This document shows positions 1 through 50,920 of a stretch of DNA of 50,920 nucleotides, piece by piece (positions within the stretch are counted from its first letter, which is position 1; every line of letters starts with the position of its first letter). The position numbers were made by a program, and so were the translations under genes. Under the pieces are notes generated by a model. That model was not told the origin of the DNA and did not search any database. It saw only the letters and a list, made by a program, of their open reading frames with translations. Source of the DNA: Hyphomonadaceae bacterium (lineage in GTDB: Bacteria; Pseudomonadota; Alphaproteobacteria; Caulobacterales; Aquidulcibacteraceae); contig JAIELK010000021.1 in NCBI GenBank assembly GCA_019753175.1, forward strand, positions 1-50,920, read 5' to 3'.

Positions 1-1
1 C

Positions 2-1813
2 TTCAACACGGCGATCTCACCCAACGTCGCTGAGGTTGGTGGGCAGAACATCACTCCCGCCCGGCTGGCGCGCGAACTGGATCTTACGCTGCGACAGGAG
101 CGTCAGCAGGGAAACAACGTCTCTCGTCAAGACGCCATCGACGCCGGGCTGCATCTGAGATTGCTCGAGAACGCCATCGGACGGCTTGCTCTGCTATCTT
201 ACGCCGAGAAAATCGGCGTCAGCGCCAGCGACGCTCTCGTGGCGGAGCAGATTCGTGAGATTCCGCAGATCAACAACCCGGTAACAGGTGCGTTTGACGA
301 GAGCGCCTATGCCCAGTTCCTCAGTCAATTTGACTACACCCAAACCGAGTTCGAGGAGGAAATCCGCGGCAACATCACTCTTCAGATGCTCCTGAGTTCG
401 CTGACGTCCGGGGTGCGGCCGCCGTCCAGCTTTGGGGCCCTCCAATATGCTTTCGCCGCTGAGACGCGCGTCATCTCAGTCGCCGAAGCACCCGCCTCAG
501 CAGTGGGGACCATCGCAGCGCCGACCGCCGCCGAACTGCAAACATTTTACGAACAAAACGCCGAGCAGCTGCGGATCCCTGAGTTTCGGACTCTGACACT
601 TGTCTACGCACGGCCCCAAGATTTCCTCGCCCGTGTGGACGTGCCCGAACAGCGTCTTACCGAAGAGTTGGAGGCGAGAAGAGCCGCGATGACGCGTCCC
701 GAGCAACGTACATATGTGCGTTTGGCGGCGCAAACGCAGGAGCAAGCCAATGCGGCTGCGGCGAGACTGCAGCGTGGCGAGACCGCCGATGCAGTCGCTG
801 CTGCGCTCAGCCTTCCGCTGACGCGTGGCGAAAACCAGTCACGAGGTGAAGTCCCCGACGCTAATGTCGCCGACGCCGTGTTTTCGACCCCTGCTGGCGC
901 GGCGCCGCGCGTGGTGCAGGCTCGCCTTACCCCCTGGGCGGTTGTGCAGGTCGAGGGCGTGACTCCGGCGGCAGAGCCTGACCTAGCGGTCGTTCGAAAC
1001 GAGCTGCGCCAAGCCATCGCAGCGGATGAGGCCGCGGATCTCTTGAACGCAGCCATGGGCGTATTCGAGGACACGCGCGCTTCCGGCTCTTCTGTGGCCG
1101 ACGCTGCAGGCCGGGCGGGACTAACGGTTGTGCAAATTCCGGCAGTCGAGGCGGGCGGCCGGACGCGCGACGGAGAGCCCATCGAGGCGCTTGTCGGCCA
1201 TGAGGAAGCGCTCGCCGCAGCGTTCGATACCCCTGAGGGAGAGGCCACAGACTTCATTCCTGTCAGCGACGCCGACGTCTTGATCTCAGTGGACCGGGTT
1301 ATTCCAGAGACCGTGCGCCCTCTCGAGGAGGTGCGCGAGCAATTGGCCGAGGCCTGGGTGGCGCGCGAACGCTCGCGGCGCTTGTCAGAACTCGGCCGAA
1401 CTTTCGCAGACGCGGTCACCGGCGGACAAAGCTTCGCGGCGGCAGCCCGCGCGAACGGTTTCCGCGTTGTCGGCAGTGGGCTCCCGTTCGACCGTCAACA
1501 AGCATCGCAGCGCATTCCAGCCGGCGCCATCGCCAATCAGATTTTCGGTGCGCGTGAGGGCGAGGCGGTAAGCGCGCTGCGCAATGACGGCGACGCGGTC
1601 ATCGTTGCTCTCGTGGAGACGATCAATCGACCCGATCCGGCGACAGCTCAAACTGAAGTCGAAGCACGGCGCGCGCAGTTCCAGGGCCAGCTGGGTCAAA
1701 GCGTCGCGCAGGCGGTTCAGGGTGAAATCCTGGCGAACACGCGCGTGACGCGTAACGAGCGCGTACTCAGCGCTCAGTTCCGCGCCTCGACGGAAACGAC
1801 TGACGGGCAATGA
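2..1813 (+). CDS. ppiD: PpiD-like periplasmic peptidyl-prolyl isomerase/foldase (5' end cut by window)
   Basis: The reading frame is open from base 2, so the N-terminal membrane anchor lies outside the window; about 603 residues are visible. The fragment starts in a SurA_N-type helical chaperone domain (roughly its first 150 residues). A degenerate parvulin-like region follows at about residues 230-325, then further helical and parvulin-like repeats. PpiD proteins are inner-membrane anchored and help outer-membrane and secreted proteins fold in the periplasm; many have weak or no isomerase activity. The stop overlaps the trpE start by 4 bases (ATGA). A ppiD homologue directly before trpE is a common alphaproteobacterial arrangement, which supports the call over SurA. 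The family is fairly certain; catalytic activity is not. Confidence 0.8.
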   Translation, partial: FNTAISPNVAEVGGQNITPARLARELDLTLRQERQQGNNVSRQDAIDAGLHLRLLENAIGRLALLSYAEKIGVSASDALVAEQIREIPQINNPVTGAFDESAYAQFLSQFDYTQTEFEEEIRGNITLQMLLSSLTSGVRPPSSFGALQYAFAAETRVISVAEAPASAVGTIAAPTAAELQTFYEQNAEQLRIPEFRTLTLVYARPQDFLARVDVPEQRLTEELEARRAAMTRPEQRTYVRLAAQTQEQANAAAARLQRGETADAVAAALSLPLTRGENQSRGEVPDANVADAVFSTPAGAAPRVVQARLTPWAVVQVEGVTPAAEPDLAVVRNELRQAIAADEAADLLNAAMGVFEDTRASGSSVADAAGRAGLTVVQIPAVEAGGRTRDGEPIEALVGHEEALAAAFDTPEGEATDFIPVSDADVLISVDRVIPETVRPLEEVREQLAEAWVARERSRRLSELGRTFADAVTGGQSFAAAARANGFRVVGSGLPFDRQQASQRIPAGAIANQIFGAREGEAVSALRNDGDAVIVALVETINRPDPATAQTEVEARRAQFQGQLGQSVAQAVQGEILANTRVTRNERVLSAQFRASTETTDGQ

Positions 1814-3351
1814 CGCGCGGATTGGAAGTTCAGCCGCGATTCACGGATTTTGCTGCAGACTACGAACGCGGCGGCGCGGTGGTTTGGGCGCGTCTCATCA
1901 GCGATCTGGAGACCCCGGTCTCCGCACTGTTGAAGTTGGGCTCAACCGCGCCAGGCTCATTTCTGCTTGAGAGCGTGCAGGGCGGGGACTTCCGCGGACG
2001 CTACTCGATTATCGGCCTCGCCCCAGATCTGGTGTGGCGGGTCAAGAACGAGCGGGCAGAGATCAGCGCGGGTGGTTTCGAGGACGCCGCGTTCCATCCT
2101 GTCGGGCGCCCGGCTCTAGACAGTCTGCGTATGGTGCTCGCCGAGGCCGCCCTGCAACTGCCCAGCGACCTGCCGCCGATGGCGGCGGGGCTCTTCGGTT
2201 ACCTGAGCTACGATATGGTGCGCCAAATCGAGCGGCTGCCGGATCATGCGCCAGATCCTCTCGGCACGCCGGATGCACTGCTTGTGCGCCCGACTGTGGT
2301 CGCCATTTTCGACAACGTGACCGGCGAACTCACCCTCGTGACTCCCGCTCGCAAGAGCGAGGCAGAAACCACTCAACAAGCCTATGCCTCCGCGGAGGTC
2401 CGTCTCTCCGCTGTAGCGGATGCGCTGGAGGCGCCGCTAGCGGCTTTGCAATGGGACGCGCCCGGTGAAAGTGTCGAACCGCGATCCAACACGACACCAG
2501 ATGAGTACCGCGGTCTAGTCGAGAGATGCAAAGCTTACACGCGCGCGGGCGATGTGTTTCAGGTCGTGCCGAGCCAGCGTTTCTCGGCGCCGTTCAAGCA
2601 CTCGGCTTTCGCGCTTTATCGATCGCTTCGCAGGTTCAATCCCTCGCCCTTCTTGTACTATCTCAACTTCGGCGACTTCCAAGTCGTGGGCTCAAGCCCG
2701 GAAATCCTAGTTCGCAAGCGAGGCGACACCATCACTATCCGCCCTATCGCGGGCACGCGCCCCCGTGGCGCTACGCCGGCCGAAGATCAGCGACTGGAAG
2801 CTGAGCTCCTCGCCGATCCGAAGGAGCGCGCCGAACACCTCATGCTGGTCGACTTAGCGCGCAACGATCTCGGGCGCGTTGCCAAGCGTGGCGGCGCCAA
2901 CGGCAACAATGTCGCCGCGTCGGGCCCTGGCTCCAAGCACGTCCGCGTCACCGAAAGTTTCGTGATCGAGCGCTACAGCCACGTGATGCACATTGTCTCA
3001 AATGTGGAAGGCGAGTTGCGCGAGGGACTGACCGCTCTTGATGCGTTGTTGGCCGGCTTTCCGCACGGGACGGTGACGGGCGCGCCCAAGATCCGCGCCA
3101 TGGAGATCATCAACGAAGTCGAGAAACACAAACGCGGCGTTTATGCCGGTGGGGTCGGTTATTTCGGCGCAGGCGGCGACATGGATACCTGTATCGCGCT
3201 GCGAACAGCGATCGTGAAGGACGGCGTGCTCACCGTCCAAGCGGGCGGTGGCGTTGTCATGGACTCGGACGCCGATGCAGAGTTGCTGGAAACCTTGCAC
3301 AAGTCGCGCGCGCTGTTTCGAGCAGCGGCGGAAGCGTGGCGATATAGCTAA
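1810..3351 (+). CDS. trpE: Anthranilate synthase component I
   Basis: 513 residues, the usual length. With the TrpG glutaminase subunit it converts chorismate to anthranilate, the first committed step to tryptophan. The N-terminal LLES motif (residues 52-55) belongs to the tryptophan feedback-inhibition site. The chorismate-binding half carries GSSPEILV (about 295), RPIAGTRPRG (about 311), LVDLARNDLGR (about 345) and FPHGTVTGAPK (about 415-425). It is translationally coupled to the upstream foldase gene through an ATGA overlap. trpG is not adjacent: about 500 bases and an opposite-strand gene lie between them, so trpE and trpGDC are probably transcribed separately. Confidence 0.96.
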   Translation: MTRGLEVQPRFTDFAADYERGGAVVWARLISDLETPVSALLKLGSTAPGSFLLESVQGGDFRGRYSIIGLAPDLVWRVKNERAEISAGGFEDAAFHPVGRPALDSLRMVLAEAALQLPSDLPPMAAGLFGYLSYDMVRQIERLPDHAPDPLGTPDALLVRPTVVAIFDNVTGELTLVTPARKSEAETTQQAYASAEVRLSAVADALEAPLAALQWDAPGESVEPRSNTTPDEYRGLVERCKAYTRAGDVFQVVPSQRFSAPFKHSAFALYRSLRRFNPSPFLYYLNFGDFQVVGSSPEILVRKRGDTITIRPIAGTRPRGATPAEDQRLEAELLADPKERAEHLMLVDLARNDLGRVAKRGGANGNNVAASGPGSKHVRVTESFVIERYSHVMHIVSNVEGELREGLTALDALLAGFPHGTVTGAPKIRAMEIINEVEKHKRGVYAGGVGYFGAGGDMDTCIALRTAIVKDGVLTVQAGGGVVMDSDADAELLETLHKSRALFRAAAEAWRYS

Positions 3352-3389
3352 GTCGGGTCCGCGCGCGTGCGAGCGGGAGGCCACCCCAG

Positions 3390-3677
3390 CTACGCCCGCA
3401 CGCGCAACCCCTCGTAGATGTATCGAGCAGTCGCGCCCGCGCAGGCGGCGATTGCGAGGCACGAAACCAGCGCCACCAGCACCACCCAGATCGCAAAGAA
3501 CCCGAACCCCGCTTCGTTGGAAGGCGACATGACGAGCCAAAAACCCGCCCAGCCGAGCGTGACGAGCAACACGCCGCCCACGCTGCGAAGGTAAACGCCG
3601 CGTGGACGGAGGAACGAACGGAGCGCCAGAAAACCAAGCGCGCCCAGCAACAGTGCGAGGAACACCCAACCTTGCAT
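3390..3677 (-). CDS. Small predicted membrane protein of unknown function
   Basis: A 95-residue protein lying opposite to the trp genes, in the gap between trpE and trpG. It has about three hydrophobic segments (near residues 3-20, 30-48 and 60-82), with an arginine-rich stretch between the first two. The ATG at 3677 is preferred; a TTG 15 bases upstream would add five residues. A GAGG lies about 9 bases before the ATG. I recognise no family. It could be an inner-membrane protein conserved in relatives. The hydrophobic pattern argues for a real gene, but the short length leaves doubt. Confidence 0.5.
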   Translation of the reverse strand: MQGWVFLALLLGALGFLALRSFLRPRGVYLRSVGGVLLVTLGWAGFWLVMSPSNEAGFGFFAIWVVLVALVSCLAIAACAGATARYIYEGLRVRA

Positions 3678-3776
3678 GACAGCCTCGTCCAACAGACAAG
3701 GTTAGCATGCGCCCCTTAACAAAGGGACTAACAAGCTGGGGTGTACGCGGTGGCGCGTTCCTGCTATCGACGGCGC

Positions 3777-3812
3777 ATGTCCTGGATGGTTTCCGATACA
3801 CGATGGCGCTGA
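3777..3812 (+). promoter_or_regulatory. Possible Trp-containing leader peptide ahead of trpGDC
   Basis: An 11-codon frame, MSWMVSDTRWR, ends 45 bases before the trpG start and contains two Trp codons. A short hairpin (GCGCTG/CAGCGT around 3806-3821) and a T5 run near 3836 follow. This resembles an attenuation leader, but no ribosome-binding site is visible, the Trp codons are not adjacent, and the T-run does not directly follow a strong hairpin. This is a suggestion only. Confidence 0.25.
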
Positions 3813-3857
3813 ACGCAGCGTGTTCCGTCTCGCGGGTTTTTCGTCCCAGGGCTGCCC

Positions 3858-4433
3858 ATGATCCTCTTCATCGATAACTACGACAGCTTCGTTTACAACC
3901 TGGTCCACTACGTCGAGGATTTCGGCGTGGCGACCGACGTCGTCCGCAACGACGCGCTAACTGTTGACGAAGCACTGAAGAAAGCGCCGGCGGCCGTCAT
4001 CCTATCACCGGGACCCCGCACGCCAAACGAAGCTGGAATCTGCTTGCCGCTGCTGAAGCAGGCCCCGGAGAGCCTACCCATTCTAGGCGTGTGCTTGGGA
4101 CATCAAGCGATGGGGCAAGCTTTCGGGGGCGATGTCGTGAGCGCGCAAGCGATCATGCACGGCAAAGTCTCCGACGTGCGCCATAACGGGCGTGGGCTGT
4201 TCAAAGGACTGCCCTCCCCGTTTAGGGCCACCCGCTATCACTCGCTTGCGGTCCGGCGTGCAACGCTCCCGCCTGTGTTCAACGTCGACGCCGAAACAAA
4301 TGACGGCGAAATCATGGGCATGTCACACGCCACCCGGCCGATCTTCGGCGTGCAGTTCCACCCCGAGTCGATCGCGTCCGAACACGGTCATGCGATCATC
4401 GCGAACTTCCTGGAAGCAGCGGGGCTCCGATGA
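3858..4433 (+). CDS. trpG: Anthranilate synthase component II (glutamine amidotransferase)
   Basis: 191 residues, a complete class I glutamine amidotransferase. It supplies ammonia from glutamine to TrpE. The catalytic triad is visible: Cys79 in GVCLGH, and His168 and Glu170 in FHPES. The N-terminal ILFIDNYDSFVYNL motif is typical of TrpG/PabA. PabA, the folate-pathway amidotransferase, is the close alternative and many bacteria share one enzyme for both pathways, but the tight trpG-trpD-trpC cluster favours TrpG. The stop overlaps the trpD start (ATGA). Confidence 0.94.
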   Translation: MILFIDNYDSFVYNLVHYVEDFGVATDVVRNDALTVDEALKKAPAAVILSPGPRTPNEAGICLPLLKQAPESLPILGVCLGHQAMGQAFGGDVVSAQAIMHGKVSDVRHNGRGLFKGLPSPFRATRYHSLAVRRATLPPVFNVDAETNDGEIMGMSHATRPIFGVQFHPESIASEHGHAIIANFLEAAGLR

Positions 4434-5389
4434 CAATGGCGGAGGGCGATTTCGCGCGCGTGCTCGACGGCGCCGCCGAACATGCGGAGGTGTTGGACTT
4501 TCTCGCCCGCTCGGTGGAGCGCATGGGCGACCCGCAGGCGCTCGCGGCCGGCGCGCGCGCCATGCGCGAGCGGATGATCCGCGTGTGCGCGCCGGAGGGC
4601 GCCATCGACGTCTGCGGCACCGGCGGCGACGGCGCACACACGCTCAACATCTCGACGGCGGTCGCATTCGTCGTGGCAGGGGCCGGCGTTCCTGTCGCCA
4701 AGCATGGCAATCGCGCGGCAAGTTCCCGCTCAGGCGCAGCGGACGTTCTGGAAGCGCTCGGCGTCAAACTCACTGCCGATGCGGCCACATTGGAACGCTG
4801 CCTGCACGAGGCCGGGATTGCGTTCCTGTTCGCGCAAAACCACCATCCCGCGCTCGCGCGCATTGCCGGCGCGCGGCGTGAATTCGGCAAGCGGACGATC
4901 TTCAACCTGTTGGGGCCACTCGCCAACCCGGCAAGCGTGAAGCGCCAACTCGTTGGCGTCTTCGCGCCAGATTTCGTGGCGCCAATTGCATCTGCGTTGC
5001 GCGAGCTTGGCTGTGAGCGCGCCTGGGTCGTGCACGGCGCGGGGGGCATGGACGAACTCTCCGCCATCGGTAGGGACGCGAACCACGTCGCCTCGCTCGA
5101 GGGTGAATCGGTCGACTTGTTCAGGCCCACGCTTGCTTCGAAGATCGATCCGGAACTCGTGGGCGGCGACGCCATGGCCAACGCCGCGGAGCTCACTGCC
5201 CTCCTCAAAGGCGCTGGGCGACAGAGCTATCGTAAAGCCGTAGTGCTCAACGCAGCTGCGGCGCTCATGGTCGCGGGCAAGGCCAAGGCTGTTTCCGATG
5301 CTGCTCCGCTCGCTATCCACGCCATCGATTCAGGTGCAGCACTCCGTGCTTTGGAAGGACTGAGAACCATCGCCGGGGCTGATGCATGA
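4430..5389 (+). CDS. trpD: Anthranilate phosphoribosyltransferase
   Basis: 319 residues, slightly short for the family (usually 330-345). It transfers phosphoribose from PRPP to anthranilate. The PRPP/magnesium-binding CGTGGD motif is at residues 62-67, followed by [12 protein letters not shown] and a HHPALA segment that helps bind anthranilate. The [15 protein letters not shown] block is highly characteristic. Both ends overlap neighbouring genes by 4 bases, indicating translational coupling of trpG, trpD and trpC. An alternative start lies at the second Met, two codons in. Confidence 0.95.
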
Positions 5390-6168
5390 GCGTGCTCGCG
5401 GGGATCCTCACGTACAAGAGAGAAGAGGTCGAGGCGCGGAAGCTGCGGCGGCCTTGGGGCCAGATTGAGCACGATGCGTTTTCTCAGCCCCCGCCCCGCG
5501 ACTTCATCGGCGCCCTCAAGGCGAAATCAGATCAACCGGCGCTTATTGCGGAGGTCAAGAAAGCTTCTCCCTCCAAGGGCCTCATCCGCGCCGATTTCGA
5601 GCCGGGCGCCATTGCGCGGGCCTATGAGGCAGGCGGCGCGGCCTGTCTTTCCGTCCTGACCGATGGACCGAGCTTCCAAGGCGCTGACGATGACCTGCGC
5701 ACCGCACGCGCCGCGGTGTCGCTGCCTGTGTTGCGCAAGGATTTCGTCGTCGATCCTTGGCAGGTCTTCGAAAGCCGTGCGTTGGGTGCAGATGCGATCC
5801 TGATCATCATGGCGGCGCTCGAAGACGAAGCCGCGGCCGACATTCTCGATGCCGCAAACGAATGCGACATGGCCTCCCTGGTGGAGGTCCACGACGACGC
5901 CGAATTCGAGCGGGCAGTAACGCTCGACCCGCAGCTGATCGGTGTGAACAATCGTTCGCTGTCTACGTTTGAAACCGACTTAGCCGTCACCGAGCGCCTT
6001 GCGGCGCTGCTGCCTGCCGGCAAATTGCTGGTTTCGGAATCCGGCATCACGCAGCCCGCCGACATCGCGCGGCTCTCCCGCGCTGGCGCACGCGCTTTCC
6101 TGGTCGGCGAGAGCCTTATGCGTCAGCGCGACGTCACCGCTGCCACCCGCACCCTGCTCGCTCAATGA
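5386..6168 (+). CDS. trpC: Indole-3-glycerol-phosphate synthase
   Basis: 260 residues, normal for a single-function TrpC of TIM-barrel fold. It closes the ring of CdRP to give indole-3-glycerol phosphate. Diagnostic segments are [11 protein letters not shown] with the catalytic lysines, [19 protein letters not shown] and SESGI near the C-terminus. It overlaps trpD by 4 bases. lexA follows directly; in several rhizobia moaC and moeA sit between trpC and lexA, and they are absent here. Confidence 0.95.
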
Positions 6169-6184
6169 CTTGACGCACGCCCCG

Positions 6185-6199
6185 GAACACATATAGAAC
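6185..6199. promoter_or_regulatory. LexA (SOS) box upstream of lexA
   Basis: GAACACATATAGAAC is a perfect match to the alphaproteobacterial LexA operator GAAC-N7-GAAC (GTTC-N7-GTTC on the other strand). It sits 31-45 bases before the lexA start codon and just after the trpC stop. This predicts that LexA represses its own gene and that DNA damage relieves it. Confidence 0.85.
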
Positions 6200-6229
6200 G
6201 TTCCCGGTGTTCACTTTTTGGTCTAGGTC

Positions 6230-6895
6230 ATGCTGACAGCGAAACAAAAGGAATTGCTGCTCTACATTCATGAGCGCATCAAAGAGAGCGGCGTTTCGCC
6301 ATCCTTCGACGAAATGAAGGAGGCGCTCGACCTCGCCTCGAAGTCCGGTATCCACCGACTGATTACCGCGCTTGAGGAGCGTGGCTTCCTCCGCCGCCTG
6401 CCGCATCGCGCGCGCGCCCTGGAAGTCTTGAAGCTTCCGGACTCGGCGGCTCCATCGGCGCCACCGAAGGGACGCAACGCATTCCGGCCAAGCATCGTCA
6501 CGGAAGGCCGCAGCAGCGGCGTTCCCATCCTTGGCCAAATCGCCGCTGGCGTGCCGATTGAAGCGCTCCAACACGAGGTGGGCCGCGTGTCGGCGCCCGA
6601 GGACTTGCTGAGCAACGGCGATCACTTCGCGCTTGAGGTCAAAGGCGACTCCATGATCCAAGCCGGTATTCTCGACGGTGACGTGGTCATCATCCGTCGC
6701 ACAGAGACGGCTGAGAGCGGCGACATCGTGGTGGCCTTGATTGACGGCGAAGAGGCGACACTCAAGCGTCTGCGTAAGCGCGGCAATTCGATCGCACTGG
6801 AAGCCGCGAACCCCGCGTACGAGACTCGCATTTTCGGCCCCGACAGAGTGCGTATTCAGGGCAAGCTGGTGGCGATGATCCGGCGTTACGCCTGA
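6230..6895 (+). CDS. lexA: SOS repressor LexA
   Basis: 221 residues. The N-terminal winged-helix DNA-binding domain (about 1-65) includes [21 protein letters not shown] linker leads to the S24 self-cleavage domain: scissile Ala106-Gly107, catalytic Ser141 (in GDSMIQAG) and Lys179 (in ATLKRL). RecA-DNA filaments trigger self-cleavage and derepress the SOS genes. The upstream box at 6185-6199 indicates autoregulation. The 3' end overlaps the opposing comEC gene by 10 bases. Confidence 0.96.
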
Positions 6896-9084
6896 TCGCC
6901 GGCCAGCGCGGTTTGCGGGGTCCACGGGCGAGACATTCCGGCTGGGCGCGCACGTTCGATGCGCAGGCTCGCGCCGCCGAGATAAACGAGTCCGCCACCC
7001 TGCGTGGCCAAATCGTGGGCGTCGATCATCACGGCCGGCGCGCACCTGCGTTCTAACGCGGGGGGCGCGGCATCACCCGATATGACGATTGTCCCCTGTG
7101 CACATGGTGCTTCCCAGGCCTCCTGCCTTCGCACAAGGATGACCAACCGGTCTCGAAGGGCCAATGTGCAACTGGCTTCATTACATGATGACGGCTCCGC
7201 CAGACGCTCGACGTTTCGAGGCGACAATCCCAGCATCGCGCCAAGCCGTTCGCGCGCATAAGCGGAGCGGCGACGGTCCGCGACCAATGACCAATCGTCA
7301 TGCTCGCGCATAAATACCGCGCGCAGCGCCGCGTCGAAAGCCATGACGGGCGTGGGCGCGGTGGCGTAGAGGTAGATGCTGGCGCTCACGAGCACGGCGC
7401 CGCCCCAACGCAGCGCGCCGCGCCAGAGGCAACCCCACAGCAGCGCGGCGACGCACAGCAGAAACGCCGCATCAGGCGGGCGCGGCAGCGCGCGCACGGC
7501 TTCCGGCCGCTCTCCAAACGTCGCGCCCACGGCCGCGATCAGATCGAGCGCGCTCGCCATCAATTGCAGGGCGGGATCGGCTAGACCGAACGGCGCCAGA
7601 AGCGCCGCTATCACTGCCATCGGTGCGACCAGGAACGACATGATCGGCGCGGCGATGAGGTTGGCCGGCAAGGCATAGAGCGAGAAACGTTGGAAGTGGT
7701 AGATAGCGAACGGGTCTGTCGCCAAGCCGGCGACAAGCGAGATCAGCAGCACGCCGCCAATGTTGCGCCAAATTGCTTGCATCCCCCCGATCAGCGGCCC
7801 GGGCGTAGGCAAAGCCGGGCCGCTTGCTGCTCCCTTCAGCACTTCAAATAGCGCCACAAGCGCCATCGTGGCCGCGAACGACATCTGGAAACCGGGTTCC
7901 AACACAGACTCCGGGAACATCAGCGTCACGAGAACCGCCGCCAGCGCCAAACCGCGCATTGAAATCGCTGGGCGATCCAACAAGATGGCGCCGAATGCGA
8001 CAAACGCCATTACGAACGCGCGAATTGCCGGGACACTTGCACCCGAGATTACAAGGTACACCGCGAGCGCTGTGAGCGCACCCACCGCCGCGAGCTTCTT
8101 GACGGGCCATCGCAGTGCGATCGGCGGCACGACCGACAAACTCCAAAGCAGCAGCGCGAAAACCAAACCGCCGACGACACCCATGTGGATGCCCGAGACC
8201 GACAGCAGATGGCCCAATCCCGAGTTTTGCAGCGCCTCATTGGTTTGCTGATCGATGGCGCTGCGGTCTCCGGTCACGAGCGCCGCGGCGATGGCCCCGC
8301 CCCGCCCCGGTGCAGCGGCGATGATGGCTGCGGCAAGGTCGGAGCGGACCGCGGCAAGCTGCAGGCGGAGGCGGTCCATCAACGACGCGGGTTGCGCAAG
8401 GTCGAGGGGGCGGCATCTGCCGTAGGCAAATCCGGTGGCGCCCATGCGTTCGAAATAGGCGCGGCGCGCGAAGTCATATCCGCCCGGTGCTATCGGCCCC
8501 GAGGGCAGCCGCAGCACCGCCCGGCATCGCGCCCCGCGTCCCGGTGTCAGCAGGCCCGCGTCAGAAACCGAGATCCTGACAAAACGCGGCACAGAGGCCG
8601 CACCGTCGATCGAATGCACCAAGAGTCGTAGCCGTGGTCCCGCGTCGCCAGCTTCGGTCGCGACAACCCAGCCCTCCACGATTGTCGGCGCCATGGCCGC
8701 TGCAAATGCCGGCTGAGCGACTGCAACCGTGCGCACTTGGGCCGCCAGGGCGCCCAGAGCAGCCGCGGCGACCAACGCCCCCGCGCCCATCGCCATACGC
8801 CGGCCAAAAGCAAAGAGCGCGCTATCGACGGACCACAAGCTCAACACGAGGAGCAGCGCCAAGGAGGCGGCGAACGCCGCTGCCAGCGGCTCCCATGCCG
8901 GGTCGCGTGGCGCTGTGAGCCATGCAGCCGCTCCCGCCACGAGCGCTGGCGGCAGCCATAGAACCCAGCGTTCACGCTGGAGCGCCACAGTATCCTTGAT
9001 CGACCACCTAGGAGACCACGAGCGAGCCGTGCTAGCACCCGCTCGTCCTTTCCCTCTCGCACTCTCCCCAATGAGCGTCGTCAC
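6886..9084 (-). CDS. comEC: ComEC/Rec2 family DNA-uptake channel protein
   Basis: Up to 732 residues, a polytopic inner-membrane protein. An N-terminal DUF4131 soluble region (about 60-230) precedes the competence domain (about 260-530), which contains the family signature [10 protein letters not shown]. The C-terminal part is short and lacks an obvious metallo-beta-lactamase domain, as often in Alphaproteobacteria. ComEC forms the channel that takes single-stranded DNA into the cytoplasm. The GTG at 9084 would overlap the divergent gltX start by 14 bases; a GTG at 8988 is an alternative that leaves room for promoters. The 3' end overlaps lexA. Confidence 0.88.
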
Positions 9085-10456
9085 CCGTTTCGCCCCCTCC
9101 CCGACAGGCTATCTGCATATCGGCGGCGCGAGAACCGCGCTGTTCAACTGGCTATTCGCGCGCAAGATGAACGGCCGTTACATGCTCCGGATTGAGGACA
9201 CCGACCGCGCTCGTTCCACGCCGGAAGCCATCGACGCCATTCTTGACGGCCTCGCCTGGCTCGAACTCCAACATGATGGCGGGGTTGTTTATCAGTTTTC
9301 ACGCGCGGACCGGCATCGCGACATTGCTGACGCAATGGTCGCGCGCGGCACAGCGTTCCGGTGCTACTGCACCCCTGACGAGATTGAGACCCAACGGCAA
9401 CAGGCGCACGCCGAGGGGCGGGCGCTACGCTCGCCCTGGCGGGACGGCGGCGGCGCCCCCACGTCTGCGGCGTCATTCGTCATCCGCCTCCGTGCACCGG
9501 ACGTTGGCGCGATCGTGAATCACGATTTGATCCAAGGCGACGTCCAAATCCAAGCACGCGACATTGACGACCTCGTCTTGCTGCGCGCCGACGCCACGCC
9601 CACCTACATGATGTCAGTCGTTGTCGATGACCATGACATGGGCGTGACGCACGTGATCCGCGGCGACGATCATCTGACGAACGCCGCCCGACAAATCCCA
9701 ATTTACCACGCGATGGGTTGGGACCCGCCGTTGTTCGCGCATCTGCCGCTCATCCACGGCGAAGACGGCAAGAAGCTCTCTAAGCGCCACGGCGCACAGG
9801 CTGTCCACGAGTGGCGCGACATGGGCTATCTACCGGAAGCGATGAATTCCTATCTGATGCGCCTTGGCTGGAGCCCCGGTCACGATCACATTCTCACGAA
9901 AGAAGAGGCTGTATCCCAGTTCGGTCTCGAACAGATCGGTCGAGCCGCCTCTCGGCTCGACTTCAAGAAGCTGGATTCTGTCAACGCCCACTTCATGGCG
10001 GTCGCCGATGACGAGCGGCTTGTTGCAATGGTCGCCGCGCACCTAGACGCCACGAATCAGCCCCTCTCTCAGCCGATGCGGGAGCGGCTGGCGGCAGCGG
10101 CGCCGATGCTGAAAAAGCGCGCCAAGACCATTCCCGATCTCCTGGAACAAGCGCGCTTTCTGCTGCTCGCTCGCCCCATTGCACTCGGCGATTCGGCCCG
10201 TGCGGCGCTTGGAGGGGAGACGCGGCCCCTCCTGGCGCGGCTGCGGAATCACCTGACTGACCAGGCCACTTGGACGCACGACGCACTGACCACCACACTT
10301 AAGGCTTTTGCAGCCAGTGAGGGCGTTGGATTAGGGCAAATCGGCCCCGGTCTGCGCGCGGCGCTCACAGGCGGCGCACCGGCGCCAGATTTGGGGCTCG
10401 CGCTTCAGATGCTAGGCCGCGAGGAAGCGCTCGCGCGAATTTCCGACCAGCTGTAA
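9071..10456 (+). CDS. gltX: Glutamyl-tRNA synthetase
   Basis: 461 residues from the ATG at 9071; this start puts the class I FAPSPTGYLHIGG motif at residues 7-19, as in other GluRS. The second ATP-binding motif KLSKR is at 235-239. The protein charges tRNA-Glu, and in many Alphaproteobacteria also tRNA-Gln for later transamidation. The frame is open further upstream, but that stretch overlaps comEC and has no homologous look. gltA follows after a 9-base gap, suggesting co-transcription. Confidence 0.95.
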   Translation: MSVVTRFAPSPTGYLHIGGARTALFNWLFARKMNGRYMLRIEDTDRARSTPEAIDAILDGLAWLELQHDGGVVYQFSRADRHRDIADAMVARGTAFRCYCTPDEIETQRQQAHAEGRALRSPWRDGGGAPTSAASFVIRLRAPDVGAIVNHDLIQGDVQIQARDIDDLVLLRADATPTYMMSVVVDDHDMGVTHVIRGDDHLTNAARQIPIYHAMGWDPPLFAHLPLIHGEDGKKLSKRHGAQAVHEWRDMGYLPEAMNSYLMRLGWSPGHDHILTKEEAVSQFGLEQIGRAASRLDFKKLDSVNAHFMAVADDERLVAMVAAHLDATNQPLSQPMRERLAAAAPMLKKRAKTIPDLLEQARFLLLARPIALGDSARAALGGETRPLLARLRNHLTDQATWTHDALTTTLKAFAASEGVGLGQIGPGLRAALTGGAPAPDLGLALQMLGREEALARISDQL

Positions 10457-10465
10457 GGAAAGCAC

Positions 10466-11773
10466 ATGGACAGCAGACTCTCGAAGAAGGCGCCGGCGAC
10501 GATCAATCTCGGCGGCAAGGTGCTCGAACTGCCCGTGTTTGGCGGTTCGGTTGGCCCTGATGTTGTCGACATCCGCAAACTCTATGGCGACGCCCGTGTC
10601 TTCACCTACGACCCGGGGTTCACCTCGACCGCGTCGTGCGAGAGCCAGATCACCTACATCGACGGCGATGAAGGGGTCTTGCTGTATCGTGGATATCCGA
10701 TCGACCAGCTTGCCGAGCATTCAACGTTCCTTGAGGTTTGCTACCTGCTCGCCAACGGCGAGTTGCCGAACCAGGCAGAGCTTCAGCGCTTTGTTAAGGA
10801 CATCACCTACCACACGATGTTGCACGCGCAATTCGACCGCTTCTTCGAAGGATTCCGCCGCGATGCTCATCCAATGGCGATCATGGTAGGTACGGTTGGC
10901 GCACTATCGGCGTTCTATCACGACTCCACCGACATCGACGATCCGCAACAGCGCGTCATTGCCAGTCATCGACTTATTGCGAAGATGCCGACGATCGCCG
11001 CGCGGGCGTACAAGTACTCGATCGGCCAGCCGTTCGTTTCGCCGCGCAACGAACTCGATTACGCGTCGAACTTCCTGCGCATGTGCTTTGCGGTCCCGGC
11101 AGAGGACTACACTGTCAACCCCGTCATGGCGCGCGCCATGGATGTGTTCATGATCTTGCACGCCGATCACGAGCAAAACGCATCCACTTCGACGGTAAGG
11201 CTTGCAGGTTCGTCCGGTGCAAATCCGTTTGCGTGCATCGCCTCCGGCATCGCGTGCCTCTGGGGCCCAGCGCACGGCGGCGCCAACGAGGCGGCGCTGC
11301 AAATGCTTCAGCGCATTGGCAAAGTTGAGAACATCCCTGATTTCTTAGCCAAGGTGAAGGACCCCAACTCCGATGTTCGGCTGATGGGCTTCGGCCATCG
11401 CGTCTACAAGAACTACGATCCGCGCGCGAAGGCGATGCAGAAGCTCTGTCACCAGGTGTTGAAGGAAGTCGGCGCCGAAGACAATCCGCTGCTGAAGGTG
11501 GCGATAGAGCTGGAGAAGATTGCGCTCAATGACGAATACTTCGTCCAACGCAAACTCTATCCCAACATCGATTTCTATTCGGGCATCACGCTGCGCGCGA
11601 TGGGCTTCTCAACATCGATGTTTACTGTGCTGTTCGCAGTCGCCCGCACCGTTGGCTGGATCGCCCAGTGGACCGAGATGATGGAGGACGCCTCGCAAAA
11701 GATCGGCCGCCCGCGTCAAGTCTACACCGGCGCGCCGAAGCGCGACTATGTCCCGGTTGGGTCTCGCGGCTGA
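10466..11773 (+). CDS. gltA: Citrate synthase (type II)
   Basis: 435 residues, typical of the hexameric NADH-sensitive proteobacterial enzyme. It condenses oxaloacetate and acetyl-CoA at the entry to the TCA cycle. The segments [22 protein letters not shown] (catalytic His near 270) and [14 protein letters not shown] (His near 311) carry the active-site residues. An AGGAAAG ribosome-binding site precedes the ATG. The 3' end overlaps the convergent lpxB gene by 28 bases. Confidence 0.96.
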
Positions 11774-12912
11774 TCGCATCCGACCACGTCCAGGATCGCC
11801 TGCGCCGCGATCTCTGCAGCGGGCCTGCCGCCGCGGCCCATCAAAGCGAGGGCATGGTTCTGGCGTGCGATCTGCGCCGCGCGCGCCGCCGGGTCGTCCA
11901 ACAAGGGCGCCGCGGCCGCGACGAGATTGGCGACTGTAAAGCGCGTTTGAAGACGTTCCGGGGCGACCTCTTCGTCTGCAGCGACGTTCATCAGCGTCGC
12001 GAACTTGGCGCGAAAGAGGAATGCGCGCGCAATCGCCCAAGTAATCCAGCCTAGCTTGTAGCCGATCACAAGCGGCGCACCCTGCAAGGCCACCTCTGTC
12101 GTTACCGTGCCGGAGGCGGCGAGCGCCAAGCTGGCGGCGGCGAAAGCGTCTTCCTTGTGATCCTCGTCGATAGCGATAACGTCCGCTGGCGCCTGCGACA
12201 ACGCCGCCTCACGCACGGCGCGCGCCGCCACGGTCATTAGCCGCACATCCGGCCGCGTCCGTCGGAGTTCTTCCGCTGCGCGCCACAATGTCGGCCCAAC
12301 GCGTCTGATTTCGCTGTGTCGGCTTCCTGGCAGAACCAGCACAAGGCGCTGATTGGCGCTAATGCCCAGGCGCGCGCGTAAGGCGGCGGCGTCACCTGGC
12401 GCAAAGCGGCCTAACGCCGGATGCCCGCAGACGGTGCACCGGAGTCCGTAGGGTTCATAAAACGGAGGTTCGAAATCGTGGATGCAAATCAGATGATCCA
12501 CGGTCGCTGCGAGCGTGCGCGCCCGGCCGGGGCGCGTCGCCCAAACCTGCGGCCCGATGTATTTCACGAGCTTGATATGAGGCGCAGCCGCGCGGACGCC
12601 CTGGGCCACGCGGAGTGTAAATCCCCACGAGTCGATCAGAACGACTGCGTCTGGCTTTGACTGTTGGATCGCAGCCACGGTCGCGGCCACTGCCCGCTTC
12701 ACGCGATCGTACGCCTTGAGGCCGTCAACGAAACCCAGCACCGCCAAGCCCGATGTGTCCGCCTGGCTGGCGATACCCTGCCGGGCCATCAACTCACCGC
12801 CAACGCCGGAAAGTTCAATCGCCGGGACTCGGCGCTTCAGTTCTTTGACAAGATCGGCGCCAAGCGCATCGCCAGACGCTTCGGCGGCAACAAGGAAGAC
12901 GCGCTTGCTCAC
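11746..12912 (-). CDS. lpxB: Lipid-A-disaccharide synthase
   Basis: 388 residues, a GT19 glycosyltransferase. It joins UDP-2,3-diacylglucosamine to lipid X, giving the lipid A disaccharide on the inner face of the inner membrane. The N-terminal [17 protein letters not shown] motif and the [11 protein letters not shown] segment are characteristic. It starts with GTG and overlaps the lpxI stop (GTGA). It is the last gene of the long envelope operon and runs 28 bases into gltA. Confidence 0.95.
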
Positions 12913-13772
12913 GCGCTGTCAGTCTCGTGAGCGCAGAAGCCGTAAAGGAAGAGCCCGGAGCGATCCGCCGCCGCGACGATGTCCCTGTTACGCACCGCAA
13001 GCGCCCTTCCCGCTTCCACCGCAATGCCTGCCAAACCAGCCGCCGCAGCACCCTCAACAGTTCGCACCCCGATAGTCGGCAAATCCACGCGCAGCTCCTG
13101 TTTCGGCTTGGCGCGCTTCACCAGCACCCCTCGCCGTGTGGCCGCCGTTCCCCGTATCGCTACCGGCAGTTCGGCAACCCGCCGCAGCATGGCGTCGGTT
13201 CCCTCCTGCGCCTCCACAGCGAGGACCACCCCGGCGCACACGACGGCGCCTTGACCAATGTCCAGCGCCCCGATTGCTGCGGCGACGCGCGCCGCTTGCG
13301 CGATGTCGTCTCGATCCGCAGCCGTGGGTGCGTGTGCGCCCCACACACCGTCAACAGCGAGAAGCTCGCCCATGGCGACTTCCGCGCCCACAATCTGAAA
13401 CCCCGCCTTCTCATGTTCGGCCAATACAGCGCGCAGCAAAGCGTCGTCGCCCTTGGGCGCGGCCGCAAGCAAGGCGGGGACCATCGCCAAACCGATTTCA
13501 TCGAGCTCGAGTGTACGCGGGTCCTGGCGCGGCACCTGGCCGACAAGCACCAGCGCATCGCATCCCGCGTCGCGCAGTGCACGCATGCGTGCACCCATCG
13601 CGCCTAGTCCATGCGTCGTGCCGGGATGGGCGTTCAGCCGCGCGTCGGCATAGGGTGCAATGCGCGCCACGAAGTACGCCGCGCCGGTGTCGGCGCAATG
13701 CTCAGCCAAGGCCACTGGAAGCTCGCCGCCGCCGGCGATGATCCCGAGCTTGCGCCAGGCGCCCACGCTCAA
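12909..13772 (-). CDS. lpxI: UDP-2,3-diacylglucosamine pyrophosphatase LpxI (DUF1009)
   Basis: 287 residues. LpxI makes lipid X from UDP-2,3-diacylglucosamine; it is the alphaproteobacterial replacement for LpxH and was characterised in Caulobacter. The N-terminal KLGIIAGGGELP nucleotide-binding-like motif is seen, and the C-terminal DUF1009 domain contains KQELRVDLPTIGVRTV, with the conserved Asp region expected for catalysis. The start is TTG, overlapping the lpxA stop (TTGA). Its place between lpxA and lpxB fits the pathway order. A GTG two codons downstream is an alternative start. Confidence 0.92.
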   Translation of the reverse strand: MSVGAWRKLGIIAGGGELPVALAEHCADTGAAYFVARIAPYADARLNAHPGTTHGLGAMGARMRALRDAGCDALVLVGQVPRQDPRTLELDEIGLAMVPALLAAAPKGDDALLRAVLAEHEKAGFQIVGAEVAMGELLAVDGVWGAHAPTAADRDDIAQAARVAAAIGALDIGQGAVVCAGVVLAVEAQEGTDAMLRRVAELPVAIRGTAATRRGVLVKRAKPKQELRVDLPTIGVRTVEGAAAAGLAGIAVEAGRALAVRNRDIVAAADRSGLFLYGFCAHETDSA

Positions 13773-14560
13773 TCCCGCGGCATGCAGAGCGGGCGGGCTG
13801 CGTCCGCCCGAACGAATTCGACGATTTCCATTACATGCGGATTACTGGCGTAGATTTCCGCGCAATCGTCAACCCGTTCCTGAAAGGTGCCTTCTTCCGC
13901 GAACAACAAGCGGTAGGCAGCGCGCAAATCGTGGATCTGCTCACGGGTGAAACCGCGGCGCTTCAAGCCGACAACATTGAGGCCACCAAGATGCGCGTGG
14001 TTGCCGATGGCGGATCCAAATGGAATGAGGTCGGTGGTCATCAGCGCCGACGCGCCCACGAAGGCATGCCTGCCAACCCGCCCGTGTTGGTGCACGCCCG
14101 ACAGCCCGCCGAGAAAGGCGTTATCACCGACCTGAACATGCCCGCCGATCGTCGCGGTCTGAGCCATGATGACATGATTGCCGACGATACAGTCATGGGC
14201 GACATGGCAATTGCCCATGATCAGACAATTGTCGCCGATGGTCGTGACGGCACGGCCCCTGACGGTGCCGCGGTGCAAGGTGGCGTGCTCACGAATGACG
14301 TTGTTGTCGCCAATGACCAGCTTGGTCGGCTCACCACGGTAGGACAGGTCCTGCGGCGTGCCGCCGAGTCCGGCAAACGGAAACACCGTGTTGTCGTTGC
14401 CGATCTCGGTGTGACTTTCGATGAACACGTGGGCGATCAGACGTGTCCGATCCCCTAACCTGACATGCGGTCCGATCACGCAACCCGGGCCGACCTCTAC
14501 GTGTTCGCCGAACTCGGTGCTCGGATCGACGACGGCGGTGGAATGAATTCTTGCGCTCAT
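13769..14560 (-). CDS. lpxA: UDP-N-acetylglucosamine acyltransferase
   Basis: 263 residues, normal length. It adds the first 3-hydroxyacyl chain to UDP-GlcNAc, the first step of lipid A synthesis. The N-terminal two thirds is a left-handed beta-helix of hexapeptide repeats. The segment GNCHVAHDCIVG carries the catalytic histidine. A C-terminal helical region closes the protein. It overlaps fabZ and lpxI by 4 bases each. Confidence 0.96.
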   Translation of the reverse strand: MSARIHSTAVVDPSTEFGEHVEVGPGCVIGPHVRLGDRTRLIAHVFIESHTEIGNDNTVFPFAGLGGTPQDLSYRGEPTKLVIGDNNVIREHATLHRGTVRGRAVTTIGDNCLIMGNCHVAHDCIVGNHVIMAQTATIGGHVQVGDNAFLGGLSGVHQHGRVGRHAFVGASALMTTDLIPFGSAIGNHAHLGGLNVVGLKRRGFTREQIHDLRAAYRLLFAEEGTFQERVDDCAEIYASNPHVMEIVEFVRADAARPLCMPRD

Positions 14561-15039
14561 GGACGGTCCGCTTTCATCGCCGCGAATGCGCAGTCCGTTG
14601 CGAGTTCGCCGTTCACTTCGACGCGCCCGCGGAACTTGAAAATGTTGCGGCGTGCAAACACCACTTCCACCGGCATCTCCATGACATCGCCGGGCATCAC
14701 TGGCCGCTTGAAGCGCGCGTTCTCGACCGACATGAACAGAATCAGATGTTTGGTGATGTCGGCGTCCAACGTCTTCGACATCAACAACGCCCCGGTTTGC
14801 GCCAAGGCTTCAATCTGCAGCACACCCGGCATGACAGGAGCTCCCGGGAAGTGGCCCGGGAAAAAGGGTTCATTGATCGTGACATTCTTGATGCCGCGGA
14901 TTGAGACGTTCGGTCGATAATCCACCGCGCGATCGACGAGCAGGAACGGATAGCGATGCGGCAAACGCCGCAGCACCTCGCCGATTTCGATCACATCGTC
15001 GGTCGTCTTTTGTTGTTCAGTCAGGTCGCTGGCCTTCAT
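14557..15039 (-). CDS. fabZ: 3-hydroxyacyl-ACP dehydratase FabZ
   Basis: 160 residues from the ATG at 15039, which shares one base with the lpxD stop (TGATG). A start 30 bases upstream would overlap lpxD further and is less likely. This hot-dog fold enzyme dehydrates 3-hydroxyacyl-ACP in fatty acid synthesis and competes with LpxA/LpxD for the same substrate. Catalytic His63 (FPGHFPG) and Glu77 (LQIEAL) are spaced as in E. coli FabZ. The lpxD-fabZ-lpxA order is conserved across Proteobacteria. Confidence 0.95.
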   Translation of the reverse strand: MKASDLTEQQKTTDDVIEIGEVLRRLPHRYPFLLVDRAVDYRPNVSIRGIKNVTINEPFFPGHFPGAPVMPGVLQIEALAQTGALLMSKTLDADITKHLILFMSVENARFKRPVMPGDVMEMPVEVVFARRNIFKFRGRVEVNGELATDCAFAAMKADRP

Positions 15040-16031
15040 CACGCACCCGAGGCTCTTCGGCTCAACCAAGCCGTCTCACGCAGCCATTTGCGAAGTGGCT
15101 TGGCCGGGTATCCGCTCCAGACCTCCCCCGCAGGCACGTCTTGGAACACCGCAGCGCCGCCGGCAAGGGTTGCGCCCGCTCCGATCTTGCGGTGGTCGGC
15201 AATGCCCACTCGACCGCCCATCGTGACTCGATCCCCGACGATCGTAGAGCCGGAAATCCCCGCAAAGGCCGCGATGACCACCCCTCGGCCCAGGGTGCAG
15301 TTGTGGGCGACGTGGCAGAGATTGTCGATCTTAGCGTCCTCTCCGAGCACGGTGTCGCCAAAGACACCTCTATCGATGGTCGAATTGGCGCCGACAGTGA
15401 CACGGTCTTGGATGATCACACGGCCTAGGTGCGGCACGTCCACTAGCCCCGCGGCGTCACCGGCGACGCCAAAGCCCTGTTCGCCAATGACAGCACCGGC
15501 GAGGATACTCACTTCATCGCCAATCAGACTGAACCCAATGGAAGCCCGTGGGCCGATCTGGCATCGCCTGCCAATTACGACGCCGGGTCCGATGACGGCA
15601 TTGGCGCCAATCACCGTGTCTGCACCAATCACCGCGCCAGGGCCGATCACCGCGCCTGGCGCTAGCCGTACGCCCTCTTCCAGCCGAGCACTTGCATCCA
15701 CGACAGACGTCCCGGCTTCTTGCATCGAGCGAGCCCGGAAGAGCCTGGGCGCGATGCGTGCGAACTGGGTACGGGGCCGGTCCGTCAAGATAAGCGCCGC
15801 CGCATCGGGCGCCAGATGCGCGAGCGCAGGCGCTATGAGACAGGCGCCGGGAGAAGACTTGAGCGCGGTACCCGCCTTCCCCTCATAGTAGCAGAGGTCT
15901 TGAGGGCCAGCTTCGTCAGCGGGTGCGACGCTTGCGATTTGCTGGTCTGCCTCCCCGCCGATGTCTAATGACCCGGCTAGCGCCCGGACCGCGAACGGCC
16001 CGAGCGCCTGGTAAAAACGCGCGTCAATCAT
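15039..16031 (-). CDS. lpxD: UDP-3-O-acyl-glucosamine N-acyltransferase
   Basis: 330 residues. An N-terminal uridine-binding domain (about 1-100) precedes a hexapeptide-repeat beta-helix, with runs such as GPGAVIGADTVIGANAVIG. The catalytic histidine lies in CHVAHNCTLG. LpxD adds the second, N-linked 3-hydroxyacyl chain in lipid A synthesis. ompH lies 40 bases upstream, and an AAGAAAGA ribosome-binding site precedes the ATG. Confidence 0.95.
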   Translation of the reverse strand: MIDARFYQALGPFAVRALAGSLDIGGEADQQIASVAPADEAGPQDLCYYEGKAGTALKSSPGACLIAPALAHLAPDAAALILTDRPRTQFARIAPRLFRARSMQEAGTSVVDASARLEEGVRLAPGAVIGPGAVIGADTVIGANAVIGPGVVIGRRCQIGPRASIGFSLIGDEVSILAGAVIGEQGFGVAGDAAGLVDVPHLGRVIIQDRVTVGANSTIDRGVFGDTVLGEDAKIDNLCHVAHNCTLGRGVVIAAFAGISGSTIVGDRVTMGGRVGIADHRKIGAGATLAGGAAVFQDVPAGEVWSGYPAKPLRKWLRETAWLSRRASGA

Positions 16032-16071
16032 GGGTCTTTCTTACGCCCAACGCACGTGATGTCACCGGGAT

Positions 16072-16704
16072 TTACTGAGCCGCGGCCGCAGGCTGGGCCT
16101 GGCACTCCGCAACCGGACGACGCGCGACGTTGGCGGTGCGTGTCGCCTGGTTTTGATCCAGCTGCTGAATAACGGCGTTGGTGATGTCGAATTCCGGGGC
16201 CACAAAGTTCACCTCACTGGCGTTCAAGACGACGCCAGCGCCGCGCGACTGCGCCGTGCTGCGGATGATCGGCGAAACAATGCGATCAAAGTCGCGCAGC
16301 GAAATCAGACGGGTGCACTCCATATCGCCTTGAAGCGATTGGGTGCGCGCTTGGTATTGTTGCAGCCGCTGCGCGAGCGCTTGATACTGCGGGCCAAAGG
16401 TGGCGTGGTTGCGTACCTGATCAGGATTTAGGTTCCGGGTCGCCGTCGCCAAGCGCTGGCGCTCCTGCTCGATGCTTTGGCCTTCGGGTTGAAGCCCCTG
16501 CGCCTCGGTTCCGATCTGCTGGCCGACTTGCTGCAGCTTCACCGTCATGTCGCGACCTAGGGCCGTTTCCTCGAGAATGCGCTGATAATTTACGGCAACC
16601 GCTGTCGTAGACTGACCGCGATTTCTTTGCGCGGACGCGTCGGGCGCGACCGCAAACGCGACAGCCATAACGGCGGCCACGGAAACAATACTCAACAGAC
16701 GCAT
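16072..16704 (-). CDS. skp: OmpH/Skp family periplasmic chaperone
   Basis: 210 residues with a clear signal peptide (about 1-25, ending SAQ). An alanine- and glutamine-rich helical body follows (about 50-135), as expected for the tentacle-like coiled coils of Skp. Skp binds unfolded outer-membrane proteins and delivers them to the Bam complex. Its position between bamA and lpxD is the conserved proteobacterial one. The sequence itself is poorly conserved, as usual for the family. Confidence 0.88.
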   Translation of the reverse strand: MRLLSIVSVAAVMAVAFAVAPDASAQRNRGQSTTAVAVNYQRILEETALGRDMTVKLQQVGQQIGTEAQGLQPEGQSIEQERQRLATATRNLNPDQVRNHATFGPQYQALAQRLQQYQARTQSLQGDMECTRLISLRDFDRIVSPIIRSTAQSRGAGVVLNASEVNFVAPEFDITNAVIQQLDQNQATRTANVARRPVAECQAQPAAAAQ

Positions 16705-16716
16705 AGAGCGCGCTCC

Positions 16717-19179
16717 TTAGAAACTGGTCCGGGTGGAGAACCGGAACTCTTCCCGTCGGTCGTAGTCCTCGTATTCGAGCGGCTGCGCGAAATCGAACTG
16801 CACCGGACCAAATGGCGAATCCCAGAACACCGACACCCCTGCAGCCACCCTCAGGCTAGAGGAGTCGTCGACCACTAGGCTTGTATTCGGATCCAAGGCG
16901 ATACTTTGACGGCTTGCTGAATCTACGACCCCCAGCGTGCCGAAATCGACGAATAACGCGCCGCCGATCCCAAACGACTCAGGCAACGGCACGGGAATAT
17001 CCAGCTGCGCGGAACCGATCGCGAACGCATTGCCGCCGATGGCGTCTCCAACGGTCAGGATTTCACCCGTGGTATCGTTGACGATCAATTGCCGGGGGCC
17101 GATGCCGGCGACGTCAAAACCCCGGAAAGAAGCGCCGCCTTTGAAGAAGCGATCATTGATCCGGACATCGTCGCCGCCCCAGCCCGCAATGTAGCCGGCG
17201 CTGCCGCGTAGCGTGGCGCGGAACCCGCCCCACAGCCCATAATAAACGCCAGCCTCGAGTTCGGTTCGGATGTAATTCACTTCCCCGCCCAAACCGGCAA
17301 TGTCCTGGCTGAACTGGAGGTCAAACCCTCGCGTCGCGCGAACCGGTTGATTCCGGCCATCCCAATTGAAGGTGTAACCCACCAACGAGGTGAGGAAGGT
17401 CCCTTCCTGGTCGCAGAGCAGCGGCCGAGAAATGTTCTGGGTGTCGCACTGGTCGATGACAGGTGTCAGGGCGTTGTTGTCGTGGTCGACAAAGATGTCC
17501 GCTATCGAGGTGTCGTCCTGCACCAGCGAATAGGTGAGGCCGAGATTGGTGCGTTCCGACGTCGGAAATCCAACCCGCAACCCCAACCCGGTGGACTGAT
17601 TCTCAAACGACGATTGATCCAGGAAGTCCGTGCGCAACGAGTAGAGGTCGAATCCCGCCGCGATCTCGCGCCCCATGAACCGGGGCTCCGTAAAGCGTAG
17701 ATCGAGTTGCTGGCGCTGCTGGCTGGAGGATGCGCGCAAGCGAAGGAACTGCCCCCGGCCGCGCAAGTTGCGTTCGGTGATGGATACGTCGAAGAGGAAG
17801 CTCTCGTAGGAAGAATAACCCGCCGCGAAGGCCAATTCGCCGGTCGATTGCTCCTCGACAGTGACCGTCACCACAGACCGGTCTGGCTGCGATCCGTCAG
17901 ACTCCTCGACAGTTACATCCTCAAAGAAGCCAAGCGCCCGGATGCGCTGACGAGACCGGTCCAGAAGAACGCGGTTGAAGGCATCACCTTCGTTCACACG
18001 CATCTCACGGCGGATGACGCGGTCGATCGTGCGCGTGTTACCGACGATGTCGATGCGCTCAATGAAGACACGCGGGCCTTCATTCACTTCAAACGTAATG
18101 TTTACGACGCGGTTATCTCGGTCGCGCTCGATAATCGGCGTAATGTCAACATTGGCGTAGCCGACCGTGCCCGCCAAATATGTCATAGCGTCGATCGCAT
18201 CCTCGATCAATTCGCCGCGAAAAACCGCGCCTTCTTGGATCGGAATCGTAGCCAGCAACAAATCTTCAGGCAGACGGTTCAGCTCGGTTTGGACGCTGAT
18301 CTCGCCAAACTCGTAGCGAACGCCTTCGTCGACGGTGAACGTGATGAAGAAGTCCCTTTGGTCCGGCGTCAGCTCGGCCACCGCCGACACGACGCGGAAG
18401 TCCGCATAACCTCGATTATTGTAGTACTGTCGCAGCTGCTCGCGATCGTATTCAAGCCGATCTGGATCGTAGTTGTCGTTGCTCTGGAAGAAGTTCCACC
18501 AGCTTGACTCGGTCGTGACGATAACGTCCCGCAACCGCCGGTCGGAAAACACATCGTTGCCGATGAAGTTGACATCGCGAACACCGGTTACCGGGCCTTC
18601 GTCAACTTCGAAAATGAGATCGACGCGGTTCTGGTCCAGCTCGCGCACCTGAGGCGTCACCTGCGCCGCGAACCGACCCGCTCGTCGATAGACCTCAATG
18701 ATCCGTTGCACGTCCGCCTGCGCGCGTGCAGGGGTGAACACCGAGCGCGGCCGCGCCTGTACTTCTTCTTCCAGATCTTCTTCGTCGAGCGTACGCATGC
18801 CCTCAAAGATCACGCGGTTGATGATGGGGTTCTCGATCACCGAGACGACAAGATCGGCGCCTTGCTGTTCGATCTGCACATCGGCGAACAAACCAGTGGC
18901 GAACAAGGTCTTCAGCGAAAGGTCGATACGCTCAGGATCGAACGTAGAGCCGGGACGCACCAGGAGGTACGAGGTGATCGTGGCGGCTTCGATGCGCTGG
19001 TTGCCCTGAACGACGATCCGGCGAATGGCTTGTTCGGATTGTGCGGTCGGCGGCTGTGTGCGCTGTCTCTCCTGCGCCAACGCGTCGCCCGACGTCGCAA
19101 CGAGCGCCCCGGCGCCCGTCCCGACCGTGACGGCGCCATACACCGCGCCGAGAACAACATCCCGAAGAACCCGCTTCAT
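16717..19179 (-). CDS. bamA: Outer-membrane protein assembly factor BamA (Omp85)
   Basis: 820 residues from the ATG at 19179, where a signal peptide begins (MKRVLRDVVLG, ending near ALAQ). Longer frames upstream cross a hairpin and are not plausible. Five POTRA domains occupy about residues 40-430 (first one: IRRIVVQGNQRIEAATI). A C-terminal 16-strand beta-barrel follows and ends in a terminal Phe, the usual insertion signal. BamA inserts beta-barrel proteins into the outer membrane. rseP lies 83 bases upstream and skp 12 bases downstream. Confidence 0.96.
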   Translation of the reverse strand: MKRVLRDVVLGAVYGAVTVGTGAGALVATSGDALAQERQRTQPPTAQSEQAIRRIVVQGNQRIEAATITSYLLVRPGSTFDPERIDLSLKTLFATGLFADVQIEQQGADLVVSVIENPIINRVIFEGMRTLDEEDLEEEVQARPRSVFTPARAQADVQRIIEVYRRAGRFAAQVTPQVRELDQNRVDLIFEVDEGPVTGVRDVNFIGNDVFSDRRLRDVIVTTESSWWNFFQSNDNYDPDRLEYDREQLRQYYNNRGYADFRVVSAVAELTPDQRDFFITFTVDEGVRYEFGEISVQTELNRLPEDLLLATIPIQEGAVFRGELIEDAIDAMTYLAGTVGYANVDITPIIERDRDNRVVNITFEVNEGPRVFIERIDIVGNTRTIDRVIRREMRVNEGDAFNRVLLDRSRQRIRALGFFEDVTVEESDGSQPDRSVVTVTVEEQSTGELAFAAGYSSYESFLFDVSITERNLRGRGQFLRLRASSSQQRQQLDLRFTEPRFMGREIAAGFDLYSLRTDFLDQSSFENQSTGLGLRVGFPTSERTNLGLTYSLVQDDTSIADIFVDHDNNALTPVIDQCDTQNISRPLLCDQEGTFLTSLVGYTFNWDGRNQPVRATRGFDLQFSQDIAGLGGEVNYIRTELEAGVYYGLWGGFRATLRGSAGYIAGWGGDDVRINDRFFKGGASFRGFDVAGIGPRQLIVNDTTGEILTVGDAIGGNAFAIGSAQLDIPVPLPESFGIGGALFVDFGTLGVVDSASRQSIALDPNTSLVVDDSSSLRVAAGVSVFWDSPFGPVQFDFAQPLEYEDYDRREEFRFSTRTSF

Positions 19180-19195
19180 TAAGCCCTCGACGCTT

Positions 19196-19222
19196 CGGCG
19201 CTCCCCAGCGCCGCGTTTTTTT
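19196..19222 (+). terminator. Terminator-like hairpin facing the + strand, between rseP and bamA
   Basis: CGGCGCT-CCCC-AGCGCCG forms a perfect 7-bp stem. On the + strand it is followed by GC and then seven T residues (19216-19222). The genes on both sides run on the minus strand, so the T-run is on the wrong side to end their transcript. It could stop antisense transcription. In the bamA mRNA leader the same hairpin sits just before the start codon. Confidence 0.4.
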
Positions 19223-19262
19223 AAGACCCTATTCCGGCGCGAAAGACAAGGACGCGGCGCCG

Positions 19263-20465
19263 TTAGTGAGCACCCGGAAACAGCCTCGTTATGTCGTTCC
19301 AGGTTGCGAACAGAAACAGGCTCGCCATTACGGCGAGTCCAGCTCGATAAGCCCATTCCTGGGCCGCTGCAGGCAACGGCCGACCGCCCCTAACCGCCTC
19401 AATGGCGTAGAACAGAAGATGGCCGCCATCGAGGATCGGAATGGGCAACAAGTTGACGATGCCCACAGCAACAGAAAGCACTGCGGCCCAAAGCGCAAGC
19501 GCACGCAGCAGGCTGGCTGCTTTGGCGAGGAGATCATCTTCGACCCCGTCCAGCGCCATTGTTGCGATCTGACCCGATTGCGTGAAGATCCCGATCGGTC
19601 CGGCAATGTCACGGCCAGAATTATGCCCGGTGAAGATGCCGGCGACGTAGCTCGCTGTACTTGACACGATTGCCCACGTGTTCCGCGCGCCAACGCCGAG
19701 CGCCTCTATTGGCCCCACCGCTTCGACCGTGCGATCGCTGTCCAGCACGCCCAGACTCACACCGATGACGCCCACGCGCTCCACGCCCGACGGCGACGGC
19801 CGCTCGACCAAGCGGGGAGTCACCGTCACCGATCGCCTCTCGCCCGCATTCTCGACAGTGAGACTCAGGGCCTCATTCGGACTTGAAGACACGGTCGTGT
19901 GGAACGCACCCCAAGTAGCCACGCTTTGCTCATCGACGCGCAGGATGAGATCACCACTGCGCAATCCAGCTTCGCTGGCGGCCGAGTCTGTCTGTACGCC
20001 GCCGATGCGCGGCGACAAGCTCGCGTAGTCGGTCGTGTCACGACCCACGATGAATGCGATGAGCGCGAACGTGGCGATGGCGAAAACAAAGTTGGTGAGT
20101 GGCCCAGCCGCGACCGTAACCGCCCTTTTCCACAGCGGTTGCGCGCGGAAATGCCCTCGCTGACGCGCTTCTTCGTCGCTCAGCTCCCGGTGCTCCTCAG
20201 ACGCCGGCAATGTGCTGGAACCGTCGGTGTCATCGACCCAGGACACGAAGCCGCCAAGCGGAAGCCTTGAGATCTTCCAACGCGTGCCGTGCTTGTCCGT
20301 CCAACCGATCCACTCTGAGCCGAGGCCGATCGAGAAACTCTTGACCCGGATGCCGCACCAACGGCCAACGCGGAAGTGGCCGTATTCATGGACAAAGACA
20401 ACAACGCTGAGGACAAGGACAAAAGCGACAGCGGCTATCAGCAAATCCTGGATCGTACCCGCCAT
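19263..20465 (-). CDS. rseP: Site-2 protease RseP (M50 metalloprotease)
   Basis: 400 residues from the ATG at 20465, with a GGAAGGAAG-type ribosome-binding site. The first membrane segment contains the zinc motif HEYGH (His26, Glu27, His30). A PDZ domain lies in the middle (about 125-210). The second metal-binding segment LLPIPILDGGH is near the C-terminus. RseP cleaves anti-sigma factors and remnant signal peptides inside the membrane. The frame is open far upstream, but that extension overlaps dxr and is not used. Confidence 0.95.
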   Translation of the reverse strand: MAGTIQDLLIAAVAFVLVLSVVVFVHEYGHFRVGRWCGIRVKSFSIGLGSEWIGWTDKHGTRWKISRLPLGGFVSWVDDTDGSSTLPASEEHRELSDEEARQRGHFRAQPLWKRAVTVAAGPLTNFVFAIATFALIAFIVGRDTTDYASLSPRIGGVQTDSAASEAGLRSGDLILRVDEQSVATWGAFHTTVSSSPNEALSLTVENAGERRSVTVTPRLVERPSPSGVERVGVIGVSLGVLDSDRTVEAVGPIEALGVGARNTWAIVSSTASYVAGIFTGHNSGRDIAGPIGIFTQSGQIATMALDGVEDDLLAKAASLLRALALWAAVLSVAVGIVNLLPIPILDGGHLLFYAIEAVRGGRPLPAAAQEWAYRAGLAVMASLFLFATWNDITRLFPGAH

Positions 20466-20514
20466 CGACGCTTCCTTCCCCGGCGCTTTTGGGTGATTTC
20501 TGCGCGCGCCAGCC

Positions 20515-21696
20515 TTAGGCTGCCGCCAAGCTTCCTGCAATCCGTCGCGCGACGACCCTCGCGGCCTGATCCACCAGCGCCACCTCATCGAAGGATGTGG
20601 GCGATTTTGCGATTCGGCCGCCCTTATCCAGTTCGCCCAGGCTCGCCTCCACGGTCCGGCAGATGTCGAGAAACCCGAGTTGGCCATCCAGAAACGCTTG
20701 AACCGCCACTTCATTCGCAGCGGACAGAGCGGTGGTTGCAGCGGATCCACGGCTCAGGGCATCCCGGCACAAAGCCAGCGCTGGGAACCGCTCGGCGTCC
20801 GGTGTTTCGAACGTCAGAGCACCCAATCGGGCGAGGTCTAGACGCTGTGTTGCGACTTGGGCTCGATCTGGCCACGTCAAGGCGTAGGCGATCGGAATCC
20901 GCATGTCGGGCGCGCCCAGCTGCGCCAGGACGGAACCGTCGACATAATGGACAAAGCTGTGAACCACGCTCTCGGGATGCACGACAACGTCGATGCGCTC
21001 CCGGCTCAGTCCAAAAAGATATGCCGCTTCAATAACTTCCAGGCCCTTGTTCATCATTGTCGCGCTGTCGACCGAGATCTTGCGGCCCATATTCCAGCGT
21101 GGGTGCGCGCAGGCTTGTTCGGGGGTTGCTGAAGCCATCACCTCGGGTGCGGCGGTTCGAAAGGGGCCGCCTGACGCAGTCAAAGTCACCTTCTCTACCC
21201 GCTCCGGGTGTGTGAGCACCTGGAAAATGGCGTTGTGCTCGGAATCCACCGGCAACAGCTTGGCCCCGTGGCGCTCCGCCGCCTCCGTGAATAGCGGCCC
21301 GGCGCACACGAGGCACTCCTTGTTCGCCAGCGCCACGACTGCGCCGCGCCGCACCGCCGCCATGGTCGGCGCGAGGCCCGCGGCGCCCACGATCGCGGAC
21401 ATGACCCAATCGGCATTGGCCGCGGCCGCGCCTTCGAGCGCGGCCGCGCCCGCGCCAAGCTCAACACCCGTTCCAACGAGCGCAGATTTCGCGGCGCTGT
21501 AGAGCTTCGGGTCCGCGATTGCCGCCAGTCGCGGTCGAAGACGCAAACATGCATCCAGTAGAGCCGGGATGTTGGCGCCGGCCGTGACCGCCTCGACCTC
21601 GATGTCCGCGCCGCCGCTGCGGAGATCTTCGATGACCTGTATCGTCGACTGGCCGACCGAGCCAGTGACCCCGAGAATGGACACCCGGCGCTTCAC
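20515..21696 (-). CDS. dxr: 1-deoxy-D-xylulose-5-phosphate reductoisomerase
   Basis: 393 residues. It makes MEP from DXP with NADPH in the non-mevalonate isoprenoid pathway. The NADPH-binding GVTGSVGQST is at residues 9-18. ALANKECLVCAG, LPVDSEHNAIFQ (metal and substrate binding) and LTASGGPFR are diagnostic. The GTG start overlaps the cdsA stop (GTGA). The isoprenoid product feeds UppS, encoded two genes upstream in the same operon. Confidence 0.96.
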   Translation of the reverse strand: MKRRVSILGVTGSVGQSTIQVIEDLRSGGADIEVEAVTAGANIPALLDACLRLRPRLAAIADPKLYSAAKSALVGTGVELGAGAAALEGAAAANADWVMSAIVGAAGLAPTMAAVRRGAVVALANKECLVCAGPLFTEAAERHGAKLLPVDSEHNAIFQVLTHPERVEKVTLTASGGPFRTAAPEVMASATPEQACAHPRWNMGRKISVDSATMMNKGLEVIEAAYLFGLSRERIDVVVHPESVVHSFVHYVDGSVLAQLGAPDMRIPIAYALTWPDRAQVATQRLDLARLGALTFETPDAERFPALALCRDALSRGSAATTALSAANEVAVQAFLDGQLGFLDICRTVEASLGELDKGGRIAKSPTSFDEVALVDQAARVVARRIAGSLAAA

Positions 21697-22664
21697 AAAC
21701 CACTCCTGAACAACCAGGCGGTCGCAGCCGGCGCGAAGGCAAACGCCGCGCCCGCCAGCAATGTGGCGGCCATGAGGCTATCAATGCGATCCAGCACGCC
21801 GCCGTGGCCGGGGATGAGGCGGCTTGCATCCTTGACGCCAAAGCGGCGCTTCAGCAGAGACTCGAACAAATCGCCCATCAGACCCGTGAACCCGACGACA
21901 GCGCCGACACCGAACCATGCCATGGCGAGGTCGCCCGCGGGGTCGATCAAAGTGCCGCACACGCCGCCCGCCAGCGCGCCGGCTAAGGTGCCGGACACAA
22001 TTCCCGACCAAGTCTTGTTCGGTGAGAGTTGACGCGAAATCCGCGCGCCCCCCACCAGCTTTCCGCCAAAATAGGCGAAGATGTCTGCGGCCCAGATGAT
22101 GGCGAACAGGGCGAGGATCGTCCCTAGCCCTTCGGGCCCTCGATCCCGCAACCAGAGAAAGACCGCCGCCGGCAGTCCTATGTACAGCGCGCCGGCGACC
22201 GTCTCGAACGCGTCGCGGGCGTTCCCCCGGCGCACACCAGAGGCCGCTGCACAAACGGCGAGCCAAGCGACACCGTAGCCGAGGTTGTCCCAGCTGCTGA
22301 AGAGCACGGCGCCCAGAGCGCCAGCCAGCGTGAACCCGAAGGCAGGCATCAGCGCAGCGGGTTCGCTCATCCGCGCCCACTCATAACTCATGGCGACCAC
22401 AGCGGCGCCGCAAGCTGCCGCGAGCGCCGGCCCGCCGAACCAAGCGGCCGTGACGCCAATCAAGGCGAGCGCGAGGCCCGACGCCGTCCGCGCGCCTAGC
22501 TCCGACCAGTCGCCGCGTTCCTCGGCGCCGGCGAGAGGATTAGGTTCGTTGCGGATCTGCTCCCCCGAAGCGGCGCTCGCGCGTCTTGTACACTTCGATC
22601 GCTGCTTCAAGGTCGTCCTTGTCGAAGTCGGGCCACAGCACGTCGGTGAAGACAAGTTCGGCAT
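21693..22664 (-). CDS. cdsA: Phosphatidate cytidylyltransferase (CDP-DAG synthase)
   Basis: Polytopic membrane enzyme with the CdsA signature near the C-terminus (GDLFESLLKRRFGVKD, then PGHGGVLDRIDSL, which binds metal). It makes CDP-diacylglycerol from phosphatidate and CTP for phospholipid synthesis. The start is unclear: the ATG at 22664 gives 323 residues but overlaps uppS by 125 bases, and a TTG at 22610 is the next candidate. No ATG lies between the uppS stop and the first membrane segment, so some overlap with uppS seems unavoidable. The family is certain; the first 30-50 residues are not. Confidence 0.92.
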   Translation of the reverse strand: MPNLSSPTCCGPTSTRTTLKQRSKCTRRASAASGEQIRNEPNPLAGAEERGDWSELGARTASGLALALIGVTAAWFGGPALAAACGAAVVAMSYEWARMSEPAALMPAFGFTLAGALGAVLFSSWDNLGYGVAWLAVCAAASGVRRGNARDAFETVAGALYIGLPAAVFLWLRDRGPEGLGTILALFAIIWAADIFAYFGGKLVGGARISRQLSPNKTWSGIVSGTLAGALAGGVCGTLIDPAGDLAMAWFGVGAVVGFTGLMGDLFESLLKRRFGVKDASRLIPGHGGVLDRIDSLMAATLLAGAAFAFAPAATAWLFRSGL

Positions 22665-23280
22665 AGGCGGACTGCCACAGCATGAAGTTGGAGAGACGAT
22701 TTTCCCCGGACGTTCGAATCAGCATGTCCGGCGGCGGCAGCTCCGCCGTATCGAGGTAGGATTCAAACCGTTCTATGGTCACATCTTCCGGCATCAGCTT
22801 ACCAGCGGCGATGTCTTCTGCTACGCGCCGCGCCGCGCGGGCGATCTCGTCTTGACCGCCATAATTGAATGCGATCGTGAGGTTGGACCGGGTGTTGTGG
22901 CGTGTTCTCGATTCTGCAGTGGTTATGATGTCGGCAATGTCGCTTTGAAGCCCTTTGCGCTCGCCGATGATCCGCACCCGCACGCCTTCGTCCACCAGCC
23001 GGTCGAGGTCGCGCGCCACATAGCGCCGCAACAAATCAAACAAAGCGTTCACTTCCTCCACCGGCCGGCGCCAATTTTCGGTCGAAAAACCGAAAACCGT
23101 CAAATACTCGACACCCAGCTCTCCGACTGCCTCCACGGTGCGCCGCAGCGCCTCCACACCCTCAGCATGTCCGAACGTACGCGGCCGTGAACGCTGCCGC
23201 GCCCAGCGTCCGTTGCCATCCATGATAATGGCGATGTGGCGCGGCGGCGCGCCAGACACAGGAGGCAAGGGGTCAGCCAT
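22540..23280 (-). CDS. uppS: Isoprenyl transferase (undecaprenyl diphosphate synthase)
   Basis: 246 residues from the ATG at 23280; a TTG at 23298 that overlaps the frr stop is the alternative (252 residues). It adds isoprene units in cis to farnesyl diphosphate, making the lipid carrier for cell-wall and LPS sugars. IAIIMDGNGRWA holds the catalytic Asp, FGFSTENW the second conserved block, and RTSGENRLSNFMLWQ the C-terminal signature. Confidence 0.95.
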   Translation of the reverse strand: MADPLPPVSGAPPRHIAIIMDGNGRWARQRSRPRTFGHAEGVEALRRTVEAVGELGVEYLTVFGFSTENWRRPVEEVNALFDLLRRYVARDLDRLVDEGVRVRIIGERKGLQSDIADIITTAESRTRHNTRSNLTIAFNYGGQDEIARAARRVAEDIAAGKLMPEDVTIERFESYLDTAELPPPDMLIRTSGENRLSNFMLWQSAYAELVFTDVLWPDFDKDDLEAAIEVYKTRERRFGGADPQRT

Positions 23281-23294
23281 TAGCTCAGCGGCGC

Positions 23295-23861
23295 TCAAAC
23301 CTGGGTGATTTCTTCTTCCTTGTGCCGTAGCGTGTCGTCGATCTTGCGGATGTGCTCGTCCGTAGTCTTCTGAACGTCGCCGCCGAGCCTTTTGTGCTCG
23401 TCTTCAGAAATAGCGTGCTCTTTCTCCAGCTTCTTGAGGTGGTCCATTGCGTCGCGGCGGACGTTGCGTACGGCGACACGCGCTTGCTCAGCGTATTTCG
23501 CCGCGATCTTTGCCAGTTCTTGTCGGCGTTCCCCCGTCAACGGTGGGATCGGAATGCGGAGAGTTTGACCATCTACGATGGGGTTAAGGCCCAGATTGGC
23601 CGCGCGGATCGCCTTGTCGACGGCCGAAACAACGGTCTTGTCCCACACCTGCACCGAGATCATCCTCGGCTCAGGAACGGTCACAGTCGCCACCTGGTTA
23701 AGTGGCGAGACTGTGCCATAGGCCTCGACGGTGATAGGGTCGAGCAGCGTGGGCGACGCGCGGCCCGTGCGGAGACCGCCAAATTCGTGCTGCAGCGCCG
23801 TCAAGGCCCCGTCCATACGGCGCTTGTAATCATCGATCTTGAATGGAGCAGGCTGAGCCAT
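23295..23861 (-). CDS. frr: Ribosome recycling factor
   Basis: 188 residues, full length. With EF-G it splits the post-termination ribosome. The [11 protein letters not shown] and [12 protein letters not shown] segments are diagnostic of the three-helix and alpha/beta domains. An AGGAACGAAG ribosome-binding site precedes the ATG, which lies 10 bases after the pyrH stop. The pyrH-frr pairing is nearly universal. Confidence 0.96.
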
Positions 23862-23871
23862 GGCTTCGTTC

Positions 23872-24615
23872 CTAGTCGCTTATGGTTGTGCATACCCCGC
23901 GCCCCGCCAGCACATCGGCGAGGCCGCCGCGCGTGTGAATGGAAAACACGACGATGGGAATCCCGTTATCGCGCATCAGACTGATGGCGGAGGCGTCCAT
24001 CACTTTGAGGTCGCGCGCCAGCACCTCATGGTAACTGAGCCTGTCATAACGCGTTGCCTTGGGATCGCTCTTGGGGTCAGCGCTGTAGACGCCGTCCACC
24101 TGCGTGCCCTTGAGCAACGCATCGCAGCCCATCTCCGCGGCGCGCAAGGCCGCCGCTGTGTCTGTCGTGAAGAATGGATTGCCGGTGCCCGCGGCGAAGA
24201 TGACGATGCGCCGCTTTTCCATGTGCCGGATTGCGCGCCGACGGATGTAGGGCTCGCAAACCGTGACCATGGGTATCGCCGACAGCACACGCGCGTGACC
24301 GCCTATGGCCTCGATGGCGTTCTGCATCGCGAGCGCGTTCATCACCGTTGCCAGCATGCCCATGTAATCGGCGCTAGCGCGTTCCATGCCCTTGGCGGCG
24401 CCCTGCATGCCGCGGAAGATGTTGCCGCCACCGATGACGAGACACATTTCCGTCCCGTTTTTCACCGCGTCGAGCACTTCTTGTGCGATCCGCTCGCACA
24501 CCGTCTGGTCGATGCCGTATTGGCCATCCCCCATGAGCGCTTCGCCCGAAATCTTGAGCAGCACCCGCTTATAGACGAGTTTGGCGGGATCCGGGCGGTG
24601 TTCGGCGAGGCTCAT
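23872..24615 (-). CDS. pyrH: Uridylate kinase (UMP kinase)
   Basis: 247 residues of the amino-acid-kinase fold. It phosphorylates UMP to UDP in pyrimidine synthesis. KISGEALMG near the N-terminus and GGGNIFRG bind phosphate, and [17 protein letters not shown] is the family signature. It is the first gene downstream of the terminator after tsf, so it probably has its own promoter between 24616 and 24662. Confidence 0.96.
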
Positions 24616-24662
24616 AGCCGAACCTATAGACTAGGCCTGCGCTGCAAGTCACCGCTGCGCCT

Positions 24663-24697
24663 AAGAAAAGGGCGCGGAACCCAGCGGCTCCGCGCCC
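24663..24697 (-). terminator. Intrinsic terminator after tsf
   Basis: On the minus strand a perfect 9-bp stem (GGGCGCGGA/TCCGCGCCC, 10-base loop) is followed directly by TTTTCTT. It lies 23 bases after the tsf stop and 47 bases before the pyrH start. It should end most rpsB-tsf transcripts and separate that pair from pyrH-frr. Confidence 0.85.
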
Positions 24698-24719
24698 AAA
24701 CCACGAGCGAGGACGGTTC

Positions 24720-25658
24720 TCAGTCCGTCTTGGTCATCGCCGCCACTTCGGCGGCAAAGTTGTCAGCCTTCTTTTCCACACCCTCGCCGACCGCAAAGCG
24801 GACGAAACCCTTGATCGTGATCGATGCGCCAGCTGCCTTTGCGGCTTCGGCGACCGCCGCCTCCACCGACTGGTCCGGATTAAGTACAAATGCTTGCTTC
24901 AGCAGGACTGACTCCTCGAAGAATTTCCGCATCCGGCCTTCGATCATCTTGTCGAGCACTTGCTGGGGCTTGCCCTGGGCCTTGGGGTCTTCCTTCAGCT
25001 GCTCCAGCAAGACCGTCTTCTCGCGCTCAACCCGTTCGGGGGGGATCTCAGACTCATTCAGCGCCAACGGATTGGCGGATGCGATATGCATGGCCACCTT
25101 CTTGCCGAAGCTCTCGATAGCGGCTTTGTCCCCTTTGGACTCAAGCGCCACCAGCACAGCGATGCGGCCAAGGTGATCGGCGCCATCGACCTTGGAGTGC
25201 ACGTAGGCGGCAATAGCGCCTTCCTGCACCGCCAGCTTCGCCGAACGACGCAGCGTGATGTTTTCGCCTATCGTCGCGATCAGCTGCGTAACAGCATCCG
25301 ACACCTTCTGGCCTTGGTGGGCGGCGTTGAGCAACGCATCGTGACCGTCGGCGGCCATCGCGATTTTCGCAAAATCGCCTGCCGCCTTCTGGAAGTCCGC
25401 GTTGCGCGCCACAAAGTCGGTCTCCGAGTTCAGCTCGATGACCGCACCGTGGTCGACCCCGAGCGCGATAGCGACAATGCCTTCCGCGGCCGCGCGGTCC
25501 GCCTTCTTGGCGGCTTTCGACAGCCCCTTCGCCCGCAACCAGTCAACCGCAGCCTCCAGATCGCCTTTGGTCTCTTCAAGCGCCTTCTTGCAATCCATCA
25601 TGCCGACGCCAGTCTTCTCGCGCAGGTCCTTGACCAGCGCAGCGGTGATTTCCGCCAT
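24720..25658 (-). CDS. tsf: Translation elongation factor Ts
   Basis: 312 residues from the ATG at 25658, with an AAGGAG ribosome-binding site; a GTG two codons upstream is less likely. EF-Ts recycles EF-Tu by nucleotide exchange. The N-terminal UBA-like domain contains [16 protein letters not shown], the classic signature. The core dimerisation region follows to the C-terminus. It is paired with rpsB, and a strong terminator closes the pair. Confidence 0.97.
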
Positions 25659-25687
25659 TTTCACACTCCTTCGCGTATTTGTTCGCG

Positions 25688-26500
25688 TCAGTAATTCGCG
25701 CCCGTCGGCCCATCGATCGGGCTTTCGACCGGCGTTGGCGCTGGCGCCTCGCGCACGACCGGCTCAGCCGGGGGGCGCGCCGATGCGCCGATGTCCACAC
25801 CGCCCCGGATTTGGCTCTCAGTCAGGCCATCCAGCACAGCGTCGGCAATCAGGTCGCAATACAGCTGGATCGCGCGCGCTGCGTCATCGTTCCCGGGGAT
25901 CGGGTAGGTGACTTCGTCCGGATCGCAGTTGGAATCGACCACGGCCACGACCGGGATTCCGAGCTTCCTCGCCTCCTTGATCGCGATCGCTTCCTTGTTG
26001 GTGTCGATCACAAACATCAGGTCCGGCGTGCCGCCCATCGCCGCAATCCCACCCAATGAGCGGTCGAGCTTGTCGCGCTCACGGGTGAGGTTCAGCACTT
26101 CCTTTTTGGTCAAGCCGACCGCGCCGCCATTGGCGATCGCGTCCAACTCGCGCAGGCGCTGAATCGACTTCGACACCGTCTGCCAATTGGTCAGCGTGCC
26201 GCCCAACCACCGCGAGTTGACGAAATACTGAGCGCAGCGCTGCGCCGCCGCCTTCACATGCTCGGCCGCCTGACGCTTGGTGCCCACAAACAAGATGCGA
26301 CCGCCACCCGCGGCGACTTCGCGCACTTTCAGCAGAGCTTGGTGCAGTAGCGGCACCGTCTGCGACAGATCGAGGATATGGATATTGGACTTCGAGCCGA
26401 AGATGTATCGATCCATCTTCGGGTTCCAACGGTGGGTCTGGTGACCGAAATGCGCGCCAGCTTCCAAGAGCTGACGCATGCTGAACTCAGGCAGCGCCAT
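25688..26500 (-). CDS. rpsB: 30S ribosomal protein S2
   Basis: 270 residues from the ATG at 26500, preceded by a strong GGAGAAGGAAG site. The frame is open further upstream, but that extension is leader. [24 protein letters not shown] and the [12 protein letters not shown] segment are diagnostic. The C-terminal tail (about 30 residues, rich in Pro, Ala and Glu) extends beyond the E. coli protein, as in many Alphaproteobacteria. Confidence 0.97.
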
Positions 26501-26646
26501 GTTATCTTCCTTCTCCGGTTTGCCGCCGCGGAAGAACCCAGGATCACCTGGACCGGATGGTGGAGACAGCCGCTTTTGGACCGCTCCGCCGCTCCCGCGT
26601 GCGAAATGAGCGCGCGATATAGGCGGCGGACACCCGCCGCGCAAGC
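26501..26646 (-). promoter_or_regulatory. rpsB leader/promoter region
   Basis: The 146 bases between the hemN stop and the rpsB start contain a perfect 7-bp hairpin (26623-26640, GCGGCGG/CCGCCGC, 4-base loop) just after hemN. On the minus strand it is followed by CTATAT rather than a T-run, so it is a poor terminator. The rest is GC-rich. rpsB leaders often mediate S2 autoregulation, but I recognise no specific motif here. Confidence 0.3.
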
Positions 26647-27978
26647 CTAGACCGCCCGCGAGTGCCTGGCTGCACCCACGCTACGGTAGGCGTCGAAGGC
26701 CTGCGCCACGAGGCGGGCAAGGGGACGAGCCTCGTGAGGGATCGTCAGGACGTTTCCCTCAATCTCGACCAGTCCGGCGCTCGCCAATGGCGAGAGTTCG
26801 AGGAGTTGGGGTTTGAATGCTTCGAGGCCCCCGAACGGTCCTAAATCCAAGCGGAAGTCGCACAGCAGCCGCATGATCAGCTCACGACGGCGACGATCTT
26901 CGGCCGTGAGGGCGAACCCGCGCTTCGTGGCGAAGCCACCCGAGGTCACGGCGCCGCGCCACGCACCCACTTCGGGTTCATTCTGCGCGTAGCCCTGAGG
27001 CAGCGTAGAGACAGCCGACGGTCCCAAGCCCACCAACGCGTCGCACTGCTCCTCAACAAAACCCTGGAAGTTGCGCGTCAGCGCGCCGGTCTTGGCCGCG
27101 ACCGCGATCGGATCGGTCGGGAGCGCGAAGTGATCGTAGCCGATTGCGACATAACCGGCTTCAAAGAGGGTCTCACGGATCGTGTCGGCGAGGTCATACC
27201 GTGCCGCCGTACCGGGCAGTTCAGCTTCGTTCATCAGCCTCTGACGGGCCTTGAACCACGGCACGTGAGCGTAGCCGAACACCGATAGGCGCGCTGGCCT
27301 GAGCGACGCCGCGCGCTCTGCCGTGCGCCTCACGGTTTCGCGCGTCTGCTGCGGTAGACCATACATCAGATCGAAGGAGAGGTCCTCGATCCCCGCCGCG
27401 CGCAGAATCGCCGCCGCGTCGGCGACCACCTCAAAGGGCTGAACCCGGCCGATACTCGCTTGAACGCCCGGATCAAGGTCCTGCACCCCGAGCGACGCTC
27501 GATTCACACCTACGTCCGCAAAGACCTCGGCATGCGCCGCCGTCATCAAGCGCGGATCGATCTCGACTGCATGGCGCTGCAATGAGGTCAGGTCGAAGCG
27601 CTCGCCAAGCCTCCTGATGATCGCGCAAAAGCGCGCGGGCGAGAGGATGTTGGGGGTGCCGCCTCCCCAGTGAATCTCTCCGATACGCCGCGCTGGCGTG
27701 GCGCCTCCGACCAGGTCTATCTCGCAAAGCAGCGTGTCGACAAACTCGGCAAGCGGCCCATCGCGCTTCGCGGCGAGGGCGTGGCAGCCGCAGTACCAAC
27801 ACATCTGCTTGCAATAGGGCGTGTGCAAATAGACCGAAAGCAACGCGTCCGACGCAAGCTCGCCGAGCCAGGCTCTGAAAGTCGCGCTGTTGACAGACGG
27901 GTTAAAATGCGGGGCCGTCGGATAACTCGTGTATCGAGGCGTGCTCTGTTCCGCGAATTCGAGCCAAGACGGTCGCAT
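26647..27978 (-). CDS. hemN: Oxygen-independent coproporphyrinogen III oxidase
   Basis: 443 residues, a radical-SAM enzyme of the true HemN type. The iron-sulfur cysteines are in [10 protein letters not shown], and GGGTPN binds SAM. The [11 protein letters not shown]-terminus distinguishes HemN from the HemW-like group. It makes protoporphyrinogen IX without oxygen. The FNR/FixK-type box 35 bases upstream (28013-28026) suggests induction at low oxygen. Confidence 0.92.
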
Positions 27979-28012
27979 GATCGCTGGCGTGCACGACTAA
28001 CCGCGCGGAACA

Positions 28013-28026
28013 TTGATCGACCTCAA
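28013..28026. promoter_or_regulatory. FNR/FixK-type box upstream of hemN
   Basis: TTGATCGACCTCAA matches the FNR/FixK consensus TTGAT-N4-ATCAA at 9 of 10 fixed positions. It lies 35-48 bases before the hemN start, inside the short gap after the DUF1178 gene, where an activator site for hemN would be expected. Confidence 0.65.
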
Positions 28027-28056
28027 GCCGCCACCCCATTCCAGGGCGGCCCGCCC

Positions 28057-28485
28057 CTAGTTTAGCCTCTTGGGCGGCGTCGCCGGCGCGAGCTCTGGCG
28101 GCAAAGGCGAAGCCGGTATTCCCTCTTCGGCGAGTTCTCGCGCCTCCTCCGGGGTCGCTTCGCCCCAGATGGCGCGCTCATCGCTTTCGCCAGAGTGCAT
28201 CCTCCGCGCCTCGTCAGCGAACCTGTCGCCGACATAATCGAAATTGTCCTTGATGTGCTCGCGCACCTTTGCCGCCATTGCCATCGCCACAGCCCGCTCA
28301 GCGCGTGCATCCTTCGCCCGACCGGTCACCACGGCCGGCGCCATCGGCGCTTTCTCAATGTGCGTTGAGCCGCAATGCGGACACTCGACCAACCCAGCCT
28401 CGGCCTGCTTGTCGTAGTCGGCAATGGATCCGAACCAAGCCTCAAACTGATCGCCGTTAGCACACCGAAGTTCGTAACGGATCAT
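28057..28485 (-). CDS. DUF1178 family protein
   Basis: 142 residues from the ATG at 28485, which overlaps the nitrilase stop (ATGA). The N-terminus MIRYELRCANGDQFEAWF and a CPHCGS zinc-binding-like pair are typical of DUF1178. The middle is helical and the tail rich in Pro and Glu. The function is unknown. It sits in a cluster with a nitrilase and a glutaredoxin, which hints at thiol metabolism, but that is inference. Confidence 0.88.
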   Translation of the reverse strand: MIRYELRCANGDQFEAWFGSIADYDKQAEAGLVECPHCGSTHIEKAPMAPAVVTGRAKDARAERAVAMAMAAKVREHIKDNFDYVGDRFADEARRMHSGESDERAIWGEATPEEARELAEEGIPASPLPPELAPATPPKRLN

Positions 28486-29312
28486 GGGCCCACGAACTCC
28501 CGGCCGCCCGCCCAAGCGGGAATCTTGGCGCGCGCCTCGGCAACCTGATCCAGATCCAGATCAGCCACCAGTACGCCCGGCATGTCGTGATCGAGCTTTG
28601 CCCTCACGCGTCCCCATGGGTCGACAATCGTCGAATGGCCCCAGGTCGCGCGTCCGTCCTCGTGCAAACCTCCTTGCGCCGGAGCGATAACGAAAGCGCC
28701 GGTCTCGATGGCTCGAGCGCGCAACAGTGTCTCCCAGTGCGCCTGCCCCGTTGGCACTGTGAAAGCCGCTGGTGTGACGATGATGTCCGCGCCCGCCTTT
28801 GCGTAGGCTGCATAAAGCGCCGCGAACCTCAGATCGTAGCAAATGGTCAACCCGATCTTTGCGTTCATCGGGCCTGCAACCATCACGGCTTCCGTACCCG
28901 GCTCTACCGCTTCGCTTTCGCGATAGGTTTCGCCGCCACCCAACGTGACGTCGAACATGTTGATCTTGTCGTAACGCGCCGCCACGTTGCCGTCTGGCGT
29001 GTAGAGAAACGAACGGTTGAACACCGTGCCGCGCCCGGTGGCAATCGCCGCGGAGCCAAGCAGCAGCCACACGCCACACTCCTGCGCGATGCGCGCCCAA
29101 GCCGCGAGTTCTGCGTCACCCTTTTCCGGCCCAGCCGCGGCCAAAGAGCGTTCACGGTTGCGATCGAGCCGGTAGGTGTTCTCCGGCGTTGCGATGAAAC
29201 GCGCACCGGCTGTCGCAGCCTCTCGGATAAAGGGCAAAGCGTGCTCACGGTTCGCTGCAGGATCGATCCCGCACCGCAATTGGACAGCCGCGACCCGCAG
29301 CATTCGCATCAC
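28482..29312 (-). CDS. Carbon-nitrogen hydrolase (nitrilase superfamily, Nit1-like)
   Basis: 276 residues. The catalytic triad is visible: Glu44 (TPENTY), Lys116 (YDKINMFD) and Cys158 (ICYDLRF). The sequence style, with HYDKIN/MFDV-like and RFAALY segments, resembles the Nit1 branch, whose members hydrolyse deaminated glutathione. The gene overlaps grxC upstream and the DUF1178 gene downstream by 4 bases each, so all three are co-translated. A glutathione-repair role fits the glutaredoxin neighbour, but other omega-amidases cannot be excluded. Confidence 0.88.
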   Translation of the reverse strand: MMRMLRVAAVQLRCGIDPAANREHALPFIREAATAGARFIATPENTYRLDRNRERSLAAAGPEKGDAELAAWARIAQECGVWLLLGSAAIATGRGTVFNRSFLYTPDGNVAARYDKINMFDVTLGGGETYRESEAVEPGTEAVMVAGPMNAKIGLTICYDLRFAALYAAYAKAGADIIVTPAAFTVPTGQAHWETLLRARAIETGAFVIAPAQGGLHEDGRATWGHSTIVDPWGRVRAKLDHDMPGVLVADLDLDQVAEARAKIPAWAGGREFVGP

Positions 29313-29566
29313 GCGCTTCTCAACAGGGGGTCGAGGGCGCCGCGCGCGTCGAGGTCATGCAGATCGTCGCATCCTCCAACGTGAGTGTCGCCGATGAAGA
29401 TCTGCGGGAACGTTCGCCGGCCAGAACGCGTGATCATCTCTTCTCTCTTGCCCTGATCAAAGGTGGCGTCAATTTCGTGTACCGTCGCCCCCTTGCGCTT
29501 AAGGAGCGTAAGCGCGCGGGAGCAATAAGGGCAAAGCGCCCGCGTATAAACCGTGACTGCGGCCAT
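29309..29566 (-). CDS. grxC: Glutaredoxin 3
   Basis: 85 residues from the ATG at 29566, preceded by GAGG; a TTG nine bases earlier is possible. The dithiol CPYC active site is at residues 12-15, followed by TFPQIFIG (cis-Pro, glutathione binding) and GGCDDL. It reduces protein disulfides and glutathione mixed disulfides in the cytoplasm. It overlaps the nitrilase start by 4 bases. Confidence 0.94.
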   Translation of the reverse strand: MAAVTVYTRALCPYCSRALTLLKRKGATVHEIDATFDQGKREEMITRSGRRTFPQIFIGDTHVGGCDDLHDLDARGALDPLLRSA

Positions 29567-29582
29567 CCGACTCAACCTCGTG

Positions 29583-30344
29583 TCACGCCAGAATATCGGT
29601 AGGCCGCACGACGCGCGCCAGGGTCAGTCCATGCACTTCTGCAACGCCAGCCTTCCGAAGCGCGCGCGCGCAAGCCTCCAAGGTGGCCCCAGTAGTCAGA
29701 ACGTCATCCACCACGACAACAATCTTGCCGTCGAAACGACCCGCCGCCTTGATCGCCCCGCCCACGTTCCGCCTCCGTTCGGACGCCGACAACCCCTCTT
29801 GGCTGCGTCTGCGTTTCACGCGCCGCAAGGCCGCTGGTTTCCATGGCACACCAGAAGCGCGGCTGAGCGCTTGCGCAAGCCACGCTGCCTGATTGAACGA
29901 GCGCGCCGCGAGCCGGGTCCAGTGCATGGGGGCGGGTGTGAGGAAGTCGGCACGTCCCAAGGCATCCCGCCCCGCCGCCGCCATCCACTCTGCAAAGACC
30001 GGCAAGCCGTCCCGCCGTCCGCCGCGTTTAAGGTCGAGGATGAGTTTTCTGGCGTGGTCGTCATAGCTCAGCGCCGCACGCGCCGTGTCGTAGGCGGGTT
30101 CGCGCCCCGCACACGCGCCGCAAACCGCCTCGGGGCCCTCGTCCCGCGGCAACGGAAACCCGCATCGCACGCACCAGGGAGCGCCCAAAAAGCCCAGTTC
30201 GCCCCAGAGCTCTGGCTCAATGACACCGGGCCGCTCGACGCTCGCCTCGGACAGCAGTGAGCGCGGCGGCCAAATGACGTCCGCCACCCGCGAAAGCGTG
30301 CTGCGTTTTCCAAACCGGCGGATTGCGCGATAGGATTGGCTCAT
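29583..30344 (-). CDS. comF: ComF family phosphoribosyltransferase-like protein
   Basis: About 253 residues. A zinc-finger-like cluster (Cys58, Cys61, Cys75, Cys78) precedes the phosphoribosyltransferase domain, whose PRPP loop reads VVVVDDVLTTGAT. ComF proteins are cytoplasmic and linked to DNA uptake and single-strand DNA handling with ComEC-type systems; this genome also has comEC. The ATG at 30344 uses the same CATG as the divergent methyltransferase start, so one start is probably wrong. A GTG at 30287 would leave 55 bases for promoters. Confidence 0.88.
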   Translation of the reverse strand: MSQSYRAIRRFGKRSTLSRVADVIWPPRSLLSEASVERPGVIEPELWGELGFLGAPWCVRCGFPLPRDEGPEAVCGACAGREPAYDTARAALSYDDHARKLILDLKRGGRRDGLPVFAEWMAAAGRDALGRADFLTPAPMHWTRLAARSFNQAAWLAQALSRASGVPWKPAALRRVKRRRSQEGLSASERRRNVGGAIKAAGRFDGKIVVVVDDVLTTGATLEACARALRKAGVAEVHGLTLARVVRPTDILA

Positions 30345-31236
30345 GGCGCCAGCGGCTCCCCACCCATTCGAGCCACGGCTCGTGCGCATGCGCAAGCGCC
30401 GCGCCGCGCGCACGTTTCACGACGCGGCCTTTCTGCATCACCGCGCCGCCGCCGATCTTGCCGATCGGCTCGAAGCCATCCCGCGTCCATTCAAGCGCGC
30501 GCTTGCTATCGGCGGCAGTGGCGTTTTTTTGACCGAACTCGCTCTCCGGCCAGGGTTGAAGGCGCGCATTGAGAGCGTCGTGAACGCCGACCTGCACACG
30601 GGCGATGTCCTTATCGACTTGGACCGACTGCCGTTTCAGGACGGATCGTTCGATCTCATCGTTTCTCCGCTGTTGCTGCATTGGGTCAACGACCTTCCCG
30701 GTGTGCTCATCCAGCTGCGCCGTGCACTCAAGCCAGATGGCCTCTTGTTGGCGTCGCTCTTCGGGGGGCAAACACTGCATGAGCTCCGTACGTCGTTGAT
30801 TGAAGCCGAAGCCGAACTGACCGGCGGCGCTGGCCTGAGGGTTGCGCCGTTCGCGCACTTGCAAGATGTCGCCCATCTCCTGCAGCGCGCGGGCTTTGCC
30901 CTGCCCGCCGCCGATCGCGACCTCATCACCGTTCGCTATGCGGAGCCGATGCGTCTGCTGGCGGATCTACGTTCCATGGGTGAGACCGCCGCGTTTGCTC
31001 AACGCAGCTCCAGAGGACTTAGTCGCCGCGTCCTGGCGCGGACATCCGATATTTACCGCGAACGTTTCTCCGACACCGACGGCCGGGTTCGCGCAACGTT
31101 TGAGGTTCTGACGGCGACTGGCTGGTCACCGCACGAAAGCCAACAGCAGCCTTTGAAGCCTGGCAGCGCCGAGGCGCGACTTGCGGACGCACTCGGCGTC
31201 CGAGAACACAAGACTGGCGACAAGGCGGGCGCATGA
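30343..31236 (+). CDS. Class I SAM-dependent methyltransferase-like protein (NDUFAF5/BioC-like)
   Basis: 297 residues. The N-terminal RMRKRRAARTFHDAAFLHHRAA segment and the SFDLIVSPLLLHWVNDLPG block match the bacterial relatives of mitochondrial NDUFAF5, which hydroxylates an arginine of complex I; BioC is the other close relative. The usual glycine-rich SAM motif reads AIGGSG. It starts divergently from comF and overlaps the DUF1905 gene by 4 bases. The reaction cannot be settled from sequence. Confidence 0.82.
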   Translation: MAPAAPHPFEPRLVRMRKRRAARTFHDAAFLHHRAAADLADRLEAIPRPFKRALAIGGSGVFLTELALRPGLKARIESVVNADLHTGDVLIDLDRLPFQDGSFDLIVSPLLLHWVNDLPGVLIQLRRALKPDGLLLASLFGGQTLHELRTSLIEAEAELTGGAGLRVAPFAHLQDVAHLLQRAGFALPAADRDLITVRYAEPMRLLADLRSMGETAAFAQRSSRGLSRRVLARTSDIYRERFSDTDGRVRATFEVLTATGWSPHESQQQPLKPGSAEARLADALGVREHKTGDKAGA

Positions 31237-31532
31237 GCGCCCGCCTCACCTTCAAAGCAAAGCTTTGGCGTCATTCGGGCGATGGCGCTTGGTATTTCGT
31301 GACCCTGCCCGTGTCCACCGCGCAAGACCTCCGCGCACTGACCCGGGGTCTTCGCAACGCCTTTGGCTCGCTGCGCGTCATCGCCACGATCGGCGCCACC
31401 ACGTGGCGTACCGCTCTGTTCGCCGACAGCAAGGCAGCCTCTTTTCTCCTGCCGGTCAAAGCGGAGGTGCGACGCCGCGAACGCATCGGTCATGACGATG
31501 TTGTCGACGCGAACCTGGAGATCGATCTTTAG
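31233..31532 (+). CDS. DUF1905 domain protein
   Basis: 99 residues, a single small beta-barrel-like DUF1905 domain. The pattern FKAKLWRHSGDGAWYFVTLP near the N-terminus and the WRTALF/LPVKAEVR segments are typical. The function is not known. It is translationally coupled to the methyltransferase gene (ATGA), and its stop overlaps the end of coq7 on the other strand by 4 bases. Confidence 0.85.
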   Translation: MSARLTFKAKLWRHSGDGAWYFVTLPVSTAQDLRALTRGLRNAFGSLRVIATIGATTWRTALFADSKAASFLLPVKAEVRRRERIGHDDVVDANLEIDL

Positions 31533-32089
31533 ATCTTCTCTGAAATGCGAATGGCGGCCCGGCAGCCGATGCGTATCAGAGTCGAAAGGACAGCGTAGCC
31601 AGGAGCGCTGCGAGCCCCTTGCTCGACGGCTGTATCCTTGTGCGCGATCTCGTCCTCGCGGAAGCGATCAATCACGGCCTTCAATTCGCCATCCAGGTCC
31701 GCCAGTTCGCGGCTCTGGGCGCCGTAGTGCTCTTCGATCACCTCTTCGACCGCTTCAGTGCAGGCATGAGCCGCGCGCTCGCCCATTAACGCGGTGAACG
31801 CACCGAGCCCAAACCCGGCGACGCGCCAAACAGGCGCCATCGCGGTTGGGCGCACCCCGTGCTCGGCGATCAGGCGATCAAACGTTTTGAGGTGCTCCTG
31901 CTCGCCCGCCTCCATATCGCCGATAATGCGCGCAGCGTGCGCCTTTCCGGCAATGCGATCGAACACGGCGCGCTGGCCGCGGTAGATCTGAACGGCGCCA
32001 TACTCCCCGGCGTGATCGACGCGAATCATTTCAGCGAGCCGTCGCTGCCTTACGCCTTCGCCCGGAAAGGGGCGCGATTGCGCGCTCAC
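31529..32089 (-). CDS. coq7: Demethoxyubiquinone hydroxylase (COQ7 family)
   Basis: 186 residues from the GTG at 32089, which overlaps the dsbB stop (GTGA); a TTG 18 bases upstream is a weaker alternative. The ferritin-like diiron fold is seen in IRVDHAGEYGAVQIY, DMEAGEQEHL and the C-terminal EEVIEEHY/EDEIAHKD helices, which carry the Glu and His iron ligands. It hydroxylates C6 of the ubiquinone ring, the penultimate step of ubiquinone synthesis, at the inner membrane. Confidence 0.94.
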   Translation of the reverse strand: MSAQSRPFPGEGVRQRRLAEMIRVDHAGEYGAVQIYRGQRAVFDRIAGKAHAARIIGDMEAGEQEHLKTFDRLIAEHGVRPTAMAPVWRVAGFGLGAFTALMGERAAHACTEAVEEVIEEHYGAQSRELADLDGELKAVIDRFREDEIAHKDTAVEQGARSAPGYAVLSTLIRIGCRAAIRISEKI

Positions 32090-32577
32090 GCTTTGCGCTC
32101 CGGCCAAACCGCGACCGCCAAAGTAGCGATCGCTAACGCCACAGAGATCAGCGCGTTGTAACCCGCCATCGAGACGCCAAACATCTGCCAGGCGATTTCG
32201 TCACACGCTGGCGCGCTGACCGGGCCGTCGAAGTCGAGAGGGCGGATGTCGTCCCAGTTAATTCGCGTATCGCACTGCGCCACCACCCAATGCTGCTCCA
32301 CCGCAACATGATAGGCGGCTTGAGCGAAACTGCCGAACAGCACCAGCCCGATCACAAGCAAAGCCCAGCGGGCCAAACCCGGCTTGAAATGAAGCAGGAC
32401 CACAGCCGCCGCTGAAAGCCCCGCGGCTCCCCAATGCCAATTGCGTTGGTCAAGGCAAAGCGGGCACGGCTGAAGCCCGCCGAAATACTGGAAAGCATGC
32501 GCGCCGGCGAGCAGCGCAGTCGAGCCCAGCAGCGTTATCAGAGGCCATCGCTGGCGCAGCGTCGGCATCGACATCAT
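32086..32577 (-). CDS. dsbB: Disulfide bond formation protein DsbB
   Basis: 163 residues with four membrane segments. The first periplasmic cysteine pair is CPLC (Cys38, Cys41); the second pair lies in the loop AQCDTR...APACDE (about 102 and 128). DsbB reoxidises DsbA and passes electrons to ubiquinone, and its stop overlaps the start of the ubiquinone-synthesis gene coq7. An ATG three bases downstream of the chosen start is equally possible. Confidence 0.9.
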   Translation of the reverse strand: MMSMPTLRQRWPLITLLGSTALLAGAHAFQYFGGLQPCPLCLDQRNWHWGAAGLSAAAVVLLHFKPGLARWALLVIGLVLFGSFAQAAYHVAVEQHWVVAQCDTRINWDDIRPLDFDGPVSAPACDEIAWQMFGVSMAGYNALISVALAIATLAVAVWPERKA

Positions 32578-32629
32578 GGCGAGAGCCTAGTCGAGGGGAC
32601 GGCGATAGGCACTATCCTTGGCGCCGCAC

Positions 32630-33289
32630 TCATCGCCCGAACCAATCCAACACCCAGGGCGCGCGCTCTGAAACAAGTTGCACTGCAAAGCCCGCGCCCA
32701 GAAATAGCCCGCCCACGAGCACGGTAAGCAGCCCCACCCATGCGGCGGCCACCGCAGCGCCCAAAGCGGCGAACACACCATCCCGCTGGATCAATCCGAT
32801 CGACATGATTGTCAGCGCCACGGAAGGAATTGTGTTCGTGATGGGCAGCATGACTGTCACCGCAGCCAAGGCCATGAACAGCGCCACAAAGCGTTCACCA
32901 AGGCCGCTGGCGAGGAACGTCAAACGCGGTCGCGCCAAGCGCTCGGTCCAACTGAGCCGCTTGTCGGCAAATCCGGCAATCGCCGTGATCCAGCTCTTAT
33001 TCACCTGCCTACGCATGAACCAGCCCGGCAACCAGGGTTCGCGGCGGCCGATCAGAACCTGCAGGGCTAGAAGCGCGATCGGGATAGCGATGATCTGTGC
33101 CCCAGGCAGCCCCGGCACCAAACATGGGATGGCCAGCACCAGGATCAGCAATCCGAAGGCGCGTTCGTCCAGGCGGTCGACAATGGCCGCGACCGAGAGC
33201 CCCTCCTGCCCCGCAACCTCATCAATTTGGCGAAGGACACCCACAAAACTCTGGCTTGGTTCGTCGCGGACGTCTTGAGCGGCGGTCAT
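32630..33289 (-). CDS. exoD: ExoD family membrane protein
   Basis: 219 residues with about four hydrophobic segments (near 45-65, 75-85, 135-155 and 170-205). The N-terminal soluble region contains GLSVAAIVDRLDERAFGLLILVL, and the middle has PGAQIIAIPIALLALQ. Both match the ExoD family, first linked to exopolysaccharide production and alkali tolerance in Sinorhizobium. The biochemical role is unknown. It is the last intact core gene before the integrated element. Confidence 0.88.
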   Translation of the reverse strand: MTAAQDVRDEPSQSFVGVLRQIDEVAGQEGLSVAAIVDRLDERAFGLLILVLAIPCLVPGLPGAQIIAIPIALLALQVLIGRREPWLPGWFMRRQVNKSWITAIAGFADKRLSWTERLARPRLTFLASGLGERFVALFMALAAVTVMLPITNTIPSVALTIMSIGLIQRDGVFAALGAAVAAAWVGLLTVLVGGLFLGAGFAVQLVSERAPWVLDWFGR

Positions 33290-33359
33290 GGAAGTTCCGG
33301 AAACAGTGCGCGGCGATCACTAGCCGGCCGGGAGGCCCCACGCCAGGGGCGCACGCCGT

Positions 33360-33387
33360 TTGACAGGGCAGGTTCTGCCTCTTAACC
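33360..33387 (+). promoter_or_regulatory. Probable native promoter of the split tRNA-Leu gene
   Basis: TTGACA (33360-33365) and a weak -10 TTAACC (33382-33387) are 16 bases apart and end 28 bases before the tRNA 5' end. With the tRNA cut in half, any transcript from here now reads toward the integrase gene. Confidence 0.4.
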
Positions 33388-33415
33388 CTCCTGCCCCGCG
33401 CCGTTGGAACAGCGT

Positions 33416-33454
33416 GCCCCAGTGGCGGAATCGGTAGACGCAGCAGACTCAAAA
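33416..33454 (+). pseudogene. tRNA-Leu(CAA), 5' half only; integration junction
   Basis: GCCCCAG starts an acceptor stem. A normal Leu-type D-arm follows, then the anticodon stem GCAGA and the loop CTCAAAA with anticodon CAA. After the loop the expected TCTGC stem partner is missing: the sequence switches to AT-rich element DNA (GCTAAATC). No matching 3' half is seen elsewhere in the window. This marks the left end of the integrated element, with crossover in the anticodon loop. Confidence 0.8.
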
Positions 33455-33474
33455 GCTAAATCTAATCCGATTTC

Positions 33475-33504
33475 TTGACAAAAAACGCTTATTTTTGCTA
33501 TACT
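33475..33504 (+). promoter_or_regulatory. Strong sigma-70 type promoter for the integrase gene
   Basis: TTGACA (33475-33480), an 18-base spacer and TATACT (33499-33504): a perfect -35 and a near-perfect -10, 20 bases inside the element end. It points at the integrase gene 87 bases downstream. In an excised circle it would face away from the junction. Confidence 0.75.
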
Positions 33505-33531
33505 TAAGAGGTGATGTTCAGAGAAGGTCTC

Positions 33532-33560
33532 TGGACACACAGTGGACACACTGGACACAC
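33532..33560 (+). repeat. Three direct repeats of TGGACACAC
   Basis: Exact copies lie at 33532-33540, 33543-33551 and 33552-33560 (offsets 11 and 9), between the integrase promoter and start codon. They could be arm-type binding sites of the integrase or operator sites for a regulator. Their position in the integrase leader suits both. Confidence 0.7.
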
Positions 33561-33590
33561 TTTTAAGGGCGCAGAACGCGCGCGACAGTA

Positions 33591-34769
33591 ATGAGCACGC
33601 AAACACACGAGATCATGGGCGGCAAAGTCCTCGTCTATCGGCGAGAGCGAAGCCAATACTGGCAATGCTACTCACGCTTTGACGGACGCAAGTGGCGCGT
33701 ATCGACGAAAACCGACAGTCTCTCGCACGCCAAGGATTTCGCAGAGGATTGGTATCTTGAACTTCGCGGCAAAGCGAAGGCCGGAATCCTCAAAGGCGGC
33801 AAGCGCTTCAAGGATGCCGCCGAGAAATTCCTGATCGAGTATCCCATCATCACGGAAGGGCAGCGCTCGGAAAGCTGGATCAAGCAGTACGAGACCAAGC
33901 TGAACGCAATCATTCTGCCCTATCTGGGCAACAAGTACCTCGCCGACATCGACGAGCAGACCATCCAAGAATATCGCATCCACCGCGCCAAAACCTGCAA
34001 GACAGGCAAACCGCCGTCGCGCAGCACTCTCCACCAAGAGATTGTCGCCATTCGGCAGGTGCTCAAAACCGCCAAGCGGAACGGTTGGATTCAGCACTTG
34101 CCCGATCTGTCCATGCCGTACAAAGCGGCGGGCAAGATCAGCCGCCGCGCATGGTTCTCGCCCGAAGAATATAAGACGCTGTATGAGGCGACGCGAGATC
34201 GCATCGAGAACCCACGGCACAATCGAGGCCGATGGGTCAAGGAAGCCGAAGACCTGCACGACTACGTGCTGTTCATGGCCAACACCGGCTTGCGCCCCGA
34301 CGAAGCGGCGAACTTAGAACTCCGCGATATAACTGTCGTGGGCAGCGGCAAGAACAGCATCTTGGAAATCGACGTGCGCGGGAAGCGCGGCGTGGGCTAC
34401 TGCAAGAGCACTCACAACGCCGTTTTTCCCTTCCAGCGAACCGTCAAGCGCAAGGGGCTGACGAACCCGACTGACAAGGTGTTCGGCAAGCCGCAGCGCG
34501 AACTCCTGAACACCATCCTTGAAGAAACCAACCTGAAATTCGACCGCGACGGTCAGCGCCGCACGGCCTACAGCCTGCGGCACACCTACATCTGCCTTCG
34601 CCTGATCGAAGGCGCTGACATCTATTCGGTCGCCAAGAACTGCCGCACCAGCGTGGAAATGATCCAAAAATTCTACGCCAACCACATCAAGGACATGATC
34701 GACGCAGAGCGTCTCAACGTCCGCAAGCCGAAGGCCAAAGCCAAAAAACCTGCCAAAAGAAAGACTTAA
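33591..34769 (+). CDS. int: Tyrosine-recombinase integrase
   Basis: 392 residues. An N-terminal arm-binding-like region (about 1-75) is followed by a SAM-like core-binding domain (about 75-175) and a catalytic domain (about 185-370). The catalytic residues are Arg235 (NTGLRPDEAANLEL), Lys266 or nearby in the RGKR turn, Arg330 (YSLRHTY) and nucleophile Tyr362 (KFYANH). The first His of the HxxR box is Tyr327, and the usual GH before the nucleophile is replaced by CR (351-352), variations seen in some integrases. It is adjacent to the split tRNA, its presumed target. The C-terminal tail is very Lys-rich. Confidence 0.92.
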   Translation: MSTQTHEIMGGKVLVYRRERSQYWQCYSRFDGRKWRVSTKTDSLSHAKDFAEDWYLELRGKAKAGILKGGKRFKDAAEKFLIEYPIITEGQRSESWIKQYETKLNAIILPYLGNKYLADIDEQTIQEYRIHRAKTCKTGKPPSRSTLHQEIVAIRQVLKTAKRNGWIQHLPDLSMPYKAAGKISRRAWFSPEEYKTLYEATRDRIENPRHNRGRWVKEAEDLHDYVLFMANTGLRPDEAANLELRDITVVGSGKNSILEIDVRGKRGVGYCKSTHNAVFPFQRTVKRKGLTNPTDKVFGKPQRELLNTILEETNLKFDRDGQRRTAYSLRHTYICLRLIEGADIYSVAKNCRTSVEMIQKFYANHIKDMIDAERLNVRKPKAKAKKPAKRKT

Positions 34770-34775
34770 ATACTG

Positions 34776-34805
34776 TTGAAGAAACAACCGCTTGTGCGCT
34801 AAGAT
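34776..34805 (+). promoter_or_regulatory. Promoter of the element-borne tRNA-Leu
   Basis: TTGAAG (34776-34781), an 18-base spacer and TAAGAT (34800-34805) begin 6 bases after the integrase stop and end 9 bases before the tRNA. The spacing fits transcription starting almost at the tRNA 5' end, independent of the integrase. Confidence 0.5.
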
Positions 34806-34814
34806 GCATACCTT

Positions 34815-34899
34815 GCCCCTGTGGTGGAACTGGTAGACGCGCCGGATTCAAAATCCGGTACCGCAAGGTGTGTCGGTTCGATTCCGACCGGGGGCACCA
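34815..34899 (+). tRNA. tRNA-Leu (anticodon CAA), complete
   Basis: 85 bases including encoded CCA. The acceptor GCCCCTG pairs with CGGGGGC (one G-U). The anticodon stem is CCGGA/TCCGG with loop TTCAAAA, so the anticodon is CAA. A long variable arm typical of tRNA-Leu is present, and the T-arm is GTCGG-TTCGATT-CCGAC. The sequence differs clearly from the split tRNA-Leu 1.4 kb upstream, whose 5' half cannot pair with this 3' half (mismatches in acceptor and anticodon stems). It therefore looks like a separate, element-carried gene. Confidence 0.95.
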
Positions 34900-35060
34900 C
34901 CTCTAAAATCTCGTTTTCTTGAGTCGGCAGAACTGCCCGACGGCGAACGGCGTAAGAGAGTTGAACAACTCGGTCCGTGAGCCCGCGAAGTGAAGCTTGA
35001 ACAGGCTGAACGGTGGCCGAAGGCGAACCGAACGGTGAGCGGCCATCGCAAACGGAAAAG
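34900..35060. other. Gap between tRNA-Leu and the ars operon
   Basis: 161 bases after the tRNA. I see no convincing gene, promoter or repeat of the tRNA end here, and no clear intrinsic terminator for the convergent ars operon. Confidence 0.5.
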
Positions 35061-35732
35061 CTATTCCTTCGATTCTTTGAGAATCCAACCGAACACAACG
35101 GCAGCGACAAGCGCGCCGACCAGTTGCGCGCCGATGAAAGTTGGCGCGGACGCGGGCGCTATGCCCGCAAAGGTGTTTGAGAAACTTCTAGCAATAGTCA
35201 CAGCAGGATTTGCGAATGACGTTGAGGCCGTGAACCAGTATGCGGCGGTGATGTAGAGACCGACGCCCACGGCCACAAAATCCGGCTTGAAACGTACAGT
35301 CCCCAAAATCGTCGCGACGAGTCCGAAGGTCGCGACGAATTCGGAGAAGGCTTGCGCGGGACCATCCCGCAGCTTCTCCGAGACCTGCATCAGAGGTTCT
35401 GCGAACATCGCGTGCGCGGCGATCACGCCGACAAGTGCGCCCGCGATCTGCACGACCATGTAGAAAAACGCGTCGAGGAAAGGCAACTCGCGCCGCAGCG
35501 TTGCCACCAGCGTCACAGCAGGGTTGAAGTGCGCCCCCGAGATCGGGCCGAATATCGTGATGAGCACGACGAGCGCCGCACCCGTCGCCAGCGTGTTGCC
35601 AAGCAAGGCGAGCGCGACGTTTCCGCCGGAAAGACGCTCGCCCATGATCCCGGAACCAATGACGACAGCCAGCAGAAGCGCGGTTCCGAGCGCTTCGCTG
35701 ACCAGTCGCCTTGTGATGGAGAAACGCGCCAC
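35061..35732 (-). CDS. aqpS: Aquaporin/MIP-family channel of the ars operon (AqpS-like)
   Basis: 223 residues with six membrane segments and two NPA boxes (residues 70-72 in HFNPAVT and 175-177 in FANPAVTIARS). The second NPA is followed by Val, not the Arg that normally forms the selectivity filter, suggesting a wider pore. In Sinorhizobium, AqpS within an ars operon lets arsenite made by ArsC leave the cell down its gradient. Here it is the last gene of arsR-arsI-arsC-aqpS, and no ArsB or Acr3 pump is seen. Arsenic transport is inferred from context and family. Confidence 0.85.
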   Translation of the reverse strand: MARFSITRRLVSEALGTALLLAVVIGSGIMGERLSGGNVALALLGNTLATGAALVVLITIFGPISGAHFNPAVTLVATLRRELPFLDAFFYMVVQIAGALVGVIAAHAMFAEPLMQVSEKLRDGPAQAFSEFVATFGLVATILGTVRFKPDFVAVGVGLYITAAYWFTASTSFANPAVTIARSFSNTFAGIAPASAPTFIGAQLVGALVAAVVFGWILKESKE

Positions 35733-35734
35733 GC

Positions 35735-36286
35735 CTACGGCGTCGGGCCGCTATTTGGCGCGTCAGGTTTGCGCCCGATTTTGTCCATTTCCTGCTTCAC
35801 CGCCAAGCGGTCGAGCGAGGCAATCGGGAGGGCGCACAAGACTTTGATGCGGTTCGCCATCATCCGGTAGGTGTCGGCGAACGCGAGCGCGATTTCAGAA
35901 TCCGTGCCTGTGACCGCCGCAGGATCGGGCAAGCCCCAATGCGCGGCGACGGGTTTACCCGGCCACACAGGGCACGTTTCGTTGGCGGCGTTGTCGCAAA
36001 CGGTGATGATGAAATCGAAATGCACGGCGTCCGCGCCAGCGAACACGTCCCACGATTTCGAGCTGAATTGCGTCGTGTCATAGCCCATGCTGTCCAGCAG
36101 CTTGAGCGTCTGCGGATGCACTTCGCCCTTGGGCATCGAGCCCGCAGAATAGGCTTTGAATTTGCCGTTACCCATACGGTTCATAAGCGCTTCCGCGATA
36201 ACCGAACGCGCGGAATTGCCCGTACAGAGAAATAGTACATTGAAGGGTTTGTCAGGTGTACCCTTGCCTTTGAAGTCATCTTTCAT
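35735..36286 (-). CDS. arsC: Arsenate reductase (low-molecular-weight phosphatase type)
   Basis: 183 residues from the ATG at 36286; the longer open frame upstream is not coding-like. The phosphatase P-loop CTGNSARS carries Cys21 and Arg27. DNAANETCPVWPGKP is typical of the thioredoxin- or mycothiol-coupled LMW-PTP-type ArsC group. It reduces As(V) to As(III) in the cytoplasm. It lies 28 bases after arsI and 2 bases before aqpS, so reduction and export are coupled in one operon. Confidence 0.93.
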   Translation of the reverse strand: MKDDFKGKGTPDKPFNVLFLCTGNSARSVIAEALMNRMGNGKFKAYSAGSMPKGEVHPQTLKLLDSMGYDTTQFSSKSWDVFAGADAVHFDFIITVCDNAANETCPVWPGKPVAAHWGLPDPAAVTGTDSEIALAFADTYRMMANRIKVLCALPIASLDRLAVKQEMDKIGRKPDAPNSGPTP

Positions 36287-36314
36287 GGGAGCCCCACTAA
36301 TGTTGTTTTTGTTG

Positions 36315-36770
36315 TCAACAGCATGCGGCTGCTTTCGTTTTTGTGGTTTCCGTGCCGCAGCACGCCCCTGAAGATTGTTTTTCCTCTGACGCGTCCTCGC
36401 CGTAAGTCGTCGCTTCGCCGTGGGTGAAGAAGGTTTCCCAACGCAAGCCCGACGGATCGGAAACCCACGACTTGTCGGACTTCGCATAGCAGCAGTTTGT
36501 CGCCTCCTGATCGAACGTGTGTTCGCCAGCGGCCTTGAGGCGGTCGGACAGCACGGCCAGTTCGGCGCGGTCATCGACCTGTATGCCGATATGATCGACG
36601 CCGGGGGTGACGCCGCGCGCCGAGATCGCGAAGTTCACGCGGGGGTCTTCAAGCATCCACTTGGCGTAGTCGTCCTTCACGACGGAAGGCTCGACGCCGA
36701 ACAGGGTGGAATAAAAGCCAATCGACTTCGAGAGATCATCGACCGCGACGTGGACGTGCATACGTTTCAT
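36315..36770 (-). CDS. arsI: ArsI/CadI family VOC dioxygenase (C-As lyase)
   Basis: 151 residues from the ATG at 36770, which overlaps the arsR stop (ATGA). The predicted metal ligands are His5, His60 (DHIGIQV) and Glu112. The vicinal pair Cys93-Cys94 in TNCCYAKSDKSW is the arsenical-binding signature of ArsI, which cleaves the C-As bond of trivalent methylarsenicals using Fe(II) and oxygen. The C-terminal tail adds two more vicinal Cys pairs (137-138, 150-151). CadI of mycobacteria is the same family. The family is certain; the substrate is inferred. Confidence 0.9.
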   Translation of the reverse strand: MKRMHVHVAVDDLSKSIGFYSTLFGVEPSVVKDDYAKWMLEDPRVNFAISARGVTPGVDHIGIQVDDRAELAVLSDRLKAAGEHTFDQEATNCCYAKSDKSWVSDPSGLRWETFFTHGEATTYGEDASEEKQSSGACCGTETTKTKAAACC

Positions 36771-37153
36771 GCGGACACCTTTTTGCGAGTTGGAGCTTTG
36801 ACCTTCACAGGCGGGCAGCAAGCCGCAGCGCTGGAGACCACGCCCGCTAGCGGCGCGCACACTTCCGGCGCGCCGTTGCAGCAATCGGCCATGAGGAAGT
36901 TGAGCAACGTACTCATGGCGGCAAAGTCGGCAGTGTAGATGATCGAGCGGCCTTCGCGGCGCGAGGCGACGAGGCCCGCGTTGGCGAGGACGTTCAGATT
37001 TGCCGACAGAGAGTTCGGCAACACGTCCAAGCGGCGGGCGATCTTCCCTGCGGGCAGGCCGTCAGGTCCGGCCTTCACGAGAAGGCGGAATACGGCCAGT
37101 CGGCCTTCTTGGCCGAGCGCGGAGAGACAGACAATGGCATCTGCGGATTTCAT
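36767..37153 (-). CDS. arsR: ArsR-type arsenic-responsive repressor
   Basis: 128 residues from the ATG at 37153. The winged-helix domain occupies about 1-88, with recognition helix region PAGKIARRLDVLPNSLSANLNVL. Cys91, Cys92 and Cys99 just after it form a likely As(III) site, as in ArsR types with C-terminal cysteines; another pair is at 112-113. It should repress the arsR-arsI-arsC-aqpS operon and release on arsenite. The dyad at 37158-37177, directly upstream, is the probable operator. Confidence 0.92.
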   Translation of the reverse strand: MKSADAIVCLSALGQEGRLAVFRLLVKAGPDGLPAGKIARRLDVLPNSLSANLNVLANAGLVASRREGRSIIYTADFAAMSTLLNFLMADCCNGAPEVCAPLAGVVSSAAACCPPVKVKAPTRKKVSA

Positions 37154-37157
37154 ACTT

Positions 37158-37177
37158 CGATATTCGTGGAAATATCG
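37158..37177. promoter_or_regulatory. ArsR operator (inverted repeat)
   Basis: CGATATT-CGTGGA-AATATCG is a perfect 7-bp inverted repeat with a 6-base spacer, ending 5 bases before the arsR ATG. A TTGCAA (37183-37188) just beyond could serve as -35. The position would block transcription or translation start when ArsR is bound. Confidence 0.7.
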
Positions 37178-37245
37178 ATTCGTTGCAAGGGCTATTGTTT
37201 TCCAGAAGAAACCCGCGCCAGATTGCTCCGGCGCGGGCGAACAGC

Positions 37246-37452
37246 CTAGCGGGGCTGGAAGCCCGGCTTCGGGTAGCGTCGCAGGAAACGGGCAATCGCT
37301 TCGTCGATGATGCGCAAACTGATTGCGATATGCGGACACTCTTCAAGTGTCAGGCCGCTGCTGACGAGATCGCTCAGGATCGCGTAACGCTTTGCGCGCA
37401 ACTGTTGCTCGGTCAAACCTTCGAGTTCGGATGCTGTGATGATGTAGGACAT
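37246..37452 (-). CDS. Small hypothetical protein of the element
   Basis: 68 residues with no recognised domain. An AGGAGAAG ribosome-binding site 9 bases before the ATG supports a real gene. The sequence is mostly helical, with two amphipathic stretches (about 8-31 and 40-59) and a basic C-terminus. It lies upstream of arsR on the same strand, but the ars promoter and operator come between them. It may be a small DNA-binding or regulatory protein; this is a guess. Confidence 0.6.
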   Translation of the reverse strand: MSYIITASELEGLTEQQLRAKRYAILSDLVSSGLTLEECPHIAISLRIIDEAIARFLRRYPKPGFQPR

Positions 37453-37771
37453 TGTTCTTCTCCTTGTCTTGAGCCGCGACCATCGCGGCCTTCATGCGCA
37501 GAAAAGGAGCAGCGCGTTCGCCCAGCCGCACCCGGCGCAACGAAGTGGAGAAGCCTTCACGGCTTGCGGCGTAGTGGGCGAATCCGATGCGAGGATGCTC
37601 ATTAGAAGGCCGAGTGAGTCAGGCTCGGAGGAGAAGAAATCCACGCCCCCATCACGTCCGATACGCGAGTGACCGTCGCGCAAAAGTTGAGTCCGCTTCA
37701 CGCGGTCGCACCGCGCGTTAGCCTTCGACAATCCGGCTCTCAAGGCAGGGCCGCCATGCGGGGGCCTCGCC
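37453..37771. other. Intergenic region between ars and mobilisation modules
   Basis: 319 bases between divergent genes, so it must hold promoters both ways. I see a 6-bp hairpin at 37473-37489 and a large interrupted inverted repeat at 37517-37582, listed separately. No further gene with a ribosome-binding site is convincing. Confidence 0.5.
37517..37582. repeat. Long interrupted inverted repeat
   Basis: Outer arms TTCGCCCA (37517-37524) and TGGGCGAA (37575-37582), plus inner arms GCCGCA (37525-37530) and TGCGGC (37565-37570), give 14 paired bases with a 4-base bulge. An imperfect inner dyad sits around 37545-37560. It could form a cruciform or an RNA hairpin in the leader of the small protein gene. 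Confidence 0.6.
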
Positions 37772-38431
37772 ATGTCGCAATGGGAGTTGCTTGTCACCGA
37801 GGGACACGTGCGCGCCGCACGATGGCGCAACGCTGTTCCTTTCGTGCTTTCGGCAGCGGTGATCGCCGTCGCCATTGGCGTCGCCGTCACCGCGTTCTTG
37901 CCGCAAGCGCCACCATCCACCCGCGTCGCCGATGCTCAAAATGCGCTTGTCGCGCAGCATCGCGCCGCCATAGTCGCCTTCTTGCAGGACAAGGGGGTGA
38001 TGCAAAACACCCCCGCCAATGCGGAACGCGCGCTCACCCGCGAAAGCGCGCCAACGAGCGTGGCCGCGCTTCTACAGGCGCTCAACACCACGGGGCGCTT
38101 GCCGGACTCCGTGGTGACGCAGAACGCCGAAGAGTTCTGGCAAGGCGCTTGGCAGAGCGGCGCGATTCACGCCGTGCAGGAAGGCCGCACGGTGCTGGTC
38201 GGCTACTACGTTGACGCCGCCATGCGCTATCCGGGCTATCGCCCGCAACCGATGTTGCAGCGCGCTTATGGCGTCTTGCGGCGCGGCGCTGAAAGGCAAT
38301 GGGCTTTCTATTGTCTTCAGATCGCGGGCGCGCAGCCCTGCGATCAGCAAGCCGTCGATCCATCAACGATCCCAGCGACGATGCGCGATTTCGTGCCAGC
38401 GTCCGCCTTTGCCACGGAGAGACAATCGTGA
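37772..38431 (+). CDS. Single-pass membrane protein of the mobilisation module, unknown function
   Basis: 219 residues. A short cytoplasmic N-terminus, one membrane segment (about 21-43) and a largely periplasmic domain of about 170 residues are predicted. The periplasmic part has two Cys (in FYCLQIAGAQPC) that could form a disulfide. I recognise no family. Its stop overlaps the coupling-protein start (GTGA), so the two are made together, and it may be a partner or anchor of the coupling protein. It could also be a distant relative of a conjugation-channel component. Confidence 0.75.
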   Translation: MSQWELLVTEGHVRAARWRNAVPFVLSAAVIAVAIGVAVTAFLPQAPPSTRVADAQNALVAQHRAAIVAFLQDKGVMQNTPANAERALTRESAPTSVAALLQALNTTGRLPDSVVTQNAEEFWQGAWQSGAIHAVQEGRTVLVGYYVDAAMRYPGYRPQPMLQRAYGVLRRGAERQWAFYCLQIAGAQPCDQQAVDPSTIPATMRDFVPASAFATERQS

Positions 38432-41037
38432 CCGTGCAAATGCTCATGGCCTTCGTGCCATTCGCCATCGGCGCAGCCGTGCTGATTGCGCTGCTGCTGA
38501 TACCCTTCACACGCAGCATCATCGTGGGTTTGATCAGCATCGTTCCCGCGTTCGCGCTGTTCGTGATCGGCCTTGTGGCGAGCGTCCTTTGGACGCCGAC
38601 AATGTGGCTGGTCGCGCGCGTTCCTCTTCTTGGCCGCGTCGGCGATTTGTTCGCCGCCTCTATCGAGCGATTGGGCAAGCGCAAGGTTGGCGTCGCCGCT
38701 GGAGACCGCCCTGCCATCGCGCAAGAGATGTGGCCGGAAACGCGCTTCCCTTTTCTCTACAAGGAAGTTCCTGACGACATTCGCCGCCCTCTGTGGGAGG
38801 ACGGCAAACTCGTCGGCGGTCGAGAAATTCCTTGGATGGCCGACCGCCATTTCAGCGCGGGCATGACCAAGGCCGCTGGCCAGTTGGGTCTCGTGGCCGC
38901 GCTGATCGCGCTCATCGTGCAGCCGCTCATCGTCGTCGGCATGATGATGTTTGCGGGGCAAGCGGGCGACGCGCCGCAAGTGCTCCTTGAGCAATTCCCC
39001 GGCGAAGAGCCGGTGTACGTTTCGGGATGGGATGTCTGGCAAACCGTCGCCGCCAGCGCTTTCGGGGCGCTGTGGCATGGCGCTCTAACCCTTGTCGGCT
39101 TGATCGCGGCGTGGCTGCTCATCGCCATAGGCATCGGCTTCATGGTCGCCACCGCTGCGGTCGAGCATTGGCGCAAGGAAGCTGCCACGCCTTACGAAGC
39201 CATTTCCAAGGACAGCCATGTGCGCTGGCCTTATCGCGCAGAAGCCCGCGCGCTCGCCCATACCGGCTATGTGCGCCAAGTGGCGCACGCCAACGGCTAC
39301 TTGCAGGGTTCGCCGCTGTTCAAGATCGGCGATGGTACGGGCACGATGCGGTTGCGCGGCGATCTCGCCGCGCCGACCAAAGGGCAGAGCATCGCGCTCG
39401 ATCGCGAGTCACTGTTCCAGCATGTGCTGGTGTTCGGCGGCACAGGCGACGGCAAGACCACCGCCATCTTGAAACCGCTGATGAACCAAGTGCTCGCGCA
39501 GCCGCAGTTCGGCGCATACGTCACCGACGCCAAGGGCGTCTTGTGGCGTGACGCCGAGAAGATTGCCGCCAGCGTCGGCCGCACCAAGGACGTGCTGCGT
39601 ATCGGCACGGGTACGGGCGAATTGGGCGTGAACATCACCGCGAAGCTCACGCCCAACCAGATCGCCGCCGCCGTGCGGTCGGTTCTCACGCAAATGGGCG
39701 GCGGCAGAGGCGATAGCTTTTGGCCCGACATGGCCGCAAACGTGATGCGGCACATGCTGACCATCGGGCGCGCCTATGCGGCGACGCCCGAAGGCCAGGC
39801 CGAAGCTAAAACGCTCAACCCCTATAGCCTCTGGTGGGCCTATCAGGCCGTGCTCGACGAGAAGCGGCTTGCGCCCGCGCTCGACGCCATAGGCAAGGAG
39901 ACGACCGGCCAACTTGTGCGGATGGAGACGGCGCGCGCGGCGGGCGACCGTGACGGCTTCACTCGCCACGAGGAACGCACCCGCCAACTGGCGGGCGCCG
40001 ATGTCGTCGCCAGCCACGCTTATCTGACCCAAGCATGGGCAGAGATGGCGAAGGACACCAAGACCGGCATCGTCGCCAACATCTCGCAGTTGATGGACGG
40101 CTTTGCGGGTGCGCCGATCTTGCGCGAACGCTTCGTGAGCGGGTTGGACGCCAACACCGCGAACCTTGATGCCCCGCTCAACGGCAAGATCGCGCTTATC
40201 ACCCTCAACACGATGGACGACGGCCTTCAGGCTCGCCTTGTGGCGATCCTCTTGAAGACCGTCCTCTATCGGGAAGCGCGGCTGCGGGAAGCCGACATGA
40301 AAAAGTCGGGCGGCAACCCGCAGGACAATCCCTGCCTTGTCGTCATGGACGAGGTGCAGGAATTGGCCACGGTCGATCCGACGACCGGCTTGTCCGACGC
40401 GACGTTCTGGAACGTCGCCCGCTCGACCGGCCTTGCGGGTGTGTTCGCCACCCAGACGGTCGCGGCGCTCACCCAAGCGATGGGCAAGGACGCCGCCGAA
40501 AACTTCATGCAACAGGCACGGAGCAAGGTGTTCCTCCGCTCGGAAGATCAGGCGACGGTTTCCTACGCCTGTTGGGTGGCGGGCGAGTTCGAGCGCAACC
40601 GCGTTTTCGGGGACGGCCAATGGGAAAGCATCGACCAGCGGAAGCTCATTAGCGGCTGGTCGCCATTCGAGCCGGTGGACGATTTCGCTCCACCGACAGA
40701 TGCGGGCGGGCCGCAATTTTATTTCAAGGCGGCGCGCGGCTTCCTTGGGCGGGCATCCATCGGGGCGGCGTCAGCCAAGCCCACCTACGAGACAGACACT
40801 CGGTTCATCCCCGAAGGCGGCGATCAGGCGGCGCAACTCGCAGCCATAAGCGCCCAGCAGCAAGCGGCATGGCGGCAGGAGGATCAGGACCGCCGCTATC
40901 GCACCGAAGGCAACACGACAGCCCCAGCGATGACCCCTGCGGACTTCATCGCAATGGGACGGTGGCACGCCTACGCCCACGTTCAGAGGGCGGGATTGGC
41001 GCGGCAAGACGTGATCGAGTTGGCGCACAGCTTTTGA
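38428..41037 (+). CDS. VirD4/TraD-like type IV coupling protein
   Basis: 869 residues from the GTG at 38428. Hydrophobic segments lie at about 8-50 (two passes), 153-177 and 213-245. The cytoplasmic ATPase domain has Walker A GGTGDGKT (337-344) and Walker B CLVVMDEVQEL (Asp641, Glu642). Such proteins bring the relaxase-DNA complex to the secretion channel and pump DNA. The large, multi-pass N-terminal region is more elaborate than that of VirD4 and recalls TraD/DotL-type coupling proteins. The gene overlaps the upstream membrane protein gene by 4 bases. Confidence 0.88.
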   Translation: MTVQMLMAFVPFAIGAAVLIALLLIPFTRSIIVGLISIVPAFALFVIGLVASVLWTPTMWLVARVPLLGRVGDLFAASIERLGKRKVGVAAGDRPAIAQEMWPETRFPFLYKEVPDDIRRPLWEDGKLVGGREIPWMADRHFSAGMTKAAGQLGLVAALIALIVQPLIVVGMMMFAGQAGDAPQVLLEQFPGEEPVYVSGWDVWQTVAASAFGALWHGALTLVGLIAAWLLIAIGIGFMVATAAVEHWRKEAATPYEAISKDSHVRWPYRAEARALAHTGYVRQVAHANGYLQGSPLFKIGDGTGTMRLRGDLAAPTKGQSIALDRESLFQHVLVFGGTGDGKTTAILKPLMNQVLAQPQFGAYVTDAKGVLWRDAEKIAASVGRTKDVLRIGTGTGELGVNITAKLTPNQIAAAVRSVLTQMGGGRGDSFWPDMAANVMRHMLTIGRAYAATPEGQAEAKTLNPYSLWWAYQAVLDEKRLAPALDAIGKETTGQLVRMETARAAGDRDGFTRHEERTRQLAGADVVASHAYLTQAWAEMAKDTKTGIVANISQLMDGFAGAPILRERFVSGLDANTANLDAPLNGKIALITLNTMDDGLQARLVAILLKTVLYREARLREADMKKSGGNPQDNPCLVVMDEVQELATVDPTTGLSDATFWNVARSTGLAGVFATQTVAALTQAMGKDAAENFMQQARSKVFLRSEDQATVSYACWVAGEFERNRVFGDGQWESIDQRKLISGWSPFEPVDDFAPPTDAGGPQFYFKAARGFLGRASIGAASAKPTYETDTRFIPEGGDQAAQLAAISAQQQAAWRQEDQDRRYRTEGNTTAPAMTPADFIAMGRWHAYAHVQRAGLARQDVIELAHSF

Positions 41038-41169
41038 GCAGCCACCTCGTTTGCGGCGAAGCAGCAAGGATGAAGCAAACCTTAACGCCCACACGGAAAG
41101 TTAAGAAATTCCTGCTATGATGGGGCTATTCGGGAATCTGCAAGCCATGTGCGGTCACACCGCACGCCG

Positions 41170-41187
41170 CCAATCGTTAACGATTGG
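41170..41187. repeat. 18-bp perfect palindrome (candidate oriT dyad)
   Basis: CCAATCGTTAACGATTGG is an uninterrupted palindrome 400 bases before mobC and 83 bases before the nick-like site. Such dyads beside nic commonly bind relaxosome accessory proteins, and a MobC-like ribbon-helix-helix protein would be a natural ligand. Confidence 0.6.
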
Positions 41188-41195
41188 CTGGCTTG

Positions 41196-41223
41196 GCAAG
41201 GGGGCTACTGCGTCCCCCGTTGC
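41196..41223. repeat. Hairpin with GGGGG/CCCCC core
   Basis: GCAAGGGGG (41196-41204) pairs with CCCCC-G-TTGC (41214-41223), giving nine pairs, one bulged G and a 9-base loop. It lies between the palindrome and the hairpin array, and may be part of the same transfer origin or an RNA structure in the mobC leader. Confidence 0.55.
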
Positions 41224-41233
41224 ATCCCCGAGC

Positions 41234-41515
41234 GCAGGGGCTTCGCCCCATGCACCCGACCAAAGAGCGTATCCTGCCCTTTGGAAACCTGAGCGGGAGG
41301 TTCGTTCCCGCTTCCGACCGAAAGGGCGTTCCTGCCCTTTGGAAACCAGACCGGGGGTGTTCGACCCCGGCGACGATCAAAGGGCTTTCGCGCCCCTTGA
41401 GACCACGACCAAAGCGGCCTTCGCGCCCTTTGGAAACCCGACCAAGGTTTCGGCCTTGGATACGACCAAAGGGCTGTACCCCCTTTGGAAACCCCGCGCG
41501 GCTGGGATGCCGCGC
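41234..41515. repeat. Array of about ten alternating hairpins upstream of mobC (candidate oriT)
   Basis: Type A hairpins share the stem CCAAAG(GG)/(CC)CTTTGG followed by AAACC: 41260-41284, 41321-41340, 41380-41398 (degenerate), 41409-41433 and 41466-41488. Type B hairpins lie before, between and after them, with different stem sequences but full pairing: 41234-41253 (GGGG), 41292-41312 (AGCGGGA), 41351-41370 (CCGGGG), 41442-41459 (CCAAGG) and 41496-41515 (GCGCGGC). Conserved pairing with changing sequence suggests selection on structure. No ribosome-binding site or credible protein is present. Confidence 0.8.
41270..41277 (+). other. oriT: Nick-site-like sequence (TATCCTG|C)
   Basis: TATCCTGC matches the MOBP/VirD2 nick consensus YATCCTG|Y. 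It lies in the loop of the first type A hairpin (41260-41284), 300 bases upstream of mobC and the relaxase gene. A second type A loop has the shortened form TTCCTGCC. The match is short and could arise by chance, but position and hairpin context support it. Confidence 0.5.
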
Positions 41516-41572
41516 CGCCGCCCACGACGCCCTTGGCTTTTCGCGCAACGCGCGACGAAGAAGGGATAGCAC

Positions 41573-41932
41573 ATGGCGAGCGGCAGCGAGCTACGACGAC
41601 GAACAGCCACCTTCACGGTGCGCGTTACACCCGAAGAGCGGGACGCCATCGACGCGCTCGCCATGCAAAAGGGCCTCACGGTCGGCGCGTTCTTGCGCGC
41701 CGCAGCATTGGGCGACAAAGGCCCGCGCGCCAAAACCCGCATCCCCGTGGACGAGGCATTGCTCCGCCGTCTCCTCGGCCAGACCGGCAAGATCGGCGGC
41801 AACCTCAACCAGATCGCCAAGCAGCTCAACAAGGGCGGCGCGGTGGCAACGCCCGACGTGCTGGCCGCCGTCGCGGAATACCGGCAGTTGCGCCAAGCCA
41901 TTCTGGCCGCCTTGAGGACACCGACGCGGTGA
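41573..41932 (+). CDS. mobC: MobC-like relaxosome accessory protein
   Basis: 119 residues. An N-terminal ribbon-helix-helix-like segment (about 12-48, TFTVRVTPEERDAIDALA) precedes the MobC core with GKIGGNLNQIAKQLNKGG, the family signature. Such proteins bind oriT and help the relaxase melt and nick DNA. A GAAGAAGGG site precedes the ATG. The stop overlaps the relaxase start (GTGA). The oriT-like array lies immediately upstream. Confidence 0.9.
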   Translation: MASGSELRRRTATFTVRVTPEERDAIDALAMQKGLTVGAFLRAAALGDKGPRAKTRIPVDEALLRRLLGQTGKIGGNLNQIAKQLNKGGAVATPDVLAAVAEYRQLRQAILAALRTPTR

Positions 41933-43341
41933 TTATCAAGGGCAAGAGCCGAGGCGGACCAAAACAGCTTGAGACCCACCTTCAGCGGGTGGACACCAAC
42001 GAGCGCGTCGAAGTCCTCGAAAAGCCCGCCACCGCCGCCACCATCGGCGACGCCTTCGGCGAGTGGCAGACCATCGCCGAAGGCACACGCGGGCGGTACG
42101 GCCTCTACCACGCCAATATCGACCCCGACGCCAGCTATTCCATGACCGCTGCCCAATGGACGCGCGCGGTCGATCTGCTTGAGCGCGAATTGGGGCTCGA
42201 CGGCCAGCCGCGCGTCGTCGTGCTGCACGAGAAGAACGACCGCCAGCACATCCATGTCGTGTGGCAGCGCACCGACATCGACACCATGACGCTGCTTTCG
42301 GACAGCAACAATTACGACGCCCACAAGCGCGTCGCCCGCGCTCTCGAAAAGGAGTTCGGCCACGAAGCCGTGGTGACAAAGCCCGCCGAGGAGCGCGCAC
42401 CCATCAGCCATGCTGAATGGCAACAAGCCGAGCGCAGCGGGCATGACCCGCGCGCCTTCAAAGATCAGGTGACGGCGCTCTTTCACGCCAGCGAAAACGG
42501 CGCGGCGCTCCAAAAGACGCTCGACGACCACGGCCTGATCGTCGCCCAAGGCGACCGGCGCGACTTCGTGATCGTCGATCAGGCGGGCGAGGTCTATAGC
42601 TTGGCCCGCCAGATCAAAGGCATGACCGCCAAGGATCTGCGGGGCTTCATGGCCGACGTGGACGCCGACGCGCTGCCCACCGTTGCGGAGGCGAAGGCGC
42701 TGCAAGAGCTGCGACCCGCGCTTGAACCGAAACCGCTCTCGGAAGCGCCCACCGCAACCCCGCCCGCCGAGGACGGCAAGAGCGGCGCAAAACTCGATGA
42801 GGCGCTACGCGCATGGCACGCCGAAGATATGCAGCGGCTCGCCGACTTCCACGCGGCAGAGCGCGACCGCATTGGCGCGATGCTCGATCAGGAGATCGCT
42901 GCGAAGGTCGCTCAATCGGACGCCACGCGCACGGCGGCGCTGGAGCGATACGACGAACAGGCAGAACGCAAAGGCTTCGCCCGCGTCGTCGATGCGGTGA
43001 TCGGGTTCGTCTCGCCCGCGTGGGCTAGTCGCCGCCAAGCCGAGCGCGACGAGGCGCGCAACACCGTCGTAAAAGCACTCGACCGCGAGCACGCAGAAGA
43101 AGCAGCGCGGCTTGAGGCGGGTAAAAAGGTCGAATTGGACGATCTCGCCGAGCGCCAAGCGCAACAGGCGCGTGACCGCGAATTGGTCTTTGGAGAAGAC
43201 CTCGCGCGCCGTACCCGCGACTATGAAGAAGCGCAACGCTTCGCCGCCCAACTGGCCGAGCAGCAGCGTCAGCGCGAGCAAGCGGCGCATGAGCAGCAGA
43301 CGCAAACGGCGGGGCCGGAGCCGCCGACGAGCGCACGCTGA
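41929..43341 (+). CDS. mobA: MobA/VirD2-type relaxase
   Basis: 470 residues from the GTG at 41929. The metal-binding histidine cluster HEKNDRQHIH gives His100, His107 and His109, as in MOBP relaxases. The position usually held by the nucleophilic Tyr (near residue 17-20) reads THLQR, and the first Tyr is at 57, so His17 is a candidate nucleophile. The C-terminal half (about 285-470) is a charged helical, coiled-coil-rich region. The enzyme should nick at oriT and stay bound to the transferred strand. It is co-translated with mobC. Confidence 0.88.
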   Translation: MIIKGKSRGGPKQLETHLQRVDTNERVEVLEKPATAATIGDAFGEWQTIAEGTRGRYGLYHANIDPDASYSMTAAQWTRAVDLLERELGLDGQPRVVVLHEKNDRQHIHVVWQRTDIDTMTLLSDSNNYDAHKRVARALEKEFGHEAVVTKPAEERAPISHAEWQQAERSGHDPRAFKDQVTALFHASENGAALQKTLDDHGLIVAQGDRRDFVIVDQAGEVYSLARQIKGMTAKDLRGFMADVDADALPTVAEAKALQELRPALEPKPLSEAPTATPPAEDGKSGAKLDEALRAWHAEDMQRLADFHAAERDRIGAMLDQEIAAKVAQSDATRTAALERYDEQAERKGFARVVDAVIGFVSPAWASRRQAERDEARNTVVKALDREHAEEAARLEAGKKVELDDLAERQAQQARDRELVFGEDLARRTRDYEEAQRFAAQLAEQQRQREQAAHEQQTQTAGPEPPTSAR

Positions 43342-43704
43342 CCGGCTCGCGCTTTTTGCAACCAACGCCGAGCCGATTTGCCCACAAGGTTGCGCGAACC
43401 ACTCGCCCCTCTCGGTTCGTGGCGCGGCTGTTGTCGGTTTTTCAATTGCGTAGCGTGTTCGGCGCGGTCGCCCGCAAGCCGCCAAAGTCGCCGTCGCCGC
43501 CGTCTTCCCGCTTACGGAAAGACCCCGCCAAGGGCATTGGAACGAAGAACGAACCGCGCTAATCTCGTTTCTGGCTCGAATCGTCTCCTTTGGAGTGTTG
43601 GATTCGGGCGTTTCTGGAAACGGGCGGCTGGGGCAGATACGGCATCACGGTGACATGGCCCGACCCCTATAGGCGGGAAGGGAAAGTGGTTTGGTGGTGC
43701 GTAA
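43342..43704. other. Intergenic gap before the methyltransferase gene
   Basis: 363 bases. CGGCTC (43343-43348) and GAGCCG (43370-43375) could form a stem just after the relaxase stop, with a T5 run inside the loop, but this is not a standard terminator. No clear sigma-70 promoter or ribosome-binding site for the methyltransferase gene was found, though a promoter is expected here. Confidence 0.5.
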
Positions 43705-46512
43705 ATGAACCCCGTAGAAATCGAGCAAGCCGTCTCCGCGCTGGCGGAACAGCCGTTTGATCCGGCGGAGTTTCCGTACGCCTTCCTTGAGGCGTTCGGC
43801 AACAAGGAAACCACCATCAAGAAATTGCGCGCGGGCGCGTCGAACTCTTCCGATGTCGGTGGCGTCCTGCAACGCAACCATATCCACATCGCCGTTGCGG
43901 CCTCTGGTGAGGTCACGAAAACGCTTACCGCACTTCGCGCCAGTCCGGCCACCGCCAAGGCAAAGGCGCGGTTCATTCTCGCCACCGACGGCGCGGATTT
44001 CGAGGCCGAGCATCTCGATACAGGCGAGACTATCGCTTGTGCCTACATCGACTTCTCCAATCATTTTGGCTTCTTCTTGCCATTGGCTGGCCTCTCCTAC
44101 ACCACGGAAATAAAGGAGATTGAGCTGGATATGAGAGCGGCGCGCCGCCTCAACCAGCTCTACGTGAAACTGCTAGAGGAGAACCCCGATTGGGCGACGG
44201 CCGAACGCCGCCCTGACATGAACCACTTTATGGCGCGGTTGATCTTTTGCTTCTTCGCAGAAGACACCGACATTTTCGGTGAGAATGCAAACTTCACAGC
44301 CAAAGTGGAAGAAATGAGTGCCCGCGACTCGTCTGACACGCACGAGATTATTGGCGAGATTTTTCGGGCGATGAATACGCCGACCAAGCATGAAGGACGG
44401 CCCGATGATCGCTACCGTCGCGCTGCCGGCATTAAGAAGTGGGCCGACACGTTCCCTTATGTGAACGGTGGGCTGTTCTCTGGCAAGATGGACGTGCCGC
44501 GATTTAGCAAGATCGCCCGCTCATACTTTCTACACATCGGCAGTCTCGACTGGCGAAAGATCAATCCAGATATTTTTGGCTCGATGATACAGGCAGTCGC
44601 CGATGATGAAGAGCGCGGCGCGCTTGGAATGCACTACACCAGCGTTCCCAACATCTTAAAGGTGTTAAACCCGCTTTTCCTCGACGACCTACGAACACGG
44701 TTGGAGGAGGCAAGCGACAATGGGCGCAAGCTGCTCAACCTTCGCAACCGCATGTCAAGAATCAGAGTTTTCGACCCAGCGTGCGGTAGCGGCAATTTCC
44801 TCGTCATCGCCTACAAGGAAATGCGAGCGATAGAAGCTGAAATAAACCGTCGCCGAGATGAAGCCGACCGTACTTCTGAAATTCCTCTCACAAACTTCCG
44901 TGGCATCGAGCTACGCGACTTTCCCGCCGAGATCGCGCGTCTAGCGCTCATTATCGCGGAATATCAATGTGACGTTCTATATCGCGGACAACAGCTTGCG
45001 TTGGCTGAGTTTCTGCCACTCGACGCTGAGAACTGGATCACCTATGGCAACGCCCTGAGATTGGATTGGCTCTCCATCTGTCCGCCAAACGGCACAGGTG
45101 TGAAGCTCGTTGCAGATGATCTTCTCGAAACGCCGCTCGACCAAGCGCAAATAGACTTCGAGAACGAGGGCGGCGAGACCTACATCTGTGGGAACCCGCC
45201 GTACTCAGGAAAAGGGAAAAAGGAAGATCAGCACTTAGACGACATGAGCTTCGTCTTTGAGGGGCTTACCGACAAGTTCGGCTACGTGGACTATGTGGGT
45301 TGCTGGTTCGTCCGAGCGGCTGATTATTGCCGCAAGACAAAGGCGGTTGCCGCCTTGGTTGCCACGAACTCCGTTTGCCAAGGGCGGCAACTGCCGCAGC
45401 TCTGGCCTCATGTGCTGGGAAAAGACATCGAGATCGTTTTTGCCCACTTGTCCTTCAAGTGGGCTAACAGCGCCGCAAGAAACGCTGGGGTCACTTGTGT
45501 GATCGTCGCCATCGCCGAGAAGAGCCGCCAAACTAAAAAGTTCATATACGGGAGTGACTTTTCACGAGCGGTCTCAAACATCAACGCATACCTCATCGAC
45601 GGTGCCGATCTGTTTGTCGAAAGTCACCCGACGCCTCATTCCGTTTCCCTCCCGCAGATGCAGACAGGGAGCGTCCCAAACGACGGAGGCAATCTAATTC
45701 TCGACACCGAGGAAGTGCGGTCTCTGAGTGCTGCGTTTCCCGAGGCGACGCAGTTCATCCATCCGTTTTTTGGTTCGCAAGATTATTTGCAGGGACAGAC
45801 GCGCGCATGTCTCGTCATTCCCGATCAGCAACTAGCGCTCGCCCGTAGTATTCTTCCCATCTCAGAACGTCTCGACCGCGTGGCCAGCCTTAGAGCGGAG
45901 AGCAAAAAGAAAGAGACGCGCGAGCAATTATCCAAAGTGCCCCACCGCTTTCAGCACCGAGGCGAGATTCCGACGCAGAGAGTAATCATCATCCCATCTG
46001 TGAGCTCCGAGCGCCGTGAGTGGTTTCCAGTTGGGCTTCTGCCAGCCGAAACGGTGGTGTCGAACCTTGCGTTCATGGTGAGTGACGCGCCCCTTTGGAA
46101 TATGGCACTGCTTGCGTCGCGGTTACACCTCGTTTGGGTTGCGACCGTCTGCGGCAAACTGAAGACGGACTACCGATATTCCAACACGCTCGGCTGGAAC
46201 ACTTTTCCCGTTCCAACGCTGACCGACAAGAATAAGGCCGACCTAACGCGCTGCGCGGAAGATATTTTACTTACGCGCGAGGTGCATTTCCCTGCGACGG
46301 TCGCCGACCTCTACGATCCAGATGAAATGCCGCGCGATCTGCGCGAGGCGCATGAGCGCAACGACGAGATTCTGGAGCGCATCTATGTTGGCCGACGATT
46401 TAGGAACGACACGGAACGGCTGGAAAAACTCTTCGACCTATACACCAAGATGACCGCCGCAAACGCCACAAAGAACGGCGCGAGAAAGAAAAAAGCGGGG
46501 GCAAACACATGA
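43705..46512 (+). CDS. Large DNA adenine-type methyltransferase, MmeI family without evident nuclease motif
   Basis: 935 residues. The N-terminal region (about 1-340) follows the MmeI-like layout (FLEAFGNKETTIKKLR, ARFILATDGADFEAE, MNHFMARLIFCFFAEDTDIF). The N6-adenine methyltransferase domain has the SAM motif DPACGSGNFL (Asp357) and the catalytic NPPY (497-500). The C-terminal third (about 600-900) should hold target recognition. The D...ExK nuclease motif of type IIG MmeI enzymes is not visible, which fits a modification-only role with separate helicase and nuclease genes. The stop overlaps the helicase start (ATGA). Confidence 0.88.
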   Translation: MNPVEIEQAVSALAEQPFDPAEFPYAFLEAFGNKETTIKKLRAGASNSSDVGGVLQRNHIHIAVAASGEVTKTLTALRASPATAKAKARFILATDGADFEAEHLDTGETIACAYIDFSNHFGFFLPLAGLSYTTEIKEIELDMRAARRLNQLYVKLLEENPDWATAERRPDMNHFMARLIFCFFAEDTDIFGENANFTAKVEEMSARDSSDTHEIIGEIFRAMNTPTKHEGRPDDRYRRAAGIKKWADTFPYVNGGLFSGKMDVPRFSKIARSYFLHIGSLDWRKINPDIFGSMIQAVADDEERGALGMHYTSVPNILKVLNPLFLDDLRTRLEEASDNGRKLLNLRNRMSRIRVFDPACGSGNFLVIAYKEMRAIEAEINRRRDEADRTSEIPLTNFRGIELRDFPAEIARLALIIAEYQCDVLYRGQQLALAEFLPLDAENWITYGNALRLDWLSICPPNGTGVKLVADDLLETPLDQAQIDFENEGGETYICGNPPYSGKGKKEDQHLDDMSFVFEGLTDKFGYVDYVGCWFVRAADYCRKTKAVAALVATNSVCQGRQLPQLWPHVLGKDIEIVFAHLSFKWANSAARNAGVTCVIVAIAEKSRQTKKFIYGSDFSRAVSNINAYLIDGADLFVESHPTPHSVSLPQMQTGSVPNDGGNLILDTEEVRSLSAAFPEATQFIHPFFGSQDYLQGQTRACLVIPDQQLALARSILPISERLDRVASLRAESKKKETREQLSKVPHRFQHRGEIPTQRVIIIPSVSSERREWFPVGLLPAETVVSNLAFMVSDAPLWNMALLASRLHLVWVATVCGKLKTDYRYSNTLGWNTFPVPTLTDKNKADLTRCAEDILLTREVHFPATVADLYDPDEMPRDLREAHERNDEILERIYVGRRFRNDTERLEKLFDLYTKMTAANATKNGARKKKAGANT

Positions 46513-48584
46513 CCGAAGACAAGAAATCTATCCCATCCATCTCCGTCACCTACGCGGGCAATGGCGCTTCAACCAAGTCGAACGCGCTTGGTATGCGCGC
46601 TATGCAGGAACGCGCATATGAGAAGCGCGGCGAGCAGTATCTCCTCATCAAGTCGCCGCCCGCATCGGGCAAGAGCCGCGCGCTCATGTTCATTGCGCTC
46701 GATAAGCTCGCCAATCAGGGTATCAAGCAAGCCATCGTTGTCGTGCCAGAAAAGAGCATCGGCGCGAGTTTCAATGACGAACCGCTGTCCAAGTACGGCT
46801 TTTGGGCAGACTGGCGCGTAGAGCCTAAGTGGAATCTCTGCAACGCGCCCGGCTCGGACAACGGCGGCAAGGTCAATTCCGTCGAGGTGTTTCTGGCAAG
46901 CCAAGACAAGGTGCTGATTTGCACCCACGCTACATTCCGCTTTGCGATGGACAAGTTTGGCGTGGCGGCGTTCGACGACCGCCTGATCGCCATTGACGAG
47001 TTCCACCACGTATCGGCAGACCCCGAGAGCAAGCTCGGCCAGCACCTCGGCCAGCTTATCGCCCGCGACAAGGCGCATATCGTGGCGATGACGGGTTCGT
47101 ATTTCCGTGGCGACGCCGTGCCGGTGCTCGCGCCGCAGGATGAGGCGAAGTTCGATTCCGTCACCTACACCTACTATGAACAGCTCAACGGCTACGAATA
47201 TCTAAAGCAACTCGACATCGGCTACTTCTTCTATTCGGGTTCGTATCTCCGCAAGGATGGCGCGACCGACAAGACGATTCTTGATGTTCTCGATGCGAAC
47301 GAGAAAACCATCGTTCACATTCCCAACGTCAACGCGCGCGAGAGCACGAAGGACAAGATCAAGGAAGTTGAAGAAATCATCGGCGGCCTCGGCACTTGGG
47401 AAGGCATCGACCCCGCCACAGGTTTTCAACTGGTCAAAACACCTGCGGGCAAAACGCTTCGCATCGCCGATCTGGTCGATGACGACCCCAACAAGCGCGA
47501 CCGCGTTTCGCAAGCCCTGAAGGACGGCGCGCAGAAGAACAACCGCGATCATGTTGACATCATCATCGCGCTTGGCATGGCCAAGGAAGGCTTCGACTGG
47601 ATTTGGTGCGAGCACGCCCTGACAGTCGGCTATCGTTCCAGTCTCACCGAGATCGTGCAGATTATCGGGCGCGCGACCCGCGACGCACCGAACAAAGTCC
47701 GCGCGCGCTTTACCAACCTGATCGCCGAGCCAGACGCTTCCGCCGAGGCCGTGACCGAGGCAGTCAACGACACGTTGAAGGCCATCGCCGCCAGCTTGCT
47801 CATGGAGCAAGTTCTTGCACCGCGCTTCGAGTTCAAACTCAAAACGCCGCAAAGCGGGCCGACAGCCGGTTTCGACTACGGCGAAGGAGGATATGATCCC
47901 TCGAAGTCCAATGTCGGCTTCAATCAACAGACAGGACAGTTCGAGATCGAGATTAAGGGGCTTGTGACGCCCTCCAGCAAAGAGGCGACGCGCATCTGTC
48001 AGGAAGACTTGAACGAAGTGATCGCCGCCTTCGTGCAGGAAAAGGCCGTGTTGGAACGCGGCCTGTTCGATCAAGAGCTTGTGCCCGAAGAACTCACGCA
48101 GGTTCGTATGGGCAAGATCATCAAGGATAAGTACCCCGAATTGAGCGAAGACGATCAAGAGGCTGTGCGTCAACACGCCATCGCCGCGCTCACTCTGACT
48201 CAGGAAGCCAAGAAACGCGCCCTCGGCGGCGAGAACGAGCCAACGTCCAATACCGCCTTTGTCGATGGCGTGCGTCGGTTCGTGAATGTCCGCGATCTGG
48301 ACATCGACCTCATCGACCGCATCAACCCGTTCGGCGAAGCCTATGCCATCCTCGCCAAGACGATGAGTGAGGAAAGCCTCAAACAGGTGCAGGCGGCGAT
48401 CTCCGCGAAGAACACCGCGCTGACGCCCGACGAAGCGAAAGAATACGCCAAGCGCGCCGTGCAGTTCAAACGCGACAGAGGCCGCGTTCCGTCAGCAACC
48501 GCCGCCGACGCATGGGAACGCAAGCTGGCTGAGGGTGCAGCCGCTTTCATGCGCTTCAAGAAAGAGGGTCGCTATGGCGAATGA
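46509..48584 (+). CDS. SF2 DEAD/DEAH-like helicase of the defence module
   Basis: 691 residues. Walker A is SPPASGKSR (Lys55), motif II is DEFH (163-166) followed by His, motif III is MTGS (near 196), and motif VI QIIGRATRD (near 385). The C-terminal 250 residues are helical with no recognised domain. Restriction systems use such motors to translocate on DNA. It overlaps the methyltransferase gene by 4 bases and the nuclease gene by 11, so the three proteins are very likely one complex or pathway. Type I HsdR or type III Res subunits carry a fused nuclease; this one does not appear to. Confidence 0.88.
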   Translation: MTEDKKSIPSISVTYAGNGASTKSNALGMRAMQERAYEKRGEQYLLIKSPPASGKSRALMFIALDKLANQGIKQAIVVVPEKSIGASFNDEPLSKYGFWADWRVEPKWNLCNAPGSDNGGKVNSVEVFLASQDKVLICTHATFRFAMDKFGVAAFDDRLIAIDEFHHVSADPESKLGQHLGQLIARDKAHIVAMTGSYFRGDAVPVLAPQDEAKFDSVTYTYYEQLNGYEYLKQLDIGYFFYSGSYLRKDGATDKTILDVLDANEKTIVHIPNVNARESTKDKIKEVEEIIGGLGTWEGIDPATGFQLVKTPAGKTLRIADLVDDDPNKRDRVSQALKDGAQKNNRDHVDIIIALGMAKEGFDWIWCEHALTVGYRSSLTEIVQIIGRATRDAPNKVRARFTNLIAEPDASAEAVTEAVNDTLKAIAASLLMEQVLAPRFEFKLKTPQSGPTAGFDYGEGGYDPSKSNVGFNQQTGQFEIEIKGLVTPSSKEATRICQEDLNEVIAAFVQEKAVLERGLFDQELVPEELTQVRMGKIIKDKYPELSEDDQEAVRQHAIAALTLTQEAKKRALGGENEPTSNTAFVDGVRRFVNVRDLDIDLIDRINPFGEAYAILAKTMSEESLKQVQAAISAKNTALTPDEAKEYAKRAVQFKRDRGRVPSATAADAWERKLAEGAAAFMRFKKEGRYGE

Positions 48585-49758
48585 CCTCGATCTTGATGAA
48601 CTTGCGGCCGAGCTGTCGGACTTCGCGCCGCCGGAAGAAAGTGGCGGGCGCTCGCCGCGCGAGGAGCGCATCATCGCGGGCTTTGAAGAAATCCAGCGGT
48701 TCGTCGATCAGCATGGGCGCAATCCGCAACATGGAGAGGAACGCGACATATTCGAGCGGCTTTATGCAACACGCCTCGACCGTATGCGCGCGCTTGAAGA
48801 ATGCCGAACCATTCTGTCGCCGCTCGACCGTCAGGGCCTTTTGGCCGGAGCCGAAAACGCCCCCGTCACTCCTGTGGAGACGATGGAAGACGACGAGCTT
48901 ATGGCCGAGTTGGACGGCTTGGGCGGTGGAGAGGATATTACCGAGCTTCGCCATGTCCGCGCCGCCGCTGACAAGCGCGCCGCCGAGGAGATTGCCAATC
49001 GCACGCCTTGCGCGGACTTTGAGACCTTCCAGCCATTATTCGAGAAGGTGCAGCGAGAGCTTGCGTCCGGCGTCCGTCAAACGCGACGCTTTGAGCGTAA
49101 GTCAGAAATCGAGGCGGGCCGCTTCTATATCGTCGGCGGACAAAAAGCCTATGTGGCCGCGATGGAAGAGCCCAAATCGAATGAACATGGCACGCTTGAT
49201 GCGCGTCTGCGCGTGATCTTCGACAATGGAACGGAGAGCAACTTGCTCATGCGTTCATTGCAGAAGGCGTTGCAACAAGATGAGACGGGACGCAGGATTC
49301 TTGAGACGTCCGCTGGGCCTCTGTTTGCGGACGAAGCCGATGATGACGATTTGGCCAGCGGCTTTATCTACGTTCTCCGCAGCAAGTCAGACCTTCCCGC
49401 TGTTGCCGCGCACCGCGACGTACTGCACAAAATCGGCGTGACGGGCGGCGACGTAAAGAAACGTCTGGCGAACGCCAAGCTCGACCCGACTTTCCTCATG
49501 GCAGACGTTGAGGTGATTGCCACCTACGAGCTTTTCAACATCAACCGCACCAAGCTGGAAAACATCATTCACCGCGTGTTCGATCCCGCGCGGCTCGACA
49601 TTGAAATCAAAGACCGCTTCGGCAATCCCATCGTGCCGCGTGAGTGGTTTTTGGTGCCTATCTTCGTCGTCGATGAAGCCGTCGAGCGCATCAAGGACGG
49701 TTCGATCACGAATTACGTCTATGATCCTGCCAGCGCGCGCCTCGTTCCGACTCGTTGA
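48574..49758 (+). CDS. GIY-YIG (T5orf172/MUG113-like) nuclease of the defence module
   Basis: 394 residues from the ATG at 48574. The N-terminal half (about 1-250) is acidic and helical, with no recognised domain. The C-terminal domain (about 264-375) fits the T5orf172 branch of GIY-YIG nucleases: FIYVLRS, then KIGVT (286-290), the catalytic-type Arg297 (KKRLANA) and Glu329 (TKLENIIH), ending in REWFLVP. It probably supplies the cutting activity missing from the methyltransferase and helicase. The start lies inside the helicase gene, 11 bases before its stop, with AAAGAGGG as ribosome-binding site. Confidence 0.87.
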   Translation: MANDLDLDELAAELSDFAPPEESGGRSPREERIIAGFEEIQRFVDQHGRNPQHGEERDIFERLYATRLDRMRALEECRTILSPLDRQGLLAGAENAPVTPVETMEDDELMAELDGLGGGEDITELRHVRAAADKRAAEEIANRTPCADFETFQPLFEKVQRELASGVRQTRRFERKSEIEAGRFYIVGGQKAYVAAMEEPKSNEHGTLDARLRVIFDNGTESNLLMRSLQKALQQDETGRRILETSAGPLFADEADDDDLASGFIYVLRSKSDLPAVAAHRDVLHKIGVTGGDVKKRLANAKLDPTFLMADVEVIATYELFNINRTKLENIIHRVFDPARLDIEIKDRFGNPIVPREWFLVPIFVVDEAVERIKDGSITNYVYDPASARLVPTR

Positions 49759-49760
49759 AC

Positions 49761-49779
49761 GCCATCGGGAATCGATGGC
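49761..49779. terminator. Short hairpin after the nuclease gene
   Basis: GCCATCG-GGAAT-CGATGGC is a perfect 7-bp stem starting 2 bases after the nuclease stop and followed by TTCTGTG. It could be a weak terminator of the methyltransferase-helicase-nuclease operon. The lack of a real T-run keeps confidence low. Confidence 0.35.
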
Positions 49780-49897
49780 TTCTGTGCGTGCCCACGGCTC
49801 TTCGTTGGGTATGACGCCGTTTCCGCTAGCTTCATGTTTTTTCTACATAATACCGGCGCGGGGGTATTTTCACCGTGCGTTAAGGCCTGATGTCGTC

Positions 49898-49903
49898 TAG
49901 AAT
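49898..49903 (+). promoter_or_regulatory. Possible -10 element of the AAA+ ATPase gene
   Basis: TAGAAT lies 23 bases before the ATPase start, in an AT-richer stretch of the 168-base gap. No good -35 is seen at the right distance. A small dyad (CGTCT/AGACG) surrounds it and could be an operator. The ATPase may thus be transcribed separately from the nuclease operon. Confidence 0.3.
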
Positions 49904-49926
49904 AAAAGACGAACAAGAGCGGAGCT

Positions 49927-50919
49927 ATGCCCACAGCCGACCAGATCAAAGCCTTGCTCTCATCCCACGCAGAGGGTGATGAGGCGCAGTTTTTCTCCAT
50001 CGCAATGCAGATTGCGGCGGCGGAGGCGCGTCAAGGCCACGGCAAGTTCGCGCAGGAACTTCGCGCCATCATCGACAAGAGTAAGAGCCGGTCGAGCGTC
50101 GCGGCGATCACGCCCATACCACTCGCAAAACCGCGCGGCGAACTCGCCGACGTTCTGTCGGCTTCGTACCCAAAGACTAAGCTTGCCGATATGGTGCTGG
50201 GCAAGGCGCTGGAAGAGCGGCTGCTGCGCGTCATCCGTGAGCACAAGGCTGTTCGCACCATTCGTAGCCGAGGGCTTGCGCCTCGGCGCAAGTTGCTCCT
50301 CGTCGGCAAACCCGGCACAGGCAAGACGCTGACCGCTTCAGCGTTGGCGGGTGAACTCGGGCTTCCGCTCTTCGTTGTCCGCCTCGACGGTCTCATCACA
50401 AAATACATGGGCGAGACCTCCGCCAAGCTGCGCTTGGTGTTCGACGCGCTCAATCAATCGCGCGGTGTTTATTTCTTTGACGAGTTTGACAGCATCGGCG
50501 CGGAACGCGGCCTCGGGAATGATGTCGGCGAAATCCGCCGCGTCGTGAACAGCTTCCTCCAGATGGTCGAACAGGACGGTTCGGACAGTCTCGTGATCGC
50601 AGCAACCAATCACGTTGGCTTGCTTGATCGCGCCATGTTCAGGCGCTTCGACGACATCATCGAGTTCGATCTTCCCGACGAGCCGCAAATCAAGCTCTTG
50701 TTGCGCGCCAAGCTCTCCGGTTTCAGCACGCCGAAGATGCGCTGGGCGGACGCGGCCAAAACCGCCGTCGGCCTGAGTTACGCTGACATCGTTCGGGCGA
50801 CCGAAGATGCGATCAAGACGGCGCTGATCGAAGAGCGTGAGGTTATCAAGATCGGCGACCTGACGGCCTGCATTCGTGAACGCAAGGCCACCATCACCGG
50901 CGGAAGTGGCTCTCCCTAA
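49927..50919 (+). CDS. AAA+ ATPase, probably of a defence gene pair
   Basis: 330 residues, complete; the stop is one base before the window end. A helical N-terminus (about 1-115) precedes a classic AAA module: Walker A GKPGTGKT (127-134), Walker B VYFFDEFD (Asp185, Glu186), sensor 1 Asn228 (AATNH) and arginine fingers near 239-240 (FRRFDD). A GAGCGGAG site precedes the ATG. AAA ATPases of this size and style often precede an S8 subtilisin-like protease gene in genomic islands, so the partner may lie just beyond the window. The target is unknown. Confidence 0.85.
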   Translation: MPTADQIKALLSSHAEGDEAQFFSIAMQIAAAEARQGHGKFAQELRAIIDKSKSRSSVAAITPIPLAKPRGELADVLSASYPKTKLADMVLGKALEERLLRVIREHKAVRTIRSRGLAPRRKLLLVGKPGTGKTLTASALAGELGLPLFVVRLDGLITKYMGETSAKLRLVFDALNQSRGVYFFDEFDSIGAERGLGNDVGEIRRVVNSFLQMVEQDGSDSLVIAATNHVGLLDRAMFRRFDDIIEFDLPDEPQIKLLLRAKLSGFSTPKMRWADAAKTAVGLSYADIVRATEDAIKTALIEEREVIKIGDLTACIRERKATITGGSGSP

Positions 50920-50920
50920 T

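Follow-up and report, generated by a model that had tools for sequence, protein, structure and literature searches.

The window analysed here, a 50,920-nucleotide stretch of contig JAIELK010000021.1 from a Hyphomonadaceae bacterium, contains three overlapping genes (43705–49758) that encode an MmeI-family methyltransferase, a superfamily II (SF2) translocase-like ATPase and a GIY-YIG nuclease (Table 1). The sequence-only reading had described start/stop overlaps of 4 and 11 bases, and both junctions read that way: the methyltransferase and helicase genes share ATGA at 46509–46512, and the nuclease gene begins at ATG 48574, ahead of the helicase stop codon TGA at 48582–48584. The ORF list places the start of the yeeC-like frame upstream of this ATG, at GTG 48535. 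The placement of the trio in a mobilisable element is likewise borne out by ORF and Pfam analysis, with genes for a coupling protein (38299–41037), a NikA/MobC-like protein (41573–41932) and a relaxase all present upstream. The gene that follows the trio encodes an IetA-like AAA ATPase, whose NCBIfam match scores 203 bits, below the family cut-off of 510, and whose usual partner would presumably lie past the contig end.

Table 1. Coordinates of the cassette, its functional motifs and its neighbours in the window
Feature	Position	Strand	Basis or conservation
Relaxase, upstream neighbour (mobilisation module)	41485..43341	+	Pfam
yeeA/dnmA-like MmeI-family N6-adenine DNA methyltransferase, 935 aa	43705..46512	+	ORF, Pfam, structure match
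MmeI_N domain (aa 1-158), nuclease fold without catalytic lysine	43705..44178	+	
Place of lost D-x9-ExK motif (aa 49-68)	43849..43908	+	
SAM-binding motif DPACGSGNF (aa 357-365)	44773..44799	+	
Catalytic motif NPPY (aa 497-500)	45193..45204	+	
Target recognition domain (aa 633-839)	45601..46221	+	
yeeB-like SF2 translocase/helicase, 691 aa	46509..48584	+	ORF, Pfam, predicted-structure comparison
YeeB Walker A lysine K55	46671..46673	+	80/80 loci
YeeB DEFH box (aa 163-166)	46995..47006	+	D, E, H each 80/80
YeeB motif VI QIIGRATRD (aa 384-392)	47658..47684	+	R388, R391 80/80
yeeC-like protein, 394 aa counted from ATG	48574..49758	+	ORF, Pfam
GIY-YIG nuclease domain (aa 263-373; catalytic R297, E329)	49360..49692	+	MUG113/T5orf172 in Pfam
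IetA-like AAA ATPase, next gene after trio	49927..50919	+	NCBIfam match

The trio is the DnmA(YeeA)-YeeB-YeeC cluster known from Bacillus subtilis, and the set is not new. Two papers (PMC7261158, PMC9973331) describe that cluster as conserved and linked to defence, and as perhaps resembling Type I systems. In B. subtilis, DnmA is responsible for site-specific m6A methylation at GACGAG. Compared by published description rather than by sequence, the B. subtilis cluster and the window share three protein families, arranged in one order and on one strand: an MmeI-type methyltransferase whose N-domain lacks the endonuclease motif, a superfamily II helicase and a protein with a C-terminal T5orf172 domain. 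The window copy differs in its mobilisable context, its position beside an IetA-like gene and its own predicted specificity. The sequence-only reading had proposed a restriction-modification (RM)-like set of three proteins with recognition inside the methyltransferase, to be given up if the trio proved already named as a defined system. That is largely what was found, because the trio is the cluster published in PMC7261158 and PMC9973331; an RM-like set in which three jointly conserved proteins divide methylation and recognition, translocation and cleavage among them is supported, but not as something new.

The methyltransferase carries all five Pfam domains of MmeI, namely MmeI_N, MmeI_hel, MmeI_Mtase (3.4e-110), MmeI_TRD and MmeI_C, and matches the MmeI structure over nearly its full length (E-value 4.5e-125). 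It has the architecture and the methyltransferase and recognition framework of that Type IIL enzyme (PDB 5hr4, PMC4833311), but it has lost the PD-(D/E)xK catalytic lysine, so that the nuclease motif expected of Type IIL within the same chain is absent, and the helicase and nuclease come from separate genes. The DPACGSGNFL and NPPY motifs noted in the initial reading are present and conserved: among the 64 methyltransferases compared (1100 bits or more, free of internal stops), DPACGSGNF occurs in all and NPP[YFW] in 61, the remaining three having GNPQF. The nuclease lysine, in contrast, is found in none of 76 cassette rows (65 from the window and the loci plus 11 further rows, with the window present twice, as L104, and L106 with L031 and L102 with L072 as further likely duplicates by length and score) vs 7/7 free-standing relatives, those below 200 bits (L116–L127) having been left out of the motif test. 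The glutamate is also present in 7/7 of these relatives; the aspartate is seen in 4/7 only because L113–L115 were cut at the N-end on extraction. In cassette row L099 an E-G-K occurs by chance a few residues off the motif position. Although its catalytic lysine is gone, the MmeI_N domain is still conserved among the cassettes.

A self-cutting, single-chain Type IIL RM enzyme that has no tie to YeeB and YeeC beyond their genes lying next to its own would accord with the complete MmeI domain set and with the Type IIG label that PADLOC 2.0.0 assigns to the methyltransferase (908 bits). This explanation is scarcely credible in view of the lysine missing from 76/76 rows, the linkage of YeeB and YeeC in nearly all loci, where they co-vary with the methyltransferase, and the lack of endonuclease activity of DnmA in work cited in PMC7261158.

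The Walker A, DEFH and QIIGRATRD motifs attributed to the helicase were found within DEAD and ResIII cores (Pfam), and their key residues (K55, D163, E164, H166, R388 and R391) are invariant across the 80 related genome loci surveyed; the predicted structure of YeeB resembles duplex translocases. YeeC has a helical N-terminal part, a middle part (about 165–245) with a weak match to an SH3-like fold and, as had been proposed from the sequence, a C-terminal T5orf172-like GIY-YIG domain, in which Y266, K286, G288, R297 and E329 are invariant in 78/78 loci. PADLOC 2.0.0 has no strong model for either motor or nuclease, and YeeB matches none of its Drm models.

The three-gene order, whose recurrence the earlier reading had proposed to check, does recur: the methyltransferase is present in 76 of the 80 loci (counting fragments above 100 bits) and the nuclease in 78 (including L022, at 62 bits), and at each locus that lacks one or the other the gap falls near a contig end. 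Start codons were picked by script. Variable DNA, often with a coupled accessory gene, lies between the methyltransferase and helicase genes in 43/76 loci, and broken cassette copies occur. YeeB matches were found in 264 plasmid records, of which 154 cover at least 80% of YeeB and 118 are typed conjugative, and predicted viral contigs hold 43 loci. These contexts, together with the mobilisable element in the window, are compatible with a plasmid or conjugation conflict system, in which the cassette would exclude elements that compete with its mobile element rather than phages, an explanation that we regard as rather unlikely.

Under published MmeI rules, the residue pairs K820/D822 and L788/R824 point to a G on either side of the methylated adenine, at positions 6 and 4, and the motif predicted for the window copy is NNNG(m6A)G. 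The N-domain, methyltransferase core, motor and nuclease co-vary among related loci, whereas the recognition domain varies independently of them. YeeB identity reaches 90% or more (90–98%) in 22 pairs of loci, and in 21 of these the recognition domains share only 37–54% identity, which is the background level; L032, a near copy of L019, was dropped from both the pair comparison and the co-variation analysis.

These patterns bear on the view, reached for B. subtilis in PMC9973331, that the cluster is a relic, defunct for restriction: its methyltransferase would still methylate, as an orphan that regulates genes, and YeeB and YeeC would have ceased to restrict. It arose from direct restriction tests: as reported in PMC7261158 and PMC9973331, the cluster was inactive against three phages, deletions left phage sensitivity unchanged and DnmA posed no barrier to plasmid uptake. 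Broken copies fit this view as well. Against it stand the invariant motor and nuclease residues, recognition domains at background identity, which would be unexpected for a fixed regulator, the stretches missing from the C-termini of B. subtilis YeeB and YeeC, and the Vibrio crassostreae deletions that raised sensitivity to some phages, the last two as stated in PMC9973331. As a general account the relic is unlikely. With invariant catalytic residues in motor and nuclease, a recognition domain that varies on its own and variable DNA, often with an accessory gene, ahead of the helicase gene, the comparison of loci favours an ATP-dependent restriction system under diversifying selection.

Among established systems, Type I RM (HsdRMS) keeps methyltransferase and motor on different proteins, changes its recognition in modular fashion and carries accessory genes in the operon, all of which the trio resembles. 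Type I also has an HsdS subunit and a nuclease fused with the motor in HsdR, whereas in the trio recognition lies inside the methyltransferase and a GIY-YIG protein of its own provides the nuclease. In Type III and Type ISP systems, asymmetric sites are methylated on one strand, an ATP-driven motor is employed and cutting needs two converging complexes; the trio is predicted to share the one-strand methylation and the motor, but it is neither Mod/Res nor a single chain, and its nuclease is GIY-YIG. DISARM combines a methyltransferase with a DrmA/DrmD-type helicase, DrmB (DUF1998) and DrmC (PLD), and BREX combines PglX with PglZ and BrxC. Both resemble the trio in having a related methyltransferase (97.6 bits to the DrmMI model; weakly to PglX) and a helicase or ATPase. 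The absence of their signature genes and of HsdS, as first read from the sequence, agrees with the Pfam scans: no DrmA/B/C, PglZ or BrxC among 17 window proteins (a subset of the ORFs, the window ending at 50920), and no HsdS among the four genes of 43705–50919. A BREX-like exclusion guided by methylation, blocking phage replication without cutting and leaving YeeC a target other than incoming phage DNA, would suit the asymmetric one-strand m6A marking predicted for the window copy, as in BREX, and the weak similarity of the methyltransferase, near its SAM motif, to models of PglX and structures of BrxX. It appears improbable, given the lack of PglZ- and BrxC-like families among the 17 window proteins scanned, the invariant GIY-YIG residues and a PglX score of 27.6 bits vs a family cut-off of 500.

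The architecture, the loss of the old nuclease lysine, the conserved catalytic residues, the co-variation and the independent variation of the recognition domain are established, and the trio is probably an ATP-dependent RM system that evolved from a single-chain enzyme of the MmeI type (Type IIL). From these features we infer docking, restriction and a translocation or collision step. The methyltransferase's own recognition domain would read an asymmetric six-base site and mark one adenine (predicted NNNG-m6A-G), and the ancestral nuclease domain, without its lysine, would most likely be retained as a docking surface. At an unmarked site the methyltransferase may recruit or license YeeB, as duplex translocase, and YeeC, which would cut invading DNA. 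Because a single strand of the site would be marked, one daughter duplex would be unmarked after each replication; cutting coupled to the motor, for example through two converging complexes as in Type III/Type ISP, would protect the host.

A bolder proposal, about which we are almost evenly divided but lean to doubt, is that DnmA-YeeB-YeeC constitutes an active, widespread, unclassified ATP-dependent RM type, in which the dead Type IIL nuclease domain serves as docking platform, the motor and GIY-YIG protein cut, the recognition module is exchanged and the slot between methyltransferase and motor accepts interchangeable toxin or nuclease effectors. If true, moving the cutting to other proteins would resolve the self-damage that methylating only one strand entails. 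The cluster itself was known but under-characterised; new here are the locus survey, the lysine loss, the recognition-domain variability, the variable DNA with its accessory genes and the predicted motif. From the sequence evidence, selection seems to maintain many copies as functional restriction systems, with a concrete motif predicted for the window copy, and resolving the function of the cassette would either establish a widespread ATP-dependent restriction architecture or strike one from the list.

The three genes tabulated below, which the sequence-only reading had described as overlapping by 4 and 11 bases in mobilisable surroundings, were confirmed in that arrangement by open reading frames, Pfam domains and upstream genes for a coupling protein, a MobC/NikA-like protein and a relaxase. 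The first product can be aligned to MmeI as solved in structure 5hr4. When plasmids were searched with the helicase, 264 records came up; among the 40 matches listed, one is annotated as restriction/modification component YeeB, which led to YeeA (DnmA), YeeB and YeeC of Bacillus subtilis. According to two papers (PMC7261158, PMC9973331), DnmA methylates GACGAG and was placed by Morgan et al. 2009 among MmeI homologues without the endonuclease motif; yeeB- and yeeC-like genes flank these homologues, for which Morgan et al. proposed a Type I-like system, and YeeB and YeeC homologues appear in the defence-island gene list of Makarova et al. 2011, as cited there. Searches of the open-licence literature brought up no later publication that names the trio or classifies it anew. 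The proposed restriction-modification-type trio therefore stands as to gene set and joint conservation but not as a new system, DnmA-YeeB-YeeC being already described in outline, and the window copy is apparently an intact new member of that cluster.

Coordinates of the trio, its 3' neighbour and examples of genes lying between yeeA and yeeB in related loci
Feature	Position	Strand	Remarks
MmeI-type methyltransferase (gene 1)	43705-46512	+	five MmeI Pfam domains
YeeB-like helicase (gene 2)	46509-48584	+	DEAD + ResIII cores
YeeC-like protein (gene 3)	48574-49758	+	MUG113/T5orf172 domain
IetA-like ATPase	49927-50919		immediately 3' of trio; contig end (50920) at its stop, any partner gene outside contig
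Slot example	L026:9171-10001		
Slot example	L037:605-1669		
Slot example	L061:8980-9978		

The IetA-like ATPase scores 248.5 bits in PADLOC and 203 bits in NCBIfam, under the cut-off of 510. Farther upstream, a tyrosine integrase gene immediately precedes tRNA-Leu(caa) (33591-34899), where the element may have integrated; up to 50920, no matching repeat was found. Genes for a MIP aquaglyceroporin, a low-molecular-weight phosphatase and an HTH protein (35061-37339, minus strand) look like an arsenic resistance operon, and three degenerate 42-nt direct repeats sharing GCCCTTTGGAAACC lie upstream of the mobC-like gene (41256-41446).

Scanning the genome collection with YeeB gave at least 557 relatives, the best 80 of which (loci L018-L097, 72-81% identity) belong, by record titles, to Pseudomonadota, Bacillota, Acidobacteria, Verrucomicrobia, Cyanobacteria and others. 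The expected recurrence of the three-gene order was borne out: among these best 80, a methyltransferase match lies upstream of the helicase in 76 and a nuclease match downstream in 78, and the five loci with a missing partner (L027, L053, L081, L089, L092) all end within 1.1 kb of the helicase. On predicted viral contigs, 31 of 43 loci hold all three genes; yeeA is missing from nine, whose helicase lies no more than 1 kb from the start of the locus, and yeeC from three, of which L163 and L166 have a shortened helicase. Distribution is patchy, YeeB occurring in 11 of 101 closely related genomes (7 of 29 genera). In an even class-wide sample of 192 genomes, the 11 with MmeI_Mtase at 340 bits or more are exactly the 11 with full YeeB (at least 920 bits); the two share contig and strand in ten and lie on separate contigs in the eleventh (G253), and YeeB is absent from the six genomes encoding the next-best seven MmeI_Mtase proteins (279-321 bits).

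Free-standing MmeI relatives (L109-L115) carry an N-domain motif D-x9-E-x-K, with lysine in 7/7 and the aspartate visible in the four whose sequence is not cut at the N-end (L113-L115 are), whereas the lysine column of 76 cassette methyltransferase rows (duplicates included) reads G in 73, D in two and a gap in one. In MmeI itself, substituting alanine for D70, E80 or K82 does away with cleavage (PMC4833311). Judged by this motif, the cassette N-terminal nuclease domain is dead yet kept: over 64 proteins, the N-domain has a mean pairwise identity of 0.75, higher than that of the methyltransferase (0.69) and recognition (0.43) domains. Across 63 loci, YeeB distances correlate with those of YeeC (0.62), of the N-domain (0.48) and of the methyltransferase core (0.46), values that 500 permutations never reached; being retained and co-varying with YeeB, the N-domain would make a natural docking site. 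Over the same 63 loci, distances to YeeB are uncorrelated for the recognition domain (-0.01; 257/500 permutations) and the short C-terminal domain (0.11; 56/500). Distances between recognition domains are so large that saturation is possible, which gives close pairs more weight. Among 22 pairs (members shared) with YeeB at least 90% identical, recognition domains are 37-54% identical in 21 and 79% in one, the median over all pairs being 43%; L078 and L082 share 98% of YeeB, 97% of the N-domain and 89% of the core, but 37% of the recognition domain. Residue pairs linked to bases in PMC4833311 vary jointly (806/808 equivalents: E-R 28, K-D 22, R-D 13, other 1), and 64 proteins show 53 distinct eight-residue signatures. 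A fixed regulatory methyltransferase is hard to square with such divergence beside a closely similar YeeB and with jointly varying pairs; restriction systems for which a new target is an advantage are expected to vary in this way.

In the window methyltransferase, K820/D822 align with MmeI 806/808 and L788/R824 with 774/810, and the methylated A is position 5. According to PMC4833311, K-D at 806/808 'exclusively specifies G:C' at position 6, and leucine at 774 confines MmeI to G:C at position 4; the predicted site is therefore NNNG(m6A)G. Its last three bases are common to DnmA's GACGAG, the rule having been applied to the residues of the window copy.

Methyltransferase and helicase adjoin directly in 33 of 76 loci, as in the window, which has no slot gene, and stand 0.4-4.3 kb apart in 43. 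Thirty of these 43 contain a forward reading frame with a 4-base overlap at the methyltransferase stop, 12 contain one whose stop meets the helicase start, and 10 show both junctions; the slot gene is often translationally coupled. Thirty slot frames, drawn from 27 of these loci, were scanned, and 14 reach a Pfam cut-off and 16 do not; families include YhcG/DUF1016 nuclease, SLFN_AlbA_2, RhuM, BrnT, AbiEii with DUF6088, PIN, DUF559 and zeta toxin. Content can differ between cassettes whose YeeB is 95% identical (L021 versus L040). Three slot proteins (L029:4146-5156, L056:8867-9964, L066:7710-8741) look phospholipase-D-like by eye; Pfam gave only RE_NgoFVII, below cut-off, for L066 and no family for L029 or L056. 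Type I operons are known to hold similar genes inside; our literature search for accessory genes within them found nothing direct.

Some observations stand against a working restriction system. Broken copies exist, affecting yeeA (L016, L035, L053, L068, L094, L101) or yeeB (L062, L161, L163, L166), and yeeC is weak in L022. The methyltransferase is split or fragmentary in L016:5316-7982, L035:5780-10001, L068:5450-8224 and L094:2-3620, where helicase and nuclease frames look intact. In B. subtilis, moreover, neither the uptake of plasmids nor infection with three phages was affected (PMC7261158, PMC9973331). On the other side, deletions in Vibrio crassostreae are cited in PMC9973331 as raising sensitivity to some phages. 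The cassette reads, on comparative grounds, as a probable functional restriction system with exchangeable recognition, a view that we consider well supported by the sequences. Its methyltransferase would mark one strand of an asymmetric site, so that each replication would leave one duplex unmarked and open to damage by an unrestrained nuclease. In Type III and ISP enzymes, motor travel or the meeting of a second complex precedes cutting; a similar requirement here, with the nuclease held back until the motor has moved or encountered another complex, would spare the host.
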